Source: Methanolobus sp. WCC4 (lineage in GTDB: Archaea > Halobacteriota > Methanosarcinia > Methanosarcinales > Methanosarcinaceae). From it: a stretch of 64,000 nucleotides of DNA. The stretch's first letter is position 1; each line of letters opens with the position of its first letter. Positions 1-64,000 of this stretch are shown in pieces. The stretch spans positions 496,001-560,000 of the forward strand of contig NZ_CP150629.1 of NCBI RefSeq assembly GCF_038022665.1. The letters are read 5' to 3'. A model generated the notes under the pieces. That model had not been told where the DNA came from and made no database searches. It saw only the letters and a list, made by a program, of their open reading frames with translations. A program made the translations under genes and the position numbers.

Positions 1-1363
1 GATTAAGTATCCCTTTGGGGTCAAGTGCCTTCTTTATCAATATCATTACATCAAGGCCTTTGCCCAGTTCAAGTTCAAGATACTCTGACCTTGCACTGCC
101 GACCCCATGCTCGGCTGTGACCGTCCCGCCGACACTTATAGCTGTGCGGTGGATCTTGTCTGCGGCTTTTGTCAGTTTAGCCCATTCCTCATCACTGAGC
201 ACATCGATACACATCCCGGTGTGGAGGTTCCCGTCACCGATGTGTCCGTACGTCATGATAGGAAGATCGAACTCCTTAGAGATCTCACTGACCTTGTGCA
301 GCATTCCCGGCAGTTCCTTGATCGGGACACCGACATCCTCACCGACATATACACGGGTTCGGAGAGGGTCAAGCCTTGAGACTGCTGCCCCTACAAGTCT
401 TCTTGCAGCCCATATCTCATCCCTTTCTTTCTTATCTGAGGCTGCCCTGATGCTTGTTGCAAGGTTGCTGCATGCATCCTTTATCATCTCTATACCTTCG
501 CGGACCGTGTCCTCTGTCCCGTCCACCTCGAACATCAGTATAGCACCGGCCTTTGGCAAACCGATGTTAGGATCGTAGGTGTTGATGGCCTCTATGATGT
601 TCCTGTCAAGGATCTCACATGCGGAAGGAACTATTCCTGATGACAGGACCTTTACCACTGCCTTTCCTGCAAGTTCAGGATCCTCGAAAGATGCAAGCAA
701 CACAGAACGTTCTTTCGGAAGCGCCCTTACCTTCAGTATAGCCTTTGTAATTATACCAAGGGTTCCTTCTGAACCCACGAAAAGGTCTGTAAGTGAATAA
801 CCTGCAACTGATTTTGTGACCTTTGTACCTGTATTGATCACGGTGCCGTCCGCCATGACGACCTCAAGACCCAGTACATAGTTCCTGGTGGTGCCGTATT
901 TCACAGACCTCATTCCGCTTCCGTTATTAGCGATAAGTCCTCCCAGGGTGCACATTGCGGAACTTCCCGGGTCAGGAGGGAAGAAGAAACCATATGGTTC
1001 AAGTGCATCGTTCAGTTTTTCCTGGACTATTCCCGGTTCGATGGTAACCTGAAGATTATCAAGGTCCATCTCAAGTATCCTGTTCATGGATGACATATCA
1101 AGTACGATACCGCCTTCCACAGGAACAGCACCGCCAGCCAGGCCGGTACCTGCACCCCTTGCTGTCACAGGGATCTCTTTTTCGTTCGCAAGACTGACTA
1201 TCTTCGATATCTGTTCAGTACTTGCAGGCCTGACAACATAATCAGGCATGCCCCTCACCTGAGAGGCGTCACATGAATAACAATAAAGCTCTGCTGCTGA
1301 TGCGGAAACCCTTTCGTCTCCCACAATATCCTGCAGCTTTTTAAGTAACTCGGATCTTTGCAT
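1..1363 (-). CDS. FAD-linked oxidase, GlcD/D-lactate dehydrogenase family (3' end cut by window)
   Basis: The minus strand reads as one open frame from an ATG at 1363 to the window edge, beginning MQRSELLKKLQDIVGDERVS. It has the FAD-binding-4 signature TARGAGTGLAGG near residue 65, and the C-terminal FAD-oxidase domain with GHIGDGNLH and AEHGVG. This is the glycolate oxidase GlcD / D-lactate dehydrogenase family, which oxidises 2-hydroxyacids with FAD. The last residues read are LDPKGILN, where family members usually have only about ten residues left, so little is missing. No 4Fe-4S partner subunit is visible because the neighbour lies outside the window. Substrate cannot be told from sequence; D-lactate or another 2-hydroxyacid is likely. 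It is divergent from the archaeosine synthase gene. Confidence 0.88.
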   Translation of the reverse strand, partial: MQRSELLKKLQDIVGDERVSASAAELYCYSCDASQVRGMPDYVVRPASTEQISKIVSLANEKEIPVTARGAGTGLAGGAVPVEGGIVLDMSSMNRILEMDLDNLQVTIEPGIVQEKLNDALEPYGFFFPPDPGSSAMCTLGGLIANNGSGMRSVKYGTTRNYVLGLEVVMADGTVINTGTKVTKSVAGYSLTDLFVGSEGTLGIITKAILKVRALPKERSVLLASFEDPELAGKAVVKVLSSGIVPSACEILDRNIIEAINTYDPNIGLPKAGAILMFEVDGTEDTVREGIEMIKDACSNLATSIRAASDKKERDEIWAARRLVGAAVSRLDPLRTRVYVGEDVGVPIKELPGMLHKVSEISKEFDLPIMTYGHIGDGNLHTGMCIDVLSDEEWAKLTKAADKIHRTAISVGGTVTAEHGVGSARSEYLELELGKGLDVMILIKKALDPKGILN

Positions 1364-1390
1364 GGAATCGTTTTTTAAGAGGGATGGGAA

Positions 1391-1402
1391 GATTTATACT
1401 TT
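1391..1402 (+). promoter_or_regulatory. probable TATA box for the archaeosine synthase gene
   Basis: TTTATACTTTTT lies about 55 bases before the ATG at 1449, in the 85-base divergent gap. No clear ribosome-binding site precedes that ATG. Assigned by pattern only. Confidence 0.4.
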
Positions 1403-1448
1403 TTGGTGAGGGCAAACCTTTACATCAGACTACAACTATTAAGCAGCA

Positions 1449-3296
1449 ATGACACAATACTTTGAGGTAGAGCAGCGGGATGGCGCTGCAAGGATAGGGA
1501 AACTCATGTTAAAAGAGACTATCCGGACCCCTTACATATTAGATACAAGAAGCCTTGGTTCCTCTGAGAGCCCCATAATAGATAGCGGTTCACTATGGAA
1601 ATATGCAGACAGAGAAGAAGCTGAGAAGAAGCTGACAGAGCTCCGGGAAAGAGCCGGTGATGATGCATTGATAATCCTCCCTCATCAGGACCTCACCCCT
1701 GATGCGCCACGTGACCTTGCAATGAAGCTTGCAGAAAGTTCAGAGTTTACAAGCACCGGAGCCACAGGGACCATATACATTCCCGGGCAGGAAGTAAAGG
1801 AACACGACCTCTATGTAATGGAGGGAGCAGGCTGCTTCGAGAACAATGCAAGGACCTTTCTCAATACACTGATCGGAATGAGAGATACGGTAGCATCCGA
1901 TACAGCCATCTATGCACCTAACATATGCACCCCTGAGAACCTTGCACTGCTCGTTTACCTTGGCGTTGATGTCCTTGACAATACAAGAGCGATCATCGCG
2001 GCACACAATGATATATTCCTCACCACAGCAGGACAGTTCTACCTGGACTCACTGTCAGAACTCCCGTGCAGATGCAGCGCCTGCTCATCAACAAGTGCAT
2101 CAGATCTCATGAAGATGGATAAGAAGAGCAGGGCAAAGATAGTTGAACAGCACAATATCGATACGATGGAAGCAGAAGCAGCCCTTGTCAGGGAAAAGAT
2201 ACGCAAGGGAATGCTGCGTGAGTACATCGAAGGACAATGCAGGGTCCATCCCTGGCTTACTGCCCTTATGAGACTTGCAGATGCCGAGTATGAATATATG
2301 GAAAGCAAGGCGCCTATCGCAAGGAAAGGGGCGCTTATCGCAACCTGCGGTGAATCACAGAACAGGGTCGAGATCGTCAGGTTCGCAAAAAGGATACAGG
2401 AAAGATATACTCCACCGGAAACCGATATCCTGTTACTTCTTCCGTGTTCTGCTAAAAAACCATATTCCACATCGAATTCCCACTGGAAGTTCATCAATGC
2501 CCTTGGGAAGAACAGGAAATTCGTCCACGAAGTGATAATCACATCACCTCTGGGAATCGTGCCCAGAGAGCTTGAACTTACATATCCTGCAGCACACTAC
2601 GATACTACCGTAACGGGATACTGGGATGCCGAAGAGAGAGAATGGGTGGCATCCTGCCTTGAGAACTACCTGTTACAGCATAGATACACGTCAATAGTTG
2701 CACATGTAGAGGATGCCTACCGCCAGATATGTGAGATGGTGGCAGAGAAACTTGGCATAGATATAATATATACCAGCCTTGGTAATGTGACATCACAGGA
2801 GTCGCTGAAGAAGCTCAGCACCACCATATCCGAACTCGCCACCGGGAGGAAACGCAGCCACATGCAGACCCAGAAGGATCTCATGAAAGCAGTCGCAGAT
2901 TATCAGTTCGGGAAAGGCTCAGGCCAGATACTCGTGCCTGAAGATTCGACCATAAAAGGACCCTTCCCAAAGCATCAGGTGTTCGTCGGAAAGAAGCAGC
3001 TCATCACACTTATACCACAATACGGAACCCTTGCGATCACCATTGATGGTGCCAGGGCAATTATGGAACAGGACCGTGGAAATCACATAGTGGAGATCGA
3101 TGATTTTGTTCCACGTGGCTCTTTACTTGCACCGGGAATTACAGATGCCGACCCATCGATAAGACCTAACGATGAGGTGCTCATACGTGGAAAGAAGGCA
3201 ATCGCAGTTGGTAGAGCAAACATGAACGGAGATGAGATGAGAAGATCTCACCGCGGGGTTGCGATCGACCTTCGTCATGTAAAGAAGATAGAATGA
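1449..3296 (+). CDS. arcS: archaeosine synthase ArcS, TGT-like with PUA domain
   Basis: A 615-residue protein of the tgtA2/ArcS family. ArcS acts on preQ0 at position 15 of archaeal tRNA, adding lysine on the way to archaeosine together with the radical-SAM partner RaSEA. The N-terminal half is TGT-like and keeps the zinc pattern CxCx2C (C207, C209, C212) with a histidine 23 residues later (H235). The ArcS-specific core carries PCSAKKPYSTSNSH at 332-345, the conserved motif that separates ArcS from TGT. The last ~75 residues form a PUA RNA-binding domain (GSLLAPGI ... PNDEVLIRG ... GVA). No arcS partner gene lies beside it here. The next gene starts 22 bases downstream, so co-transcription is likely. 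Confidence 0.93.
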   Translation: MTQYFEVEQRDGAARIGKLMLKETIRTPYILDTRSLGSSESPIIDSGSLWKYADREEAEKKLTELRERAGDDALIILPHQDLTPDAPRDLAMKLAESSEFTSTGATGTIYIPGQEVKEHDLYVMEGAGCFENNARTFLNTLIGMRDTVASDTAIYAPNICTPENLALLVYLGVDVLDNTRAIIAAHNDIFLTTAGQFYLDSLSELPCRCSACSSTSASDLMKMDKKSRAKIVEQHNIDTMEAEAALVREKIRKGMLREYIEGQCRVHPWLTALMRLADAEYEYMESKAPIARKGALIATCGESQNRVEIVRFAKRIQERYTPPETDILLLLPCSAKKPYSTSNSHWKFINALGKNRKFVHEVIITSPLGIVPRELELTYPAAHYDTTVTGYWDAEEREWVASCLENYLLQHRYTSIVAHVEDAYRQICEMVAEKLGIDIIYTSLGNVTSQESLKKLSTTISELATGRKRSHMQTQKDLMKAVADYQFGKGSGQILVPEDSTIKGPFPKHQVFVGKKQLITLIPQYGTLAITIDGARAIMEQDRGNHIVEIDDFVPRGSLLAPGITDADPSIRPNDEVLIRGKKAIAVGRANMNGDEMRRSHRGVAIDLRHVKKIE

Positions 3297-3318
3297 AACA
3301 GACCATAGTGGACCACAG

Positions 3319-3840
3319 ATGTTACTTATCAGGAAGTTCGAACCATCCGATTTTGAAGAGGTTCTGGAGATAGAGTCAGAGGCATTCTCTGAACATAATC
3401 CATTCCTCTACATGAACTTCTATGAAATGAACAGCGAAGGATTCCTCGTTGCCGAATATGAGAACTATATCGTGGGCTTCGTCGTCGGATATGCACTATC
3501 CTCAAATGAAGGAAGGATATTCTCCCTCGCTGTGAGAAATGGATACAGAAGCCTTGGGATCGGAGCGAGGTTGATGAGTTCGATCCTGGCAGTTTTCATG
3601 ACAAAGTTCCTTCAATTTGCAAGCCTTGAAGTAAGGATAACAAATGTCCGTGCCCAGAATTTCTACAGGCGGATGGATTTTCTACCATGCTGGATCGAGC
3701 ATGGCTATTATTCGGATGGAGAGGATGGCCTGATAATGAAGAAGCGCCTTACTCCCTTTGAACCTGTTTTCCTTGACAGCTCAAAAGGGTCAGCTTCATC
3801 GATGAAGAAGCAGGCCTTTGGATTCCCTTACAGGACCTAG
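3319..3840 (+). CDS. GNAT-family N-acetyltransferase (RimI-like)
   Basis: A 173-residue protein opening LLIRKFEPSDFEEVLEIESEAF, the usual start of the RimI/GNAT fold. The acetyl-CoA pyrophosphate loop is seen as RSLGIGARLM at about residues 78-87, and the motif-B region as NVRAQNFYRRMDF. Such enzymes acetylate protein N termini, ribosomal proteins or small amines; the target here cannot be told. It follows arcS by 22 bases, probably in the same transcript. Its stop codon overlaps the stop of the convergent UPF0058 gene (TAG at 3838-3840 against TAG at 3839-3837). The last ~25 residues are serine- and lysine-rich and lie beyond the fold. Confidence 0.85.
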   Translation: MLLIRKFEPSDFEEVLEIESEAFSEHNPFLYMNFYEMNSEGFLVAEYENYIVGFVVGYALSSNEGRIFSLAVRNGYRSLGIGARLMSSILAVFMTKFLQFASLEVRITNVRAQNFYRRMDFLPCWIEHGYYSDGEDGLIMKKRLTPFEPVFLDSSKGSASSMKKQAFGFPYRT

Positions 3841-4121
3841 TTCGTATGTGCCACGCTTTCACTTGCCTTTAAAGCAAGTTCCTGCATTCTGGAAGACGTC
3901 CTGCCAACACCGGATACATCATCCTGGGAAAGTGCAGAGGCAATATCATTACCGAGAACGAATATTGCATGTTTGTGTTCAGCTTTGCTCCTGTGTACAT
4001 GTAAAGGACTTATAGAAAGGGAATCATATTCGCCTAAAGGGTTGTGAATACCCATTTGTTCAAAGTGCTTCTTTATCTGTGCCATCAATGTGTGCAATTG
4101 TATCAATTCATCTTTATGCAT
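3837..4121 (-). CDS. UPF0058 family protein
   Basis: A 94-residue protein starting MHKDELIQLHTLMAQIKKHF, the typical N terminus of the archaeal UPF0058 family, whose function is unknown. An upstream in-frame ATG at 4139 exists. The start at 4121 was preferred because GGTTGGT lies just before it and because family members begin at this methionine. The protein is predicted mostly helical (hydrophobic heptads in residues 1-20) with a histidine-rich middle (HVHRSKAEHKH). It converges on the acetyltransferase gene with overlapping stop codons. Confidence 0.82.
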   Translation of the reverse strand: MHKDELIQLHTLMAQIKKHFEQMGIHNPLGEYDSLSISPLHVHRSKAEHKHAIFVLGNDIASALSQDDVSGVGRTSSRMQELALKASESVAHTN

Positions 4122-4370
4122 ACCAACCAACCTTCGCATATTTGTAAGAACTTGAGATGTTCATTTGTGCACTGTCAAAAATAATGCATCGTACATAGTT
4201 GGGAAATTTCTTATTAAAGGCATTTCCCCCGGAAAAGATTTCCGACTGGTCGATTTATAAGCATTTCTGCCTAATTACAATTATTAAACATGATAGATAG
4301 ACATATTACTCCATGATAAAAAAAATAGTCAATAAAAATTAATTCAATAAAAAATAAGAGAAATATATAC

Positions 4371-4384
4371 TGTGCGCAAGCACA
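4371..4384 (-). terminator. possible weak dnaG terminator hairpin
   Basis: TGTGC-gcaa-GCACA forms a five-pair stem 12 bases past the dnaG stop, followed on the minus strand by AT-rich sequence with short T runs. The stem is short, so this is tentative. The rest of the 4122-4395 gap is AT-rich, with no gene seen. Confidence 0.3.
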
Positions 4385-4395
4385 ATATACATAAA

Positions 4396-5799
4396 TTACA
4401 ATGAGGAGGCAGTCAGAACTTTGACAGAAGCGGGCCTTTTGGTCACATTGCCCACCTTGGCACCGACCAGACGCTCTATTCCTTTATCTGCTGCAATATC
4501 AAGGATCCTCTGAGTGACCACGCCGTCAAAGACAACGGTCTTAACCTCATCCTCATAATCCTTCAGCGTGCTTACAAGGTCACGAACAGCAGTCTCATTG
4601 ACAACATTGTCCTTGCCATCAAGGAATCGAGCACTGAAAGTACCAAGCAGGTCGGATGCATGTGTCTTGAACCTCTTGTTCTCAGGAGATACAGGTTTCT
4701 TAGACTTTGCTTCCACTGGCTTTTCTTCTTCTGGTGCTTCAATGCCAGTTTCCCTTCTGGAATCCCTTCTGGAGTCTCTTCCCCTTGCAGGCTTTGAAGA
4801 TTCTCTTGAAGGTTCTCTTGAAGGTTCCCTTGAAGGTTCTCTTGAAGGCCTGCTAACCTTGGGACTACCTACACGTTTAATATCAGGCGCTGGTGCAGCC
4901 CTTCTGTCCTTGCGCTTTGAAAGACGAGGTGCACGCCCACCATTGTCGTTCTGTCCGTTCTTGTCCTTGACAAGATACTTATCGATCACCTGTTCCACAG
5001 GAACCTTCTGCCTGAGTGACCTCACGATCTCTTTCTGTACGAGATCCTCAACGCTCTTCCCATCAGGTGCCCTTGCGATGAAATCAATGTTTGCTACCTG
5101 CACAAGTTCCTTGATGATAAGTTCCCCTCCACGGTCACCATCAGTGAACGCAGTTACTGTATCCTTCTTCTTGGTGAGTTCCGCAACCTCAGGAGGAACG
5201 TTGGTACCACCTACACAGATGGTGTTCTTGATACCGTATTTCAAAAGGTTCAGGACATCTGCACGGCCCTCTACAACGACGATCGCGTCGGAATCGAATA
5301 CTGCCGGTCCACATGGGATCTTGTTCTTACCGAAGTACTGCATTTCCTCGATCCTTACGGACTGACGTACCTCATCAGCTATCTCCTGGGACTCCGGGAG
5401 GTTCTCATCGAACATACCCTTGAAGATGAACTTTGCCCTCTCGATGATCTGGTGCCTCTTTGTTGCCCTTACATCCTCAATGTGGCTTATCTCGATCTTG
5501 GCACTGCAGGGTCCTACCCTGTCTATGGTTTCCAGGGATGCTGCAAGTATGGAGGTCTCTACTTTATCGAGACTTGATGGAATAAGAATAGTACCTCTGG
5601 TCTTACCAGCCTTTGCACTGACCACAACCTCGATCCTGCCGATCCTTCCTGTCTTCTGAAGGTCGCGGAGATCCAGATCGGAACCAAGCAAACCCTCGGT
5701 CTGGCCAAAGATCGCACCAACTATATCAGGGCGTTCTATTATTCCATCTGCATTGATCTTAGAGTGAATTATATATTTTGTAGTATCTGCATTTTGCAT
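4396..5799 (-). CDS. dnaG: archaeal DnaG-type primase / exosome-associated TOPRIM protein
   Basis: A 467-residue archaeal DnaG. In archaea this protein is found with the RNA exosome as an adaptor and has primase-like activity in vitro. The TOPRIM domain shows VVVEGRADV (E177) and AFTDGDRGG (D220, D222), the metal-binding acidic residues. The N-terminal ~165 residues match the archaeal DnaG domain. A basic linker of roughly residues 290-385 is rich in SR, RD and SREP units, then comes a C-terminal domain that includes [17 protein letters not shown] 5799 was chosen over the longer frame from 5865 because GGAG lies 8 bases upstream and the sequence from MQNADTTKY matches family starts. Confidence 0.93.
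4801..4848. repeat. four 12-bp tandem repeats inside dnaG
   Basis: Four units of TTCTCTTGAAGG (the third has TTCCC) lie head to tail and encode SREP repeats in the DnaG linker. Just upstream, SRRD-type repeats ([12 protein letters not shown]) continue the pattern. The length being a multiple of three keeps the frame, so copy number can vary without breaking the protein. Confidence 0.85.
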
Positions 5800-6443
5800 G
5801 TAATAATCTCCGAAATTTATTAATGAAGATACCGGAACAATTCGGAATACAAAAAAGTGAATCAATAACGCTACCAGAATATAGGTCGCAACGAAAGGTC
5901 CGTTATGTAAGCAGGACTAAATTCAATGATTAAACATTAAGATCTATACCTTATCTTAACCAACGCCAAGCTGAGAACAGCAGTAAGATACACTCTGCAC
6001 AAAATGTAAATGTGCTATTTCAACTGTTTACTGGCCTGGTCATAAGCAGTATTGCTAAATCCCTCATTGAATACTTTTAGCTTTTGACCTCTTACGCATC
6101 TTTTTTATGTTGTAACAGATGCTTTATCGATGAAGATCCTGTTGGATCGGTAGTGAATTACGAATGACTTAATTTGTATTATTGAAAGATACCCTTGTTC
6201 GTAGTATCTGTATTATCTTGTTTTCAAGCATGGTATGATCATATCATAATGATCGCATAAAGTAATAGAATTCAAAGTTTTATAAACTTATGGGTTGACA
6301 TTACACCTGTATATTTTCAGGATGTTTTGACATAGTTGCCCATATCAGGACCCTTGTGACAGTTGAAATATAAAACACACTCATCCTTACCTGTCACACA
6401 AGCAGGGAACAGGATTAATATCCAGACAGACATCTAAAATAAC
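5800..6443. other. 644-base intergenic region between dnaG and the flavoprotein gene
   Basis: No open frame of convincing coding character and no tRNA fold is seen. It must hold the divergent promoters of dnaG and the downstream flavoprotein. A TATA box and flanking inverted repeat at 6356-6397 serve the flavoprotein. Small dyads exist elsewhere (GCATC/GATGC around 6096-6126; a near-palindrome TATGATCATATCATA around 6235). The length leaves room for a small RNA gene, but nothing is recognisable. Confidence 0.5.
6356..6397 (+). promoter_or_regulatory. TATA box bracketed by inverted repeat GTGACAG/CTGTCAC
   Basis: GTGACAG (6356-6362) and CTGTCAC (6391-6397) form a perfect 7-base inverted repeat, extended with one break to TTGTGACAG/CTGTCACACAA. 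The 28-base space holds the TATA-like AAATATAAAA (6366-6375), 69 bases before the ATG. The placement over TATA and likely start site suggests a repressor operator. The binding protein is unknown. Confidence 0.45.
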
Positions 6444-7808
6444 ATGCAGGAAAATGAGCACAAAAAAGGGAAAGTAATAATAGTAGGTGCCGGTGCAGTT
6501 GGCATGGCCGTTGCCACAAGCCTCACACGCCACAGTAACTATTCCATAACTGTCTTTTCCACGGATAAGCACACAGCATACAGCCAGTGTGGAATGCCAT
6601 TCGCCATAGGAGGACAGATAGATTCCCTTGATTCACTGATCCTGAGGGACCCACAGACATTCAGGGACATGGGGATCGATCTCAGACTTGGAACAAAAGT
6701 CGATTCTATCGACCTTAAAGGAAGGTGCATCATTTCTGCTGGAGAAACATATCCTTTTGATAAACTTGTCATTGCCACAGGCTCCACACCAGAGATACCT
6801 TCCATCCCGGGTGCCACACTGGAGAATGTCTTCACTCTGAGAACACTGTCTGATGCAAAGAAAATAGACCAGGCATTGAATGATGTAACCAGAGCGATCA
6901 TAATAGGAGGAGGGTCCATAGGTGCAGAGCTGGCAGCAGCCACTTCCCGGAGGAACATCGATACCACACTTATCAACAGAAGTCCATCGATCCTCTCACA
7001 TAATATAGACCCCGATATGGCAGATCCTGTACAGGAACACCTGGAATCCCTGGGGGTGAAGGTCATAACAGGCTACGTACCGGAATCCATAAATGGGAAA
7101 AATAAGGTCGAATCCGTCACTATCACCTCCACCGCGTTCCCTGCAGACCTCGTAATAATAGCCACTGGCGTCAGCCCTGAGAATGAACTGGCATCTGAAG
7201 CAGGCATAGATATTGGAGAGACTGGTGGGATAATAGTTGACAGATACCTGCATCCTTCTGTTGGAGGAGAATACGACCAGGACATATACTGTGGCGGAGA
7301 ATGCACAGAGGTCCATGAACTGATCACAGGAAAAGCGATGTTGAGCCAGGTAGCAAGCACTGCGAGAAGAATGGCAGGTATCATTACCAACAATCTGACA
7401 TCAGAGCCAATGGAATTCGACCCCATTCTGAATCCCTGGGTAGCCCTTATAGGAGAAATTCAGGCAGGGACCACAGGGATCACTTCAAAGACCGCGATGG
7501 AAAATAACATTAAGATAGTAACAGGAATAGCCACTGGTTCTACACGTGCAAGTTATTATCCAGGCGGACGTGATATTTTCATCAAGCTCATATTCATTGA
7601 CAGATATCTGGCAGGAGCACAGGTAGTTGGAGGCGGGGGAGTCAAAGAGCGAATTGATGCACTCACACTCGCCATAAAGAAAAGGACAACTGTAGATGAA
7701 CTGGCAAATATCGAAACATGCTATGCACCTCCCTTAGCAATGCTCATAGACCCTGTGAGTTTCGCTGCAAAAGGTGCACTTAAGAAGATGCGCAACAGAA
7801 AGAAATGA
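6444..7808 (+). CDS. FAD-dependent pyridine nucleotide-disulfide oxidoreductase (CoA-disulfide reductase/NADH oxidase-like)
   Basis: A 454-residue flavoprotein with an N-terminal FAD motif (VIIVGAGAVGMAVA, residues 11-24) and a second Rossmann motif for NAD(P)H (AIIIGGGSIGAELA, near 153). C49 in YSQCGMPFAIGG sits where CoA-disulfide reductases and NADH oxidases hold their single redox cysteine. The family reduces CoA disulfide, polysulfide or oxygen with NAD(P)H, so a thiol-redox or oxygen-defence role is likely. The C-terminal dimerisation domain is present, and length is normal. The ATG of rtcA overlaps its stop (ATGA), so the two genes are translated from one message. Exact substrate is not decidable. 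Confidence 0.87.
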   Translation: MQENEHKKGKVIIVGAGAVGMAVATSLTRHSNYSITVFSTDKHTAYSQCGMPFAIGGQIDSLDSLILRDPQTFRDMGIDLRLGTKVDSIDLKGRCIISAGETYPFDKLVIATGSTPEIPSIPGATLENVFTLRTLSDAKKIDQALNDVTRAIIIGGGSIGAELAAATSRRNIDTTLINRSPSILSHNIDPDMADPVQEHLESLGVKVITGYVPESINGKNKVESVTITSTAFPADLVIIATGVSPENELASEAGIDIGETGGIIVDRYLHPSVGGEYDQDIYCGGECTEVHELITGKAMLSQVASTARRMAGIITNNLTSEPMEFDPILNPWVALIGEIQAGTTGITSKTAMENNIKIVTGIATGSTRASYYPGGRDIFIKLIFIDRYLAGAQVVGGGGVKERIDALTLAIKKRTTVDELANIETCYAPPLAMLIDPVSFAAKGALKKMRNRKK

Positions 7809-8830
7809 TAGAGATAGATGGTTCCTATGGTGAAGGCGGAGGACAGATACTCAGAACAGCTGTAGCTCTCTCCGCGATCATCAACGAAGATGTAACTATA
7901 AAGGATATACGCCGTAACCGACCAAAGGAAGGGCTCAAACCACAACATCTAAAATCCATAGAAACTGCTGGCCTTATTTGCAATGCCGATATCAAGGGAC
8001 TTTTTCCTGGTTCCACAAAGATATACTTTTCTCCATCGGAAATAGAGGGGTTTCAAAAAGATATCCATATCGGTACAGCAGGGAGTATTCCTCTCCTAAT
8101 GCAGACCATTATGCCCATAGCCGCCTATTCCTCCGGTAAGACAGAACTGAGAATTACAGGCGGTACCGACGTTGCATGGTCCCCTTCTGTGGACTATGTT
8201 AAAGAAGTGACCTTAAAGGCGCTTTCAGAAATGGGATACAAAGCAGGAATTGAGACCATAGGACGTGGTTACTACCCTAAGGGAGGAGGAACTGCGACGA
8301 TAGGGATCATGCCTTCTGTTCTTAAAGGACACCATTTTAAGGAACATAACGTTCCACCGCAAGTTTCAGGGGTATCGCATTGTTCCAACCTGCCGGAACA
8401 TGTTGCAAAGAGACAGGCGGATTCTGCAAGATCCTTACTCGAAGAGAATGGTATTGAAACAGATATAAAGGTAGAAACAGGAAAGTTCCTCTCAACAGGA
8501 AGTGGCATAACACTCTGGTCTGACCTTACAGGTTCCGTAAGCATAGGGAAGAGAGGCTTGCCTGCTGAAAAGGTCGGTGCCCGGGCTGCACAGGTGCTGC
8601 TCGAGGAGATACTATCCCCTGCGTCAGTTGACATTCACCTTGCAGACCAGTTGATACCTTACATGGGACTTGCAGGGAAAGGATCGTTCACTGCAAGAGA
8701 GATCACTCAGCACTGCCTTACGAACATCCATGTGACAGAGCAGATGCTCGATGTGAAGTTCAGTATCAATAAGATCAACGATAGGAGCAAAAGCAAAAAA
8801 GAGGGAGTTTTCGAAGTAGTTGTGGAATGA
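7805..8830 (+). CDS. rtcA: RNA 3'-terminal phosphate cyclase
   Basis: A 341-residue RtcA. It uses ATP to turn an RNA 3'-phosphate into a 2',3'-cyclic phosphate through an enzyme-AMP intermediate on histidine. The N terminus IEIDGSYGEGGGQILRTA is the family signature, and VSHCSNLPEHVAKRQA and the GRGYYPKGGG loop are also present. The region TAREITQHCLTNIHVTEQ contains the candidate catalytic histidine near the C terminus. It overlaps the flavoprotein gene by 4 bases (ATGA) and converges on kptA with a one-base gap. Its neighbours kptA and an RNA ligase 5 kb away suggest an RNA end-processing district. Confidence 0.96.
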   Translation: MIEIDGSYGEGGGQILRTAVALSAIINEDVTIKDIRRNRPKEGLKPQHLKSIETAGLICNADIKGLFPGSTKIYFSPSEIEGFQKDIHIGTAGSIPLLMQTIMPIAAYSSGKTELRITGGTDVAWSPSVDYVKEVTLKALSEMGYKAGIETIGRGYYPKGGGTATIGIMPSVLKGHHFKEHNVPPQVSGVSHCSNLPEHVAKRQADSARSLLEENGIETDIKVETGKFLSTGSGITLWSDLTGSVSIGKRGLPAEKVGARAAQVLLEEILSPASVDIHLADQLIPYMGLAGKGSFTAREITQHCLTNIHVTEQMLDVKFSINKINDRSKSKKEGVFEVVVE

Positions 8831-8831
8831 A

Positions 8832-9464
8832 TTATTCATCCTCTACTACTGTGAGATACTCCGGCGGGATGCCCCTTGCAAGGACGATATCATTGTTCAC
8901 AGTAACGATATCCACACCATCCTGCTGAGCATTGACAGCATCTACCTCGATTATCACAGGACTGTCGGTGTGAACCGAAGCTGCTTCCATTGACTTGTCA
9001 AAAGAGGTGCTCAGGTGTACATACGTCTGTCTGATAGGATAGATACCATTATCCAGCAACATGTCCGCTTCTTCCTGGCTGACACCATAATACAGGTAGT
9101 CCAGCTCGTTTGCAGGATAATCTGAGATAAGATCAACATCTACCGAATGACCGTATCTTGCTCTGATGTAACCGTCATCTATCTCATAGCGTCCCTTTTT
9201 GTCAGATTCGACAAGTGAGACCAAGCGCTCCATGGTACCCCATTTGTAACGCCTTTTCATGACCTCGCAGAGCTGATCAAGATCCACCCATCCCTGTTGG
9301 TCCATCTCGATACCTACATCATCAGGGAAATGCCTCAATGCACCGGAAACAAACCTCCCAAGACGTTCTTCCCGATCATCATCCAGGACATAACGTCCTT
9401 CTTCTCCACAATCAGGGCATTCCTCTCCCCTGAAATAGCCATGCTCTTTACATTTACGGATCAT
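8832..9464 (-). CDS. kptA: RNA 2'-phosphotransferase KptA/Tpt1 with N-terminal zinc ribbon
   Basis: A 210-residue Tpt1/KptA protein, which removes an internal RNA 2'-phosphate using NAD+, giving ADP-ribose 1'',2''-cyclic phosphate. An N-terminal CxxH...CxxC site (C5, H8, C16, C19) is a zinc ribbon common to archaeal forms. Then come GRFVSGALRHFP with the family's Arg-His pair (R44, H45), the RARYGHSV motif, LYYGVS, and IRQTYVHLS. The usual LYHGT histidine is replaced by tyrosine here, so the NAD-binding loop differs slightly. In archaea that splice tRNA by the 3'-phosphate route a 2'-phosphate is not expected, so the natural substrate is open. It is convergent with rtcA. Confidence 0.9.
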   Translation of the reverse strand: MIRKCKEHGYFRGEECPDCGEEGRYVLDDDREERLGRFVSGALRHFPDDVGIEMDQQGWVDLDQLCEVMKRRYKWGTMERLVSLVESDKKGRYEIDDGYIRARYGHSVDVDLISDYPANELDYLYYGVSQEEADMLLDNGIYPIRQTYVHLSTSFDKSMEAASVHTDSPVIIEVDAVNAQQDGVDIVTVNNDIVLARGIPPEYLTVVEDE

Positions 9465-9669
9465 GATAACTGCAAATGCTCTTCATAATTAATATATCTT
9501 ATCAAAATAACGTAAAAATAAGGAAAACAGCAGATAACAGGGACCAGACATCACTCACATTTCTTTGCAAGATTAATTATATAAAGTATATTAGACTACG
9601 TGAAAGGTAGATCGGCAGATAATAAGGACTTTTTAATCTTATCTTCAGGGTATAATCCGGGTAATAATT

Positions 9670-10797
9670 ATGGACGAGATCAACGACGTATACGAAAAAC
9701 TTGGTGGTGTCATCAGTAAAGATGACTTTACACGCAAAGTTGAAGAAAAAGTGGAACAGATGAGCGGACTTTGTGATACCAGGACCGCAGCCATGCTTGT
9801 AGCACATGACCTGGGAGTCAGTGATACGGGAGAGAGCCAGTTACAGAAGATATCCGACATAACACCTGACAGCGGCAATGTGAAGTTCATTGCAAAGGTG
9901 ATGACCGTCTTCCCTGCAAAGGAATTCAACCGTAATGATGGCACCGTTGGAAGAGTAGCTAATATAGTAGTAGCAGACGAGACAGGCTCCATACGTGTAA
10001 CACTCTGGGATGACAGGGCAGACCTCGTGAAGAGCGGAGATGTCAAGATCGGTCAGAACTGCCAGATCGCTGGTTATGTGAAGGACGGATACTCAGGTAC
10101 CGAGGTTAATATCGGTAATAATGGTGTTTTCTGTGAGACCGATGAGAATGTGGAAGCACGTATCGATTCCAAACAGATAAAGGACATCCAGAACGGCATG
10201 GGTGACATCAACATCCGTGCAAGGGTCCTTGACATATCCGACGTAAGGACATTCAACAAAAGGGATGGAGGCACCGGAAAGGTAGCAAACATACTTATCG
10301 GTGATGAGACCGGCAAGATAAGAGTGACACTCTGGGATGAGATGTCAGACCTTACAAATGAACTGGAGGTCGACGACTCCGTAGAGATCATCAACGGATA
10401 TGCCAAAGAGAACAATTTCAACCAGCAGGTCGAAATGCAGGTGGGTAACCGTAGTGTTATCAAGAAGATAGAGGAAGAGGTAGTGTTCAAAGAGAGTTTC
10501 ACGCCTATCGCAGATATCATACCAGGGGAACCGTACTCCATATCAGGACAGGTGTCCGGTCTTGGAGAGATAAGGGAATTCAACCGGGACGACGGAACAG
10601 TCAACATGGTATCCAACATCTACGTCTCCGATGATACAGGAAGGATAAGAATAGCACTCTGGGGTGACCATGCGCTTCTTGTGGACCAGCTTGATATCGA
10701 TATGAACATCGACATAATGGATGCGTTCTCTAAATCCGGTTTCAACGATGAGGTCGAGCTCAGTGCAGGTAACCGTACAAGGATAAATATACACTAA
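9670..10797 (+). CDS. RPA-like single-stranded DNA-binding protein, three OB folds
   Basis: A 375-residue protein with a short N-terminal helical segment (DDFTRKVEEKVEQMSGLCDTRTAAMLVAHDLG in pieces) found in methanogen RPA1-like proteins. Three OB folds follow, at about 65-165, 170-270 and 275-375. Each carries the repeated pattern FNR(D/N)DGTVxxVxNIxVxDxTGxIRxxLW. Such proteins coat single-stranded DNA in replication and repair. Methanosarcina RPA1 has four OB folds, and the RPA2/3 forms carry a zinc finger; this one has three and none. A TATA-like AATTATATAAAG lies about 95 bases upstream. It is probably transcribed alone. Confidence 0.85.
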   Translation: MDEINDVYEKLGGVISKDDFTRKVEEKVEQMSGLCDTRTAAMLVAHDLGVSDTGESQLQKISDITPDSGNVKFIAKVMTVFPAKEFNRNDGTVGRVANIVVADETGSIRVTLWDDRADLVKSGDVKIGQNCQIAGYVKDGYSGTEVNIGNNGVFCETDENVEARIDSKQIKDIQNGMGDINIRARVLDISDVRTFNKRDGGTGKVANILIGDETGKIRVTLWDEMSDLTNELEVDDSVEIINGYAKENNFNQQVEMQVGNRSVIKKIEEEVVFKESFTPIADIIPGEPYSISGQVSGLGEIREFNRDDGTVNMVSNIYVSDDTGRIRIALWGDHALLVDQLDIDMNIDIMDAFSKSGFNDEVELSAGNRTRINIH

Positions 10798-10811
10798 AGA
10801 ACATCTTTTTT

Positions 10812-10829
10812 GAAAGGCCCGGGACTTTC
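10812..10829 (+). terminator. probable terminator after the RPA-like gene
   Basis: GAAAG-gcccggga-CTTTC forms a stem 15 bases past the stop. A T-rich stretch (CCTTTTTTCTTT) follows some 30 bases further. A second CCCGGGA nearby could form an alternative pairing. Confidence 0.45.
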
Positions 10830-10929
10830 AACAATGAACTTTGATATAAACCCGGGATAGCCCTTTTTTCTTTAATTTGTCCATAAACCGATTCAATTGA
10901 CATGTTGCAGGTAAGTTGAATGGGAGCGG

Positions 10930-10957
10930 GTTCGTCCACGAACACCTATTTATACGA
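10930..10957 (+). promoter_or_regulatory. palindrome next to TATA box upstream of the CBS/zinc-ribbon gene
   Basis: GTTCGT-cc-ACGAAC is a perfect 6-base inverted repeat at 10930-10943, followed at once by the TATA-like CTATTTATACGA. The site is about 80 bases before the ATG at 11029. A palindrome touching the TATA box suggests an operator; the regulator is unknown. Confidence 0.45.
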
Positions 10958-11028
10958 TTAAAATCAACATTTTATTTAGTGGACTATAGGTAATTGATTC
11001 CTTTATCCGGGATTCGGAAGTACGTCTT

Positions 11029-11637
11029 ATGGTCTTGAGTGTTCAGAACGACATGGAAACCGATGTTTCCATTCTGGAGATCCAGAATGAGATGTCGGTC
11101 AAAGAAACAATGTCAAAGACGATCTTTGACATCGATGTCAGTGCCAGTGTTCTTGAAGTTGCAGGAAAGATGGCAGAAAATGACACAGATAGCGTTATTG
11201 TTACAGAGGATGCCGACAATATCGGCATTATAACTGAACATGATATTATCACCAAGACAGTTGTAAAGAATGTGCTTCCTTCTGAGATGACGGCAAAGGA
11301 GATCATGTCGTCCCCAATTATAGCAACCAGGCCTTCGACAAGTATCATCGAAGCTGCTGAAATGATGGTCAAATCCAACATTCGCAGGCTTGCTGTAATG
11401 GAAGGGGACCACATTGAGGGAATGATAACTGACAGAGATATCATAGCCATAGCTCCGGGTCTGACAACGATCCTGGAAGGACTTATAGAACTGAACCATG
11501 AGAACAAACTCCACACGGAACCTGAGCTCGAACGTGGCATATGCCAGCGTTGCGGTGCTCTTGTTGACAGTCTGGTGGATGTCAATGGATCGACGCTCTG
11601 TGAGGACTGCAAAGAGGAAGAAGGTTACTATGACTAG
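11029..11637 (+). CDS. two-CBS-domain protein with C-terminal zinc ribbon
   Basis: A 202-residue cytoplasmic protein. Two CBS domains (about 20-80 and 85-145) form one Bateman module, a typical adenosine-nucleotide sensor. It shows repeated VLEVAGKMAENDTDSVIV and IIEAAEMMVKSNIRRLAV patterns and two GIITEHDI/GMITDRDI strands. The tail carries CQRCG...CEDCKEE, a C2C2 zinc ribbon often found in archaeal CBS proteins. GGAAG lies upstream of the ATG at 11029; a second ATG at 11053 is possible but has no ribosome site. It ends with TAG. The partner it regulates is not visible. Confidence 0.85.
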   Translation: MVLSVQNDMETDVSILEIQNEMSVKETMSKTIFDIDVSASVLEVAGKMAENDTDSVIVTEDADNIGIITEHDIITKTVVKNVLPSEMTAKEIMSSPIIATRPSTSIIEAAEMMVKSNIRRLAVMEGDHIEGMITDRDIIAIAPGLTTILEGLIELNHENKLHTEPELERGICQRCGALVDSLVDVNGSTLCEDCKEEEGYYD

Positions 11638-11685
11638 TTCTTTGAACGGTCAATTGATAGAGGACACTTCAAGTTGGTGAAATAA

Positions 11686-12117
11686 ATGTCTGTCCCGATA
11701 TATCTTAAACGAAGAAATGTATCGACTTTCAAAGCAACACCTGATATCAGCCCGGGGAAAATCGTCCCTTTGTGCAGTTCAGTGTTAGCAGGACCTACTA
11801 TTACTGCAGACAGACATAGTTTATTTGCATTTTGAAGGTGCTGCAGGGTACTTTCATGAAGAGATGCCGTTTGCCATGAGACTTGAATGCCGCTCACAGA
11901 CTTCTGGAGATCATGATGTTGAACCCCCGGTAAATTTGTGATGTTATGGAGCACAGTGGTTCAGTTGAAAATTAATGTGATGATCAGTGACCTGGAAAAC
12001 AGGACAATAGAATCCCAAAGAAAGGACCTCTTTGCATATACAGACGTACCTCGAACTGAAGACATGGTCATATCAATTGACATTAGAATCCATCAGGAGG
12101 TGGAGATTAAAACCTGA
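11686..12117 (+). pseudogene. possible decayed coding sequence, family not recognised
   Basis: Within the 693-base gap before the tandem CBS genes, three plus-strand fragments read in order with coding-like composition. The first, from the ATG at 11686, contains KATPDISPGKIVPLCSSV and AGPTITADR and ends at a TGA. One extra T there shifts the frame, and the text resumes as EGAAGYFHEEMPFAMRLECR before another stop. A third frame reads NVMISDLENRTIESQR through to TGA at 12115-12117. There is no ribosome site, and a stop codon sits directly before the ATG. This looks like a frameshifted remnant, but I cannot name the parent family, so the call stays weak. Confidence 0.35.
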
Positions 12118-12219
12118 GTACGATGAGAACTGTCACAGTATGGTTCTCATAAGATGAGAGAAGGGAACGTTTCCCGATAGAAGTAGAAGGTCCATGGACC
12201 AGTATATGAATAAAATAAG

Positions 12220-12260
12220 AAGAGCCTTCGATCATTGTGATAGAATGATGATGAGCTCTT
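12220..12260 (+). promoter_or_regulatory. two-part hairpin in the leader of the CBS-CBS-RNA ligase genes
   Basis: AAGAGC (12220-12225) pairs with GCTCTT (12255-12260), and ATCATT (12231-12236) with AATGAT (12244-12249), separated by a symmetric five-base internal loop. A TATA-like AGTATATGAATAAA lies just upstream, so the hairpin would sit near the 5' end of a ~110-base leader before the ATG at 12331. It has no following T run, so a regulatory RNA structure is more likely than a terminator. Confidence 0.35.
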
Positions 12261-12330
12261 AAATGGATAAAAAATATCCTGCAGGTCTGGTTTTGGTTTG
12301 TAATCCCAGACTTTCAGAAGGAGGAACAAC

Positions 12331-13170
12331 ATGAATGTGAAGGACATTATGAGTTCACCGGTCTTTACCATAGCACCGGAAGAAACCGTAGCACATGCAA
12401 GAAACCTTATGCTCAAGCATAAGATCAGTACCCTGGTGGTAGCTGAGGATGAAAAAATGGTCGGTATAGTCACAAAGACAGATCTTGGAAAGAGACTCGC
12501 TCAGGCCGAGCCAATGTGGAGAAGGAGACCGATCGACAAGATCCCGGTGAGCATGGTGATGCATGAAGACCCTATCACAATATATCCCGGTGCCTCAGTC
12601 GCACAGGCAAGCGAACTCATGATAGAGAATGGCATAAATGCACTGGCTGTGGTGAACAGAGAAGTAGAAGGAATAGTCACCGGAACGGACATCATGAGGT
12701 ACTTCGCTGAACAGGATATTAAGACAAAGGTATCAGATATCATGGATGAAGACATCGTTTTCGTACACAGGCACCACACCATCAATCACGTCATCCATGA
12801 AATGGAAGCAAGTGAGACAAACCGTGTCATTGTCAATGATGATGCTGATGAGGCAGTAGGAATCATCACAACGACGAATGTGGCATTCAACATAATGTCT
12901 GACAATGAAGGAAATCTTCCATCAAAGAGCATAAAGATGACCAGGCGTTCAAGCCCTGCGGGTCACAAGGAATATCGTTACGTAAAAGAGGTACCTCTTG
13001 TTGCTGAAGATATCATGTCAGAGCTTCCGCATCCCATGGATGCCAACAACAAGGCAGTGAATGCAGCAAAGATAATGCTCTCAGAACACACAATAGCTCT
13101 CCCTGTTGTCAACGGGGACAAGATCATCGGACTTATCAGCAGGAGAGATATACTCAGAGCAGTGCAGTGA
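12331..13170 (+). CDS. four-CBS-domain protein
   Basis: A 279-residue protein built of four CBS domains, that is two Bateman modules. Each begins with a [12 protein letters not shown]-like element (residues 3-14, ~73-85, ~132-143, ~221-232) and ends with a GIVTKTDL-type strand ([24 protein letters not shown]). Between modules two and three domains lies a basic stretch, [16 protein letters not shown]. No enzyme or membrane domain is attached. Such proteins bind AMP/ATP or SAM-like ligands and regulate partners. AGAAGGAGGAACAAC before the ATG contains a strong ribosome site. It is 41 bases upstream of a paralogue and probably the first gene of an operon ending in RNA ligase. Confidence 0.88.
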
Positions 13171-13211
13171 GCATCGAAAGACCAGAAAAGAGAACGATAA
13201 GAGGAATTACA

Positions 13212-13988
13212 ATGGAAGTAAAGGACATAATGGCAGAACCACTGTTGATAGATAAGTCAGACACCATTTCCCACGCACTTGACGTAATGGAAAAGAAGGG
13301 AACAAGACGTCTTCTGGTAAAACACGATAATGAGCTGCTTGGAGTACTTACAATGAGAAATATCTCAAAGGAGCTCGGTACGCGGAAGAAGGGAAGCAAG
13401 CCAGCTTCTTCCCTGCACGTTGCAACCGCCATCTCTGATAATTTCGTAAAAGTACTTCCGGACACAAAGGTAACCGATACGATCACACTCATGATCAAGA
13501 ACGGAGGTGTGATAGTTGTCATGGACAATGACAAAGTAGTTGGATGGGTTACCCCGAACGAGATACTCAAGAACAATAATTTCACCGGATACGCCGGTGA
13601 GATCATGCAGAAGGGACCTATCGTTGCAGGACCTGCTGACCGCGTCAGCCATATCAGAAGGGTAATGCTTGACAACAACATCGGAAGGGTTCCCATCATC
13701 GAGGGTGACAAACTCGTTGGTATGGTGACCGAGAAGGACATTGCCAATGCAATGCGTTCATTCCGTGACCTTGTGGAAGGAAGCAAGCAGGAAGCACGCA
13801 TCAAGAACCTTATCGTCGAGGATATCATGAAGATGGGGGTCAAGACCATCAATACGAACACCCCGACCAGTGATGCGGCAAAGATGATGCTTGAGGAGAA
13901 TCTTGGAGGACTGCCTGTTCTCAATCTTGAGGGACAGATGGTAGGGATCGTAACCAGGAGAAGTATCATCAGAGGTATGGGCGAGTAA
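13212..13988 (+). CDS. four-CBS-domain protein, paralogue of the preceding gene
   Basis: A 258-residue protein again made of four CBS domains: [13 protein letters not shown], then [25 protein letters not shown] and [12 protein letters not shown]. The matching strands are [24 protein letters not shown] and [11 protein letters not shown] 13212 was chosen because GAGG lies seven bases upstream and it aligns with the paralogue start; the longer frame from 13167 overlaps the previous gene without a ribosome site. The two proteins may form a heteromer. The RNA ligase ATG follows after 18 bases, so co-expression is expected and these nucleotide sensors may report energy charge to RNA ligation. That link is inference. 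Confidence 0.88.
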
Positions 13989-14006
13989 GAACCCAGGTGT
14001 CTGGTG

Positions 14007-15173
14007 ATGAGATACTACCCGAAGATAGAGTTCGATGTTGAGAAGGCGGCAGAGTTCCTGGAACTCTCCCCTTCCAGACTTGAAGATATAATTGAGAAAA
14101 GGAATCTGAAACAGAACTGGGACGAATATAACAACATATATAGATTCGAAGGGCACGCACCACATCTTGAGGATGGTACAGTGCTCATCGACCATTACGA
14201 CCATTTTGAACTTGTGAGGGGTTTTCCTAAAATAAAACGTGCAATGCTCCTTGAACCTGCGGTAAAGAGAAGTTTCAGCGGGATAGATACCGTTGCCGTC
14301 GAGGAGAAGATGAACGGCTATAACGTCCGTGTCATCGAATATAACGGAAAGCTCATTGCCTTTACCCGCAGTGGACACATCTGTCCCTATTCAACTGAAA
14401 GGGTACAGAATCTCCTGAAAATGGATATCTTTACAGACCATCCTGACATCGTTGTCTATGGAGAGATGGCCGGACCTGAGAACCCATATGTACAGAAGCA
14501 TGTCTATGGCATAGATTCACTGGAATTCTTTGTTTTTGATATAAGGTACAGAGATACAGGCAAAGTCCTCCCGCTGCAAATGAGAAGAGAACTTGCAGAG
14601 GAATACGGATTCAAGCAGGTAAGACTCTTTGGAGAATTCGATATCATTGAAGCACCAAAAAGGATAACGGAGATCATCAGGGAACTCGGCAGGAGTGGAA
14701 GGGAAGGCGTCGTTATCAAAGATCCGGAGATGGTATTGCAACCAATAAAATACACATGTTCTGAAAGTAATTGTAATGATCTAAAACAGGCATTCAAATT
14801 CTACAATGAGGCAGGAAGGGATTATCTCTTCTCAAGGGTAGTGCGGGAAGGCTTCCAGTCCCACGAATGGAACGAAAGTGAGGAAGATTTCAAAAAGCGC
14901 TGCCTGAGCCTTGGGGAAAGCATACTCAGACCCATGAAAGGGACCATAGCAGAAGTTGAGAGCGGTGTGAGGATATCCGACGATTTCAGGATAAGGGTGA
15001 AAGACCTGGAAGTGGTTGAAAAGTTCAGGGCATATCTGGAGAGACTGGGACTCTATGTGGTCTTCGAGGAACCTGAAAAAACAGGTGATGAATACGTCAT
15101 AAGTGTAAAGAAGATGAATAAGAGTACAAATGACAAGACCCTTGCAATGCTTGAAGGGCAGTTGTGGTCATGA
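14007..15173 (+). CDS. ATP-dependent RNA ligase, Pab1020/Rnl3 family
   Basis: A 388-residue archaeal homodimeric RNA ligase. The enzyme adenylates itself on lysine and joins RNA 5'-phosphate to 3'-OH; family members circularise RNA in vitro. The nucleotidyltransferase motif I is EEKMNGYNVR with catalytic K101. Further motifs are FTRSGH, VVYGEMAG (motif III), LEFFVFDI (IIIa), GREGVVIKDP (IV) and PIKYTC (V). The C-terminal ~120 residues are the family dimerisation domain. ATG 14007 follows AGGTG at seven bases; a GTG at 14004 is also in frame. It lies 18 bases after a CBS gene. With rtcA and kptA upstream it makes a third RNA-end enzyme in this district. Confidence 0.93.
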   Translation: MRYYPKIEFDVEKAAEFLELSPSRLEDIIEKRNLKQNWDEYNNIYRFEGHAPHLEDGTVLIDHYDHFELVRGFPKIKRAMLLEPAVKRSFSGIDTVAVEEKMNGYNVRVIEYNGKLIAFTRSGHICPYSTERVQNLLKMDIFTDHPDIVVYGEMAGPENPYVQKHVYGIDSLEFFVFDIRYRDTGKVLPLQMRRELAEEYGFKQVRLFGEFDIIEAPKRITEIIRELGRSGREGVVIKDPEMVLQPIKYTCSESNCNDLKQAFKFYNEAGRDYLFSRVVREGFQSHEWNESEEDFKKRCLSLGESILRPMKGTIAEVESGVRISDDFRIRVKDLEVVEKFRAYLERLGLYVVFEEPEKTGDEYVISVKKMNKSTNDKTLAMLEGQLWS

Positions 15174-15223
15174 AAAAGACTATATCTTAATAGGTCGATC
15201 GTAAGCACAAAAAGGGTGCCTAT

Positions 15224-16261
15224 ATGACAAAGATCGCAATCATCGGAAGTGAGAAGAGCGGCAAGACAACACTTGCCGGTAAACTTGGAAAGAAAGGTAA
15301 TGTCAGTGACATAACTATGTATGACTATGCCAAGAATGACATGATACTCACAACCATTGATGCCACCGGTTATCCGGCTTCTGTCAAATCACTGGTCACA
15401 GCGCTCAATCTTTCAGACATCGCTCTTCTATGCATTCCACCTGAAGGACTTGACCCTCAGGCTGCCGAGTGTATAATAGCACTTGATGTCATGGGCTACA
15501 AGCACGGTATCGTCGTTCTCACAAAATCTGACACCTCATATCCTTTTGCGCTGGATGAGCTCAAAGCCAAACTCCAGAAGGTAACAGCAGGGACTGTTCT
15601 TGAGAACTGGGACTACCATGCGATCTCAACAACCTCTTTCGAAGGCATGGAAGAATTAAAGGAACTCATAAACACAGTCGGGGAAAAGGTTGAAGAGGAA
15701 CTGAAAGAACTGGACGACCTGCCGGCACGCACGATCATCGACCAGTCCTTCAATGTCACTGGTATCGGATGTGTTGTCCTTGGAGTTGTTTCCCAGGGAA
15801 CCATCAATGCAAAGGACAAGGTTGTGGCATATCCTGCAAAGAAGGAACTCGAGATCAGGTCAATACAGATGCATGATGTGGATGCGAAATCTGCACCTGC
15901 AGGTGCCAGAGTGGGACTTGCTCTTAAAGGTGTCCAGTCAAAGGATATCGACAGGGGCTTTGTGCTCTCAGAAACTGAGACCGTTGCTACAGACTTCACA
16001 CTGAAGTGTGTTCTTTCACCACTTGCAAAACCCTTCAATGTTGATGACATGTTACATCTCTATGTAGGACTCCAGTCCTCACCTGTAAGGGTAGTTGAGA
16101 TACTTGAAGGTGAAGAGAAGGTTGAGACTGCAGCATCTGGAAAAGAATATGTTCTAAAGCTTACGGGATCAAAGGAAATAGCCTATAGTAAAAATGACAG
16201 GTTCATCCTTGTGAACCTTGATGAAAAACAGAGGTTCATAGCTCACGGCTATGAACAATGA
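15224..16261 (+). CDS. short SelB/EF-Tu-like translational GTPase paralogue
   Basis: A 345-residue protein with a compact GTPase domain (1-160) and two beta-barrel domains like EF-Tu domains 2 and 3. G1 is GSEKSGKTT (8-16), G3 is DATG, and G4 is TKSD in place of NKxD. The effector threonine region between G1 and G3 is very short. The barrel part (ARTIIDQSFNVTGIGCVVLGVV ... PAGARVGLALKGV) matches SelB/EF-Tu domain 2. Canonical archaeal SelB is over 460 residues with a fourth domain; that is absent. Such truncated SelB-like proteins occur in methanogens without selenocysteine, with no settled role. A ribosome or tRNA-related task is inferred. Confidence 0.75.
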   Translation: MTKIAIIGSEKSGKTTLAGKLGKKGNVSDITMYDYAKNDMILTTIDATGYPASVKSLVTALNLSDIALLCIPPEGLDPQAAECIIALDVMGYKHGIVVLTKSDTSYPFALDELKAKLQKVTAGTVLENWDYHAISTTSFEGMEELKELINTVGEKVEEELKELDDLPARTIIDQSFNVTGIGCVVLGVVSQGTINAKDKVVAYPAKKELEIRSIQMHDVDAKSAPAGARVGLALKGVQSKDIDRGFVLSETETVATDFTLKCVLSPLAKPFNVDDMLHLYVGLQSSPVRVVEILEGEEKVETAASGKEYVLKLTGSKEIAYSKNDRFILVNLDEKQRFIAHGYEQ

Positions 16262-16273
16262 TCATTTCTAAAT

Positions 16274-16780
16274 TCATTTCTTTTTTGGTGTCAGATGTTT
16301 GATACCATCCAGGAACGAAGGCATTTCTATAGCCTTTGTCCTTTCAATATTGTCGGGAAGATCTACAAGACCCGGCTGAAGTGTCATATCGGAAGAACCA
16401 CTGATAACTGTTTCAGGAGCCCTGTAACTTGACACATTATGCGAGGTGAAACCATTCTTTGGTCTCTCCACCGTTACAGAAGGTGGCTTTTCAGGCTTTT
16501 CAGGACTACTTGGTCTGGAAAGTCCGGTCTTGGTGTCCCTGTCCTTGGACCTGGAACCCTCTTCTTTTCCGAGATTGTAGTGCTCTTTTACAAGATCACG
16601 GAGATCATAAACATCGGCAAACCTGTTGATCTGTGTCAGTTTTTCCTGGACCCAGCCGATCTCAGAGTGCCTGTGGTACCCTACCTCGAATCCCAATCTG
16701 CGACTTGCTTCTGCAAGCTGGGCCTTCCCCTCGTCCGGAAGGATCTTCTTCTCCTCTGACCTCTTAAATATCTTTACCAT
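16274..16780 (-). CDS. uncharacterised protein next to RAD55-like ATPase
   Basis: A 168-residue protein I do not recognise. The first ~75 residues look folded and helical (EGKAQLAEASRRLGFEVGYH, QEKLTQINRFADVYDLRDLV). The middle is charged and proline-rich (SSPEKPEKPPSVTVERPK) and likely disordered. The end SFLDGIKHLTPKKK is basic. The ATG at 16780 was chosen over a TTG at 16789. It starts 12 bases after the RAD55-like ATPase stop on the same strand, so it is probably its partner or regulator. No membrane segment or metal site is seen. Confidence 0.6.
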   Translation of the reverse strand: MVKIFKRSEEKKILPDEGKAQLAEASRRLGFEVGYHRHSEIGWVQEKLTQINRFADVYDLRDLVKEHYNLGKEEGSRSKDRDTKTGLSRPSSPEKPEKPPSVTVERPKNGFTSHNVSSYRAPETVISGSSDMTLQPGLVDLPDNIERTKAIEMPSFLDGIKHLTPKKK

Positions 16781-16792
16781 ATGCAACAACCA

Positions 16793-17536
16793 TCATTCTA
16801 GATAGCCTTCGATCCTCAATCCCCTTTCACTGAAAGATACACTCCGCATGTTACAATCGTGTTTTGTACCACGCATCTTTATGACCTGTAAAGCACGGGT
16901 CATCGTCTTATCATAAAGGAAATTATGCATGAAGATGACACCATGTGAAGCGAACTGCTCAGTGGAATAGGCTGTGGGATCTGTCATCTCGGAGAGGATC
17001 AGTGTGGTGCATCCCAGTTTCTTGAGATTGCGTATGAACCTGCTCATTTCCTTTTCCTGCAGGGAGAGGTCCCTGCTCGTGAACCTGATAGCAGACAGGG
17101 AGTCTATAACAAGTCTCTTTACTTCATATTCCGAGACATAGGCCGCAATTTCCTTGAAGACCATGGAAGGCGAAGGTGCCTCTGATTCAGTTGAACTTTT
17201 ACTTACATTGAAGTCCGGGGTAATGAACTCGTTGACCTCATCCATGTAACCGTATTCCATACGCGGACCAAGGTCTGCGAACAGGAGCTTCTTCATCTTT
17301 ATCAGAGTGGGAATATTCATGGCATAGTTGGACATGTCATTGATGATGTTCTGAGGACATTCCAGCAAGGTGACATATAATCCTACTTCACCTGTACTCG
17401 CTCCCTGAGCAAGGAATTGAACCCCGAATGTTGTTTTCCCACTGCCGGGTGGGCCACTAAGCACATACACTCTGTCCGTCAGGAGACCGCCCTGCACAAG
17501 ATCATCAAAACCCTCTATTCCTGTAGGTATCCGCAT
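16793..17536 (-). CDS. RAD55/KaiC-type RecA-superfamily ATPase
   Basis: A 247-residue single RecA fold opening RIPTGIEGFDDLVQGGLL, typical of archaeal RAD55/KaiC-like ATPases. Walker A is GPPGSGKTT near residue 28, and Walker B is RLVIDSLSAI. Between them lies the strand LYVTLLECPQNI. Acidic and serine-rich SKSSTESEAPSPS forms an insertion. These proteins act as signalling or motility-related ATPases in archaea; no recombinase-specific DNA loop is evident. ATG 17536 is preferred since GGGAAG lies seven bases before it; in-frame TTG 17551 and ATG 17542 overlap that site. The next gene on the same strand follows after 12 bases. Confidence 0.82.
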   Translation of the reverse strand: MRIPTGIEGFDDLVQGGLLTDRVYVLSGPPGSGKTTFGVQFLAQGASTGEVGLYVTLLECPQNIINDMSNYAMNIPTLIKMKKLLFADLGPRMEYGYMDEVNEFITPDFNVSKSSTESEAPSPSMVFKEIAAYVSEYEVKRLVIDSLSAIRFTSRDLSLQEKEMSRFIRNLKKLGCTTLILSEMTDPTAYSTEQFASHGVIFMHNFLYDKTMTRALQVIKMRGTKHDCNMRSVSFSERGLRIEGYLE

Positions 17537-17643
17537 TTGCATACTTCCCAAATATTAATACGTTAGTAATATAGTATAGTAATTATATAATACCTAAACT
17601 ATTTCAATGCATCGATAATTCAACAACAATATTAGAGTTCTAC

Positions 17644-18666
17644 ATGAGAAATATTGAGAATATGGACGAAAATATGTACATGATCGGGATGAAAGATATA
17701 AGATGGACCATCCGTGTCTTTTTATTATCAGCAATAATTGCATTCTTCCTGAGCATTGTCGCCTACATACTGACACTGGCCTTCGCTGAACCTGAACCTG
17801 TGAGCGAGGTCATTATGAGCACAGCCTCTGCAGCCACTGCCAAGGTAGAGGTGACCTCTAATTACATCGACCCTATGTGGTCCATATTCATCTTCAACAG
17901 TATTGCAGCCACCTGTGCCGTTATCGGGACAGGGCTCTTCATGATGGTCCACACCCTGTTGATCGCTGATATAGCCATGAGACCGAAGCACCGGATATAC
18001 TCTCGTTTTTCCATCATCTTCGAGATAGCCATGAAGCCGCTGTACACTTTACTCATCAAAATAACAGCACTTGTAGACAGGGACTTCTCCTTGATCGGAA
18101 AGAGCGAAGATAAAGTGGAAGGAACTATCTGGGAATACTGTGGCTACGGCAAGGATGAGTACAGGATGTTCTCCTACATGCTTCCATATACGGTTCCACT
18201 TCTGATACTGATGGTGAATGGAGCACTCATGGGAATTCTCCTTGCGTTCTTCGTATTCAACGGAGCGATGACAGGATTTGAACTCTTTGGAACTAAGGGT
18301 ATCTTCATAGGTCTGCTATACAATGCTGTCTATTTCTTCATCTCAATAATCCCCCACGGCATCATCGAGATACCTGTGATCCTCGTAGCAGCAGCTCTGG
18401 GATACAGGTTCGCATATTCACAGGCCCATGATGTGATAGACAAAGAATTGTTCGACAGGAATGATATCATCGGACTGAAAGAGGATGCTGCATATACTTC
18501 TGCTGCTGCAAGGGAATACATACTCTCAGGATACACATGGAAGATGCTCGCTATTATCATATTGATACTGCTGATTGCAGCTTACATTGAGACCGACATT
18601 ACACTGAAGGTCGTTGATCATGTTATGGCTGTGCTCGATGGATATCTGGAACCATTGCTTGCCTGA
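17644..18666 (+). CDS. SpoIIM-like (DUF95) integral membrane protein
   Basis: A 340-residue membrane protein with about six hydrophobic segments: 26-46 (VFLLSAIIAFFLSIVAYILT), ~80-105, ~180-205, ~215-240, the PHGIIEIPVILVAAALGYR segment and a C-terminal ~300-320 segment. The PHGIxEIP motif is the hallmark of the stage II sporulation protein M family, widespread in archaea, where it is linked to membrane remodelling or transport; its exact job is unknown. A large cytoplasmic loop covers roughly residues 110-175. A decayed copy of its last 47 codons lies at 21493-21633, beyond the following protease gene, showing that this 3' end was duplicated. Confidence 0.8.
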   Translation: MRNIENMDENMYMIGMKDIRWTIRVFLLSAIIAFFLSIVAYILTLAFAEPEPVSEVIMSTASAATAKVEVTSNYIDPMWSIFIFNSIAATCAVIGTGLFMMVHTLLIADIAMRPKHRIYSRFSIIFEIAMKPLYTLLIKITALVDRDFSLIGKSEDKVEGTIWEYCGYGKDEYRMFSYMLPYTVPLLILMVNGALMGILLAFFVFNGAMTGFELFGTKGIFIGLLYNAVYFFISIIPHGIIEIPVILVAAALGYRFAYSQAHDVIDKELFDRNDIIGLKEDAAYTSAAAREYILSGYTWKMLAIIILILLIAAYIETDITLKVVDHVMAVLDGYLEPLLA

Positions 18667-18703
18667 TCGCATTTCATTTTATATTTTTTTATGATGAAAT
18701 TAA

Positions 18704-18714
18704 GTATTTATAAG
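18704..18714 (+). promoter_or_regulatory. probable TATA box of the first subtilase gene
   Basis: AGTATTTATAA lies about 35-40 bases before the protease start. The same sequence is duplicated at 21671-21680 before the second protease, within a longer stretch of shared upstream sequence. Confidence 0.5.
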
Positions 18715-18746
18715 ATAGTCAAAATAATCTAATCAGCACATTTCAT

Positions 18747-21353
18747 GTGGTGGTTAAATTGGATAAGTACTTAAAAACAATTTTTGCAATACTAGCGGTT
18801 AGCATGCTGACCCTGGGAACACTGACACCAGCTCTTGCTGTCAGCCCAAAAACGTACAGTTTTGAAGATGATCTTGAGGTTGCATCTTTGCAGCTTGAAA
18901 ATGGAAAGATACCGGTTATTATCACATTCAAAGGTAAACCTGATGCAGCCGTGGTTAAAGCAGCCGGTGGAGATGTTAAACAGGAATACACCATAATTCC
19001 TGCGATCTCGGCAAATGTTCCTGAAGAAGCACTTTTCGGACTCTCACATAACCCAAATATTGATCTTGTAGAGTATGATGCAAAGGTTCATGCAACGGAA
19101 CAAACAACTCCCTGGGGCATCGAGAAGATAGGAGCCTCACAGGTGCATTCAGAATATGCGAATACAGCTGACGGGATCAAGGTTGCCATCCTCGATACGG
19201 GGATCGATTACAACCATCCTGACCTGGACGATAACTATGTCGGCGGTTATGACTTTGTGAATAATGACAATGATCCATGGGATGACCAATATCACGGAAC
19301 ACATTGTGCAGGGACTGTAGCAGCCGAGGACAATACAGAGGGCGTGGTTGGAGTAGCACCAGCTGCCGATCTCTACGCACTGAAAGTGCTGGATTCCAGC
19401 GGATCGGGATACTACTCCTCTATCATATCTGCTCTGGAATGGGCAGTTGAAAATGATATAGATGTTGCGTCCATGAGTCTGAGTGGCCCATCTGATCTAA
19501 ATACCCTTAGGAAGGCATGTGATAATGCTTACAATAGTGGAGTCGTTTTAGTGGCGGCAGCCGGAAATGATTATGGTGGCAGTGTTGATTATCCTGCAGC
19601 TTATGATTCTGTAATTGCAGTGTCAGCTACTAACGAGAATGACATCATCGCAGATTTCTCAAACATTGGCCCCCAGGTAGAGATTGCAGGTCCTGGAGTG
19701 AATGTATATTCCACATTCCCAACCAGATATGGTTCTTATTATTACTTAGGTGGTACTAGTATGGCGACACCACATGTAACAGGTACAGTGGCACTGTTGC
19801 TGAATACGGTAATACCTGCAGACTATGATACCAACGGGAACAGTAATTGGGACCCTGATGAGGTAAGGGAAAGGTTGCACGATACAGCCTATGACCTCGG
19901 AGATGATGGAAAGGACGATTACTATGGATATGGTCTTGTGGATGCTTATGCTGCAGTGAACTATGAGCCTGCAGGGAATCAGGCACCAGTTGCAAGTATG
20001 ACCATCACACCTGAAATTACCCGGATAGGCGATACTATCACCTTTAATGCATCAGGTTCAACAGATGATGACACTATCGTCTCGTACACATGGGACTTTG
20101 GAGATGGAAACACAGGAAGCGGAGAAATCGTCACACATACCTACACTGCTGATAATGATTATCTTGTAAACCTGACAGTTGTTGATAATGAAGGTGCGAT
20201 AGGTACTGCTGAAGGATGGGTTGTTGTCCTGCCACAGAATGAAGCACCTGCAGCTGTAATGACTATCACTCCCGAAACTGCGAATGTAGACGAAGGAGTC
20301 TTTTTTGATGCTTCGTTGTCAACAGATACTGATGGAATGATCACGGGTTACATGTGGAATTTAGGCGATGGAAGCAGTTCTAACGATGAAAATGTTACAC
20401 ATGCTTACGATACTGCCGGAGATTATACAGTAGAATTGACAGTTTTCGATGACATGGGGGCAACTAATACAACCACCGGAACGGTCACAATTGTTCAGCC
20501 AAACAGGGCACCTGTGGCAGTAATGGACATGCCTTCCAGTGCATATGAAGGCGAAGCAGTTGATTTTGATGCATCAGCTTCGACAGACCCCGACGGGAAC
20601 AGCATCTCATACTCATGGAACTTTGGAGATGGAGACACATCCGTTGAAATGAAGCCTCAGCATACTTACACTACTACCGGAACATATGACGTGACCCTAA
20701 CAGTTACTGATGTTGAAGGGCTGACAAACACTACATCAGGAAGCATCACTATAAATGAGATTCTGGTGAATGAGGCTCCAACAGCAAGGATCACAATGCC
20801 AGCAACTGCATATGCAGGTGAACCTGTAACTTTCGATGCTTTGCTGTCAACGGATGATGGCACAATCGTCTCATATGCATGGGACTTTGAAGACGGAAGC
20901 GGAAGCGGGGTGGAAGTTGTACACACCTATAGCAATATCGGTGTTTATAATGTAAGCCTGACAGTGACGGATGATGGAGGACTTACAAATACCACAACCG
21001 GAACTATAGAAATAACTGAGGCTCCGGTAGTTGCACCAGTAGTGACAGTTGACGTAGAGCCGGTATTTAAAATTGCAGGCAAGAATGTCTTTATCCATGC
21101 AACTGCAACGATAACTGTAATGCAAGAGGATAATCTTATTTCAGGAGCAATTGTCAACGGACACTGGGAAGGCACAACAGGTGATTCTGACTCTGCAACA
21201 ACCGATGCAAGTGGAACAGTAACTGTTGATTCTGATTCAGGAAAGTATCCGATAACTTCATCTCTGGATTTCACCTTCGTGGTGGATTCCGTGGTTATTG
21301 GAGAAACTACCTACGAAGATGGAACATGGATAGGAACGGGTTCCTATCAATAA
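18747..21353 (+). CDS. secreted subtilisin-like (S8) protease with four PKD domains
   Basis: An 868-residue exported protease. A signal peptide spans about residues 5-32 (LKTIFAILAVSMLTLGTL then ALA). An I9-like propeptide runs to ~118. The S8 catalytic domain has D150 (ILDTGIDYNHP), H183 (HGTHCAGT), oxyanion N274 (AAAGND) and S338 (GGTSMATPH). Four PKD domains follow from ~409, each starting APVASM/APAAVM/APVAVM/APTARI and holding a WDFGDG-type motif. A ~100-residue beta-rich tail ends the protein. PKD repeats bind surfaces or polymers, so it is probably cell-surface or secreted. GTG 18747 is listed; TTG 18759 with GGTGG five bases upstream is an equally good start, removing four residues. 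Confidence 0.93.
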   Translation: MVVKLDKYLKTIFAILAVSMLTLGTLTPALAVSPKTYSFEDDLEVASLQLENGKIPVIITFKGKPDAAVVKAAGGDVKQEYTIIPAISANVPEEALFGLSHNPNIDLVEYDAKVHATEQTTPWGIEKIGASQVHSEYANTADGIKVAILDTGIDYNHPDLDDNYVGGYDFVNNDNDPWDDQYHGTHCAGTVAAEDNTEGVVGVAPAADLYALKVLDSSGSGYYSSIISALEWAVENDIDVASMSLSGPSDLNTLRKACDNAYNSGVVLVAAAGNDYGGSVDYPAAYDSVIAVSATNENDIIADFSNIGPQVEIAGPGVNVYSTFPTRYGSYYYLGGTSMATPHVTGTVALLLNTVIPADYDTNGNSNWDPDEVRERLHDTAYDLGDDGKDDYYGYGLVDAYAAVNYEPAGNQAPVASMTITPEITRIGDTITFNASGSTDDDTIVSYTWDFGDGNTGSGEIVTHTYTADNDYLVNLTVVDNEGAIGTAEGWVVVLPQNEAPAAVMTITPETANVDEGVFFDASLSTDTDGMITGYMWNLGDGSSSNDENVTHAYDTAGDYTVELTVFDDMGATNTTTGTVTIVQPNRAPVAVMDMPSSAYEGEAVDFDASASTDPDGNSISYSWNFGDGDTSVEMKPQHTYTTTGTYDVTLTVTDVEGLTNTTSGSITINEILVNEAPTARITMPATAYAGEPVTFDALLSTDDGTIVSYAWDFEDGSGSGVEVVHTYSNIGVYNVSLTVTDDGGLTNTTTGTIEITEAPVVAPVVTVDVEPVFKIAGKNVFIHATATITVMQEDNLISGAIVNGHWEGTTGDSDSATTDASGTVTVDSDSGKYPITSSLDFTFVVDSVVIGETTYEDGTWIGTGSYQ

Positions 21354-21370
21354 GAATAGTTTGATCAAAT

Positions 21371-21404
21371 AGTGTCCTTCTGGACACTAATTCTCTTTTT
21401 TTGT
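21371..21404 (+). terminator. terminator after the first subtilase gene
   Basis: AGTGTCC-ttct-GGACACT is a perfect seven-pair hairpin 18 bases past the stop, followed by TAATTCTC and a run of seven Ts. Confidence 0.75.
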
Positions 21405-21492
21405 TTATAATATGGTTCCTTTTATCGTATTAACAGTGACCGTATAATATTCATGAATAGCTTCTCAGAAAGCCACAGCTTGCAGATCAATA

Positions 21493-21633
21493 TCAGGATA
21501 TGAGTGGAAGATGCTCTGAATGGTCATTCTAGTAGTAATGGTCACAGCGTATATTGAGACCGATATTGCGCTGGGAATCGTGGATTCTGTTATGTCTATG
21601 CTTGATGGTTATCTGGAACCAATGCTCAACTGA
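21493..21633 (+). pseudogene. decayed duplicate of the 3' end of the SpoIIM-like gene
   Basis: Translated in one frame this gives SGYEWKML, a TGA stop, then VILVVMVTAYIETD, DIALGIVDSVMSML and DGYLEPMLN followed by TGA. The intact gene ends SGYTWKML ... AAYIETDITLKVVDHVM ... LDGYLEPLLA. The match covers about 47 codons and continues into the shared untranslated sequence and promoter before the second subtilase. Upstream of 21493 the similarity fades quickly. It has no start codon of its own and is not expected to be translated. It shows that a segment holding the spoIIM tail, the intergenic region and the protease N terminus was duplicated. Confidence 0.85.
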
Positions 21634-21670
21634 TTTTTTTTTCATTTTATATATTTGGAGTATAAAATTA

Positions 21671-21680
21671 AGTATTTATA
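21671..21680 (+). promoter_or_regulatory. probable TATA box of the second subtilase gene
   Basis: AGTATTTATA lies ~40 bases before the GTG at 21715, in the same position as at the first subtilase. It is part of a duplicated upstream segment, so both proteases may be expressed under the same conditions. Confidence 0.5.
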
Positions 21681-21714
21681 GAGTAGTCCAAATAAGTTAA
21701 TTAGCACATATAAT

Positions 21715-23670
21715 GTGGTGGTTAAATTGGATAGGTACTTAAAAACAATTTTCACAATACTAGCGGTCAGCATGATGGTCGTGGGAACAATGGCACCTGC
21801 CATGGCTGTCAGTTCCAAAGCGTATAGTTTTGAAGACAATCTTGAAGTTGCATTGCCCAATGTGGCCTATGAGCTACCATATGTACCAGGGGAGATATTG
21901 GTAAAGTTCAACACCGGCGTGTCTGAAGCCAAGATGAATGCCATGAACTCAAAGAATGGAGCAACTGTGATTGCTACAAGTTCTTACACTAATCTCAAGA
22001 AAATAAAGATTCCCAAGACGAAATCTGTGGAAGAGATGGTGAATGTCTATAAAAAGAATTCTGATGTTGAATATGCTTCAGCAAACTACGTGATGTATGC
22101 AGCAATGCTGCCAAATGACCCGCTATATAACTATCAGTGGAACTTCAACAATTCAACAACCGGAATCAATGTTGAACCTGCATGGGATTTATCAGATGGT
22201 TCGGGAGTCATCGTTGCTGTATTGGATACTGGAGTTCTTTATAGTGACATCTATGACTCAAATGTATTTTATGATCTTGAAGACACCACTTTTGTGCAGG
22301 GACATGACTATATAAACAATGATGATGACCCAGCAGATGACAATGGACATGGAACACATGTAACCGGAACCATAGCCCAGTCTACCAATAATAATAAAGG
22401 AGTGGCAGGAATTGCATATAATTGTTCTATCATGCCTATAAAAATCCTGGATAAAAGAGGAAGTGGAGATATTTATCAGTTGATAGAGGGTATAAAATAT
22501 GCAACAACCGAGGGAGCAGATATTATCACTATGAGCCTTGGTTTTCCTCCAACATTCGATTCAGAGAGTGGTGCAGGTATTGAACTAAAAAACGCAATTG
22601 ATGACGCATACGCTGCAGGTATTACTATAACAGCAGCTGCAGGGAATGGAGCAACAGGCACTGTTAATTATCCTGCTGCATATGTTAACTGTATTGCAGT
22701 TGGAGCAACAAGCTATGATGGTGATTTGGCCTACTACTCAAATTGGGGGACTGCAATTGATGTAGTAGCACCTGGAGGGGACATGAAAGAGAACCTATTT
22801 ATCCCCAGTGATACCTACTACGATGGTATACTTCAGAGCACCTTTGAACGTAATCCTAGGTACCTTAATTACTATTTCTTCCAAGGAACTTCCATGGCAA
22901 CACCACATGTTGCAGGTGTCGCAGCCCTGGTGATATCCCACTATGAGAAAGAAAATGGAGTAAAACCCTCACCTGCACAAGTAAGAGAAGCAATTGAATA
23001 TACTGCAAGTAATGGACCTGATGGATGGAACAGCGTATATGGATATGGGCTTATTGATGCAGAGGCTGCATTGAACTATAAGAGTTCTTCAACTACTCCA
23101 ACAAATACTCCACCAGATGCAGATGCAGGTGGTACATATTCCGGAACTGTAGGCAATGCAGTGACCTTTGATGGTTCGGGTTCATACGACTCTGATGGAA
23201 CAATAGTCTCATATTCCTGGGACTTTGGTGACGGAGCAACCGAATCAGGAGTGAGTCCAACTCATCCCTATGCAGCTACAGGGACTTTCACAGTGACACT
23301 GACGGTGGAAGATAATGGAGGTCTTACAAATCAGGACACAGCAATAGTAACTATATCAGAACCATCCACAGACTCAACTATGTATGCAACTGTAATATGC
23401 CCGCCAGCATCACAGGTAAATAGGATAATGTACGAGGCAACAGCAATCGTGACAATTGTTAATGAAACGGGTGGTCCTGTGGAAGGAGCTATTGTATATG
23501 GAGATTTCACTATTCCCAGCGGAATTCTATCTGTTTCAGGAGTGACAGACGGAAACGGAAAAGTAGAAATTAGTTCTGGAAATTACAAAGCCTCTACAGA
23601 TGCAGTCACATTTACTGTAACTGACGTTACTCATTCAGACTACATCTATGAATCAGATATTGCTCAGTGA
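21715..23670 (+). CDS. secreted subtilisin-like (S8) protease with one PKD domain
   Basis: A 651-residue exported protease. The signal peptide and first ~46 residues (MVVKLDRYLKTIF ... SFEDNLEVA) nearly copy the first subtilase. The propeptide then switches to the fervidolysin-like type (VPGEILVKFNTGVSEAKM, 58-75). The catalytic domain has D171 (AVLDTGV), H212 (GHGTHVTGT), N311 (AAAGNG) and S393 (GTSMATPH), with an insertion around 360-388. One PKD domain (about 489-570, SWDFGDG) and a ~95-residue beta-rich tail follow. The start is GTG 21715 or TTG 21727 preceded by GGTGG. The chimeric N terminus suggests recombination between protease genes. It likely degrades extracellular protein. Confidence 0.92.
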   Translation: MVVKLDRYLKTIFTILAVSMMVVGTMAPAMAVSSKAYSFEDNLEVALPNVAYELPYVPGEILVKFNTGVSEAKMNAMNSKNGATVIATSSYTNLKKIKIPKTKSVEEMVNVYKKNSDVEYASANYVMYAAMLPNDPLYNYQWNFNNSTTGINVEPAWDLSDGSGVIVAVLDTGVLYSDIYDSNVFYDLEDTTFVQGHDYINNDDDPADDNGHGTHVTGTIAQSTNNNKGVAGIAYNCSIMPIKILDKRGSGDIYQLIEGIKYATTEGADIITMSLGFPPTFDSESGAGIELKNAIDDAYAAGITITAAAGNGATGTVNYPAAYVNCIAVGATSYDGDLAYYSNWGTAIDVVAPGGDMKENLFIPSDTYYDGILQSTFERNPRYLNYYFFQGTSMATPHVAGVAALVISHYEKENGVKPSPAQVREAIEYTASNGPDGWNSVYGYGLIDAEAALNYKSSSTTPTNTPPDADAGGTYSGTVGNAVTFDGSGSYDSDGTIVSYSWDFGDGATESGVSPTHPYAATGTFTVTLTVEDNGGLTNQDTAIVTISEPSTDSTMYATVICPPASQVNRIMYEATAIVTIVNETGGPVEGAIVYGDFTIPSGILSVSGVTDGNGKVEISSGNYKASTDAVTFTVTDVTHSDYIYESDIAQ

Positions 23671-23712
23671 GACCACAACAATTTGAAAACAAATATAGAT
23701 TTTGATATTATG

Positions 23713-23740
23713 AAAAGGCATTATGCAATGCCTTTTCTAT
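23713..23740 (+). terminator. terminator after the second subtilase gene
   Basis: AAAAGGCATT-atgc-AATGCCTTTT is a perfect ten-pair hairpin 42 bases past the stop, ending in Ts and followed by CTATTGTTTTTAAT. Confidence 0.75.
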
Positions 23741-23775
23741 TGTTTTTAATAACAAATGTAATGTTAATTGACAAA

Positions 23776-23928
23776 TTACTCGTTCTTATACCCTTTCCTG
23801 AACTCAGCTACACCTTCAGCAACATACTCAACAACTGAGCTGCAATCTCCTGTGTAGGCAAAAAACTAGACCACAATCCAGACCTGCATATTTTATGTTC
23901 TCACCGGAGATGGAGTATGCGTGTATCC
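23776..23928 (-). pseudogene. decayed 3' end of a second metE-like gene
   Basis: The minus strand encodes AYSISGENIKYAGLDCGL, then after a frameshift PTQEIAAQLLS, then after a second frameshift EYVAEGVAEFRKGYKNE and TAA. The intact metE at 25442 ends AYSMFGESIKYAGPDCGLGSWPTQEIAAQLLS...VAEGMEGFRRLQ in pieces. The match covers ~48 codons; the differing last residues say this was a separate paralogue, not a recent copy. No start codon. It sits just downstream of the third subtilase gene, on the same strand as metE. Confidence 0.85.
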
Positions 23929-24040
23929 GTCCCTTCGACAGGAAATTATGGGTCATTAGAGTGTTACAAAGCTGAATATTCCCATATTGAATGTAATTTT
24001 GAGTGAATCAATCACTATTTTAATTCTGCTTGTTACTACG

Positions 24041-25186
24041 TCAATCCAATACCGCTTCCAAAGATGTATTTGCATTAACGAGCCCGTAACCATAAAGCCC
24101 ATCCTTACCCTCATCACCAAGGTCTGTAGCTGTTGCATCAAGTATTTTGCGTACTTCTACAGGGCTTAGTGTACTGTTAACACTGAGCAGAAGGGCAACT
24201 GCCCCAGAAACATGAGGAGCGGCCATGCTTGTACCACTCCTGTGATCATATCCCCCTTCCAGAGTTGTGGAATAGATGCTGGAACCAGGTGCACACAGTT
24301 CGATCTCATTTCCACTGCTTGAAAAACAAGTGTTGGAATTAACGATCGATATTGCCGAGACAGCAATGACCTGATCGTAGGCTGCCGGATAGCTGACGTT
24401 GCCACCGTAGCTGTTTCCTGCTGCTGCTACGATAACAATGCCTGAATCATAGGCAGCCTGACATAGCTCAAACATGGACGTGAAATTGTCACTCCCTCCC
24501 AGACTCATGGAAATAACATCCATATCATTATCAATTGCCCAGTCTATAGCAGCATTTATGTCAGACAGCCATCCAGTACCCTGGTGATCCAGAACTTTCA
24601 GCGCATAGAGTTCCACGCCGGGAGAAACACCTATAACACCGATACCATCATCTGCTGCGGCTATTATGCCAGCCACATGGGTCCCATGACCTTTATCATC
24701 CATGGGGTCTGCATCACTGTTCACAAAATCATAGCCTCCATGATAGCTGCCTGCAAGGTCAGGATGCATATAATCAATTCCAGTGTCAATAAGAGCAACC
24801 TTTACTCCAGACCCACAGCATAGATCATGCACTCTATCAGCTTCGATCCTACACACTCCCCAGGGAACTTTTTCGTCGGGATAGAACAACAGCGGTTCTT
24901 CATCAATATATACCTCAGAATCCAGTTCCACATATCTCACACCAGAATCGGCTTTTATAGACATAATGCTGTTCTGGGGTACAACGGCTGCAATCGCAGG
25001 GATGGCATGGTACTGATATTTGATATCACCCCCATATTCCTCCACAAGTACAACATCCGGGCTGCTTTGGAAGCAAATAATGACAGGTACCTTTTTTTGA
25101 AATATCTGTCCGGCTGCAGCCGACATAACGATCACTGCAATAAGAATGAATGCACTAACCGCCATAGGAGTTAAAGTGCTTTTCAC
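24041..25186 (-). CDS. secreted subtilisin-like (S8) protease, no PKD domains
   Basis: A 381-residue minimal subtilase. A signal or anchor segment spans residues 8-25 (MAVSAFILIAVIVMSAAA). An I9-like propeptide (VPVIICFQSSPDVVLVEE) runs to ~100. The catalytic domain holds D134 (LIDTGIDYMHP), H167 (GHGTHVAGI), N258 (AAAGNS) and S320 (SGTSMAAPH). The sequence stops right after the S8 fold (YGYGLVNANTSLEAVLD), so it lacks the PKD repeats of the other two. It most resembles the first subtilase in its propeptide logic and catalytic loops. It lies between the intact metE upstream and the metE remnant downstream on the same strand. Export to the pseudoperiplasm or medium is expected. Confidence 0.92.
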   Translation of the reverse strand: MKSTLTPMAVSAFILIAVIVMSAAAGQIFQKKVPVIICFQSSPDVVLVEEYGGDIKYQYHAIPAIAAVVPQNSIMSIKADSGVRYVELDSEVYIDEEPLLFYPDEKVPWGVCRIEADRVHDLCCGSGVKVALIDTGIDYMHPDLAGSYHGGYDFVNSDADPMDDKGHGTHVAGIIAAADDGIGVIGVSPGVELYALKVLDHQGTGWLSDINAAIDWAIDNDMDVISMSLGGSDNFTSMFELCQAAYDSGIVIVAAAGNSYGGNVSYPAAYDQVIAVSAISIVNSNTCFSSSGNEIELCAPGSSIYSTTLEGGYDHRSGTSMAAPHVSGAVALLLSVNSTLSPVEVRKILDATATDLGDEGKDGLYGYGLVNANTSLEAVLD

Positions 25187-25400
25187 TTTCCCACTCTCTT
25201 TAGCTTAGATGATCCCAACTCTAAGCTTTAGTTCCCCATTAAAGATCTACTCAGGAAGGATATAATATTTTGGGCATTACATATACTTTTTATAAATATT
25301 AGTTAATAGGATGCTGATTTTTTAATGTGCTAAAGAAAAGTGCTACATATACTCAAATATCGACAGCTAGAAAAAGAAACGTTAAGGATTGAATAAAACC

Positions 25401-25430
25401 CGGCTTGGTGTACAAAACACCTATATGCCG
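25401..25430 (-). terminator. terminator after metE
   Basis: On the minus strand CGGC-atata-GGTGT-tttgt-ACACC-aa-GCCG folds into a two-part stem 11 bases after the metE stop, followed by GGGTTTTATT. Confidence 0.6.
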
Positions 25431-25441
25431 AGCAAGATCAT

Positions 25442-26476
25442 TTATTGCAATCTCCTGAACCCTTCCATACCCTCAGCAACATTACTCAATAACTGAGCAG
25501 CGATCTCCTGCGTAGGCCAGGAACCCAGTCCACAGTCAGGACCTGCATATTTTATGCTCTCACCGAACATGGAGTAGGCCTTTGAAAGTCTCTTTTCTAT
25601 TGTTTCAGGGGTTTCCATCTCATTGATGATCTCAGGGAAATACCGGGTGTCCTTCCAGACATTGGTGTTATACTTTTCATTGAGAACTGCAACGAGGTTG
25701 AAGATATCCGTCCTTGCGATACCAACACGCATGTAGGAGTCACTGTCCTCGAGTTCCTTTTTGTCTATAAGGTCAAGATAGGATGGAGTTGCTGCGGATT
25801 CGACACCGATAACACTGATATTCTCGGTCTGACAGGCGATCTTGTAATGCAGTGGTGAATGGAGGTGGATCTCCACATCGCAACCGGCTTTTCTGGCAGA
25901 GCTGCATGCGATGTCCATTGACTTGATAAGGTCGTTGTCAGAGAACATTACCTGGGGATTGATACCGATACTTGGCTCATCGATCGATACTGTCCTTATG
26001 TTGAAGTCCTTTGCACTGGAAAGTGAGTTCTTCACGAAGCGGTCCACACTCTCACCCAGCAGGTTCAGTATATCGACATACTCTGTCCCACCGAATTCCT
26101 TGAGATAGAGTTCAAGAGGACCGGTGACACAGACACGGACATCCAGCTTTTTACCGTGTTCTTCCCTGTAGGCCTTTGCAACCGTCTCTATGGCATCGAG
26201 TTCGATGATACGGGCATCGGATGTCTTCACTTTGAACGGTTCCTCGGTGCAGTTAGGGTCCCTGATGATGGAAAGGAACTGCTCGTTCATATCCTGGTAC
26301 TGGGGATATGTCGGTACTTCCACACCTGCCTCAACTTTCTTCATGAAAGCATCGTTAATGACCCTGAACAGGTCTGCATCGCTTTTCTTCTCAGAGAACT
26401 TTCCGGTCATCCATTCCTTAGATGTGCCTTCCGGAAGAGGAAAACTGCCAATATCGTCAAAGATGATCTCTGCCAT
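25442..26476 (-). CDS. core methionine synthase (cobalamin-independent MetE C-terminal type)
   Basis: A 344-residue protein matching only the catalytic C-terminal half of MetE, as in methanogens where a methyl-corrinoid rather than methyltetrahydrofolate is thought to donate the methyl group to homocysteine. The opening DDIGSFPLPEG, the substrate region ISIDEPSIG (here VSIDEPSIGIN) and the last zinc cysteine in GPDCGLGSW are present. The first zinc site reads EIHLHSP, with histidine where MetE usually has cysteine (HxC), and a candidate Glu ligand lies in GVESAATP. ATG 26476 was chosen over 26530 because homology starts at MAEIIFDDIGS. A decayed tail of a paralogue is at 23776-23928. Confidence 0.86.
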   Translation of the reverse strand: MAEIIFDDIGSFPLPEGTSKEWMTGKFSEKKSDADLFRVINDAFMKKVEAGVEVPTYPQYQDMNEQFLSIIRDPNCTEEPFKVKTSDARIIELDAIETVAKAYREEHGKKLDVRVCVTGPLELYLKEFGGTEYVDILNLLGESVDRFVKNSLSSAKDFNIRTVSIDEPSIGINPQVMFSDNDLIKSMDIACSSARKAGCDVEIHLHSPLHYKIACQTENISVIGVESAATPSYLDLIDKKELEDSDSYMRVGIARTDIFNLVAVLNEKYNTNVWKDTRYFPEIINEMETPETIEKRLSKAYSMFGESIKYAGPDCGLGSWPTQEIAAQLLSNVAEGMEGFRRLQ

Positions 26477-26571
26477 GCCACTGTTATTCGCCTGTATTTC
26501 ACTTATAAGTTTTGAGTGATGACAGGACACTTAGTATCTTCTGTAGACCTGGTATCCTTAGTACTCACCGG

Positions 26572-26958
26572 TCATTTCAGATCGGCGAATATCTCATGGA
26601 TATTCCCATCCGGGTCCGAGAACAGCGCTGTTCTTTGTTCCCACTCCATGTTCTCCGGCTCCTGAACCGGGATCCCTCCTTTTGATATGATGTCCCTGTA
26701 AGACCGGTCCACATCCTCAGCATCCCTGCATGGGAATGCAAGCTCGAATGCCTGTCCTGTAGTCTTTCGCTTGTAATCCTCGCTATAGCCATACATGACC
26801 TCCCTGCGACAGATGGCAAACCTGACATTCTCACTTTCAAACTCGACATAGTTTCCAAGGTCAGTTCCTACCCTGAATCCAAGTACTTCAGAATAGAATC
26901 TGGTCATAGGAGCTATGTCATCGGTCCATATTGTTATGAGATCGATCCTTGGTTCCAT
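26572..26958 (-). CDS. VOC/glyoxalase-fold protein
   Basis: A 128-residue protein of the vicinal-oxygen-chelate superfamily with two beta-alpha-beta-beta-beta modules: PRIDLITIWTDDIAPMTRFYSEVLGF and QAFELAFPCRDAEDVDRSY. The closing strand ALFSDPDGNIHEIF is the common end of the fold with a metal-binding glutamate. Members act as glyoxalases, dioxygenases or resistance proteins; no specific substrate can be given. ATG 26958 follows AAGGGGAAC; the longer frame from 27030 runs into an inverted-repeat element and was rejected. It is on the same strand as metE with 95 bases between. Confidence 0.8.
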   Translation of the reverse strand: MEPRIDLITIWTDDIAPMTRFYSEVLGFRVGTDLGNYVEFESENVRFAICRREVMYGYSEDYKRKTTGQAFELAFPCRDAEDVDRSYRDIISKGGIPVQEPENMEWEQRTALFSDPDGNIHEIFADLK

Positions 26959-27011
26959 TTTGTTCCCCTTTAGAGAATGGATGAGCATCGCATTTGAATA
27001 TAACCCATTTT

Positions 27012-27198
27012 TGGGCTCTGTAGAACTCATTTCTTTCTATATAAACCGCAGATGCACGCAGATAAACGCGGATTCAAATTAACTATATCTGCGTGACCTG
27101 CTGAACGAAAGTTCAGCAGGCATCCAACTCCGAAGGAGATGGATGGATCTGTGTTTATCTGTGGTTGGCAATAATGCAAAGGTTTTCTACAGAGCCCA
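27012..27198. mobile_element. MITE-like inverted-repeat element with two internal hairpins
   Basis: TGGGCTCTGTAGAA (27012-27025) and its perfect inverse TTCTACAGAGCCCA (27185-27198) bound a 187-base element. Inner arms AACCGCAGATGCACGCAGAT (from ~27044) and ATCTGTGTTTATCTGTGGTT (27147-27166) are also inversely related. The centre holds CCTGCTGAAC-GAAA-GTTCAGCAGG, a perfect ten-pair stem with a GAAA tetraloop, then ATCCA-a-CTCC-GAA-GGAG-a-TGGAT. There is no open frame for a transposase. The right arm recurs at 61481-61540, so the sequence is dispersed in the genome. A transposase-dependent miniature element is the best guess; a structured RNA is an alternative. Confidence 0.6.
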
Positions 27199-27274
27199 TT
27201 TTTGAGAACAGAAAAATGAGGGTTCAGCCTACAATGAGCTGAAAGAATGGATAATTAAGAGTGAGAGATCGCCT

Positions 27275-27580
27275 TTATTTCTTTAAGGAAGAGGATATCT
27301 TTGACACATAATAATTGATACACATCTGGGAATAATCCAGAGAACGTGATGACATCTGAGAGATTATCTCATCTTCATTCCTTTCAGCTTTCTTCTCAGC
27401 CTTTGGTATACCATACATCTCATGATGTCTGGAAACCTTTTGGAGCATTATGTTCTGAAGCTCTACAACATCGAACTTCTCTTGAGGTGTAAGCTCTTCA
27501 AAGCCTTCCTTCAGGGACCGGAACTTATCACTATCCTCGTCGGTAGTTTCAATATCCAATATAGGGTTTTTCAGTATCAT
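27275..27580 (-). CDS. small uncharacterised protein
   Basis: A 101-residue hydrophilic, probably all-helical protein I do not recognise. It has an acidic N-terminal part (DIETTDEDSDKF), a helical middle (TPQEKFDVVELQNIMLQKVSRHH) and a lysine/glutamate stretch followed by SQMSSRSLDYSQMCINYYV. No cysteine motif or membrane segment is seen. It lies alone between a mobile-like element and the symporter gene, with codon use similar to its neighbours. It could be a lineage-specific regulator; nothing supports a specific role. Confidence 0.5.
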   Translation of the reverse strand: MILKNPILDIETTDEDSDKFRSLKEGFEELTPQEKFDVVELQNIMLQKVSRHHEMYGIPKAEKKAERNEDEIISQMSSRSLDYSQMCINYYVSKISSSLKK

Positions 27581-27681
27581 TCATACCACAATTCCAATTA
27601 TGGAACTTTGGGTAGATATAGGTTCTGAAAATCATGTTGTCATAATATATATGAAGTGAATAAAGGTCAATAAAAAAGAAG

Positions 27682-27701
27682 CTCCGGATACGGATCCGGA
27701 G
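27682..27701 (-). terminator. terminator after the symporter gene
   Basis: CTCCGGAT-ACGG-ATCCGGAG is a perfect eight-pair hairpin 24 bases past the symporter stop, followed on the minus strand by CTTCTTTTTTATT. Confidence 0.8.
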
Positions 27702-27725
27702 TGTTTTTGATTATGTATTGATAAC

Positions 27726-29660
27726 TCAGTTCTCGCCTGATGGCAGTGTCAGCAGCAATCCCACATTACTGAGGGACTCTGCAACCTGCTTGAAAGCGAT
27801 CAGGAATTCCTTGACGCTCAGGTCAAGGTCCTTTGCCATTGGTTCTGCTGCGAACCAGAGTTCCTTCTCACTGTCACCACGGGTTAGGGAGACACAGGCA
27901 AGCATATCTGCTTTTGTCAGTCTGTAAACGGAGTCCTTTCCGGCCGGGGTCACCCATGATGGATGGATGGTCTTGAGCTCATTTATGAACCTGTCCCAGT
28001 TGATAGTTGCAGATGCCTCCAGATTGAGCTTGACAATTGCACGATCTCCGGTGATCTCTTTATCGATGACATCAAGGAGCTTCTTGTACTCAGGGTCGGA
28101 CTCATCAACGACCATGGCCTCTTTCTCCAGCTTCTCTGCCTCAGCAGGGAAGAACGGAGCAAGGTTCACAGTACTGGATGGCTTCGTTGCCAGTGATACA
28201 CCGAAGAAGGCTATTCCGCTTGCAAGCATTCCCACAATTACACCGTGGTTGGAGAGTATAGGATGAATACCATCAAGGTAAGCAGGTGCAAAAGGCGGGG
28301 TGTTCATAACATCCACAGCTGTCAGACCGATCTGCACGACAGCACCGACGATAAGTCCTGCAAGAGCACCTTCCTTTGTTGCACGCTTCCAGTACAGACC
28401 TCCCATGAGAGGGAAGAAGTAGGATGCACTTGCAATGAAGGTCGCGATGTGAATTACGTCAATGATACTGTTGATGTAGAAAGAGAGCACAGTTGCCAGT
28501 GCAACGATGATCAGGACACTGATCCTGTTAATCGTCATCATCTGCTTCATTGTTGCATCAGGTTTTATGTATCTCTGGTAGATGTCACGTGAGATACAGG
28601 AACCACCTGAAGTTGCGAAAGTGTCAGCAGAGGACATTGCAGCTGCTGCAAGACCGACAGCACAGAGACCGACAGCTATTGGTGAAAGGCTCTGAACGAT
28701 ATAAACGAGAAGTGCCGGTTCTGCCTCTGCCATTGCACCCATTCCTATATCAGCAAAGGAAGCAGGGATGGATGGATAGATGTGATTCAGACTGATCGCG
28801 ATAGCGGTACATGCCACACCGAATATCAGGAAGATAAGGAAGGAACCAAGGACCATACCAAGCCTTGCTGACTTCTCATCCTTTGCTGCCCAGATTCTCT
28901 GCCATGGGTCCTGCTCAGTTATCCATCCAGGGATGATGGCGAATATAGCTATCAGGACCGCAGGGATACCCACAATGAACGGGTTCCACCAGCCTGCAGG
29001 AACATCACCGAAGAGGTCGGATGTGGTCATAGCAGGAGCATCTGCAGAACCTGATGTTGCTGCGGTTACAACTACAAAGGCTATTATGAGCGAGAAAGTT
29101 GCCAGCATGATGAACTGTATCATATCGGTCCAGATGACCGCGGAGAAACCTCCGAGTGTCACATATACTGAGATCGCAAGTGCCACGATGGCTGCTGCGT
29201 AGATCGGTTCAAGACCGAAGAATATACTGAGTACAAGTGAGAAACCCTTGATATCAGCAACTGCGAAAAGGGCCATTACTATTGCAATGATGATCGCTAC
29301 AGGACCACGGATAGCACTGCTGAACCTCTGTTCCAGGAGTTCCGGCTGTGTGATCGCTGGCAGATGCTTTATCTTACCAACGAAAAGGGCGATAAGAAGC
29401 AATGCAAGGATGTTAGGTGCTACAAAGCTCCATATGGAACCCATTCCAAGCAACATATAGAGACCTATGACTGCCAGGATACCTCCGGCTGTCATCCATG
29501 ATGATGCTGCCGAGAAACCAATTCCTACGGCACTTATCTTACGACCTGCAAGCCAGAAATCCGTCACAGACTTCTGACGTTTTGTGAAATAGAGCCCTAT
29601 ACCTATCAGTCCTAATAAGTAGACTGCCATCAATATAAGGAATATCTGATAACTTTCCAT
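27726..29660 (-). CDS. sodium:solute symporter family (SSS) transporter with soluble C-terminal domain
   Basis: A 644-residue membrane protein with about 13 transmembrane segments between residues 4 and 490, of the SSS/PutP type. Signatures include SVTDFWLAGRKISAVGIGFSAASSWMTAGG near the N terminus and GLAAAAMSSADTFATSGGSCISRDIY in the middle, the serine/threonine sodium-2 site region. It imports an organic solute with sodium; proline, pantothenate, acetate or a betaine-like solute are all possible. The last ~150 residues (after PSSTVNLAPFFPAEAEKLEKE) form a soluble extension with SDPEYKKLLDVID and LTKADMLACVSLTRGDSEKELWF, not usual in PutP. AGAGGTAGTAATT precedes the ATG. Hairpin terminator follows. 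Confidence 0.88.
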   Translation of the reverse strand: MESYQIFLILMAVYLLGLIGIGLYFTKRQKSVTDFWLAGRKISAVGIGFSAASSWMTAGGILAVIGLYMLLGMGSIWSFVAPNILALLLIALFVGKIKHLPAITQPELLEQRFSSAIRGPVAIIIAIVMALFAVADIKGFSLVLSIFFGLEPIYAAAIVALAISVYVTLGGFSAVIWTDMIQFIMLATFSLIIAFVVVTAATSGSADAPAMTTSDLFGDVPAGWWNPFIVGIPAVLIAIFAIIPGWITEQDPWQRIWAAKDEKSARLGMVLGSFLIFLIFGVACTAIAISLNHIYPSIPASFADIGMGAMAEAEPALLVYIVQSLSPIAVGLCAVGLAAAAMSSADTFATSGGSCISRDIYQRYIKPDATMKQMMTINRISVLIIVALATVLSFYINSIIDVIHIATFIASASYFFPLMGGLYWKRATKEGALAGLIVGAVVQIGLTAVDVMNTPPFAPAYLDGIHPILSNHGVIVGMLASGIAFFGVSLATKPSSTVNLAPFFPAEAEKLEKEAMVVDESDPEYKKLLDVIDKEITGDRAIVKLNLEASATINWDRFINELKTIHPSWVTPAGKDSVYRLTKADMLACVSLTRGDSEKELWFAAEPMAKDLDLSVKEFLIAFKQVAESLSNVGLLLTLPSGEN

Positions 29661-29987
29661 AATTACTACCTCTCTTTATAAGTACACAAATGTCAAACAT
29701 CAATTCAAACAATAATGGACCCTCAACAGGAACACTATCAAAGGCCTTTATATACGTGATATAACTCTTATTAAGATTACTATATAAGGGTTTTCAAACG
29801 ATCGAGTTTCCCTTTAGTCAATTTTATTTAAGCTCGTATCCTGAACACATCCTTTTAGCACTTATTTCTATGTGCTGATGTCCGGAAGATAAAATAAGAT
29901 CGATCTTCACATCAGTTTCTGGCAATAGGATTCATAAAGAGGACACCAATCCAAAATAATATTATCATTCAGATACTATTCTACTCC
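29661..29987. other. 327-base divergent promoter region, symporter versus nurA
   Basis: No gene seen. TATA-like motifs in opposite directions include CCTTTATATACG (~29748) and ACTATATAAGG (~29780) near the middle. The symporter is preceded by AGAGGT; nurA at 29988 has no ribosome site and may be leaderless or weakly translated. The long leader on the symporter side could carry regulation of solute uptake, but no riboswitch fold is recognised. Confidence 0.45.
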
Positions 29988-31271
29988 ATGACCCTTGAAC
30001 CGGTTCACATCAAAGAGATACATGAGATGGTCGACCGCATCGATGTCTGCTTCAAAAAGGATGACAATGATGCCGATGACACTGAAAGGATATCGAATAT
30101 CCTTGACCGTCTCAGGAAACTTGAATACGATGGGAAGGTCGTCCTGAGATCGATCGGACCGGTAACTCGTGGGAAAGCAAGTATCGAGAGAATGCTGCGT
30201 TCAGAGGACCCGTTCCCGCTGACATATTCATGTGATAGTGGCAGTACCACTGCAAAGACATTCGATAACGGGCTGTATGTGGACCTCTGCCATTGTGCAA
30301 TCGCAAGCACCCCTTCTGACCTTGATATACATGATAAGAGGACCATAGTTGCAGCAGCATACACTTCCAGTGATAAAGTGTATCTCAATACCAGCAGTGA
30401 CTGGGAAGCATTCGATAACGGTTCAGGCAGGAAGAAGATAATCCGTATACAGCCGGGTCTGCTGAAAAAGAAGGTCACAGATATCCTTCATGACGTAGCA
30501 CTCTATCTCAGTGAGTCAGAGCATATACTCTGGATGCTTGACCGACTGGGAGATGAGGGTTTCTTCATTATGGATGGTCCCATCTATCCTAAAAGGGTCA
30601 TGTACTGGATGGTAGTGGATTCGGGGGACGTTAACATACGTATAGATCCAAACAGTAAGAGGATAATCCAGAACTATATCGACATAATGGACCATCATAT
30701 GGAAAAGGAGAAGCCACTGGTTGGTTTTGTCAAGAACCCCGAGGATATGCAGATAATGCTGGCACTCAAAAAACAGGATTCAGGACTTGACATACCCTGG
30801 CTCGTGGATGCCCAGTTCTTCAAGAATGCCCTGTCACTTGAAAGAACAGGGATGGGAAGAAAGGAAGCTGACAGGTATATAACCTACACCAACTGGTTCG
30901 CCCAGCCCAACCAGTTCTATGAGAAGATGCTCAAGTCGACCTCCCCGCTGGTGGCTGACCTTGCAACCGGGAAGTTCGATGCAGAGGACTATGCCCTCAG
31001 TTTCTTCGTGGCATTCGTCCCGAAGCTCAATACCATCTTCAAGATCGAATCTCCCTATGGACTGGTGAAGAACGACGACATGAGGAACATGATAACCAGA
31101 AAGGTGCTCTACGATCTGGCAATGAACGGCATACCAAAGACCCTGTCTAAAGCGGACACCATAGCAAAGATACCTGTGTCGGAAAGAAGACATATCATAG
31201 ACAGGTTCAGGAACTCAAGGATAGATACCAATTACAACGATACAAGGTGGGATGAGAGAGATGAGAGATGA
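29988..31271 (+). CDS. nurA: NurA-family nuclease
   Basis: A 427-residue protein that pairs with a HerA helicase gene overlapping its 3' end, the classic archaeal NurA-HerA arrangement for DNA double-strand break end resection. The NurA domain shows TYSCDSGSTTAKTFDNGLYVDL in pieces (catalytic Asp of the first motif), FFIMDGPIYPKR (the second acidic motif DGP) and PLVGFVKNP. These are the DSGS, DGP and GFxK elements of NurA, which acts with Mn2+ on DNA ends. Mre11 and Rad50 are not adjacent here. The N-terminal ~70 residues are an acidic helical extension. Confidence 0.85.
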   Translation: MTLEPVHIKEIHEMVDRIDVCFKKDDNDADDTERISNILDRLRKLEYDGKVVLRSIGPVTRGKASIERMLRSEDPFPLTYSCDSGSTTAKTFDNGLYVDLCHCAIASTPSDLDIHDKRTIVAAAYTSSDKVYLNTSSDWEAFDNGSGRKKIIRIQPGLLKKKVTDILHDVALYLSESEHILWMLDRLGDEGFFIMDGPIYPKRVMYWMVVDSGDVNIRIDPNSKRIIQNYIDIMDHHMEKEKPLVGFVKNPEDMQIMLALKKQDSGLDIPWLVDAQFFKNALSLERTGMGRKEADRYITYTNWFAQPNQFYEKMLKSTSPLVADLATGKFDAEDYALSFFVAFVPKLNTIFKIESPYGLVKNDDMRNMITRKVLYDLAMNGIPKTLSKADTIAKIPVSERRHIIDRFRNSRIDTNYNDTRWDERDER

Positions 31272-33123
31272 GGATATACTTTCCTTTGTAAAGGACAGGG
31301 AAACCGCAGATGACAAAGCTAAAAGAACCGATGATGGGATTGGAAATGAGAGTTCTGCAGGTGTGGAAGAAGAGAAGGAGATCTTTGAGGATTTCGAGCC
31401 CGGATATGGATCAATGGTCACATCACAGAGTGAGAACGGTGTCTCAGATGAAGCCTTCGGAATAATCACCACAGGAATTGACCCGCTGGAGATCACAGAG
31501 GCAGGTGCAAGGATAACAGGATACATCACTACATCCCACCGCCAGAAAGTTAGACTTGGAACCTACGTCATTGTCCCTTATGGTGATGAGGACCTGTTCG
31601 CAAGGATATGGAAACTCCAGTACCTGCAGGAGTTCGCCGTGGACGATGCAACGGAGATACATTCCAGAAGGATGCTGCGGTCCAATACAACTGACGAGGT
31701 TGACTACAAGTTCCTTGCATACCTTGACCCTACCTGCATCCTTTACGAGCCTAACGGCAGAGGAACAGGGCTTTCCAGAAGGATGAGCGACAGGATACCA
31801 CGTCCCAACACCCCCATACTCCCTGTTACTGATAAGAAGAAGATACAGACAGGTCTCAATATCCCTGAGGAAGGTATATTCCTCGGACACCTGAGTGTTG
31901 GTGGAGAACTTGTGAGAACTCATGCTGTTCCTCCCACAGTACCCTATTACCTGAGGAATGACTACTCAATGGGTGACCCCCTTATTTTCAGGCATATGCT
32001 GGTCTGCGGAAGTACCGGTACGGGAAAGACCTTCCTTACAAAGAACATCCTGCGCCAGTTCATGAGTGAGGACAATCGCTACAAGCTCCGTGGCTCAGAG
32101 GAAAGGAGGAATCCATGTCTGGTGGTGATGGACCCGCAGGATGAGTATTCCCAATTGTTCGAGGACAATCCTGAGATAACGGATGATGATGACTTCAGGT
32201 TCAGGGCTGAGAAGGTCAATTTCGGTGCCTGCCGGAATACGAAGACCTTTGTAGCTAAGATCGATGGCGAGGGCTACACAGGCAGGTCAAGGGCGGAACA
32301 GGTCGAGTTCACCATCCCCTTTGAGATGGTGCGTAACAACTCCTGGCTCATAGCACCGGTGGGTATGACAGAGCTGCAGTATGTGGGTATCGACGTTCTC
32401 CTTGATGACTACTTCAAAAAGGGAGGAATAGGAGGAAAGCACACGTACAGCGGTTTCACTGATTTCATAGATGATGATGTTACAAGGAACTATTACACCG
32501 AGGAGACCCACAAGATACACGAGTCCTCATACGACGGTATCGTGCGCAGGGTGAAGAACCGTTCCCTTGCGAGGGTGTTCGACCAGCCTGCAAGACCGAT
32601 CACTGATATACTTGAGCAGATATTCAAACCGGGACAGGTCAGCGTCTTCCCCACGGAGTACATCACCAACACACGCATACGTGACATCATAACCCTCACT
32701 TTGATGAGCCTGATAGTTGACAACAAACTGAGCACTTCAGGCGAGGCTGCCGTGAAGGACACACCCATAATCCTTGGACTTGATGAGGCACACCGCTATC
32801 TTGCAAAGGCAGGCGGAGAGCATTCCAGAAGGCTCATCTCCAAGTTCGCCGATGCAGCACGTCAGGGAAGAAAGGAAGGTCTCGGACTCTTCCTTATCAC
32901 CCAGGACCCGCAGGACATCGATGATACGGTCTTCAAGCAGATCAACACGCGCATAATTCTCAATCTCAGCAATGATGCCGCGATCAGTACCATGAAGGTT
33001 AAAAAAGAATTTGAGAAGCGCATCCCATACCTCAAAAAGGGTCAAATGATAGTGCAGAGCCCCGATAACAGTGATATGGTCGAGATCATGGGACTTTCAC
33101 GATGTGTTGTGAAACATGTTTGA
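31252..33123 (+). CDS. herA: HerA-type hexameric DNA helicase/translocase
   Basis: A 623-residue HerA ATPase that feeds DNA ends into NurA. An N-terminal HAS-barrel region lies around residues 68-165 (FGIITTGIDPLEITEAGARI in part, VRLGTYVIVPYGDEDLFARI in part). Walker A is GSTGTGKT at 253-260, and Walker B is ILGLDEAHRYL. The downstream QGRKEGLGLFLITQDPQDID carries the sensor glutamine and the arginine-rich element of FtsK/HerA ATPases. The first ~65 residues are acidic and likely disordered. The start at 31252 overlaps nurA by 20 bases; an ATG at 31261 has better spacing from GGTGG. This overlap implies coupled translation and fixed stoichiometry. Confidence 0.92.
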   Translation: MREMRDEDILSFVKDRETADDKAKRTDDGIGNESSAGVEEEKEIFEDFEPGYGSMVTSQSENGVSDEAFGIITTGIDPLEITEAGARITGYITTSHRQKVRLGTYVIVPYGDEDLFARIWKLQYLQEFAVDDATEIHSRRMLRSNTTDEVDYKFLAYLDPTCILYEPNGRGTGLSRRMSDRIPRPNTPILPVTDKKKIQTGLNIPEEGIFLGHLSVGGELVRTHAVPPTVPYYLRNDYSMGDPLIFRHMLVCGSTGTGKTFLTKNILRQFMSEDNRYKLRGSEERRNPCLVVMDPQDEYSQLFEDNPEITDDDDFRFRAEKVNFGACRNTKTFVAKIDGEGYTGRSRAEQVEFTIPFEMVRNNSWLIAPVGMTELQYVGIDVLLDDYFKKGGIGGKHTYSGFTDFIDDDVTRNYYTEETHKIHESSYDGIVRRVKNRSLARVFDQPARPITDILEQIFKPGQVSVFPTEYITNTRIRDIITLTLMSLIVDNKLSTSGEAAVKDTPIILGLDEAHRYLAKAGGEHSRRLISKFADAARQGRKEGLGLFLITQDPQDIDDTVFKQINTRIILNLSNDAAISTMKVKKEFEKRIPYLKKGQMIVQSPDNSDMVEIMGLSRCVVKHV

Positions 33124-33150
33124 ATTACGTTTCAAACACCCTTTCACCGA

Positions 33151-33162
33151 AACGTATATATG
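33151..33162 (+). promoter_or_regulatory. probable TATA box for tRNA-Lys
   Basis: AACGTATATATG lies about 46-57 bases before the mature tRNA 5' end, leaving a ~20-30 base leader that includes GCTCA-act-GAGC, a small hairpin that could help 5' processing. Confidence 0.45.
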
Positions 33163-33207
33163 AGGCTAATACGTATGGGTGGTTCGCTCAACTGAGCAGA
33201 ACAACGC

Positions 33208-33281
33208 GGGCCGGTAGCTTAGCCAGGCAGAGCGACGGACTCTTAATCCGTAGGCCAGGGGTTCAACTCCCTTCCGGCTCG
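33208..33281 (+). tRNA. tRNA-Lys (anticodon CTT)
   Basis: A 74-base cloverleaf. The acceptor GGGCCGG pairs with CCGGCTC, with G as discriminator. The D loop holds AGCTTAGCCAGGC. The anticodon stem ACGGA/TCCGT closes loop CTCTTAA with anticodon CTT. The T arm is CAGGGGTTCAACTCCCT with the standard GTTCAA. CCA is not encoded (the next bases are CATC). No intron is present. No attachment-site duplicate or integrase was found nearby. Confidence 0.96.
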
Positions 33282-33388
33282 CATCTTACAATCACTTTTT
33301 CTAACTCTTTGATTTCCCTTATGCTTCTAAAAGATTAAATCCCATCAGAGTAATCTCTATCTTCGTTCTCAAAGACGGAAGGATAACT

Positions 33389-33559
33389 ATGCCAAAAGTG
33401 AGTGTTGACATTCCACAGGAACTTCTTGACGACTTGAATCAGCATATCGGCGATAATAAGAAGTTCGTTACACAGGCCGATGCCATAAGGACAGCATTAC
33501 GTAAGATGCTGGATCAGCTTGACGATATAGACCGCAGGCATGGCAGGCTGGAAGAATAA
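33389..33559 (+). CDS. small ribbon-helix-helix (CopG/Arc-type) DNA-binding protein
   Basis: A 56-residue protein: MPKVSVDIPQELLDDLNQHI then a loop and ADAIRTALRKMLDQLDD, ending RRHGRLEE. The opening KVSVDIP strand followed by two helices is the ribbon-helix-helix pattern; pairs of such chains bind operators through the N-terminal strands. GGAAGG precedes the ATG at seven bases. It stands alone 107 bases after tRNA-Lys, with no toxin gene beside it, so a transcription regulator is more likely than an antitoxin. Its target is not evident. Confidence 0.82.
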   Translation: MPKVSVDIPQELLDDLNQHIGDNKKFVTQADAIRTALRKMLDQLDDIDRRHGRLEE

Positions 33560-33609
33560 GAAAAGAAATAGAGAGATATCTATCTACTCACACTTTTTGT
33601 ATTCAAAAA

Positions 33610-34383
33610 CTACAGGCTTTTCAAATACTCAATACACTGCCTGCCCTCTTCGACACTGCCCATCTCAGTGACCATGAGTCCCTTGTAACCTGAGAGGCCT
33701 TCCATGAGCTTTTTCCAGTCGATGTTGCCCTGTCCTATTGGAAGGTGCTCGTCGTGTGCACCGTTGTTGTCGTGGATATGCATATGTGAGAGTTTGCTCT
33801 TGCACTTGGACACGAACTCGTCCAGAAGTCCCATGGTGTTCGCGTGTCCCACGTCAAGGGTCATGCCCACGTTGTCCCTGTCCACCTGTTCCAGTATGTC
33901 CAGCATCTCATCGGGATAGCGGCCGAATATCTTGGGGAAATTTGGCATGTTCTCTACAGCTATGGTGATGCCCATGTCCGCCGAGTGGTCACACAGAATT
34001 TGAATTGACTCTATGCAGGTATCCCATGACCTCTCTGGGAGTTTGGCACCATATGGTGAAAGATAACCCGGATGCAGCACAGCTACTTCAACAAGACCGG
34101 ATGCCATAGTGAGATAGTGCTTCATCTGCCTCATGACCTCACCGTGTATACCGGGATTGAGACCTGCAAGGTTCATATCTGAGAATGGAAGGTGCATGCT
34201 CAGTTTCAGGTTCGTGGTCTCTTTGACATCCCTGACCTTTGGCAGGTTCTCCTCTGTGAGACACTGTAAACCCTCCTGAACTATCTCCCAGCCAGTGTAT
34301 CCGACATCCTCAAGGGTGTAAGCCCACTCAAAAGGTTCCTCCACAACTGCACGTGACGAGAAGCTCAGGTTCCTGATATTCAT
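33610..34383 (-). CDS. sugar phosphate isomerase/epimerase-like TIM-barrel protein
   Basis: A 257-residue xylose-isomerase-like TIM barrel (AP endonuclease 2 superfamily). Metal-ligand residues are visible in LKLSMHLPF, AVLHPGYLSP, AVENMPNFP (Glu), TLDVGHANTMG (Asp, His), HMHIHDNNGAHDEHLPIG and the final MVTEMGS (Glu). The set fits isomerases/epimerases of sugars more than endonuclease IV. It is the last gene of a three-gene operon after UPF0200 and UPF0201, starting two bases past UPF0201. The substrate is unknown. Confidence 0.8.
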   Translation of the reverse strand: MNIRNLSFSSRAVVEEPFEWAYTLEDVGYTGWEIVQEGLQCLTEENLPKVRDVKETTNLKLSMHLPFSDMNLAGLNPGIHGEVMRQMKHYLTMASGLVEVAVLHPGYLSPYGAKLPERSWDTCIESIQILCDHSADMGITIAVENMPNFPKIFGRYPDEMLDILEQVDRDNVGMTLDVGHANTMGLLDEFVSKCKSKLSHMHIHDNNGAHDEHLPIGQGNIDWKKLMEGLSGYKGLMVTEMGSVEEGRQCIEYLKSL

Positions 34384-34385
34384 CT

Positions 34386-34829
34386 TTAAACATCCCTTAT
34401 ATCCATTTCAAAATCAGGAACTCCATCCTCTGTTGGCGGGGTCAGCCAGTCGAAGAACCTCTCCATTTCTGACTCATTATCTGCTTCGATGGTCACATCG
34501 ATAGAACCAAGGGGTTCTGCCTGAGCAGGATAGTTCAGGCGGCCGACAGTTGCAACCTGCTTGCTGATGATAAAAGAAGTTTCCAGACCATCCTCTGACA
34601 GTCCCACATTCAGCCTTGTGCGGGAAGTATCAATTATCTCCTCTGCCCTGATCTGGTTATGGATATTCTTCAGGGCATAGATGTCACTTTCACCTGTGAA
34701 CCTGCCGCTATATTCTGAGACTTCCTCGTAATCGAAGTCCATGTCCGGGAATATCTGCATCAGAGCAGAGTATACTTTATCCTTGCTTTCAGTGGGATTC
34801 ACAACTGTTGAAACTGTAACCTTTATCAT
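34386..34829 (-). CDS. UPF0201 family protein
   Basis: A 147-residue protein starting MIKVTVSTVVNPTESKDKVY, matching the archaeal UPF0201 (DUF54) family with a likely RNA-binding alpha/beta fold. The signature SRTRLNVGLSEDGLETSFIISKQVA (in part) and DVTIEADNESEMERFFDWL are present. ATG 34829 was chosen over 34895, whose extra residues would overlap UPF0200. It begins 25 bases after the UPF0200 gene, a pairing that is common in archaea. Function is not established. Confidence 0.85.
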   Translation of the reverse strand: MIKVTVSTVVNPTESKDKVYSALMQIFPDMDFDYEEVSEYSGRFTGESDIYALKNIHNQIRAEEIIDTSRTRLNVGLSEDGLETSFIISKQVATVGRLNYPAQAEPLGSIDVTIEADNESEMERFFDWLTPPTEDGVPDFEMDIRDV

Positions 34830-34854
34830 ATCATCGACACCCCTGCATTCTGTC

Positions 34855-35391
34855 TTATTCCACAAGCGCGGTGATCTTTTCCACGAACTCCTCAAGGGTG
34901 TCGTTGTTCTCTACAACAACATCAGCGATCTCCATGGCCTCACCCATACCCCAGCCGAGTTCACGCTCATCCCTGACCTTAAGCTCACTTATGTCCTTCA
35001 TATCATCGCATCTCTTACGGGCAAGGACACGCTGGAACCTTATCTCAAGCGGGGAATCCACTGACACCAGGGTGAAGTCATCTCCGAATGCTTCCTTGAA
35101 ACGCTCTACCTCAGGAACACTGCGGACACCATCAATCCCTATGAAGGCCTCATTTGTGGCCTGAATCTTCGGGATACATCTCTTTGCAACAGCGTCCCTG
35201 CCTTCATTCTCACGCAGGTCGGTACCTACTCCACCTGTATTGGCATCGGTTGGTTCCAGTCCCCTGCGGACCACCTCTTCCCTGATGACGTCTCCCATAT
35301 TGATAACAGTGATACCCTTCTGGCGAAGAACGGATGCTGCCTCTGATTTGCCCGAGGCCGGCATTCCAACAAAAGCTAAGATCTTAGTCAT
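34855..35391 (-). CDS. UPF0200 P-loop nucleotide kinase-like protein
   Basis: A 178-residue kinase-fold protein with Walker A GMPASGKSEAA (9-19), a GDVIREEVVRRG substrate segment, and the middle FIGIDGVRSVPEVERFK acting as Walker B-like region. The ARKRCDDMKDISEL lid resembles dephospho-CoA and adenylate kinases. Archaea make CoA with a different GTP-dependent kinase, so UPF0200 has no agreed substrate. It is first gene of the operon with UPF0201 and the TIM-barrel epimerase. Nucleoside or cofactor phosphorylation is the safe inference. Confidence 0.82.
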   Translation of the reverse strand: MTKILAFVGMPASGKSEAASVLRQKGITVINMGDVIREEVVRRGLEPTDANTGGVGTDLRENEGRDAVAKRCIPKIQATNEAFIGIDGVRSVPEVERFKEAFGDDFTLVSVDSPLEIRFQRVLARKRCDDMKDISELKVRDERELGWGMGEAMEIADVVVENNDTLEEFVEKITALVE

Positions 35392-35588
35392 GGATGAACC
35401 TGTTCTAGTTTATGTTAATTGTAAGATTTAAAGAATGAATGATATTCTGAGTTAGTTCAATAGAATTTTCCATACATCCTACTTATATATTAGTATACCC
35501 TTCGATAGAACTGTCCCTGACAATATCATAATTATACTCTTTAAAAAACAGGTGTTGTTGACCGTCAATAGCATCACATCGGATTCCC

Positions 35589-36545
35589 ATGAAGATCGCA
35601 GACCTCGATATCCCCGGAAACGTCCTCCTTGCACCAATGGCAAATGTCACGAACCTGCCGTTCCGTCTCATGTGCAGGAGATACGGAGCATCCATCACAT
35701 ATTCTGAAATGATCAGTGCAGACGCTGTCATATATGAGAATCAGAAAACACTCGTTCGCGGAAAGAGCTGCGAGGACGAACGGCCATTAGGGATCCAGAT
35801 ATTCGGCAATTCACCGGAAGTCATGACCAAGGCAGCCCTTCGGATAGAGGAAATGTACCGGCCTGAGATCATCGATATCAATTTCGGCTGTCCTGCAAGA
35901 CTCCTGACAAAGGATGGTTGCGGATCAGCACTCCTGAGGACACCTGAACTGATATACGAGATAGTGAGCAGTCTCTCGGAGGAACTATCAACTCCTGTGA
36001 CAGCAAAGATACGTATCCTTGAGGACATGGAAAAGACACTGGAGATAGCACACCTCATCGAGAGTGCAGGAGCAGCTGCACTGACCGTTCATGGAAGGAC
36101 AAGGCAGCAGCAGTATGCAGGCAAAGCCAACCACGACCATGTCAGGAGGATCAAGCAGGAACTGGGCATACCTGTGATCGCCAATGGGGATATCTTTGAT
36201 GAGCTCTCAGCTGAAAGGGTACTGGAATACACGGAATGTGACGGGATAATGATAGGCAGGGCTGCAATGGGCAATCCTTTCCTGTTCAAAAGGATATCCC
36301 ACTACCTTGAAACAGGGGAGATACTTGAGTACAGGGAATGTGACCAGAGGATCGCTGATCTCAGTGAATATTTCCGGCTTCTGGAAGAGTTCGACCTGAT
36401 GCACACAGTGCATATAAAGGCGCAAGCACAGTGGTTCACCCGCGGGATGAGAAATGGCAGACATATAAGGAGAAGTATCGCGGCATCAGAAAGCATCGAA
36501 GAAATACTCTGGAATCTGGACGAAATGTGCAAACATGCCGACTAA
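35589..36545 (+). CDS. tRNA-dihydrouridine synthase, DusB-like
   Basis: A 318-residue FMN enzyme that reduces uridine in tRNA. The TIM-barrel start is NVLLAPMANVTNLPFR, followed by TYSEMISADA. The active cysteine region is DINFGCPARLLTKDGCGSAL (in part), with the usual GCPA. The FMN/phosphate loops are LTVHGRTRQQQYAGKANH (in part) and IPVIANGDIFD, then GIMIGRAAMGNPFLF. The final ~70 residues form the helical tRNA-binding domain. Family length is normal. It is probably transcribed alone; TATA-like ATATATTAG lies about 105 bases upstream. Confidence 0.9.
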   Translation: MKIADLDIPGNVLLAPMANVTNLPFRLMCRRYGASITYSEMISADAVIYENQKTLVRGKSCEDERPLGIQIFGNSPEVMTKAALRIEEMYRPEIIDINFGCPARLLTKDGCGSALLRTPELIYEIVSSLSEELSTPVTAKIRILEDMEKTLEIAHLIESAGAAALTVHGRTRQQQYAGKANHDHVRRIKQELGIPVIANGDIFDELSAERVLEYTECDGIMIGRAAMGNPFLFKRISHYLETGEILEYRECDQRIADLSEYFRLLEEFDLMHTVHIKAQAQWFTRGMRNGRHIRRSIAASESIEEILWNLDEMCKHAD

Positions 36546-36675
36546 TGCTGTTTGTATAAACTTTTAACAGTATGGGACTTATTGATATTATTATACTATA
36601 ATGATTTAACGGTGTAAATTACCGAAAGACTAAATAGTAATTAACCGATTCTACACAATTAAACATTGCATTTAA

Positions 36676-36687
36676 CGTCAGTTGACG
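36676..36687 (+). promoter_or_regulatory. palindrome upstream of the por operon
   Basis: CGTCA-gt-TGACG at 36676-36687 lies ~125 bases before porG. A TATA-like TTGTTATATTTG sits nearer (~36770), ~40 bases before the ATG, with GGAG as ribosome site. The palindrome could be an operator for carbon-flux control. No match to a named motif is claimed. Confidence 0.35.
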
Positions 36688-36811
36688 AAAAAAATTGTGT
36701 CTTTCTGGCATAATATTCGACACTGTGCAATGATGCTAGCCGACAAAAACGATCATTATCGGAATGAATTGTTATATTTGTTATTTACACACGGTTTATG
36801 GAGAATTCTAG

Positions 36812-37357
36812 ATGAAAGAAATACGAATACACGGTCGAGGCGGACAGGGCTCTGTCACAGCTGCTGAACTTCTGGCCGTTGGTGCCTTTGCAGACGGAAA
36901 ATTCAGCCAGGCATTCCCCGCATTTGGTGTGGAAAGAAGGGGTGCACCGGTTCAGGCGTTCACAAGGATCAACGATGAACCTATCAGGCTCAGAAGCCAG
37001 ATCTACGAACCAGACTATGTTATTGTACAGGACCCAACACTCCTTGAAGTAGTAGATGTTGCAAGCGGTCTCAAGGACGATGGTATACTTATCATCAACA
37101 GTGACTTTGACGCTGACAAGTTCGACATCGACACAAAAGCAAAGATAATGACGGTCAACGCAACAAAGATCGCACTGGACATCATCGGAAGACCAATTGT
37201 CAACACCGTACTCCTCGGTGCTTTCGCAGGTGCTACAGGCGAGATCAAGCCAGAGTCCATCATGGAAGCTGTAAAGGAGAGGTTCCCGGGTAAGGTCGGT
37301 GACAAGAACGCTGAGGCGATCATGGAAGCATACAAGATGATGGAGGCTGACAAATGA
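36812..37357 (+). CDS. porG: pyruvate:ferredoxin oxidoreductase, gamma subunit
   Basis: A 181-residue subunit of the four-part Por enzyme, which interconverts pyruvate and acetyl-CoA plus CO2 using ferredoxin, TPP and CoA. In methanogens it mainly runs toward pyruvate for biosynthesis. The opening [20 protein letters not shown] and [17 protein letters not shown] are the gamma-domain signatures. GGAG lies just upstream of the ATG. The stop overlaps porD by 4 bases (ATGA), starting a chain of overlapping genes G-D-A-B. Confidence 0.95.
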
Positions 37358-37614
37358 CAATTCCACCGGGAGGCGTCTGTGAGGCAGGCACCACAAGGAT
37401 CAATAAGACAGGCGGATGGAGAACCTTCAAGCCGGTCTATGACTACGACAAATGTATCAAATGTAAGTTATGCGAACTCCTGTGCCCTGACAGTTCAATA
37501 AACCCAAGGGATGACGGATTCTTCGAGTTCGACTATGAATTCTGCAAGGGATGCGGAATCTGCGCTAACGAATGTCCAAAGGACGCAATTGAAATGGTAC
37601 TGGAGGAGAAATAA
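37354..37614 (+). CDS. porD: pyruvate:ferredoxin oxidoreductase, delta (ferredoxin) subunit
   Basis: An 86-residue ferredoxin-type subunit with two 4Fe-4S motifs, [12 protein letters not shown] and [12 protein letters not shown], that pass electrons from TPP chemistry in PorAB to external ferredoxin. The N-terminal [21 protein letters not shown] stretch (in part) is the usual Por/Vor delta lead. It overlaps porG by 4 bases and porA by one base (TAATG), consistent with tightly coupled translation of the four subunits. Confidence 0.96.
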
Positions 37615-38828
37615 TGGCACCAGAGAACAAACTTGACAAGAGCAAGATGGTAGTTGTCGAAGGTTCATACGCTGTTGCACACGCTGCAAAGGTCTGCAGG
37701 CCAAATGTCATCTCAGCATATCCTATCACACCACAGACCCACATCGTTGAGGACCTCTCACAGTTCATGGCAGACGGTGAGATACCAAACTGTGAATATA
37801 TCAACGTGGAATCCGAGTTCTCAGCACTCTCAGCACTTGTAGGTTCCTCAGCTGCGGGAGCAAGATGTTACTCAGCAACAACCTCACAGGGTCTTGAACT
37901 CATGCACGAGGTACTGTTCAACATCTCAGGTATGAGATTGCCTGTTGTGATGACAATCGCTAACAGGGCAGTCAGTGCACCTATCAGCATATGGAACGAC
38001 CACCAGGACGCGATCTCCCAGAGAGACACCGGATGGTTACAGCTCTACGCTGAGAACATACAGGAAGTCTCAGATATGACCGCACAGGCATACAAGATCT
38101 CAGAGGACAAGGACATCCTTATGCCTTCAATGACCTGTATGGACGGTTTCATCCTTTCACACGTTTACGAACCTGTCGTACTTCTTGAACAGGACCTTAC
38201 AGACGAGTTCCTGCCAACGTATGAACCAGAGTATGTTCTTGATCCAAAGAACCCAATGAGCTTCGGTGCATTCGCAGATCCTAACTACTACACAGAGTTC
38301 AGGTACATGCAGGAACAGGCCATGCAGAGAGCCCTTAAGAAGATAGAGGATGTAGCAAATGAATTCTACGACGTATACGGAAGATACTACGGAGGACTTA
38401 TTGACGAGTATCGAACAGATGATGCCGACATCATCATCATGGCAATGGGATCCATTGTCGGAACCATTAAGGACGTCATTGATAAACTCAGGGACAGGAA
38501 TGTAAAGGTCGGTCTCCTGAAGGTAAGATCATTCAGGCCATTCCCTGTTGAAGCTATCAAGAATGTTGTCAAGGATGCAAAGGTCGTTGTCGTGCTTGAC
38601 AAGAACATCTCACTCGGACTCAACGAAGGTGCACTCTTCACCGAAACAAAGTCCTCACTCTACAACACAGACATCAGAGTACCTGTTGTCGGTTACATGG
38701 TAGGACACGGTGGACGTGACATCAAGTTCGACACCATCGAGAAGATCGTTGCTGAGGCAGAAGATGTCATTAAGACAGGTATCAAGATCGAGAGCCAGTT
38801 CACTGATGTGAAGGAGGAACTACTATGA
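37614..38828 (+). CDS. porA: pyruvate:ferredoxin oxidoreductase, alpha subunit
   Basis: A 404-residue alpha subunit with the 2-oxoacid-binding domain: [16 protein letters not shown] (the YPITPxT motif contacts pyruvate), [21 protein letters not shown] and [14 protein letters not shown]. The C-terminal transketolase-like domain carries [15 protein letters not shown] and [17 protein letters not shown]. Length is normal for the archaeal four-subunit type. It overlaps porD by one base and porB by four. Confidence 0.96.
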
Positions 38829-39700
38829 AATCACTGCTAGCCCCGGGACACAGAGGATGTGCAGGTTGCTGTGACGCAATGGCTGCAAAGTTCGCACTTA
38901 TGGGCGCCGGAGAGGACTGTATAGTCGTCAACCCTACCGGATGTCTTGAAGTTATGACAACCCCGTTCCCTGAAACCGCATGGGACGTACCATGGATACA
39001 CTCACTTTTCGAGAACGCCGCTGCTGTAGGCTCCGGTATCGAAGCTGCTCTTAAGGCACTCGGCAAGGCTGACAAGGCCAAGGTACTCGTCATGGGAGGA
39101 GATGGTGCAACACTGGATATCGGTATGCGTTCCATTTCAGGAGCATTCGAGAGAGGACACAATCTCACCTACGTTTGTATTGACAACGAGGCATACATGA
39201 ACACTGGTGTGCAGAGAAGTGGTGCAACACCATACAATGCATCAACCACAACCAGTCCTTCAGGTAAGGTATCCTTCGGAAACCCAAGACCAAAGAAGAA
39301 CATGCCTGCTATCATGGTAGCACACGGTGCTCCATATGTCACAACCACATCCATCGGATATCCAAAGGACATGATCAACAAGGTTAAGAAGGCCACAGAG
39401 ATCGAAGGCCCGACCTACGTTCACTCACATGCTCCATGTACCACAGGATGGGGATTCGACACTTCCAAGACCGTCGAGGTAGCTAAGATGGCTGTCCAGA
39501 CCGGTCTCTGGCCACTCTATGAAGTGGAAGATGGAGAGGTCACCAAGGTCAGGAAGCTCGGCAAGAACATCAAACCTGTTGAGGAATACCTCAAGATGCA
39601 GCGCCGCTTCAAGCACCTTTTCACCATGGAAGGTGGAGAGGCTGAGATCGCTAAGATCCAGGCAATTGCAGATAAGAACATTGAAGAGTTCGGGCTCTAA
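38825..39700 (+). CDS. porB: pyruvate:ferredoxin oxidoreductase, beta (TPP) subunit
   Basis: A 291-residue TPP-binding subunit. It has the [11 protein letters not shown] cysteines near residue 14 for a 4Fe-4S cluster and the [40 protein letters not shown] region (in parts) with the GDG...N TPP/Mg motif. GTQ-like [10 protein letters not shown] and the later [11 protein letters not shown] cysteine follow. The gene ends the por operon; after it comes a very T-rich stretch (CTTCTTTTTTCTTC ...), a likely T-run terminator without a hairpin, as many archaea use. Confidence 0.96.
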
Positions 39701-40001
39701 ACCCGTATCTTCTTTTTTCTTCTTTTATCTTTTTTCAGCACTTTTCTTTCGTTATCTTTATATCTGAATACCCACTCTTAGGGAGTCCCATTATGCCTGA
39801 GCAAGCAGACTCATGCGTATCAGGTGTGCACGTATGCGCATATGCATATACGATAATTATTAAATTGAATTGTATTTATTGAGAATTTATTGATAGGTAT
39901 TTATTCTTGAAAAAATATTGTTCCCGCTATTATTTTTAGTTCGAGTGGAAACACTGGGGTTGACAATAAAGCTAAAAAGCATCGTACCATAATTCCTGCC
40001 C
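39701..40001. other. 301-base intergenic region with a 29-bp alternating purine-pyrimidine tract
   Basis: Starts with T runs that likely end por transcription. Positions 39824-39852 alternate purine and pyrimidine without a break (GTGTGCACGTATGCGCATAT then GCATATACG), a pattern that can adopt Z-DNA. A 29-codon frame from the ATG at 39793 runs through it but has no ribosome site and is not called. AT-rich sequence follows up to nth. Confidence 0.6.
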
Positions 40002-40655
40002 ATGACCACGTTACCCACTGTTCCTGACAACACTGAGAATTTCGATAGGATCTTCGAGCTTCTCCAGGGTGAGTATCCCAATGCAGAGCCAATGCTGCAT
40101 TTCAATAATCCCCTTGAGTTGCTGGTTGCAACCATCCTCTCAGCCCAGTGTACAGATAAGCAGGTGAACAAGGTCACACAGGTACTGTTCAGGAAGTATG
40201 TCAGCGTTGAGGATTTTGCCAATGCCGACATCAACGAGCTTGGGAAGGATATCTACACAACAGGATTCTACCGCCAGAAGTCAAAGCACATCATCGGAAG
40301 TGCACAACTGATCCTCACAGAGTTCGGCGGAAGGGTCCCTGACACCATGGAAGACCTGTTGAAACTACCCGGTGTCGGCAGGAAAACAGCGAATATAGTC
40401 CTTGCCAGAGGGTATGATATCATCGAGGGGATTGCAGTGGACACACACGTTACCCGGCTGTCACAGAAACTCGGGTTTACAAAGAACGCTGACCCAAAAA
40501 AGATAGAGACAGACCTTATGGCACTTGCAGAGAAGAAAGACCTTGAGAACCTGTCCATGACACTGATACTTCACGGCAGGAACGTGTGTATCGCAAGGAG
40601 GCCGAAGTGCGGGGAATGTGTTGTGAGGGAGCTGTGCCCTTCCAGTGAGGTTTGA
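40002..40655 (+). CDS. nth: endonuclease III
   Basis: A 217-residue DNA glycosylase/AP lyase that removes oxidised pyrimidines. The helix-hairpin-helix is LPGVGRKTANIVLA with the catalytic lysine, and VDTHVTR carries the catalytic aspartate. The C terminus binds a 4Fe-4S cluster through CIARRPKCGECVVRELC (C-x6-C-x2-C-x5-C). The N-terminal NPLELLVATILSAQCTDKQVN (in part) matches family. No operon partner; the next gene is 146 bases on. Confidence 0.96.
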   Translation: MTTLPTVPDNTENFDRIFELLQGEYPNAEPMLHFNNPLELLVATILSAQCTDKQVNKVTQVLFRKYVSVEDFANADINELGKDIYTTGFYRQKSKHIIGSAQLILTEFGGRVPDTMEDLLKLPGVGRKTANIVLARGYDIIEGIAVDTHVTRLSQKLGFTKNADPKKIETDLMALAEKKDLENLSMTLILHGRNVCIARRPKCGECVVRELCPSSEV

Positions 40656-40800
40656 GCCAGTAACCATTATTCGTTATCCACTTTGTTTCCCATATCCAAT
40701 ATATTAAAAAAGATTTTCTTAGTTACAAATAAATATTTGCAATGCGAATAATATATTATCGGGAAAACAAATCCCGCTTAAAAGGAAGGGGGTTAAAGAA

Positions 40801-41094
40801 ATGTTGTTCATGGACATTATGACATGGGACCCAAAGGACAACGAGGAAATTGAAAAGCGCTACATGTCATGGGAATATCCTGAAGGCTACAATATGATAT
40901 CAGAATGGTCTGACGTATCCTCATGCAGGGTCTTTATAGTTTACGAACTTGACAATGAAGAGGCATATGCCAGAGCTGCATTCCCATGGAGAGATATCGC
41001 AAAGCTTGAAACCATTCCTATAATGGATACAAAGAAAGCTGTTGAGATCGGCGACAAGATTAAAGCAGAGATGGGTTTTTCTTTGCCGGTTTAA
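40801..41094 (+). CDS. DUF3303-like small protein
   Basis: A 97-residue protein, MLFMDIMTWDPKDNEEIEKRY..., with a ferredoxin-like alpha/beta pattern common to DUF3303 and other dimeric alpha-beta barrel proteins. It has WEYPEGYNMISEW and RVFIVYELDNEEAYARAAFPW. Function is unknown; related folds degrade or sense small molecules. GGAAGGGGGT lies 8 bases before the ATG, a strong ribosome site suggesting good expression. It has its own hairpin terminator. Confidence 0.65.
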   Translation: MLFMDIMTWDPKDNEEIEKRYMSWEYPEGYNMISEWSDVSSCRVFIVYELDNEEAYARAAFPWRDIAKLETIPIMDTKKAVEIGDKIKAEMGFSLPV

Positions 41095-41104
41095 GACAAT
41101 ATAC

Positions 41105-41134
41105 CCTGACATCCCTGTCAGGATTCTCTTTTTT
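41105..41134 (+). terminator. terminator after the DUF3303-like gene
   Basis: CCTGAC-atccct-GTCAGG (six pairs) is followed by ATTCTCTTTTTT. It starts 10 bases after the stop. Confidence 0.75.
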
Positions 41135-41178
41135 ACATGGATATAACCAAAAAATGAGTCTAAGACCTGCATTTTGCG

Positions 41179-41889
41179 TTACTTTTTCTCCATCGCCTTA
41201 GCTCTCAATTCCTTCGGCATCTTCTCAATGGCATACCTCAATGCAGTCCGTGGCATTACATCCTTGTTCGCCACCACGTAATCAAATACCTCCTGTTGAT
41301 GCTGCCTGCTGGCCTCCTTGAGCATCCACCCATATCCTTTCTGCACAAGGTCATCCCCATCGGTGAGCAACATATCAGCTATCTCAAAGATATCATCCAG
41401 AAAGTCTCCCCTGCGAGCCGCTAAAATGAGTGTTACAGCAGCAGCACGCCTGTACCAGCGATTCTCAGAAGCCGTCCACTTTTTGAGTGGATTAATAAAC
41501 TGAGGATACATGTCAATGAACGTACCCATGGTGTGATTGCAGAGAGTATCACATTTCGCCCAGTTGTTGACATAATCCCCGACCCACCTCTCGAACATGA
41601 CAAAATCCTCAGGTTCATACTGCTTTCTCAGGTTGTACGACCACTCGAATGCAATGAACGCTTCCTCCATATAATCAGAACTCAGGAGTTCCTCACAAAG
41701 CGCAAATATCTCCTGCTTGCTCTTGCCGGATACTTGCTTGTAATATGCTTTTGCTATTTTTCTCGCAACCGGGGTTTTCATGCCATAGCATTTTATTGGT
41801 TCTTTGAAGAAACGGTTCGAGCTGGCTCTGGCTTCTTCGTCAGAGTTCTGTTCGAGCTCGGCTCTGAGTTGGGTGATTATGGGGTTCAT
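41179..41889 (-). CDS. DNA alkylation repair protein, AlkD-like HEAT-repeat family
   Basis: A 236-residue all-helical protein of the AlkD/AlkC type. AlkD removes N3- and N7-alkylated purines without flipping the base. The fold shows KCYGMKTPVARKIAKAYYK, EAFIAFEW, FERWVGDYVNNWAKCDTLCNHTMG (in part) and the SENRWYRRAAAVTLILAARRG repeat with the W/R pair. The NWAKCDTLC aspartate matches the catalytic Asp region. The C terminus is lysine-rich. It converges with the DUF3303-like gene and lies downstream of a TIGR02391-like gene. Confidence 0.85.
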   Translation of the reverse strand: MNPIITQLRAELEQNSDEEARASSNRFFKEPIKCYGMKTPVARKIAKAYYKQVSGKSKQEIFALCEELLSSDYMEEAFIAFEWSYNLRKQYEPEDFVMFERWVGDYVNNWAKCDTLCNHTMGTFIDMYPQFINPLKKWTASENRWYRRAAAVTLILAARRGDFLDDIFEIADMLLTDGDDLVQKGYGWMLKEASRQHQQEVFDYVVANKDVMPRTALRYAIEKMPKELRAKAMEKK

Positions 41890-41957
41890 GGGATTTTATT
41901 GGGGGATGGGGGGATAATGTTGGTGGATGAAGAGACCTCAATAAAACTAAAATGGAG

Positions 41958-42809
41958 TTAAGGCTTTATAACCGTAGATTCATCTTCTTCACTTAATCTC
42001 ATTTCATCTAAAATCAACAATAAAAAATTAAAAAACGAGATATATTCAATAGCAATAAATGGATTTTCAAGATAGATAGACCTATGCATAAATTGATTTC
42101 TGATTGCTAGTACAAATCCCTTAAAAAGAAAAAATACGCCTCTCTGCTCACCATCATCACCCAATTCATATTGGGCCGTCATCAAAATTGGTTTTTCTGG
42201 TGAAAAGACATTATCTATCAACTCAGACCCGTCTAAATCGATTCTGCCTGTAATTTCTTTGATTTCCTGAAACACTGCAAGTATTCCATTCATTACAGAT
42301 TCCTTAAAATGAGAGTTTACAAAAGTCCTCTTGCACTTTTCAACTAAAATTGGATGAAGACTTCTCATTTGAAAGATTACTTCTAGTTCTTCTTTAGATA
42401 GATTAGGACACTCTGTTTCTCTTGATAAGGAATTTAGTGCTTTATCAATTAGATTAGAATCAGACTCACTAAGTTCACAATATTCCTCTATAGTAGAGTT
42501 CCATTCATTGATTTCATCTTCATCCAGATATTTGATGTTATATTCACTTAGAATCCTTCCAGTTTTAAGAGTTGCATAAATAATTGACTTTGAAATATTA
42601 GCCTTTGTCATGCTCTCTACTATTTTACATCCCCAATCGTATTCAGACTCCTTTTCCATCTGTCCAAAAAATCGAGAATCTAAAAGATGACATTGTGGAG
42701 TTACAGAAGTCAAAATATCAGTAACATGTTCGTTAAGAGGAATTTCCTTGGTTTTCTTAGGGAAAAGATGATTTCTGGGTTTGACTTTTTTTCTAGATTT
42801 TTTAGACAT
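41958..42809 (-). CDS. TIGR02391-like protein with HEPN-type RX4H motif
   Basis: A 283-residue protein whose C-terminal half fits the TIGR02391 (Ymh) family: SLHPILVEKCKRTFVNSHFKESV (in part), LDGSELIDNVFSP, FFLFKGFVLAIRNQFMHRS, and a closing IEYISFFNFLLLILDEM. RNQFMH is an R-x4-H motif, the signature of HEPN ribonucleases common in toxin and phage-defence proteins. The N terminus is basic (KKSRKKVKPRNH). ATG 42809 was chosen over 42842. The gene is more AT-rich than its neighbours and has no obvious partner, which suggests lateral gain. Activity is inferred. Confidence 0.7.
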   Translation of the reverse strand: MSKKSRKKVKPRNHLFPKKTKEIPLNEHVTDILTSVTPQCHLLDSRFFGQMEKESEYDWGCKIVESMTKANISKSIIYATLKTGRILSEYNIKYLDEDEINEWNSTIEEYCELSESDSNLIDKALNSLSRETECPNLSKEELEVIFQMRSLHPILVEKCKRTFVNSHFKESVMNGILAVFQEIKEITGRIDLDGSELIDNVFSPEKPILMTAQYELGDDGEQRGVFFLFKGFVLAIRNQFMHRSIYLENPFIAIEYISFFNFLLLILDEMRLSEEDESTVIKP

Positions 42810-43018
42810 TTCAACCACACTTCTAAAAATAAGATAATACATGCTTATTAATTATTTGACTTAAATGACAGAAATGATTTACCTATCTATACATATTCAA
42901 TTTCTCATAAATTCCAATAACATTTATAACTTATTTTCATTATCGATCGATTTTATATATTTGATCTCACGTCTAGCCACTATCAAAACATCTTTGACGC
43001 GAGTCAGCTGGCTTTCAA

Positions 43019-44695
43019 ATGGAAATTCAAAACAAGGTCTCACAATACTTCAAAGGATCGTTTACGAGTGACTTAAAGGCTGGATCTATCACGGCCGTTG
43101 TGGCGTTGCCACTTGCTATTGCTTTTGCTATTGCTTCGGGTGTGGAGCCTCAGATGGGCTTATACACGGCAATCATTGCGGGTATGATGGTATCGGCAAC
43201 CGGAGGTTCACGGTACTCCATTACCGGACCAACCGGTGCGATGACCGTAATCATACTTTCAACACTGCACAGCTTCGGGCTGGAAGGACTACTCCTTGCA
43301 GGCTTCCTGGCTGGTGCATTTCAGATACTGTTCGGGATCCTGAAACTTGGCAAAGTTGTCAAATACATCCCTCTGCCCGTCATATCAGGATTCACGAGCG
43401 GTATCGGTGCTATCATTCTCATAGGTCAGATACCAAATGCACTTGGACTTACCATCACTTCAAAGGAACACGTATGGGAAACACTATACGCCATCATCTC
43501 CAGCCTCAATGATGTCAACACCACAGCAATAGCGATATGTATCGCCACAATTCTACTTCTCTTATTCCTGCCGGGACTCATGTCAAGGATGCGATACATC
43601 AACAGCATCCCTTCTTCCATGATAGCCCTGGTACTCTCCATTATCATGGTCTTCTACTTCAGGACCGACATACCACTTGTAGGCAGCATCCCTGCCGGAC
43701 TTCCTCAGATACAGATGCTCAACTTCGACCTCGACCTGCTCATGAACGTCCTTCCGGCAGCTCTCACAATAGCACTTCTCGGAGCCATCGAAGCCCTGCT
43801 CTGTGCCGTGGTCTGTGACGGTATGACCAACAGCAGACATGACAGCAACAAAGAACTCGTAGGACAGGGAATAGCCAACATGGCACTGCCCTTCTTCTCA
43901 GGAATACCATGTACAGCCGCCATAGCAAGAAGTGCTGTCAACATAAGGGAAGGTGCAAAGACGCAGATGTCAGGTATCATTCACGCCCTGATACTGCTCA
44001 TCATATTACTTTTCCTGGGTCCTGTGGCTGCTTTCATCCCAAAGGCCTACCTTGCAGGTGTGCTCATCCTCGTATCCCTCAGGATGATCAACATAACTGA
44101 GTTCAGGACCACCATGAGCATAAGCAAGATGGACACCATGGTCCTGCTTGCCACCTTCCTGCTCACCGTGCTCACAGACCTTGTATTCGCCGTCCAGATG
44201 GGAATGTTCCTGTCCATCATTCTGCTCTTCATAAGACTGACCAATGTCATCGACATCCAGACAATGGAGAACTACGACAGGACAAAAGGCATCAACGCCA
44301 CCATCTTTGCTGACCCATATCTTGAGAAGAACGTCTCGGTCTACACCATCAACGGTCCCTTCTTTTTCGGTGCCATGAACGTCTTCGAGAGCAAGATAAA
44401 CGAGCACATGACCATCAGCAAACCTCACATAATCCTGCGTATGAGATATGTACCATTCATCGACACCACAGGAATTGAGCGTCTCAAGAGCTTCATAAGA
44501 GCAAGCAGGAGACAGCACCAGAGGGTCTATCTCACCTCCATACAGCCAGAGGTCATGAAAAGAATAGATAGCGACCTTGAACTCACCGAACTAATAGAAA
44601 AGCAGCATGTGCATATTTGTGAGAGCACTCAGGAAGCTCTGGCTTTTGTGAAAGAAGAATATGAAAATAAGAAAATACAAAAACATATAGATTAA
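43019..44695 (+). CDS. SulP-family anion transporter with STAS domain
   Basis: A 558-residue membrane protein with about ten to twelve transmembrane segments. SulP signatures are FTSDLKAGSITAVVALPLAIAFAIASGVEPQMGLYTAI (in part), GSRYSITGPTGAMTVI and ISGFTSGIGAIILIGQIP. The C-terminal ~130 residues are a STAS domain (NVSVYTINGPFFFGAMNVF, VPFIDTTGIERLK). Family members carry sulfate, bicarbonate or other anions with H+ or Na+. Bicarbonate or sulfate are equally possible. The next gene begins 24 bases after the stop. Confidence 0.92.
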   Translation: MEIQNKVSQYFKGSFTSDLKAGSITAVVALPLAIAFAIASGVEPQMGLYTAIIAGMMVSATGGSRYSITGPTGAMTVIILSTLHSFGLEGLLLAGFLAGAFQILFGILKLGKVVKYIPLPVISGFTSGIGAIILIGQIPNALGLTITSKEHVWETLYAIISSLNDVNTTAIAICIATILLLLFLPGLMSRMRYINSIPSSMIALVLSIIMVFYFRTDIPLVGSIPAGLPQIQMLNFDLDLLMNVLPAALTIALLGAIEALLCAVVCDGMTNSRHDSNKELVGQGIANMALPFFSGIPCTAAIARSAVNIREGAKTQMSGIIHALILLIILLFLGPVAAFIPKAYLAGVLILVSLRMINITEFRTTMSISKMDTMVLLATFLLTVLTDLVFAVQMGMFLSIILLFIRLTNVIDIQTMENYDRTKGINATIFADPYLEKNVSVYTINGPFFFGAMNVFESKINEHMTISKPHIILRMRYVPFIDTTGIERLKSFIRASRRQHQRVYLTSIQPEVMKRIDSDLELTELIEKQHVHICESTQEALAFVKEEYENKKIQKHID

Positions 44696-44719
44696 TAGAA
44701 TTGAGTTAGAGGTGTAGTT

Positions 44720-45430
44720 ATGGGTCTTCAGGATGAATTGAACAGAATTGCACTGGAAAACGGCGTCCAGTATTTTGGTGTGGCAAATCTTTCAAATCCC
44801 AGGGAGTTTATCGTTGATCAGGGTGGTGATGAGCTTGCAGTATATCCATACGCCATCTCGGTCGGAATCAGATTGATGGACCCGATAGTTGACAAACTCA
44901 CCTATAGAAATAAAACAGCAGCTGCGTTGAATTACAAACATCATGCATACGACGTTATCAACTCAAGATTGGACATGACAACTTCGATCCTGAGCAGCCA
45001 CATTCAGGATAATGGTTATTCAGCACTTCCAATTCCTGCATCAAAAAGGGTCGATGATGAGAGAATATGCGCCCAGTTCTCCCACAAACTGGCTGCTCAC
45101 ATGTCAGGACTTGGCTGGATAGGAAAGAGCTGCCTGCTGATAACCCCCGACAACGGACCAAGGGTCAGGTGGGCCACGATACTGACAGATGCACCCCTCC
45201 AGGCCACCGGAAGAAATATGGAAAGCAGGTGCGGAAGCTGTAATGAATGCGTTAATATCTGTCCGGTCAATGCCTTTACCGGAAGGAACTTTGTGGAAAG
45301 TGAGAGCCGGGAAATGAGGTATAATGCCAGGAAATGTGAGGACTACTTCAAGGAGATGGAGAACAGCGGACAGATACCTGTGTGTGGATTATGTGTCTAT
45401 GTGTGTCCTCATGGGAAGAAAAAAGGTTAA
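44720..45430 (+). CDS. QueG-like 4Fe-4S iron-sulfur protein
   Basis: A 236-residue protein similar to epoxyqueuosine reductase QueG and related reductive-dehalogenase-like proteins. The C-terminal ferredoxin part has CGSCNECVNICPVNAF and a second set with VCGLCVYVCPHG; the first cysteine of set two comes from ARKCEDYF. The middle holds SGLGWIGKSCLLITPDNGPRVRWATI (in part), the GWIGK motif of QueG. Archaea lack queuosine, so another corrinoid or Fe-S reductase role is likely. AGAGGTG lies upstream of the ATG. It shares the SulP transcript direction with a 24-base gap. Confidence 0.78.
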   Translation: MGLQDELNRIALENGVQYFGVANLSNPREFIVDQGGDELAVYPYAISVGIRLMDPIVDKLTYRNKTAAALNYKHHAYDVINSRLDMTTSILSSHIQDNGYSALPIPASKRVDDERICAQFSHKLAAHMSGLGWIGKSCLLITPDNGPRVRWATILTDAPLQATGRNMESRCGSCNECVNICPVNAFTGRNFVESESREMRYNARKCEDYFKEMENSGQIPVCGLCVYVCPHGKKKG

Positions 45431-45697
45431 GACAGGTTTTTGCAAAACGGAGTCTGCTCTTTAATGCACGCAATACAGAGATATAGGATCTGTAGAGATT
45501 CTCATTTGAATACAGATGTAAAGTTTAAGCGATCAATTATTTTTCATCTTTTCGGATCGTGCCGGCTTTGCCGGAACCCTCCGGGATGGTTGAAGTTACT
45601 CATGCTTCCGGTTAGCAAAACTATTGTCCTCCGTACCCCTGTGTTTCTGATAATTCTGCAAAAGACCATTAGGCAAAAAAGTTTTGACCATTACTAA

Positions 45698-46525
45698 TCA
45701 AATAAAGAGGATCTTCAGTCCAAATATCACTATGCTTGGTGCTACAAAAGCCATTTGCATCCTGTGCTTGAGAAGTTTTCCTTTCGATACGGGGTCATCC
45801 ATTAGGATCCGTATACAACCCAGAGAAAAAATAACATAAACAGCAGCACCGATGATAAATTCGAGGTCATACATCACTAAATAGAATAACGGGAGCAATG
45901 GAATGACTGTTAAGAATATACAAATTCTTGAGGCTTTTTCAACACCCACCATCAGAGGTAATGAATTTACATCCCCTGCAATATCTTTGAAATCTTTCAT
46001 GGATAAAAGAGAAAATGATAGCATGAATATGTAGATGGCGATCAATAAACCTTCCAGATCTAGAGGCGAGTAAACACTCCAAACACCAATAGACCCTAAA
46101 GAAAAGCATATCGCCATACTTAGCATAGCCACACCGGGAATATCCTTTAAGCGAAAAGCAGGATGAGAATACATAACTCCTCCTATTATGAAACTCAAGA
46201 ACAAACATAAGAACAGAATCAGGTCTATGTACAAAGCCAGGAGAAGACCTGCCACTAGCAAAAAAAACATGTATGACCATGAAGTTCTCATTGACAATCT
46301 GCCTGATCTGACAGCTCCATCTGGTTTACAGATCGCATCAATATCAAGATCATAAATATCATTCATAATGTTGCAACAACCATGAACCATAAATGTTGCA
46401 AGGCTTATGAAAAAAAAGTTGTAATCCCATATACCAAGAGTTGCATAGTTTATTGCTACAACTGATACATCCATTAAACCTGCTCTTGGTTTTATAATCG
46501 ATATATATGGGTTATTTCTTATCAT
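45698..46525 (-). CDS. UbiA-family prenyltransferase
   Basis: A 275-residue membrane enzyme with about eight or nine transmembrane segments. The first prenyl-diphosphate motif is NIMNDIYDLDIDA (NDxxDxxxD) at about residues 52-64. The second is SMKDFKDIAGD in the later loop. The family joins prenyl chains to acceptors; archaeal members include digeranylgeranylglyceryl-phosphate synthase for lipids. A second-copy or specialised prenyltransferase is possible. The composition is AT-richer than neighbours. It stands alone with 267 bases of gene-poor sequence downstream, where a small CCGGC/GCCGG dyad occurs. Confidence 0.85.
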   Translation of the reverse strand: MIRNNPYISIIKPRAGLMDVSVVAINYATLGIWDYNFFFISLATFMVHGCCNIMNDIYDLDIDAICKPDGAVRSGRLSMRTSWSYMFFLLVAGLLLALYIDLILFLCLFLSFIIGGVMYSHPAFRLKDIPGVAMLSMAICFSLGSIGVWSVYSPLDLEGLLIAIYIFMLSFSLLSMKDFKDIAGDVNSLPLMVGVEKASRICIFLTVIPLLPLFYLVMYDLEFIIGAAVYVIFSLGCIRILMDDPVSKGKLLKHRMQMAFVAPSIVIFGLKILFI

Positions 46526-46906
46526 TTATGTATCCCTGATAATACCCCCTATAAAGATATAAAAAGTTTATCTAAATTTTTTAATGTCTGCTATAATGAT
46601 GTATATAGGATCATTAGAAATTGAGAATTTCATTCATAAAGATGACAAGGGTAGCAGCAACATCGATGCAAGAATGAGCAGAAGTAAACTATGCAAATAT
46701 AGATCCAAAAATGAAATCTCTGCAGAGATCTTTGAAATACCTATGGGTCGGAACTAAGAATTATCTATATTGGTGTACGATATATACTTACTTAACTCGC
46801 AATATCGATCTCATTGGGATTCCTACATAGGCAAGTTGTTATAATTAAATATGGAATTGAGGGAAGCAACTCACTTTCCCTTTTAATTTGTTATGTGACC
46901 ACTCAA
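46526..46906. other. 381-base gap with a doubtful 57-codon frame
   Basis: The plus-strand frame 46584-46757 (MSAIMMYIGSLEIENF ... FEIPMGRN) has no ribosome site and lies upstream of nothing it could partner; it may be a decayed or chance frame. A GGGAA/TTCCC dyad with TTTT follows at about 46859-46880. A TATA-like ATAAAGATATAAAAAG near 46550 would serve the UbiA gene. Confidence 0.35.
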
Positions 46907-48112
46907 TTAACAACGGTCATCAGCGAACAACTTCTTCGCAAAAGCAATCCTCTCTTCAAGATCAGGACCCTCGAATTCCTCTGCAACCTTTTCGAGCATA
47001 TCAGGTATCAGGATATGCTGAGGGCATTCATCCAGGCACTTACCACACTGAGTACACTGTGAAGCGAAGTTGGTATCTGCACCTCTGAGAATGCCGCCTA
47101 ACTTAGCAGCGTACATCATCTTCAGCCTGTCTTCGCCACCGAACATATGCAGGTTGTTGTAGACATCAAAACATGCAGGGATATCCACACCTGCGGGACA
47201 TGGCATACAGTATCTGCATCCGGTACAGTTGATCTTCATAAGCTCACCGTACTTCTCCGCTACCCTGCTTACAAGTCCCAGTTCCTTCTCTGTCAGTGAA
47301 TTTGCAAGACCTTCATCTGCTATCCTCAGATTCTCCTCCACATGTGCAGGCTCGCTCATGCCTGAAAGTACTACAGTGACCTCCGGATGGTTCCATACCC
47401 ATCTCAGGGCCCATGCCACAGGACTGCGTTTCACATCGGCCTCGTTCCAGATATCCATCACTTCTCCTGGAACAGGGTCTGCAAGACTTCCACCACGAAG
47501 AGGCTCCATTATAACCACACCAAGACCTTTTGATGCTGCATACTTCAATCCTGCCGTTCCTGCCTGCACATTGGTATCCAGGAAATTGTACTGGATCTGG
47601 CAGAAGTCCCAGTCATAGGCATCAACGATTGGTGCAAAATCTTCAGGAGCACCATGATAGGAGAATCCTGCATTGATGATACGACCATCGGCCTTTGCCC
47701 TGTCAAGGAAATCAAGGATCCCGAGGGCACTGCTGGTCTCCCAGCTGCTTTTCACGAGACTGTGTATCAGATAATAGTCAATATGATCGGTGTTCAGCTT
47801 CTCAAGCTGGGCATTGAGGAACCTGTCCATATCCTCGGGTGTTTTCACCATCCACTGGGGTAGTTTTGTGGCGAGCTTTACCTTCTCCCTGTAACCGTCA
47901 GCAAGTGCGCGGGCAAGGAAAGGCTCACTTTCTCCCATATGATACGGCCAGGCAGTATCCACATAGTTGACGCCATTGTCTATCGAGTGGCGGACCATCT
48001 GCGTTGCCTTTCCCTCATCGATGCTTCCATCTTCTTTCACCGGCAGGCGCATTGCACCAAAACCGAGTATCGAAAGCTCATCTGCATTCCTTGGCATTTT
48101 TCTGTATAGCAT
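46907..48112 (-). CDS. aldo/keto reductase with C-terminal 4Fe-4S ferredoxin domain
   Basis: A 401-residue fused protein. The aldo/keto reductase barrel (1-285) has LGFGAMRLP, NYVDTAWPYHMGESE (catalytic Asp and Tyr), LATKLPQW (Lys) and DYYLIHSL (His), a complete tetrad. The C-terminal part carries CTGCRYCMPCPAGVDIP and CTQCGKCLDECPQ, two 4Fe-4S sites. Such proteins are common in methanogens and clostridia and probably reduce carbonyls with ferredoxin or NAD(P)H; the substrate is unknown. GGAG lies 8 bases before the ATG. It follows a paralogue by 45 bases, so they form one operon. Confidence 0.9.
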   Translation of the reverse strand: MLYRKMPRNADELSILGFGAMRLPVKEDGSIDEGKATQMVRHSIDNGVNYVDTAWPYHMGESEPFLARALADGYREKVKLATKLPQWMVKTPEDMDRFLNAQLEKLNTDHIDYYLIHSLVKSSWETSSALGILDFLDRAKADGRIINAGFSYHGAPEDFAPIVDAYDWDFCQIQYNFLDTNVQAGTAGLKYAASKGLGVVIMEPLRGGSLADPVPGEVMDIWNEADVKRSPVAWALRWVWNHPEVTVVLSGMSEPAHVEENLRIADEGLANSLTEKELGLVSRVAEKYGELMKINCTGCRYCMPCPAGVDIPACFDVYNNLHMFGGEDRLKMMYAAKLGGILRGADTNFASQCTQCGKCLDECPQHILIPDMLEKVAEEFEGPDLEERIAFAKKLFADDRC

Positions 48113-48157
48113 CTATGGATCTCCTTTCTCTGAATAAGTGAGAACACCAATTAAATA

Positions 48158-49357
48158 TCATTCTCTGAAAAACATCATTTTTACCATCTTCACCCTTTCA
48201 TCAAGGTCATCCCCCTCAAGGTCCCTGACAACCTCTTCCAGAAGATCGGGTATTGGCAGATCCTGTGGACACCTTTCAAGACATTCCCCACATTTTACAC
48301 ACTGGGAAGCGAAATGAGGTTCATCCAAACTCACTACACCTGCCAGCCTCATGGCATACATCATCTTTGACGACATTTCATCTTTGAACATATGCAGGTT
48401 GTTATATGTATCAAGGCACGTCGGAATATCCACTGATGCAGGACATGGCATACAATATCTGCAACCTGTACATCCTGCTTTCATCATCTCGCGATATTTG
48501 CTTTCGACATTTCCCACAAGCTGCAGATCACTCTCTGTAAGCGTATTCGGCTCTGCTTCATCTGCTATCCTGAGGTTCTCCTGGATCTGTGATAGCTCAT
48601 TCATTCCTGAGAGGACAACTGTCACTTCAGGATGGTCCCATACCCAACGCAACCCCCATTCAGCCGCACTCCGTTCTGTCTGTGCCTCATTCCATATACC
48701 TTCAACCTCAGGAGGAACAGGACTTGCAAGATTTCCACCACGCAGAGGCTCCATGATAATTACACCAAGTCCCTTTGAAGCTGCATATTCGAGTCCTTCG
48801 GTACCTGCCTGGTTCCGCTCATCCATATAATTATACTGGATCTGGCAGAAGTCCCAGTCATAGGCATCGACTATTACCGGGAAATCCTTACCGTTCCCAT
48901 GAAAAGAAAAACCAGCATTTATGATACGACCGTCAGCTTTTGCATTGTCGAGGAAACCTGTAACGCCAAGTTCCTTCATCTTCTCCCAGCTTCCCCCGTT
49001 CAGACCGTGTATAAGATAGTAATCTATATGGTCAGTGTTCAGTCTCTCAAGCTGGGAATTGAGGAATCTGTCCATATCCTCACGACTGTTGACAAGCCAG
49101 GTAGGCAGTTTGGTGGCTAACCTGACCTTTTCCCTGTATCCTTCCGCAAGAGCACTGGCAAGGAAAGGCTCACTTTCTCCCATATGATACGGCCAGGCGG
49201 TATCAACATAATTGACACCATTGTCTATTGCATAACGAAGCTGTTCTGTGGCCTTTGCTTCATCTATGCTCATATCCTCTTTCATCGGCAGGCGCATGGC
49301 ACCAAAGCCGAGTATTGAGAGTTTATCTCCATTATTTGGATTAGTCCTGTATAACAT
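48158..49357 (-). CDS. aldo/keto reductase with C-terminal 4Fe-4S ferredoxin domain (paralogue)
   Basis: A 399-residue paralogue of the next gene, similar along its full length, so the pair arose by tandem duplication. It keeps the tetrad (YVDTAWPYHMGESE, LATKLPTW, DYYLIHGL) and the ferredoxin motifs CTGCRYCMPCPASVDIP and CVKCGECLERCPQ. Differences cluster in the C-terminal 60 residues and in loop segments such as ELGVTGFLDNAK. ATG 49357 was chosen over 49378 because GGAGTG lies 8-11 bases upstream and it aligns with the paralogue. The two may form a heterodimer or serve different substrates. Confidence 0.9.
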   Translation of the reverse strand: MLYRTNPNNGDKLSILGFGAMRLPMKEDMSIDEAKATEQLRYAIDNGVNYVDTAWPYHMGESEPFLASALAEGYREKVRLATKLPTWLVNSREDMDRFLNSQLERLNTDHIDYYLIHGLNGGSWEKMKELGVTGFLDNAKADGRIINAGFSFHGNGKDFPVIVDAYDWDFCQIQYNYMDERNQAGTEGLEYAASKGLGVIIMEPLRGGNLASPVPPEVEGIWNEAQTERSAAEWGLRWVWDHPEVTVVLSGMNELSQIQENLRIADEAEPNTLTESDLQLVGNVESKYREMMKAGCTGCRYCMPCPASVDIPTCLDTYNNLHMFKDEMSSKMMYAMRLAGVVSLDEPHFASQCVKCGECLERCPQDLPIPDLLEEVVRDLEGDDLDERVKMVKMMFFRE

Positions 49358-49468
49358 CCTCTTACACTCCATATCCATTTCTAAAAATGACTAATCAGTC
49401 ATTTAACACTAAGACTACTTAAAGGCTCTGCAAAGGAATATAAAGAATGAAATGGTCCATTTTCCTGT

Positions 49469-50170
49469 ATGCCTTCTGACGAAGTTCCTGAAAACAAAAC
49501 ACCTCATCTTCCAGAGGATTATGATTCAAAAATAGCTGCTGTCCTTCCTTATTATAGGACCTTCCACGATGAAACGATCTATCTTGTCAGGTCGCTGCCG
49601 GAAGTCCCAGAGATCTGGATGGATACCGGATGCGGAACAGGAACGTTCGTTTCAAAGGCCATTGAGCAATTTCCTGATACAGGGTTCCTCATGGTCGATC
49701 CGTCAGAAGGAATGTTAAAGCAGGCAAGGGAAAAGCTCTCATCATGCCCCTGTGACAGAATAGAAATACTCGAAGCCTCTGCAACCCAGGACCTGACCCT
49801 GGAACCCGGTGAGCAGCCGGACGTTATCACTGCTATCCAGTGTCACCACTACCTTGACATGGAGAACAGGAAAAAAGCAGTTGGAAAATGTTATGAACTG
49901 CTAAAAGATGGTGGTATCTTCATCACTTTCGAGAACATCAGCCCTTTTACTGAAGAAGGCATCGATGTTGGAAAAGGATACTGGAGGGATTTCCAGTCCA
50001 GACATGGAAGGACCGAAGAAGAGATAGGGAGCCACCTGGACCGTTTTGGCACTGAATATTTCCCGATCACAGTTGAAGAACACCTTGAACTGCTAAGGGA
50101 AACAGGATTCAGGACCGTTGAACTGTTCTGGTATTCCTACATGCAGGCTGGATTCTATTGTATAAAATGA
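49469..50170 (+). CDS. class I SAM-dependent methyltransferase
   Basis: A 233-residue Rossmann-fold methyltransferase. Motif I is IWMDTGCGTGTFVSKAI near residue 49, the acidic end of strand 2 is FLMVDPSEGML, and motif III/IV region is VITAIQCHHYLD. The closing part includes GGIFITFENISPF and a long C-terminal helix. Closest in style to archaeal/bacterial type-11 small-molecule methyltransferases; the acceptor is unknown. It runs divergent from the aldo/keto reductases with 111 bases between. Confidence 0.82.
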   Translation: MPSDEVPENKTPHLPEDYDSKIAAVLPYYRTFHDETIYLVRSLPEVPEIWMDTGCGTGTFVSKAIEQFPDTGFLMVDPSEGMLKQAREKLSSCPCDRIEILEASATQDLTLEPGEQPDVITAIQCHHYLDMENRKKAVGKCYELLKDGGIFITFENISPFTEEGIDVGKGYWRDFQSRHGRTEEEIGSHLDRFGTEYFPITVEEHLELLRETGFRTVELFWYSYMQAGFYCIK

Positions 50171-50187
50171 CCGTGATGATCAGCAGA

Positions 50188-50643
50188 TCAATTCGCCCGA
50201 TCGTCTTCACATGATTCTGACACGGAACCCGGGCATTCGAATGGAGGGAACTTTACAGCTATCGCACGGACGATACCAAGTACCAGGATCAATGCTGCGA
50301 ACACAAGCAGGGTCTCATTTTCGAATTCGTGACCATATATAAGTACGGTTATCTCACGCAGGACTATCAGGATGGTTGCATCGGTCACATATGTGAGCCT
50401 GATCCTTTCATGGACCTGATAATCTGCAAAGGCCTTGAAAAAATCGATAAGTACAAAGATTGTCAGGACACTATACACTACCTGACTGAAGCCACCTTTT
50501 TTCAACCACACAAGACCGATATTCTGGAAAACATTGAACACACCTATTATTATGGCCAGCAGGAGTATATACAGAACGATAACTGTCACTAGATTGATAA
50601 CTTTCCTGAATATCTTTTCGTGTGTCAACATATCAAATACCAT
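50188..50643 (-). CDS. PsiE-like membrane protein
   Basis: A 151-residue protein with four hydrophobic segments: ~14-40, ~52-70, ~83-102 and ~112-130. It matches the phosphate-starvation-inducible PsiE family, whose role is unclear. Recognisable parts are YSVLTIFVLIDFFKAFADY, HERIRLTYVTDATILIVLREI (in part) and VFAALILVLGIVRAIAVKF. The C terminus is acidic and cysteine-containing (FECPGSVSESCEDD). GGGG precedes the ATG by seven bases. It converges on the methyltransferase gene with 17 bases between. Confidence 0.75.
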   Translation of the reverse strand: MVFDMLTHEKIFRKVINLVTVIVLYILLLAIIIGVFNVFQNIGLVWLKKGGFSQVVYSVLTIFVLIDFFKAFADYQVHERIRLTYVTDATILIVLREITVLIYGHEFENETLLVFAALILVLGIVRAIAVKFPPFECPGSVSESCEDDRAN

Positions 50644-50763
50644 AATAACCCCATACCCATGCCGTAAGTGAACTAGTTCACTAATTCACTTATATGTATA
50701 TCATGTATTTCTTTTCTACCATTATGATCACTGAATGATACTGCATACAGGATATTTCATTAT

Positions 50764-51921
50764 TCAGTATCTCAGCAACGCACCCACAACATCATCAGAG
50801 TCAAGGAAGTCCTCTTTTTCCACGAACAACACCTTTGCACCACTGCGCTGTGCCAGTTCATAGAGCTCTTCCACAACATCAACAGCAGATGTCGGTCCTC
50901 CACACCTGTCACACTCTTTCGGAGGACGTGAATTGGCCTGCAGGTTCTGACATCTCTCACATAACCATCCGGGAACAGATGAATCTTCCAGAATCAGAAG
51001 GGTATTCACTCTCGCCTGTTCCAGTGCATCCCTGACAGCCTCTATACCATGGACCGCAAGACCTCCTTTCAGGATCGCACTTCTGAACTCTTCAGCCACC
51101 CGAATGGCCCCGGAATGTTCACTTTCTTGCAGAACAGCATCACCTGCTTCCACGAGCTCATCCTGTGGGATATCGATAGGAACATCTATGACCCCCATCA
51201 CTTTCTGCTGAACATCCTGTGGCAACATGTCCATAAGCTGCTGTTTCACATCCCCCGGTCCTGCAAGTACCAGGCCTCTTGTCTGTAACTGGTCACATGT
51301 ACCCTGTACATTCTCAGCAACCTCGGATAGGAAGGACTTTATGGCACCCTTTCTCAGGTGGTTGAAGCGCATCTGGCTCCAGCCGCCTTTTTTATGCTTG
51401 TTCATCAGGTCGGTCGAGAGGTGTTTCTTCTCCTCTGCAAGATCGGAGCGTATGCATGTGAACTTAGCTTCCTGTGAATCAACAAGCAATACACCGTAGT
51501 CCTCATAGTCTGTCCTCAGTTTTGCCAGTGGAAGCAGGTATGGTGAAGTGTCAAGTACCATTGAACGCTCCGGTTCCACAGCCAGGCGATACACATTCAA
51601 AAATGAGTTTGAGGATGAGGCGAAGATAACCCTGCCCTTCTCAGCTGATATCGGCGGACCGGAAATATAGGGTTCAGCCATTTCAAAGGTCCTTTCAAGC
51701 TCGGACCTTATTTCCGATGGCAGGACCTTTCGGATCGAACTTAACCTTGAATCCGCGAAGATCCTGTTCAGATGTTCATTCTCCCTTCCGGATACAGGAA
51801 GATAGACTGAAAGGTAGACGTCCTTCTCATCATATATCTCAGCCAGTGCCCTGATATCGATATCACTGACAGGCAGCAGTTCTTCACCTATTATATGTTG
51901 CAGCTTCCCCGGGGTTTGCAT
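50764..51921 (-). CDS. Vms1/eRF1-like (VLRF1-type) peptidyl-tRNA hydrolase-like protein
   Basis: A 385-residue protein of the archaeal/bacterial eRF1-like group. The loop KKGGWSQMRFNHLRK near residue 180 carries GGWSQ, which places glutamine where GxxQ of Vms1/ANKZF1 release factors cuts peptidyl-tRNA. N-terminal ~130 residues and the central RNase-H-like domain (YGVLLVDSQEAKFTCIR, GLVLAGPGDVKQQLM) match; then an L7Ae-like alpha/beta part (LEDSSV, GAKVLFVEKED) holds a zinc ribbon (CERC ... CDRCGG). Rescue of nascent chains on stalled 50S subunits is the inferred role. It is divergent from a large unknown gene 94 bases away. Confidence 0.78.
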   Translation of the reverse strand: MQTPGKLQHIIGEELLPVSDIDIRALAEIYDEKDVYLSVYLPVSGRENEHLNRIFADSRLSSIRKVLPSEIRSELERTFEMAEPYISGPPISAEKGRVIFASSSNSFLNVYRLAVEPERSMVLDTSPYLLPLAKLRTDYEDYGVLLVDSQEAKFTCIRSDLAEEKKHLSTDLMNKHKKGGWSQMRFNHLRKGAIKSFLSEVAENVQGTCDQLQTRGLVLAGPGDVKQQLMDMLPQDVQQKVMGVIDVPIDIPQDELVEAGDAVLQESEHSGAIRVAEEFRSAILKGGLAVHGIEAVRDALEQARVNTLLILEDSSVPGWLCERCQNLQANSRPPKECDRCGGPTSAVDVVEELYELAQRSGAKVLFVEKEDFLDSDDVVGALLRY

Positions 51922-52015
51922 AAAAGGTCTAATATTGGCTTCTATTTAAAATTGTTTAAAGTATCCCTGGTCAGCAGGAAGAAAAAATGTCTGCAAATGC
52001 ATTTACAGGAAATAA

Positions 52016-53203
52016 TTGCAGCTATCAAAAAGAGTAAATAAGTACCGTGACAGAATCTTATCTATGTCCCCTGTAAGCCGGCCTGATGGAAGCACAGATA
52101 TCGTTTCCCGTTCACGAGAGTATATCAGCTCTGTGCTCGGGAACCTGCCGGAATCCCTCAAGGACGCAAGCAGCGAGGTAGTTGTCGAATTCGTGTGTGA
52201 CGAATTACGGAGGATACCCGTTCCCCTGCTGGGTTCCATACTTGCAAAGGCTGTGGAGAAGAAGTACGGAGGAGACAAGGCTAATGATGACTCCCTTTAC
52301 GAACTGGGGGAAATGCTCGAGAGCATGAAGGACTCCGATGACGGTCTTCAGAGAGAACTTGAGAACATCAATATCTTCCTGCCTGAGATAATGGATGCCA
52401 TAGCTGCACAGGGACAGATGATGGAGGAAAGGGACACACCTGACCTTCAGGTACTCAACGCCACACTGGACCTGAAGTACCCGATGAATGACAATGAGCT
52501 TCGGCTCATCCTTTCAAACACCGGTGGCAGTTCGGTCATGGTGGATGAGATATTCCTTGATATAGAGGACTGGGAACCTGATACTAATATAGACTTCAGC
52601 ATGCCGGCAGCACCGATGCAAATGCTGTTCCTGAAGGCTGAACTCTCAGTTGAAAGGAACGAGTATCCGCTCTTCAGTCTGAACTCGATCCCACCACGTA
52701 TCTTCGGTGAAAGAGGTGATGGTGCAGAGATGATCATCATACAGCTCTCATCCCTCAATAACGCGGGATATAATTTTAGATTGAGAATTAACTGGCAGGA
52801 TCTCTCCACTGGAAATAAGGGGGTCTTAAACTACCCTGCTTCCGAAGAGAAGGGCCTCAGACTCACTTTCCCCTATTCACCGGGGTGGACACAGGACATA
52901 AGGACAAATTCCCTTCTTGAAAGGAAAAAGGTATTCCAGCAGATGGAGCTGAAATTCAGGGAGATACGGTCGATATTGAAAGATGTCTATCGCTCTGATG
53001 AGAATAACACGGATGCAGCCAACAAAGAACTGTTCGATATAGGATTGAGTGCAGGCATTGATACATATCCTGACCTCAGCTTCATGATCTCGGTATTCGG
53101 ACCTATATTCATGGAACTGGCTTCCTCTTATCCTAAAAAGGAAACCGAGGAACTCATAAGAGATATCAAGGTGATGCTTCCACAGGAGTCCCAAAGCTTT
53201 TAA
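52016..53203 (+). CDS. large uncharacterised protein divergent from the Vms1-like gene
   Basis: A 395-residue soluble protein I do not recognise. Residues 1-130 look helical, with a serine-rich turn and ESMKDSDDGLQRELENINIFL. Residues ~140-270 look beta-rich (LNATLDLKYPMNDNELRLIL, MVDEIFLDIEDWEP, AEMIIIQLSSLNNAGYNFRL), like a C2 or Ig-like sandwich. The last ~110 residues are helical. No catalytic motif, cysteine cluster or membrane segment is seen. The start is TTG 52016, with AGGA six bases upstream; ATG 52064 is the alternative. It ends 177 bases before cysE and is probably transcribed alone. Confidence 0.65.
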   Translation: MQLSKRVNKYRDRILSMSPVSRPDGSTDIVSRSREYISSVLGNLPESLKDASSEVVVEFVCDELRRIPVPLLGSILAKAVEKKYGGDKANDDSLYELGEMLESMKDSDDGLQRELENINIFLPEIMDAIAAQGQMMEERDTPDLQVLNATLDLKYPMNDNELRLILSNTGGSSVMVDEIFLDIEDWEPDTNIDFSMPAAPMQMLFLKAELSVERNEYPLFSLNSIPPRIFGERGDGAEMIIIQLSSLNNAGYNFRLRINWQDLSTGNKGVLNYPASEEKGLRLTFPYSPGWTQDIRTNSLLERKKVFQQMELKFREIRSILKDVYRSDENNTDAANKELFDIGLSAGIDTYPDLSFMISVFGPIFMELASSYPKKETEELIRDIKVMLPQESQSF

Positions 53204-53380
53204 ATGTGATTATAATCGATCATTATATGGGATCACTGGAAGTGGACGATAAGGGAAGACTGAGAGCCTTTTGGGAATAAAGGACAATACGCAGGAAAAG
53301 TTACATTTGAAGGGTAAAGCTTGTTAACGGCGTTAACATCACAAAATACATAGAAATGAATTGGTAAAGATGGGATATAC

Positions 53381-54349
53381 ATGGACAAAACATTACCACC
53401 GGAACAAAAAAGATGTATGATACTGGATTCCATGGTCGATAACAAATACCGGGCTGAGATCCCGGAAATTGTAGACCTCGTTGTCAACAGTTGTTCTGAT
53501 AAAGGTTGTTTTGACCATGTCGATGCTGCTGTGATCCCATCAAAGGAATCACTGATAGAGATCATTGACCTTATCAAGGACATCCTCTTCCCCGGTTACT
53601 TTGGGGACCAGACGGTAGACCGGAACACACTTTCATACCACGTTGGAAATGAGATCACTGAACTCTTCGGCAAGCTCTCGGAACAGATCACCAATAGTAT
53701 CATACACGAATGCAACCGCTATGAAGAGGAGTGCACCGAGTGTATAGACCGGGGACATGAGGAAACCTTGAGATTCCTCAGGAAAATCCCCGATATAAGG
53801 TCCATGCTGGCATCTGATATCATCGCCACATATGAAGGGGATCCTGCAGCTAAAAGCTATGATGAGATAATATTCAGCTATCCGGGGATATTCGCCATGA
53901 CCGTCTACAGGGCGGCCCATGAACTGCACAGACAGGGAATCTCCATTATACCGAGGATAATGACAGAGTATGCCCACAGTGCCGTGGGAATAGACATCCA
54001 CCCCGGTGCAAGGATCGGCAAGGGATTCTTCATCGACCATGGTACAGGTGTTGTTATAGGCGAGACCTGTGAGATCGGCGATAATGTCCGCATCTATCAG
54101 GGTGTCACCCTTGGTTCACTGAGCTTTCCCAAGGATGAGGCCGGGAATATAATAAGGGACCGGAAAAGACATCCGACCATCGAGGATGATGTAATAATCT
54201 ACTCCAGCGCAACGATCCTCGGTGGAGATACCGTTATCGGAGCACGCTCCGTTATCGGCGGTAACGTGTGGCTCACCGAATCCGTCCCGCCGGACACAAA
54301 GGTGGTCATAGAGGAACCAAGTCTCATTTTCAAAGAGAAGAGACATTGA
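53381..54349 (+). CDS. cysE: serine O-acetyltransferase
   Basis: A 322-residue protein with an N-terminal helical domain and a C-terminal left-handed beta-helix of hexapeptides. Signatures: DIIATYEGDPAAKSYDEII, YAHSAVGIDIHPGARIGKGFFIDHGTGVVIGET (in pieces) with catalytic histidines, then VRIYQGVTLG. It makes O-acetylserine from serine and acetyl-CoA, the substrate of CysK. The long N terminus resembles the EpsC-type enzymes of anaerobes. cysK follows 63 bases downstream; together they give the O-acetylserine route to cysteine, used by some Methanosarcina alongside the tRNA route. GGGATATAC precedes the ATG, a weak ribosome site. Confidence 0.93.
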   Translation: MDKTLPPEQKRCMILDSMVDNKYRAEIPEIVDLVVNSCSDKGCFDHVDAAVIPSKESLIEIIDLIKDILFPGYFGDQTVDRNTLSYHVGNEITELFGKLSEQITNSIIHECNRYEEECTECIDRGHEETLRFLRKIPDIRSMLASDIIATYEGDPAAKSYDEIIFSYPGIFAMTVYRAAHELHRQGISIIPRIMTEYAHSAVGIDIHPGARIGKGFFIDHGTGVVIGETCEIGDNVRIYQGVTLGSLSFPKDEAGNIIRDRKRHPTIEDDVIIYSSATILGGDTVIGARSVIGGNVWLTESVPPDTKVVIEEPSLIFKEKRH

Positions 54350-54412
54350 TGTTTTTCATTTTCATCAAATAAAGACAAATACCGTAAATAGAACGATACA
54401 GGAGTTGGGAAT

Positions 54413-55351
54413 ATCAACATCTATGAAGACATAACAAAGACGGTGGGTAACACACCACTTGTACGCCTGAACAGGATAACTGAGGGATGCCATGCAACAA
54501 TTGTTGGAAAGGTCGAGTCTTTCAATCCCCTGAGCTCAGTGAAGGATCGTATTGCCCTGAATATGATAGAGTCAGCTGAGAAGGATGGATGCCTGAGCAA
54601 GGACACGGTCATTATAGAGCCTACATCAGGGAACACAGGTATAGGCCTGGCATTTGTCTGTGCGGCAAAAGGGTACCGACTGATCCTGACGATGCCTGAT
54701 ACCATGAGCATCGAAAGAAGGAAGATACTCAGGTTGCTCGGTGCCGAGATAGTGTTGACTCCCGGCAGCAAAGGTATGAACGGAGCGATCGTGGAAGCCG
54801 AAGAGATGGCAAAGAGGACTGAGAACTCATTTGTCCCTCACCAGTTCATGAACCCTGCAAATCCTGAGATACACCGTCGTACCACAGCCGAGGAGATATG
54901 GAACGATACTGATGGTAAGGTTGACATCCTTGTGGCAGGTGTTGGAACCGGAGGGACCATTACAGGAGTGACAGAAGTAATCAAGTCCAGAAAACCCTCT
55001 TTCAAGGCAATAGCTGTTGAACCTGAAGATTCACCTGTACTTTCCGGAGGTAACCCCGGACCTCATAAGATACAGGGTATAGGTGCAGGTTTCGTCCCTG
55101 AGGTCCTGAACACCGACATCATCGACGAGATTGTGAAGGTCAGCAATGATGATTCCTTTGAGACTGCAAAACAGATGGCAAGCAAAGAGGGGATACTCGT
55201 TGGTATCTCATGTGGTGCAGCCGTTCACGCAGCCCTCGAGATAGCAAGAAGAGAGGAGAATGCCGGAAAACTGATAGTTGTGATACTACCTGATACCGGT
55301 GAGAGATATCTCAGTACACCGCTTGCAGACTTTGAGGATCTGACAGAATAA
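54413..55351 (+). CDS. cysK: cysteine synthase (O-acetylserine sulfhydrylase), non-canonical start
   Basis: A PLP enzyme of about 312 residues that makes cysteine from O-acetylserine and sulfide. It has [13 protein letters not shown] with the PLP lysine, [24 protein letters not shown] and [11 protein letters not shown]. Family members begin near [18 protein letters not shown], and that text is read in frame from 54416, but no ATG, GTG or TTG precedes it. ATC at 54413 lies eight bases after GGAG and is the best candidate start, perhaps from an ATG mutated at its third base. The only standard start, GTG at 54443, would remove the first strand and has no ribosome site. A sequencing error is also possible. 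Confidence 0.85.
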
Positions 55352-55597
55352 CGACTTTTTTCCATTCGCAGTTATCATTATAATAGCTGCCATTACTTCC
55401 TTTTTTTCTTTAGTCGACCGCTCATTTTGCTTTCTGGGGCCTGCTATATCCAAAACATATATATCCCATCAAATTCAAGTTTTATTTGGGAGTATCTGAA
55501 CACAAATATCTGTTATGCAGAGTATCAGCTCTGCTTTTCCGGCTTTTCTTTCTTTCCGGTAACATACGACTAATGAAAAAGACTTTGGGGTGATGCA

Positions 55598-56656
55598 ATG
55601 CTTAACATCAGGCCTTTTAAAGAACAGGACAACGAGACCCTGCTGAGTATAGAAAGAATGTGCCCTCAGGGAAATGAACAATGCGAGATGGTCATAGACA
55701 AGGGACCGGATATCACAGCAAGGTATGATCTTTACGATAACTGGGAGATACGCGTTGCAGAAGTGGATGATGAAGCTGTGGGCTGGGTAGGGTGGACCAT
55801 GAAGGGAAAACCTGAGGACAGGTACATCTACATAGCCGAGGTGATGGTCCATCCTGCACACAGAAGGAAGGGGATCGGAGTGCAACTCATAAGAGAAGCC
55901 GAGAGCTTTGCAAAGGAGAACAAGGCCTCCCACATATACTGCTATGCATACGCACCGAACACCTCCTTCCTGAAACTCTGTGAGAAGCTCGGATACATCC
56001 AGGAGAAAGATATAGAGATCATTGCGATGTCCGCATATAAAAAAGAGCTTTCTGAGAGGGAATACGACCTTGAGAGGCTCGACCCCAAAGAACTGCCTGA
56101 AGCTGTTAAGCTGTTAAACACCTACTACGAAGGAAGGGCTCATTTCACACCTTTCACTGCCAGCAGTTTCAAGGCATATGCAAACCGCGTGCTCGGATAC
56201 GGTCTTGAGAACTTCCTTGTAGCCAAATGGAGAGGGAAGATAGTTGCATGTGCCGGATTCTGGGACTCGTCGGTCCTCATGGAGATGACCTATACGAAGG
56301 AACCCATGATGTGGAAGATCATGGCCAATGCTTACGGAATGCTCAGGCACTTCACCAGCATGCCAAAGGTCCCTACAGAGGGCGAGTTCTTCAAATTCCA
56401 TTCCATTGTTGACCATGCATTCGACCCTGAACATGAACCTGCAATGGTAGAGATACTGAACTACTGCAACAACCTCATGTTCGACACGAAATGTGATTTC
56501 TTCGGGATCTATACCGACCCTGATGACCCCCTTCTCAGGGTCACGAAGAAGTTCAAACCGCTGAAGGAGAACATGTACCTCTACGCAAAGCCGATCTCAG
56601 GAAAGATACCGGACCTCAGCAACATCTATGTGGACTGCAGGGACACGATACTCTGA
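55598..56656 (+). CDS. tandem GNAT acetyltransferase
   Basis: A 352-residue protein with two GNAT-like halves. The first (1-150) is complete: LNIRPFKEQDNETLLSIERM, AEVMVHPAHRRKGIGVQLIREAESFAKENKA in parts with the RRKGIG acetyl-CoA loop, and TSFLKLCEKLGY. The second half (~160-340) is more divergent (FLVAKWRGKIVACAGFWD, DFFGIYTDPDDPLLRV). Such double GNATs include mycothiol synthase and aminoglycoside acetyltransferases; the role here is unknown. GGGGTGATGCA before the ATG is a strong ribosome site. It is alone after a 246-base gap. Confidence 0.8.
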   Translation: MLNIRPFKEQDNETLLSIERMCPQGNEQCEMVIDKGPDITARYDLYDNWEIRVAEVDDEAVGWVGWTMKGKPEDRYIYIAEVMVHPAHRRKGIGVQLIREAESFAKENKASHIYCYAYAPNTSFLKLCEKLGYIQEKDIEIIAMSAYKKELSEREYDLERLDPKELPEAVKLLNTYYEGRAHFTPFTASSFKAYANRVLGYGLENFLVAKWRGKIVACAGFWDSSVLMEMTYTKEPMMWKIMANAYGMLRHFTSMPKVPTEGEFFKFHSIVDHAFDPEHEPAMVEILNYCNNLMFDTKCDFFGIYTDPDDPLLRVTKKFKPLKENMYLYAKPISGKIPDLSNIYVDCRDTIL

Positions 56657-56736
56657 CACCAATTGAAATATGGATCGAAGATGGTCCCTGATACATCAGT
56701 TAACCATAAAAGTCACCCGAACCTAGTTAGTTGATA

Positions 56737-57825
56737 ATGGGACGTGTGATCATCCATGTGGATATGGACTATTTCTATGCCGCGATAGAGGAAAGGGAAG
56801 ACCCATCCCTCAGGGATAAGGCTGTTGTTGTATGCATGTATTCCAACCGGGGAGAGTCCGGGGGAGCTGTAAGTACGTCCAACTATATAGCAAGGGAAGC
56901 CGGGATACGTTCTGCAATGCCCTGCAAACTTGCAAGGTCGAAGAAGCCCGATGCTGTATTCCTCCCTGTCCGTAAACCATTCTATGAAGAGGTATCAGCA
57001 AACATAATGGAGATCCTCAGGTCAAATGCCGACACCGAGGAGGCCTTTGAGAAGATAAGCATCGATGAGGCTTTCCTGGAGATCACGGTATCCTGTAAAG
57101 GTGACTATGGACTTGCGGAAGAGATCGGTCTTCGGATCAAGCAGGAAGTGAAGGAACAGGAAAGGATCACCTGCTCCGTTGGGATCGGTCCCAATAAGCT
57201 CATTGCCAAGATGGCTTCCTCGTACCAGAAACCTGATGGTATCACCATTGTAAGGCCGGAAGATGTTGACGGTTTCCTCAAACCAATGCCTGTCAAGGAA
57301 TTGTGGGGGATCGGCAAGGTCACTGAAGAAAAACTATCTGAAATGGGGATAAATAAAGTTGAGGAACTGGCATCGTGTGATGTAATGGAACTTATCGCCG
57401 TTTTCGGAAAGAACAAGGGTATGTGGTTAAAGGATGCAGCCTCAGGTATCGATGAAAGTCCCGTGAAAGAGAGAACGGCAACAGACCAGATCGGCCGGAT
57501 GGCATCACTCGAACATGACAGCAGGAATGAGAATATGATTTTCTCGTTACTTGAAGAGCTTGTGGACGATGTCATGGAAAAAGTGAGAAAACGAAAAGTA
57601 TCCTTCCGTTCGGTGACAGTAACTGTTATATTCTCTAACTTCAAAACCTCAACGAAAAGTCGTACACTGAACCACGCTGTCAATGACAGGGATATCCTGA
57701 TCCAGAACGCAAGGGAGATGATGAAGCAGTTCCTTGAGAAAAGCGAGATCAACTTCAGGCGTATCGGTGTCAGGGTCGATAACCTGCAGGAGAATACAGG
57801 TCAGAAGAGCCTTTTTGATTTTTGA
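56737..57825 (+). CDS. dinB: DNA polymerase IV (Y-family)
   Basis: A 362-residue translesion polymerase. VIIHVDMDYFYAAIEER gives the first metal aspartates and steric gate; KISIDEAFLEIT gives the catalytic DE pair. The CSVGIGPNKLIAKMASSYQKPDG stretch (in part) is classic DinB. The helix-hairpin-helix LWGIGKVTEEKLSEMG and little-finger domain follow. The last residues QKSLFDF fit a PCNA-interacting (PIP) box. ATG 56737 was chosen; a TTG at 56731 is in frame. The channel gene starts nine bases after the stop, an odd pairing that may be chance. Confidence 0.95.
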   Translation: MGRVIIHVDMDYFYAAIEEREDPSLRDKAVVVCMYSNRGESGGAVSTSNYIAREAGIRSAMPCKLARSKKPDAVFLPVRKPFYEEVSANIMEILRSNADTEEAFEKISIDEAFLEITVSCKGDYGLAEEIGLRIKQEVKEQERITCSVGIGPNKLIAKMASSYQKPDGITIVRPEDVDGFLKPMPVKELWGIGKVTEEKLSEMGINKVEELASCDVMELIAVFGKNKGMWLKDAASGIDESPVKERTATDQIGRMASLEHDSRNENMIFSLLEELVDDVMEKVRKRKVSFRSVTVTVIFSNFKTSTKSRTLNHAVNDRDILIQNAREMMKQFLEKSEINFRRIGVRVDNLQENTGQKSLFDF

Positions 57826-57834
57826 GGTAAACGC

Positions 57835-58689
57835 ATGGCTGTATACGAGGACAGATATTCTGACAACAGGCCCGGGGAAGAGAACTGGAAAAGCCGGCTC
57901 TATGATATTATTTTCGAGGCTGACACACCTGCCGGAAAGAATTTCGATATCGTTCTTATAGTCAGTATACTGCTGAGTGTCCTTGCTGTGATGCTGGACA
58001 GTGTCAGCTCGTTCAGAAGCGCACACGGTACCTTTCTCTATAATGTAGAATGGTTCTTCACGATACTATTCACGATCGAATACGCACTTCGCCTGATATG
58101 TGTCAAAAGCAGGGCCAGGTATGCGACAAGCCTATTTGGAATGGTCGATCTGCTTGCTATAATCCCTACATATCTGAGCCTGTTCCTTCCCGGAAGCCAG
58201 TTCCTGCTGGTCATAAGGATACTCAGGGTACTGAGGATATTCCGTATTCTGAAACTGGTCAAGTACCTGAACGAAGCAGAGATGCTCATAGAGGCTTTGA
58301 AGGCGAGCAGCAGGAAGATAACTGTCTTCCTTTTTACGGTACTTACACTGGTAATTATTCTCGGGTCGCTCATGTATCTGATAGAGGGTGAAAAAAATGG
58401 GTTCACAAGCATACCCCTCAGTATATACTGGGCTATTGTAACTTTGACAACTGTCGGTTTTGGAGACCTGGTACCCCATACGACACTTGGAAGAACCCTG
58501 GCATCTGTTGTTATGATACTGGGTTACAGCATAATCGCCGTCCCTACGGGTATTGTGACAGCCGAGATGAGCCTGGCTTCCATAGATGCAAGGGAAAGAG
58601 CAAGACCAAAGATCACCTGTGAGCACTGCGGGAACCAGAATAACGATACAGACGCCCGTTTTTGTAAGTACTGTGGCACAGGATTATAG
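57835..58689 (+). CDS. voltage-gated-type potassium channel with C-terminal zinc ribbon
   Basis: A 284-residue six-transmembrane channel. S1 begins ~37 (FDIVLIVSILLSVLAVML), S4 is RILRVLRIFRILKLVKY with regularly spaced arginines and lysines, and the pore loop is WAIVTLTTVGFGDLVPHT with the TVGFGD potassium filter. S6 is ASVVMILGYSIIAVPTG. The ~45-residue cytoplasmic tail ends in a zinc ribbon, CEHCGNQ ... CKYCGTG, instead of an RCK domain. A role in setting membrane potential is expected. GAGG lies eight bases before the ATG; dinB ends nine bases upstream. Confidence 0.92.
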   Translation: MAVYEDRYSDNRPGEENWKSRLYDIIFEADTPAGKNFDIVLIVSILLSVLAVMLDSVSSFRSAHGTFLYNVEWFFTILFTIEYALRLICVKSRARYATSLFGMVDLLAIIPTYLSLFLPGSQFLLVIRILRVLRIFRILKLVKYLNEAEMLIEALKASSRKITVFLFTVLTLVIILGSLMYLIEGEKNGFTSIPLSIYWAIVTLTTVGFGDLVPHTTLGRTLASVVMILGYSIIAVPTGIVTAEMSLASIDARERARPKITCEHCGNQNNDTDARFCKYCGTGL

Positions 58690-58997
58690 GGCAAATATCA
58701 AATATTGATTTTCGATAAATATCTGATATTGAATATATTATTTAGTTATACTTTAATCGGAGCTCTTCATCCATATTTTGTACTTGTTCCTCTTTGAGAT
58801 GGACCTGGCAAAGGCTCCGGAATATGAATCATCATCATCATCATATCGATTTTTGCAGGATACATATAAATACGAGAATCCAAGAGTGCTCATTGATCAG
58901 TAAATTCTCATTGACTGATATAGGATTATACTGGTAGTATAACATACTCAAAAATGAGTTTACTGCTGCCTATAATGGAAGAAAGGACCGTGTTCCG
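58690..58997. other. 308-base region upstream of the histidine kinase
   Basis: No gene seen. Near-repeats ATATCAAATATTGATT and ATATCTGATATTGAAT lie just after the channel gene. A short ATC repeat (AATCATCATCATCATCAT) is at ~58826. A TATA-like TACATATAAATA is at ~58861, and two copies of CTCATTGA (58889, 58908) follow, a possible direct-repeat binding site. ACTC-aaaaat-GAGT forms a small hairpin near 58948. Confidence 0.45.
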
Positions 58998-60593
58998 ATG
59001 TGCGAGATAAAAAACGATGAGCAAAAAGACTCTCAGCTCAACCTGTTGAAAAAGACCTTTTCATCAGTACAGGACCTCATAGTTGTTATCGACCGTGATA
59101 TGAGGATAGTCACAAGTAACTGGAAGAACTGTGACCCCATACCTGCAAATGAGAAGAAGAGCAATCCTTTCTGTTACAGTTGCCTTATGAAGCGCAGCAC
59201 TCCATGCGGATCATGCAAACTGCTCGAGGTCTTTGCAACCGGTAAATGCAGGACATTCGAAATAGAGGACCCTCTTGACAACAGGACAAAGCTCATCGAG
59301 CTATCCCCTGTTTTTGATGACGATGGCAGCGTAATATTTGTGGTCAGGCATTCAAAGGACATCAGCGAGCGAAAGCATGTGGAAAAAGTCCTTCAGATGA
59401 GAGAAAGACAGCAGGCTGCTGTGGCAAAACTGGGACAGGAAGGACTGGCCGGAGCCGAGATAGAAGAACTCATGCAGGGATCCGTCGAGCTTGTGGCAAA
59501 GACCCTTGATGTTGAGTACTGCAGGATAATGAAGAACGAGGATGGTAATACCATCATGGTCGCAGGCATTGGCTGGGAAGACGAACCTGAAAAGAAAACT
59601 GAGACAGGTAAGAATGACATTGTCTGCTATACCCTTTATTCATGCGGACCTGACATCGTTCAGGAAGAGAACTCACAGGAAAGGTTCGACAAACTCTCAA
59701 CTTTGAAGGCTCAGGGAATCGTCAGCGGGATGGACGTGATCATCGGCAGCAAGGACAAACCCTTCGGGACCATGAACGTTCACAGCACACAGGAAAGGAT
59801 GTTCACAAAGGACGATATGAACTTCGTGCAGTCCATTGCGAACGTTCTTGCAGAAGCACACAGCCGTAAGCAGACAGAAGAGGATCTCAAGAAGTATGCA
59901 AGGGAACTCGAGGATGCAAACCACCTCAAAGTGCTGTTCACCGACATACTCACGCACGATCTGCTCAACCCTGCGAACATCATCAGGGGATTCACAGAAC
60001 AGCTTATTATAACCGAGGACGATGACTCCAGGAAGAATCTCCTTGATAAGATCCACAATAACAACGAGAAGCTGATCTACATGATGGAATCGGCCTCTAA
60101 GTTCATCAAACTGGAATCAATAGAGGACATCAGGTTCGGGGAAGAAGACCTTTTGCCAGTTATGAGAAAGGTCATCAGGAACGTTGAGCCTGATAGCCAT
60201 AAAAAGGACATCGAATTGAACTTCACACCAGAGAGCAGTTACCCTTCACTTATCAACCCGCTCATAGACGAAGTGATCCTGAACCTGCTCTCCAATGCTA
60301 TAAAATACAGTCCTCCTGGTGGGAAGATAAGCATCAATGTCACGGATATGGGTGAGAACTGGAAGGTCCATGTAGCTGATATCGGACCCGGCATCAGTAA
60401 TGAGGACAAGACCCTGATATTCGAACGTTTCAGGCAGGCTGACAAGGGAAGCGTTAAAGGAAGTGGCCTCGGTCTTGCGATAGTTAAGAGGATCGTCGAA
60501 CTTCACGGCGGTGAGGTCGGTGTCAATGACAACCCGATAGGCAGGGGAAGTGTGTTCTGGTTCACCGTGAAGAAGGCCCCATGTGAACAATAA
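58998..60593 (+). CDS. sensor histidine kinase with cysteine-rich PAS and GAF domains
   Basis: A 531-residue soluble kinase. An N-terminal PAS-like domain (~15-125) contains six cysteines (C45, C59, C62, C70, C73, C84) in SNWKNCD, FCYSC, TPCGSCK and GKC. A GAF domain covers ~145-290. The dimer helix holds H320 in FTDILTHDLLNPAN. The ATP-binding domain has N box NLLSNAIKYS, G1 VADIGPGIS, F box FERFRQADKG and G2 GSGLGLAIVKRI. There is no receiver domain and no response regulator nearby. The cysteines suggest heme, Fe-S or thiol redox sensing, as known for methanogen kinases such as MsmS. No membrane segment is seen. Confidence 0.88.
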   Translation: MCEIKNDEQKDSQLNLLKKTFSSVQDLIVVIDRDMRIVTSNWKNCDPIPANEKKSNPFCYSCLMKRSTPCGSCKLLEVFATGKCRTFEIEDPLDNRTKLIELSPVFDDDGSVIFVVRHSKDISERKHVEKVLQMRERQQAAVAKLGQEGLAGAEIEELMQGSVELVAKTLDVEYCRIMKNEDGNTIMVAGIGWEDEPEKKTETGKNDIVCYTLYSCGPDIVQEENSQERFDKLSTLKAQGIVSGMDVIIGSKDKPFGTMNVHSTQERMFTKDDMNFVQSIANVLAEAHSRKQTEEDLKKYARELEDANHLKVLFTDILTHDLLNPANIIRGFTEQLIITEDDDSRKNLLDKIHNNNEKLIYMMESASKFIKLESIEDIRFGEEDLLPVMRKVIRNVEPDSHKKDIELNFTPESSYPSLINPLIDEVILNLLSNAIKYSPPGGKISINVTDMGENWKVHVADIGPGISNEDKTLIFERFRQADKGSVKGSGLGLAIVKRIVELHGGEVGVNDNPIGRGSVFWFTVKKAPCEQ

Positions 60594-60607
60594 ATTGATC
60601 AGACCAA

Positions 60608-61402
60608 CTATCTCTTTTTCTTCTTGCTCAATTCGATGTCAACCCTGACCTTCCTGACAGCAAGGTCTGTCGAGAGACCTCGCAGCATCCATCTTAATGC
60701 GGAAGCCTGCTGACTGCTGTTACCGGGGAACTCCTTTTCAGCTATTGTAGATGCTTTTTTACCTGCTTCTTCCTTCAAGGTATCGAGCTTCTTCCTGGAA
60801 AATGAGTCAAAACCACCGACCTTGAGATTGGCGAATGATTTGAAACCGGGTGAAGGTTCTGTATTCAATTCATTTATCTTCAGTCTCAAATTGGAAGAAA
60901 CAGATGCCGAGTTCACATCAGCAACGAACTTTCTCTCGGATGGAGCCACAGATGGCGCTTTAGATGGGCTTTTTGATGAATTGTTCAGCCTGGACTTCGG
61001 CATTGCCAGACGGTCTGCAGTTGTGTTCTGCTCCCTGGGAACCCATGTGAACCTGACCTGAAGGTTATGCTTCCGGATAACAGATTCTGTTTCCTCTTTG
61101 ATTTTCCCGAGGTTCTGGTTCTTGACCTTCCACTGACCTGACATCTGGTTTATGACAAGCTTGCTGTCCCCACGGACCTGAAGCGGACCTTTCCCACCAA
61201 GCTTCAGGTAGTTGGATATACCCTCCTTGAGGGCGGTGTACTCAGCAACGTTATTGGTGTTCGGAGGAGATGGTTTCTTCTCCTTGCTCCCTTCTGTGGG
61301 AGCTTTGCCGCTGCTCCAGTTGATCACCCATCCGAATCCCATTATGCCTCCGGGATTGGGGTCGCATGAGCCATCGAAGTTCAGTGTGTCCATATTTCCC
61401 AT
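60608..61402 (-). CDS. RNase HI-like protein with long C-terminal extension
   Basis: About 264 residues. The first ~135 form a type-1 RNase H fold with the catalytic set: FDGSCDPNPGG, NTNNVAEYTAL, VRGDSKLVI and TTADRLA (Asp, Glu, Asp, Asp). It would cleave RNA in RNA/DNA hybrids. After a serine/proline-rich linker (SSKSPSKAPSVAPS) comes a ~115-residue domain with FANLKVGGFDSFSRKKLDTL and ASALRWMLRGLSTDLAVRKV, ending KKKKR, not part of standard RNase HI. ATG 61402 or 61393 are possible; the longer frame to 61549 reads through a dispersed repeat and was rejected. Confidence 0.85.
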   Translation of the reverse strand: MGNMDTLNFDGSCDPNPGGIMGFGWVINWSSGKAPTEGSKEKKPSPPNTNNVAEYTALKEGISNYLKLGGKGPLQVRGDSKLVINQMSGQWKVKNQNLGKIKEETESVIRKHNLQVRFTWVPREQNTTADRLAMPKSRLNNSSKSPSKAPSVAPSERKFVADVNSASVSSNLRLKINELNTEPSPGFKSFANLKVGGFDSFSRKKLDTLKEEAGKKASTIAEKEFPGNSSQQASALRWMLRGLSTDLAVRKVRVDIELSKKKKR

Positions 61403-61480
61403 ATGTTTGTTTGAAGGCGGGTCATTGTTCTTGTATCTGGTGGGAGAAGAAGAGAAACAGCAGATAACACGGTTAGCCAT

Positions 61481-61540
61481 ATCTGTGTTTATCTGCGTGT
61501 ATCTGTGGTTTCTGATAAAGCAGAGGTTTTCTACAGAGCC
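61481..61540. repeat. half copy of the inverted-repeat element
   Basis: ATCTGTGTTTATCTG...ATCTGTGGTT followed by GGTTTTCTACAGAGCC matches the right arm of the element at 27012-27198 (16 identical bases at the end). No left arm or hairpins are present. It lies between the RNase HI gene start and the end of the iron-sulfur gene. Confidence 0.7.
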
Positions 61541-61553
61541 AAAAAACAAAGGA

Positions 61554-62183
61554 TCATGAGCTTCTGCCAGACTTCCCGAAGCTCAATGCATCCTTCGGAC
61601 AGACATCGATACATCTTCCACATTTGATGCAGTCGGGATTGTGTGTGATCTCAACGATATTCAGGTACATAGGACATACTTTCTCGCATTTATGGCACTT
61701 GATGCATTTATCCATATCAACCTGAAGAGGATACTTGTTGACACCTACTATGCTCTGGAGGGTTCCCATTGGACAGAATGTACACCATGTCCTCGGGGCA
61801 ATCGTAACTCCGAGTATCACTGCAATGGAAGAAGTGGTCAGGCACATGATAACCAGTACCATACCTATCTGGTTGATGATACCGTGTGTGTTGATCAGCC
61901 TGTAGCCCATGAATACCATCATGAAAAGGAAGAGAGGTACCCTGATCCAGTAGCTTTTGAGGAATTTAGGGATCTTCTTTTTCTCGGATATCTTCCCGAC
62001 CCAGAAATCCATGAAACTTCCCCTTGGACACAGGTTACCACAGAACCAGCGACCCCTGAACGGGGCTATCAGGAAGATGGCACCGAACACAAGCAGCATG
62101 AAATAACCTAGCAGAGGTTGCCACAGTCCTGCTATTGAGACGATTATGACCAGAGGTCCCATATATGGTGTTATCTTTAGCAT
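61554..62183 (-). CDS. NapH/CcoG-like membrane 4Fe-4S protein
   Basis: A 209-residue membrane ferredoxin. It has four hydrophobic segments (~10-38, ~82-98, ~102-130 plus a reentrant stretch). CGNLCPRG and WCTFCPMGT are the NapH-type CxxxCP pairs. The C terminus carries two 4Fe-4S motifs, CIKCHKCEKVCP and CIKCGRCIDVCP. Such proteins move electrons between quinone-like carriers (here perhaps methanophenazine) and soluble ferredoxin. AAAGGTGAAC precedes the ATG. No partner reductase gene is adjacent, so its electron acceptor is unknown. Confidence 0.85.
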   Translation of the reverse strand: MLKITPYMGPLVIIVSIAGLWQPLLGYFMLLVFGAIFLIAPFRGRWFCGNLCPRGSFMDFWVGKISEKKKIPKFLKSYWIRVPLFLFMMVFMGYRLINTHGIINQIGMVLVIMCLTTSSIAVILGVTIAPRTWCTFCPMGTLQSIVGVNKYPLQVDMDKCIKCHKCEKVCPMYLNIVEITHNPDCIKCGRCIDVCPKDALSFGKSGRSS

Positions 62184-62393
62184 GAGTTCACCTTTATGAT
62201 ATTTTTATACACTTTTTATATCCTTATTTTTATAAAGGCTTATTGGTTTTCATGTCACTGGAAAATAAGCTGAACTGAAAATCTCAGGAATAGTGCTTCT
62301 GTCACTGTAAATCAAAGATTCCCGTTGAAACCGGAGTGACAGATATAAGAGTAAGCGGGAAAAGCAATAGAAAAAGAACAAAGAGAAGAAGAA

Positions 62394-62412
62394 CAGGTAG
62401 CTGAACTACCTG
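62394..62412 (-). terminator. terminator after thi4
   Basis: CAGGTAG-ttcag-CTACCTG (seven pairs on the minus strand) is followed by TTCTTCTTCTCTTTG. It starts 22 bases past the thi4 stop. Confidence 0.7.
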
Positions 62413-62434
62413 CTCTGTTGATCATCCAGTAGGG

Positions 62435-63217
62435 TCACTGAGACTTTACGATCCCTTCAGCGATCTTTGCTGCATTGGCTCCGGACTGCAGCATACCGCC
62501 AAAGGTCGGTCCCATTCTTGAAAGACCGAAATAGGTCGCTACTGCCATACCTGTGACAACAAGACCTGGGAAGACCTCAGAAGCATTGTTCGCCACAGCA
62601 TCCTCGGAGTTCTCTACATCCATTCCTGAAAAGCCCTTCATATTGATCAGGCCACGGTCCTGAAGGGAATTTGCTACAACTGCATCATGGCCTGTTGCAT
62701 CGATGACGCACTTTGTCTCAATGGCCACAGGGTCGACACATGTGATCGCACGTGGAAGAGCGGAAACAGGGGTCCAGTTGGTCACAGCACCACAAACACG
62801 ACCATCCTTGAGGACGACATCATCGAACTTGTTCATGTTCAGCATGAAAGCTCCGGCATCACATGCAGCGGAGATGAGTTTAGAACATGCTGAAGGTGCA
62901 TCTGCCACGTAAAGACCTTCCTGGTACTCCTTGTAAGCAACACCGAGCTCATCGAAGAATCTCTGCGCAGGAGCCCTTACAGTGACCTTGTTCATGAGGT
63001 AACCGCCTAACCAGAATCCACCGCCGAAGTAATTGTTGCTCTCAAGAACCACTGTCTTTAAACCACTTGAAGCAAGGTCACGGGCAGCCACAAGACCACT
63101 TGGCCCTCCGCCAACGATTATCACATCACTTTCAATGTGGTTAAGGAAATCATTTGTAAATTCTTCAACTATCGAACGTGTTATGTCTTTTTCAGTAGCT
63201 TTTGCGAATTGATTCAT
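62435..63217 (-). CDS. thi4: thiazole synthase Thi4 (Cys-type active site)
   Basis: A 260-residue archaeal Thi4, which makes the ADP-thiazole precursor of thiamine from NAD and glycine. The NAD/FAD-like fold shows [22 protein letters not shown] (in part) and [17 protein letters not shown]. The site that in yeast Thi4 is the sulfur-donating cysteine (before MDP) reads ITCVDP here, so C160 is present. In Methanocaldococcus the position is histidine and the enzyme uses free sulfide; here a suicidal cysteine type, as in Haloferax and yeast, is inferred. Other landmarks are [11 protein letters not shown] and [21 protein letters not shown] precedes the ATG. Upstream palindromes suggest regulation. 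Confidence 0.92.
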
Positions 63218-63324
63218 TTCTACACCTTTGAAGGTTCTGCAGTTCCCGGACCGGAAAGATATTTGTCACAGAGCATGCTTTGCCAAATGCATGATCGTCA
63301 CAGTGTAGGGTCTGGGTTTTGAAA

Positions 63325-63350
63325 TCACAATTGTGACTTCACGATTGTGA
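63325..63350 (-). promoter_or_regulatory. two tandem 12-bp palindromic operator-like sites upstream of thi4
   Basis: TCACAATTGTGA (63325-63336) is a perfect palindrome; TCACGATTGTGA (63339-63350) differs at one base. They start 14 bases apart. On the minus strand a TATA-like CTAAATAAAAC lies just upstream (about 63360-63370), so the sites sit between TATA and the gene, about 108 bases before the ATG. This arrangement fits a repressor. A thiamine regulator such as archaeal ThiR is a guess only. Confidence 0.6.
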
Positions 63351-63498
63351 ATCGTAGATGTTTTATTTAGCTGTTACGCTTAATAAGAAAAAACAGGGTG
63401 TTACACTCAACAATCCAGCCCCTTTACTTCAAACATGAAATGAAAAAGAGCAAGATAATTTCAATATATATATAAATAAACATGTACAATATATTCCC

Positions 63499-64000
63499 AT
63501 GCAGATCCTGATACCGGACATCGTTGACACAGCCCTTATTAGTGGAATCATATCGGTCTTTCTCATTGCAGATATTCTGGTAAAGAACCACCTCAAGCTC
63601 GATCTCAGGGATGTTGGTGCCGACCTTGCCATAGGGGCACTGGTCATGCAGATCGCCTTCATCGCAACCATACTAAAAGGACAGCAAATGGACTTATTCT
63701 GGAACAACATCGTCCTTGCGATATGCTTCGCGCTATTCTGGGTAACATGTCTCTGGCTTGCCGGTAAGAGGGATGCGCTGACCGACATGTTCTCCTACAC
63801 CATAGGGACATTCGCCCTTGCAGCATCGATCATGCATTTTCTGGGAACGTTCAGACCTACCGGAATGGTCATACTGCTTGCTTATTCATTTATCCTTTCA
63901 GTGCTGGCCTTCCTCTTAGCCGACTATTTGAGAACGGAAGCGGTGAAACTCAATTTCGGGAAGTTCACAAAGGACCTGCAGATATACGATATGAATGAGA
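63499..64000 (+). CDS. uncharacterised membrane protein (3' end cut by window)
   Basis: The frame from the ATG at 63499 is open to the window edge (167 codons). It reads MQILIPDIVDTALISGI ... with hydrophobic segments at about 12-24, 42-60, 71-88, 97-113 and 121-140, so at least four or five membrane spans. Then a soluble part starts (LRTEAVKLNFGKFTKDLQIYD). TATA-like ATATATATAAATAAA lies ~30 bases upstream. The family is not recognised; the missing C terminus may hold the telling domain. Confidence 0.7.
   Translation, partial: MQILIPDIVDTALISGIISVFLIADILVKNHLKLDLRDVGADLAIGALVMQIAFIATILKGQQMDLFWNNIVLAICFALFWVTCLWLAGKRDALTDMFSYTIGTFALAASIMHFLGTFRPTGMVILLAYSFILSVLAFLLADYLRTEAVKLNFGKFTKDLQIYDMNE

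Follow-up and report, generated by a model that had tools for sequence, protein, structure and literature searches.

How do genes for secreted proteases come to be followed, on their own strand, by decayed fragments of the 3' end of the gene upstream of them? This question is raised by the locus between spoIIM and metE in the window, that is, the whole 64-kb stretch of DNA analyzed here, which is part of the single-contig, 2.85-Mb genome of a Methanolobus species. The open reading frame list gives spoIIM, sub1 and sub2 on the plus strand and sub3 and metE on the minus strand, the same gene order as in the initial annotation. The metE frame is listed as 25442-26530 on the minus strand, with the true start most likely at 26476. 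The features of the locus are as follows.

17644-18666, plus strand: complete gene for a spoIIM-like membrane protein (PF01944), left partner of a conserved convergent pair
18526-18885, plus strand: reference copy of the repeated block, with the final ~141 bp of spoIIM, the intergenic promoter region and the sub1 start with its signal-peptide leader
18747-21353, plus strand: sub1, predicted secreted S8 subtilase of 868 aa with four PKD repeats
21371-21388, plus strand: terminator-like hairpin AGTGTCC-TTCT-GGACACT, 3' of sub1
21493-21634, plus strand: spoIIM tail', a decayed spoIIM 3' end, 72-73% identical to 18526-18667
21640-21853, plus strand: second copy of promoter region and signal-peptide leader, which is the sub2 start, 83% identical to 18672-18885
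21715-23670, plus strand: sub2, predicted secreted S8 subtilase of 651 aa with a fervidolysin-type propeptide and one PKD domain
23793-23953, minus strand: metE tail', a decayed, frameshifted metE 3' end between sub3 and sub2
24041-25186, minus strand: sub3, predicted secreted S8 subtilase of 381 aa
25442-26476, minus strand: complete gene for a metE-like methionine synthase (NF004712/PRK06052 subfamily), right partner of the convergent pair

All three proteases belong to peptidase family S8 (PF00082 at 3.8e-59 to 1.1e-63) and contain the DTG, HGTH and GTSMA motifs with D, H and S. As spoIIM and metE are adjacent and convergent, all 6.8 kb form a single insertion-rich intergenic site common to both cases of a protease followed by a gene end.

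Both tail copies described in the initial annotation were present near the positions given there, and their similarity was far above chance. In a self-BLAST of the 64-kb window, 18526-18885 matched 21493-21853 over 361 bp (77.6%, E 3.5e-76) and 23796-23920 matched 25453-25579 over 127 bp (81.1%, E 1.1e-25). Only one repeat in the window is stronger; it lies at 47-49 kb and consists of two ~970-bp segments in tandem (47141-48113 and 48386-49358), which are 73% identical and probably paralogous genes. A short element with inverted ends is found at 27008-27196 (21-bp arms at 27012-27032/27178-27198) and again at 61481-61546; it has 32 full or partial matches across the genome and looks like a MITE-type repeat.

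On the spoIIM side, the initial annotation was right about the gene fragment and missed that the homology continues past the gene end, through the intergenic promoter region and into the first ~46 codons of sub2. The duplicated unit therefore consists of spoIIM end, promoter and signal peptide, and the protease bodies behind the two leader copies are of different types. On the metE side, the tail' carries frameshifts and stops. No more spoIIM homology was detected upstream of 21493 (score 11, shuffle mean 12), an extension of the window metE tail' up to the sub3 stop was not significant, and between protease stop and tail there was no added metE or spoIIM homology on either the sub3 or the sub1 side. 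The far junctions are non-homologous, with the metE tail' lying behind the sub3 end and the spoIIM tail' behind the sub1 flank. For these copies neither a donor nor junction microhomology was identified. The stretch behind sub1 (21389-21492) was considered as a third metE remnant. It scored 33 against the G004 sub2 flank (shuffle maximum 24), but the signal came from the terminator, without which the score was 16 (95% shuffle level 18), and a third remnant is therefore not claimed. The idea that other protease genes might show the same pattern found no support in this genome: gene-end repeats were not seen at three further subtilase loci (1.29, 1.91 and 2.08 Mb), two of which have no direct repeats of at least 60 bp and the remaining one only tandem and dispersed repeats taken as intragenic.

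The site was then compared across 27 Methanolobus genomes, including M. vulcani PL 12/M (G074), M. vulcani B1d (G075) and Methanolobus sp. Soudan_27 (G015). spoIIM and metE form a conserved convergent pair in the genus. The site is empty in 14 of the 27 species, with the stop codons 16-43 bp apart and nothing between them. Subtilases, one to three each and of three kinds, occupy it in ten species, a non-subtilase secreted protein in one (G007), and in two the assembly breaks at the site. Versions of the locus turn over: it occurs empty, as spoIIM-sub2-metE, as spoIIM / sub3-metE, or in combinations. At least eight changes (gain or loss) in the presence of site proteases are required on the rpoB tree, and a single well-supported rpoB clade contains both occupied (G005, G074, G075) and empty sites (G001, G073). 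Proteases of the sub2 type follow spoIIM in G004, G005, G006, G018, G071, G074 and G075 and, in another genus, in G120, G121 and G122; the sub1/core type does so in the window, G118 and G031. The sub3 type follows metE in the window, G003, G004, G018 and G074, and a related enzyme is found in G017 and G116. No species of the genus was found with a spoIIM-sub1-metE arrangement.

The spoIIM-metE gap of G007 (L075, oriented 2380-3531) contains a different, apparently secreted protein of 383 aa and that of G032 (L102, oriented 2321-4798) three other ORFs, apparently a regulator, a permease and one more; the site therefore takes other cargo too. G120 has a broken second sub2-type protease behind an intact one at the same site (L098, oriented 6260-7521). 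G035, G036 and G038, of a related genus, have two to four subtilases arrayed in tandem at a different locus (L109, L110, L111). A search of the open literature returned no paper on this spoIIM-metE locus.

The order metE, sub3, metE tail', sub2 is also found in G074, where the tail' comprises 234 bp or more (L088, about 3771-4004), and in G004, where the metE remnant is much shorter (L072, about 3864-3958, reverse orientation). Like both window tails, these stranded ends are 3' ends only. The initial annotation had proposed a repeated process on the basis of two independent cases. Repetition is supported by the metE tail of G074, the remnant of G004 and the number of site changes; independence in place is lost, as both cases lie in the same intergenic site. 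G074 and G004 have common sequence directly 3' of the sub3 stop (score 22, shuffle maximum 18) and their sub3 proteins are sisters (80% identical, support 100/99). The species themselves are not sisters, rpoB placing G074 with G005 and G004 with G002/G009/G015.

At sites where the metE genes of G005 and G074 differ, the G074 tail' matches G005 at 32 and its own metE at 11 (p 0.002 uncorrected, about 0.025 corrected for 13 comparisons), and a tree constraining it to its own metE is worse by 4.5 log units (p-AU 0.08). For the G004 remnant, which by itself is too short to discriminate, the matching-site count was 14 versus 6. Tails adjoining sub2 resemble the metE ending 'FRKGL', which adjoins sub2 in G075 and in G005, a genome with the spoIIM-sub2-metE arrangement, and the sub2-side tails of G074 and G004 also carry the hairpin that adjoins sub2 in G005. 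On these grounds, the tail on the sub2 side resembles a resident metE end that belonged next to sub2, and the newcomer would be the complete end next to sub3. In G122, what had looked like one more metE remnant proved on inspection to be no more than a short insertion next to a shared terminator.

In one species at least (G003), in which sub3 adjoins metE, an exchange took in both the 3' end of metE and the protease next to it. Over its first ~760 columns, G003 metE is 70-72% identical to nearly all other species, and the data reject grouping this 5' part with G004/G009/G015 (44.8 log units, p-AU 0.004). Over the last ~260 columns, identity to G004/G009/G015 reaches 83% and the sequence groups with these species (98/95), the breakpoint lying at about column 750-800. 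Placing the 3' part of G003 outside the main clade costs 10.8 log units at a p-AU of 0.11, so that its placement with G004/G009/G015 is well supported if not beyond doubt. A metE 3' quarter from another clade is the footprint that one-sided homologous recombination bringing sub3 would be expected to leave. The spoIIM gene of G003 showed no clade shift like that of its metE, and no clear case of a mosaic spoIIM 3' end was found. In G008, G013, G014 and G018 (L076, L080, L081, L085), a grouping of the metE 3' quarter with G006/G071 is about as compatible as their own clade, and the 5' part strongly rejects the G006/G071 grouping (p-AU 1.6e-74). This suggests that exchange of metE 3' ends may also occur at sites that lack a protease.

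In the phylogeny of the catalytic domains, sub2 stands apart from sub1, sub3 and core with full support. The leader, four PKD repeats, C-terminus and terminator of window sub1 resemble sub2-type genes, its hairpin being of the type found 3' of sub2 in G004, G005, G006, G074 and G075. In propeptide and catalytic domain the enzyme belongs to the sub1/core type and is nearest to G118 (65-67%). Judged by these similarities, window sub1 is a chimera in which the leader and C-terminus of the locus surround another catalytic domain. In another genus of the family, G118 (sub1-type) and G121/G122 (sub2-type) have an almost identical leader, and body exchange behind a constant leader is therefore not unique to the window.

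Several processes could in principle place proteases between gene ends and decayed copies of those ends. Decay of complete second copies of spoIIM and metE, formerly arranged in tandem and alternating with the proteases, could account for a frameshifted pseudogene piece such as the metE tail'. The initial annotation had tied this explanation to full-length second copies in related genomes, but no second full-length spoIIM or metE exists in any of the 27 Methanolobus genomes, at the site or elsewhere, which rules out such decay for all practical purposes; moreover, all tails in the window, G074 and G004 are 3' ends. Mobile elements that integrate into gene 3' ends, as e14 does in icd, regenerate the host gene end and displace the old one. 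A site-specific integrative element of this kind, inserting with a replacement end, would leave the geometry seen here, a complete gene with a new end, an insert and a displaced old end, and the metE mosaic breakpoint does fall close to where the G074 tail' begins (-274 from the stop). Nevertheless, we consider such elements highly improbable, given that no ORF for an integrase or other recombinase lies between spoIIM and metE in the window, where only the three proteases are found, that each insert is one protease gene, and that the repeats have no identical short core and are 73-83% alike over 140-360 bp.

Short tandem duplications within the genome carry more weight. They would have copied a 2967-bp unit of spoIIM 3' end, leader and protease as well as the metE end around sub3, and the protease bodies would later have diverged or been converted by other subtilases. 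The spacing between the copies, which is constant (2968/2967) across the 361-bp left block, argues for such an origin, as do the closest match of the spoIIM tail' to the window's own spoIIM (72%, versus 67% to G004), the weak grouping of the window metE tail' with its own metE (68/54) and the sub2-type leader, PKD repeats, C-terminus and terminator retained by sub1. However, the catalytic domains of sub1 and sub2 fall into two deeply separate clades and the C-termini and terminators of the pair differ. In addition, the sub2 leader is nearer to G004 (87%) and G075 (86%) than to the sub1 leader (81%), sub3 is without a second copy, and exchange between lineages is indicated by the G074 tail' and by the mosaic metE of G003. 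As a general account we regard tandem duplication as possible, though on the unlikely side. For the spoIIM side of the window, a short tandem duplication followed by exchange of the protease body would be a serious rival, because neither window tail is clearly nearer to another species than to its own full-length gene and their phylogenetic signal is too weak to tell self from another lineage. Of the two options in the initial annotation, duplication plus decay fails for full-length second copies, the genes being single-copy in all congeners, and could hold in the short form for spoIIM/sub1/sub2; insertion that regenerates the host gene end is the better fit for the metE/sub3 side.

We favour, with a probability of roughly 60%, the reading that secreted subtilases are exchanged by recombination in the gap between spoIIM and metE and that versions of the locus were sometimes joined illegitimately, which stacked proteases and left gene ends stranded. 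DNA from a relative would pair with the resident flanking gene, metE or spoIIM, as its homologous anchor, and illegitimate joining would attach its far end inside the resident copy of the same flanking gene. The new protease would arrive with a complete gene end and the complete gene would stay outermost, while the old resident end would be stranded beyond the new protease, beside the older one, and would then decay. In the window both sides would have been affected, spoIIM-sub1 being set before spoIIM tail'-sub2 and metE-sub3 before metE tail'-sub2, with sub2 as the older core. Reading the window as stacked versions (spoIIM-sub1 / spoIIM tail'-sub2-metE tail' / sub3-metE) draws on the stranded ends in G074 and G004 and on the exchanged metE ends (G003). 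The direction of each transfer is inferred. A bolder version, which we hold to be rather unlikely, would make the gap a recombinase-free archaeal cassette site. A fixed promoter and signal-peptide leader behind spoIIM would provide the homology at which interchangeable protease bodies dock, flanking gene ends would do the same for the addition of whole proteases, and the repertoire of secreted proteases would diversify by interspecies allelic exchange.

The proposed steps resemble those suggested for the T6SS effector-immunity modules of Vibrio cholerae (Kirchberger et al., 2017, PMC5361080). In that model, incoming DNA finds its anchor in a conserved upstream stretch, its opposite end is attached by illegitimate joining, and the older gene moves downstream; arrays grow and are later transferred as a whole by ordinary homologous recombination. 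V. cholerae retains the old immunity genes as orphans, whereas the stranded pieces at the spoIIM-metE site are decayed ends of flanking housekeeping genes. The archaeal site further differs in using both flanks and in having secreted proteases as cargo. A constant leader before exchangeable bodies, as in the promoter and signal peptide of sub1 and sub2 and likewise in G118 and G121/G122, is shared with bacterial T6SS/Rhs displacement arrays. Unlike these, the site has no immunity genes and no toxin delivery, and the downstream genes are full-length proteases and not orphan toxin tips. An experimental account of homology-facilitated illegitimate recombination in bacteria (PMC3240628) describes one homologous and one non-homologous junction per insertion, the same pair that we propose here from archaeal sequence.

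With a stranded gene end at each junction, the locus would record in legible form how methanogenic archaea gain accessory genes without mobile elements. Were this reading confirmed, the mechanism proposed for displacement arrays at bacterial weapon loci would also build arrays of secreted proteases in archaea, and illegitimate joining after DNA exchange between species could be studied at the spoIIM-metE site as a natural test case.
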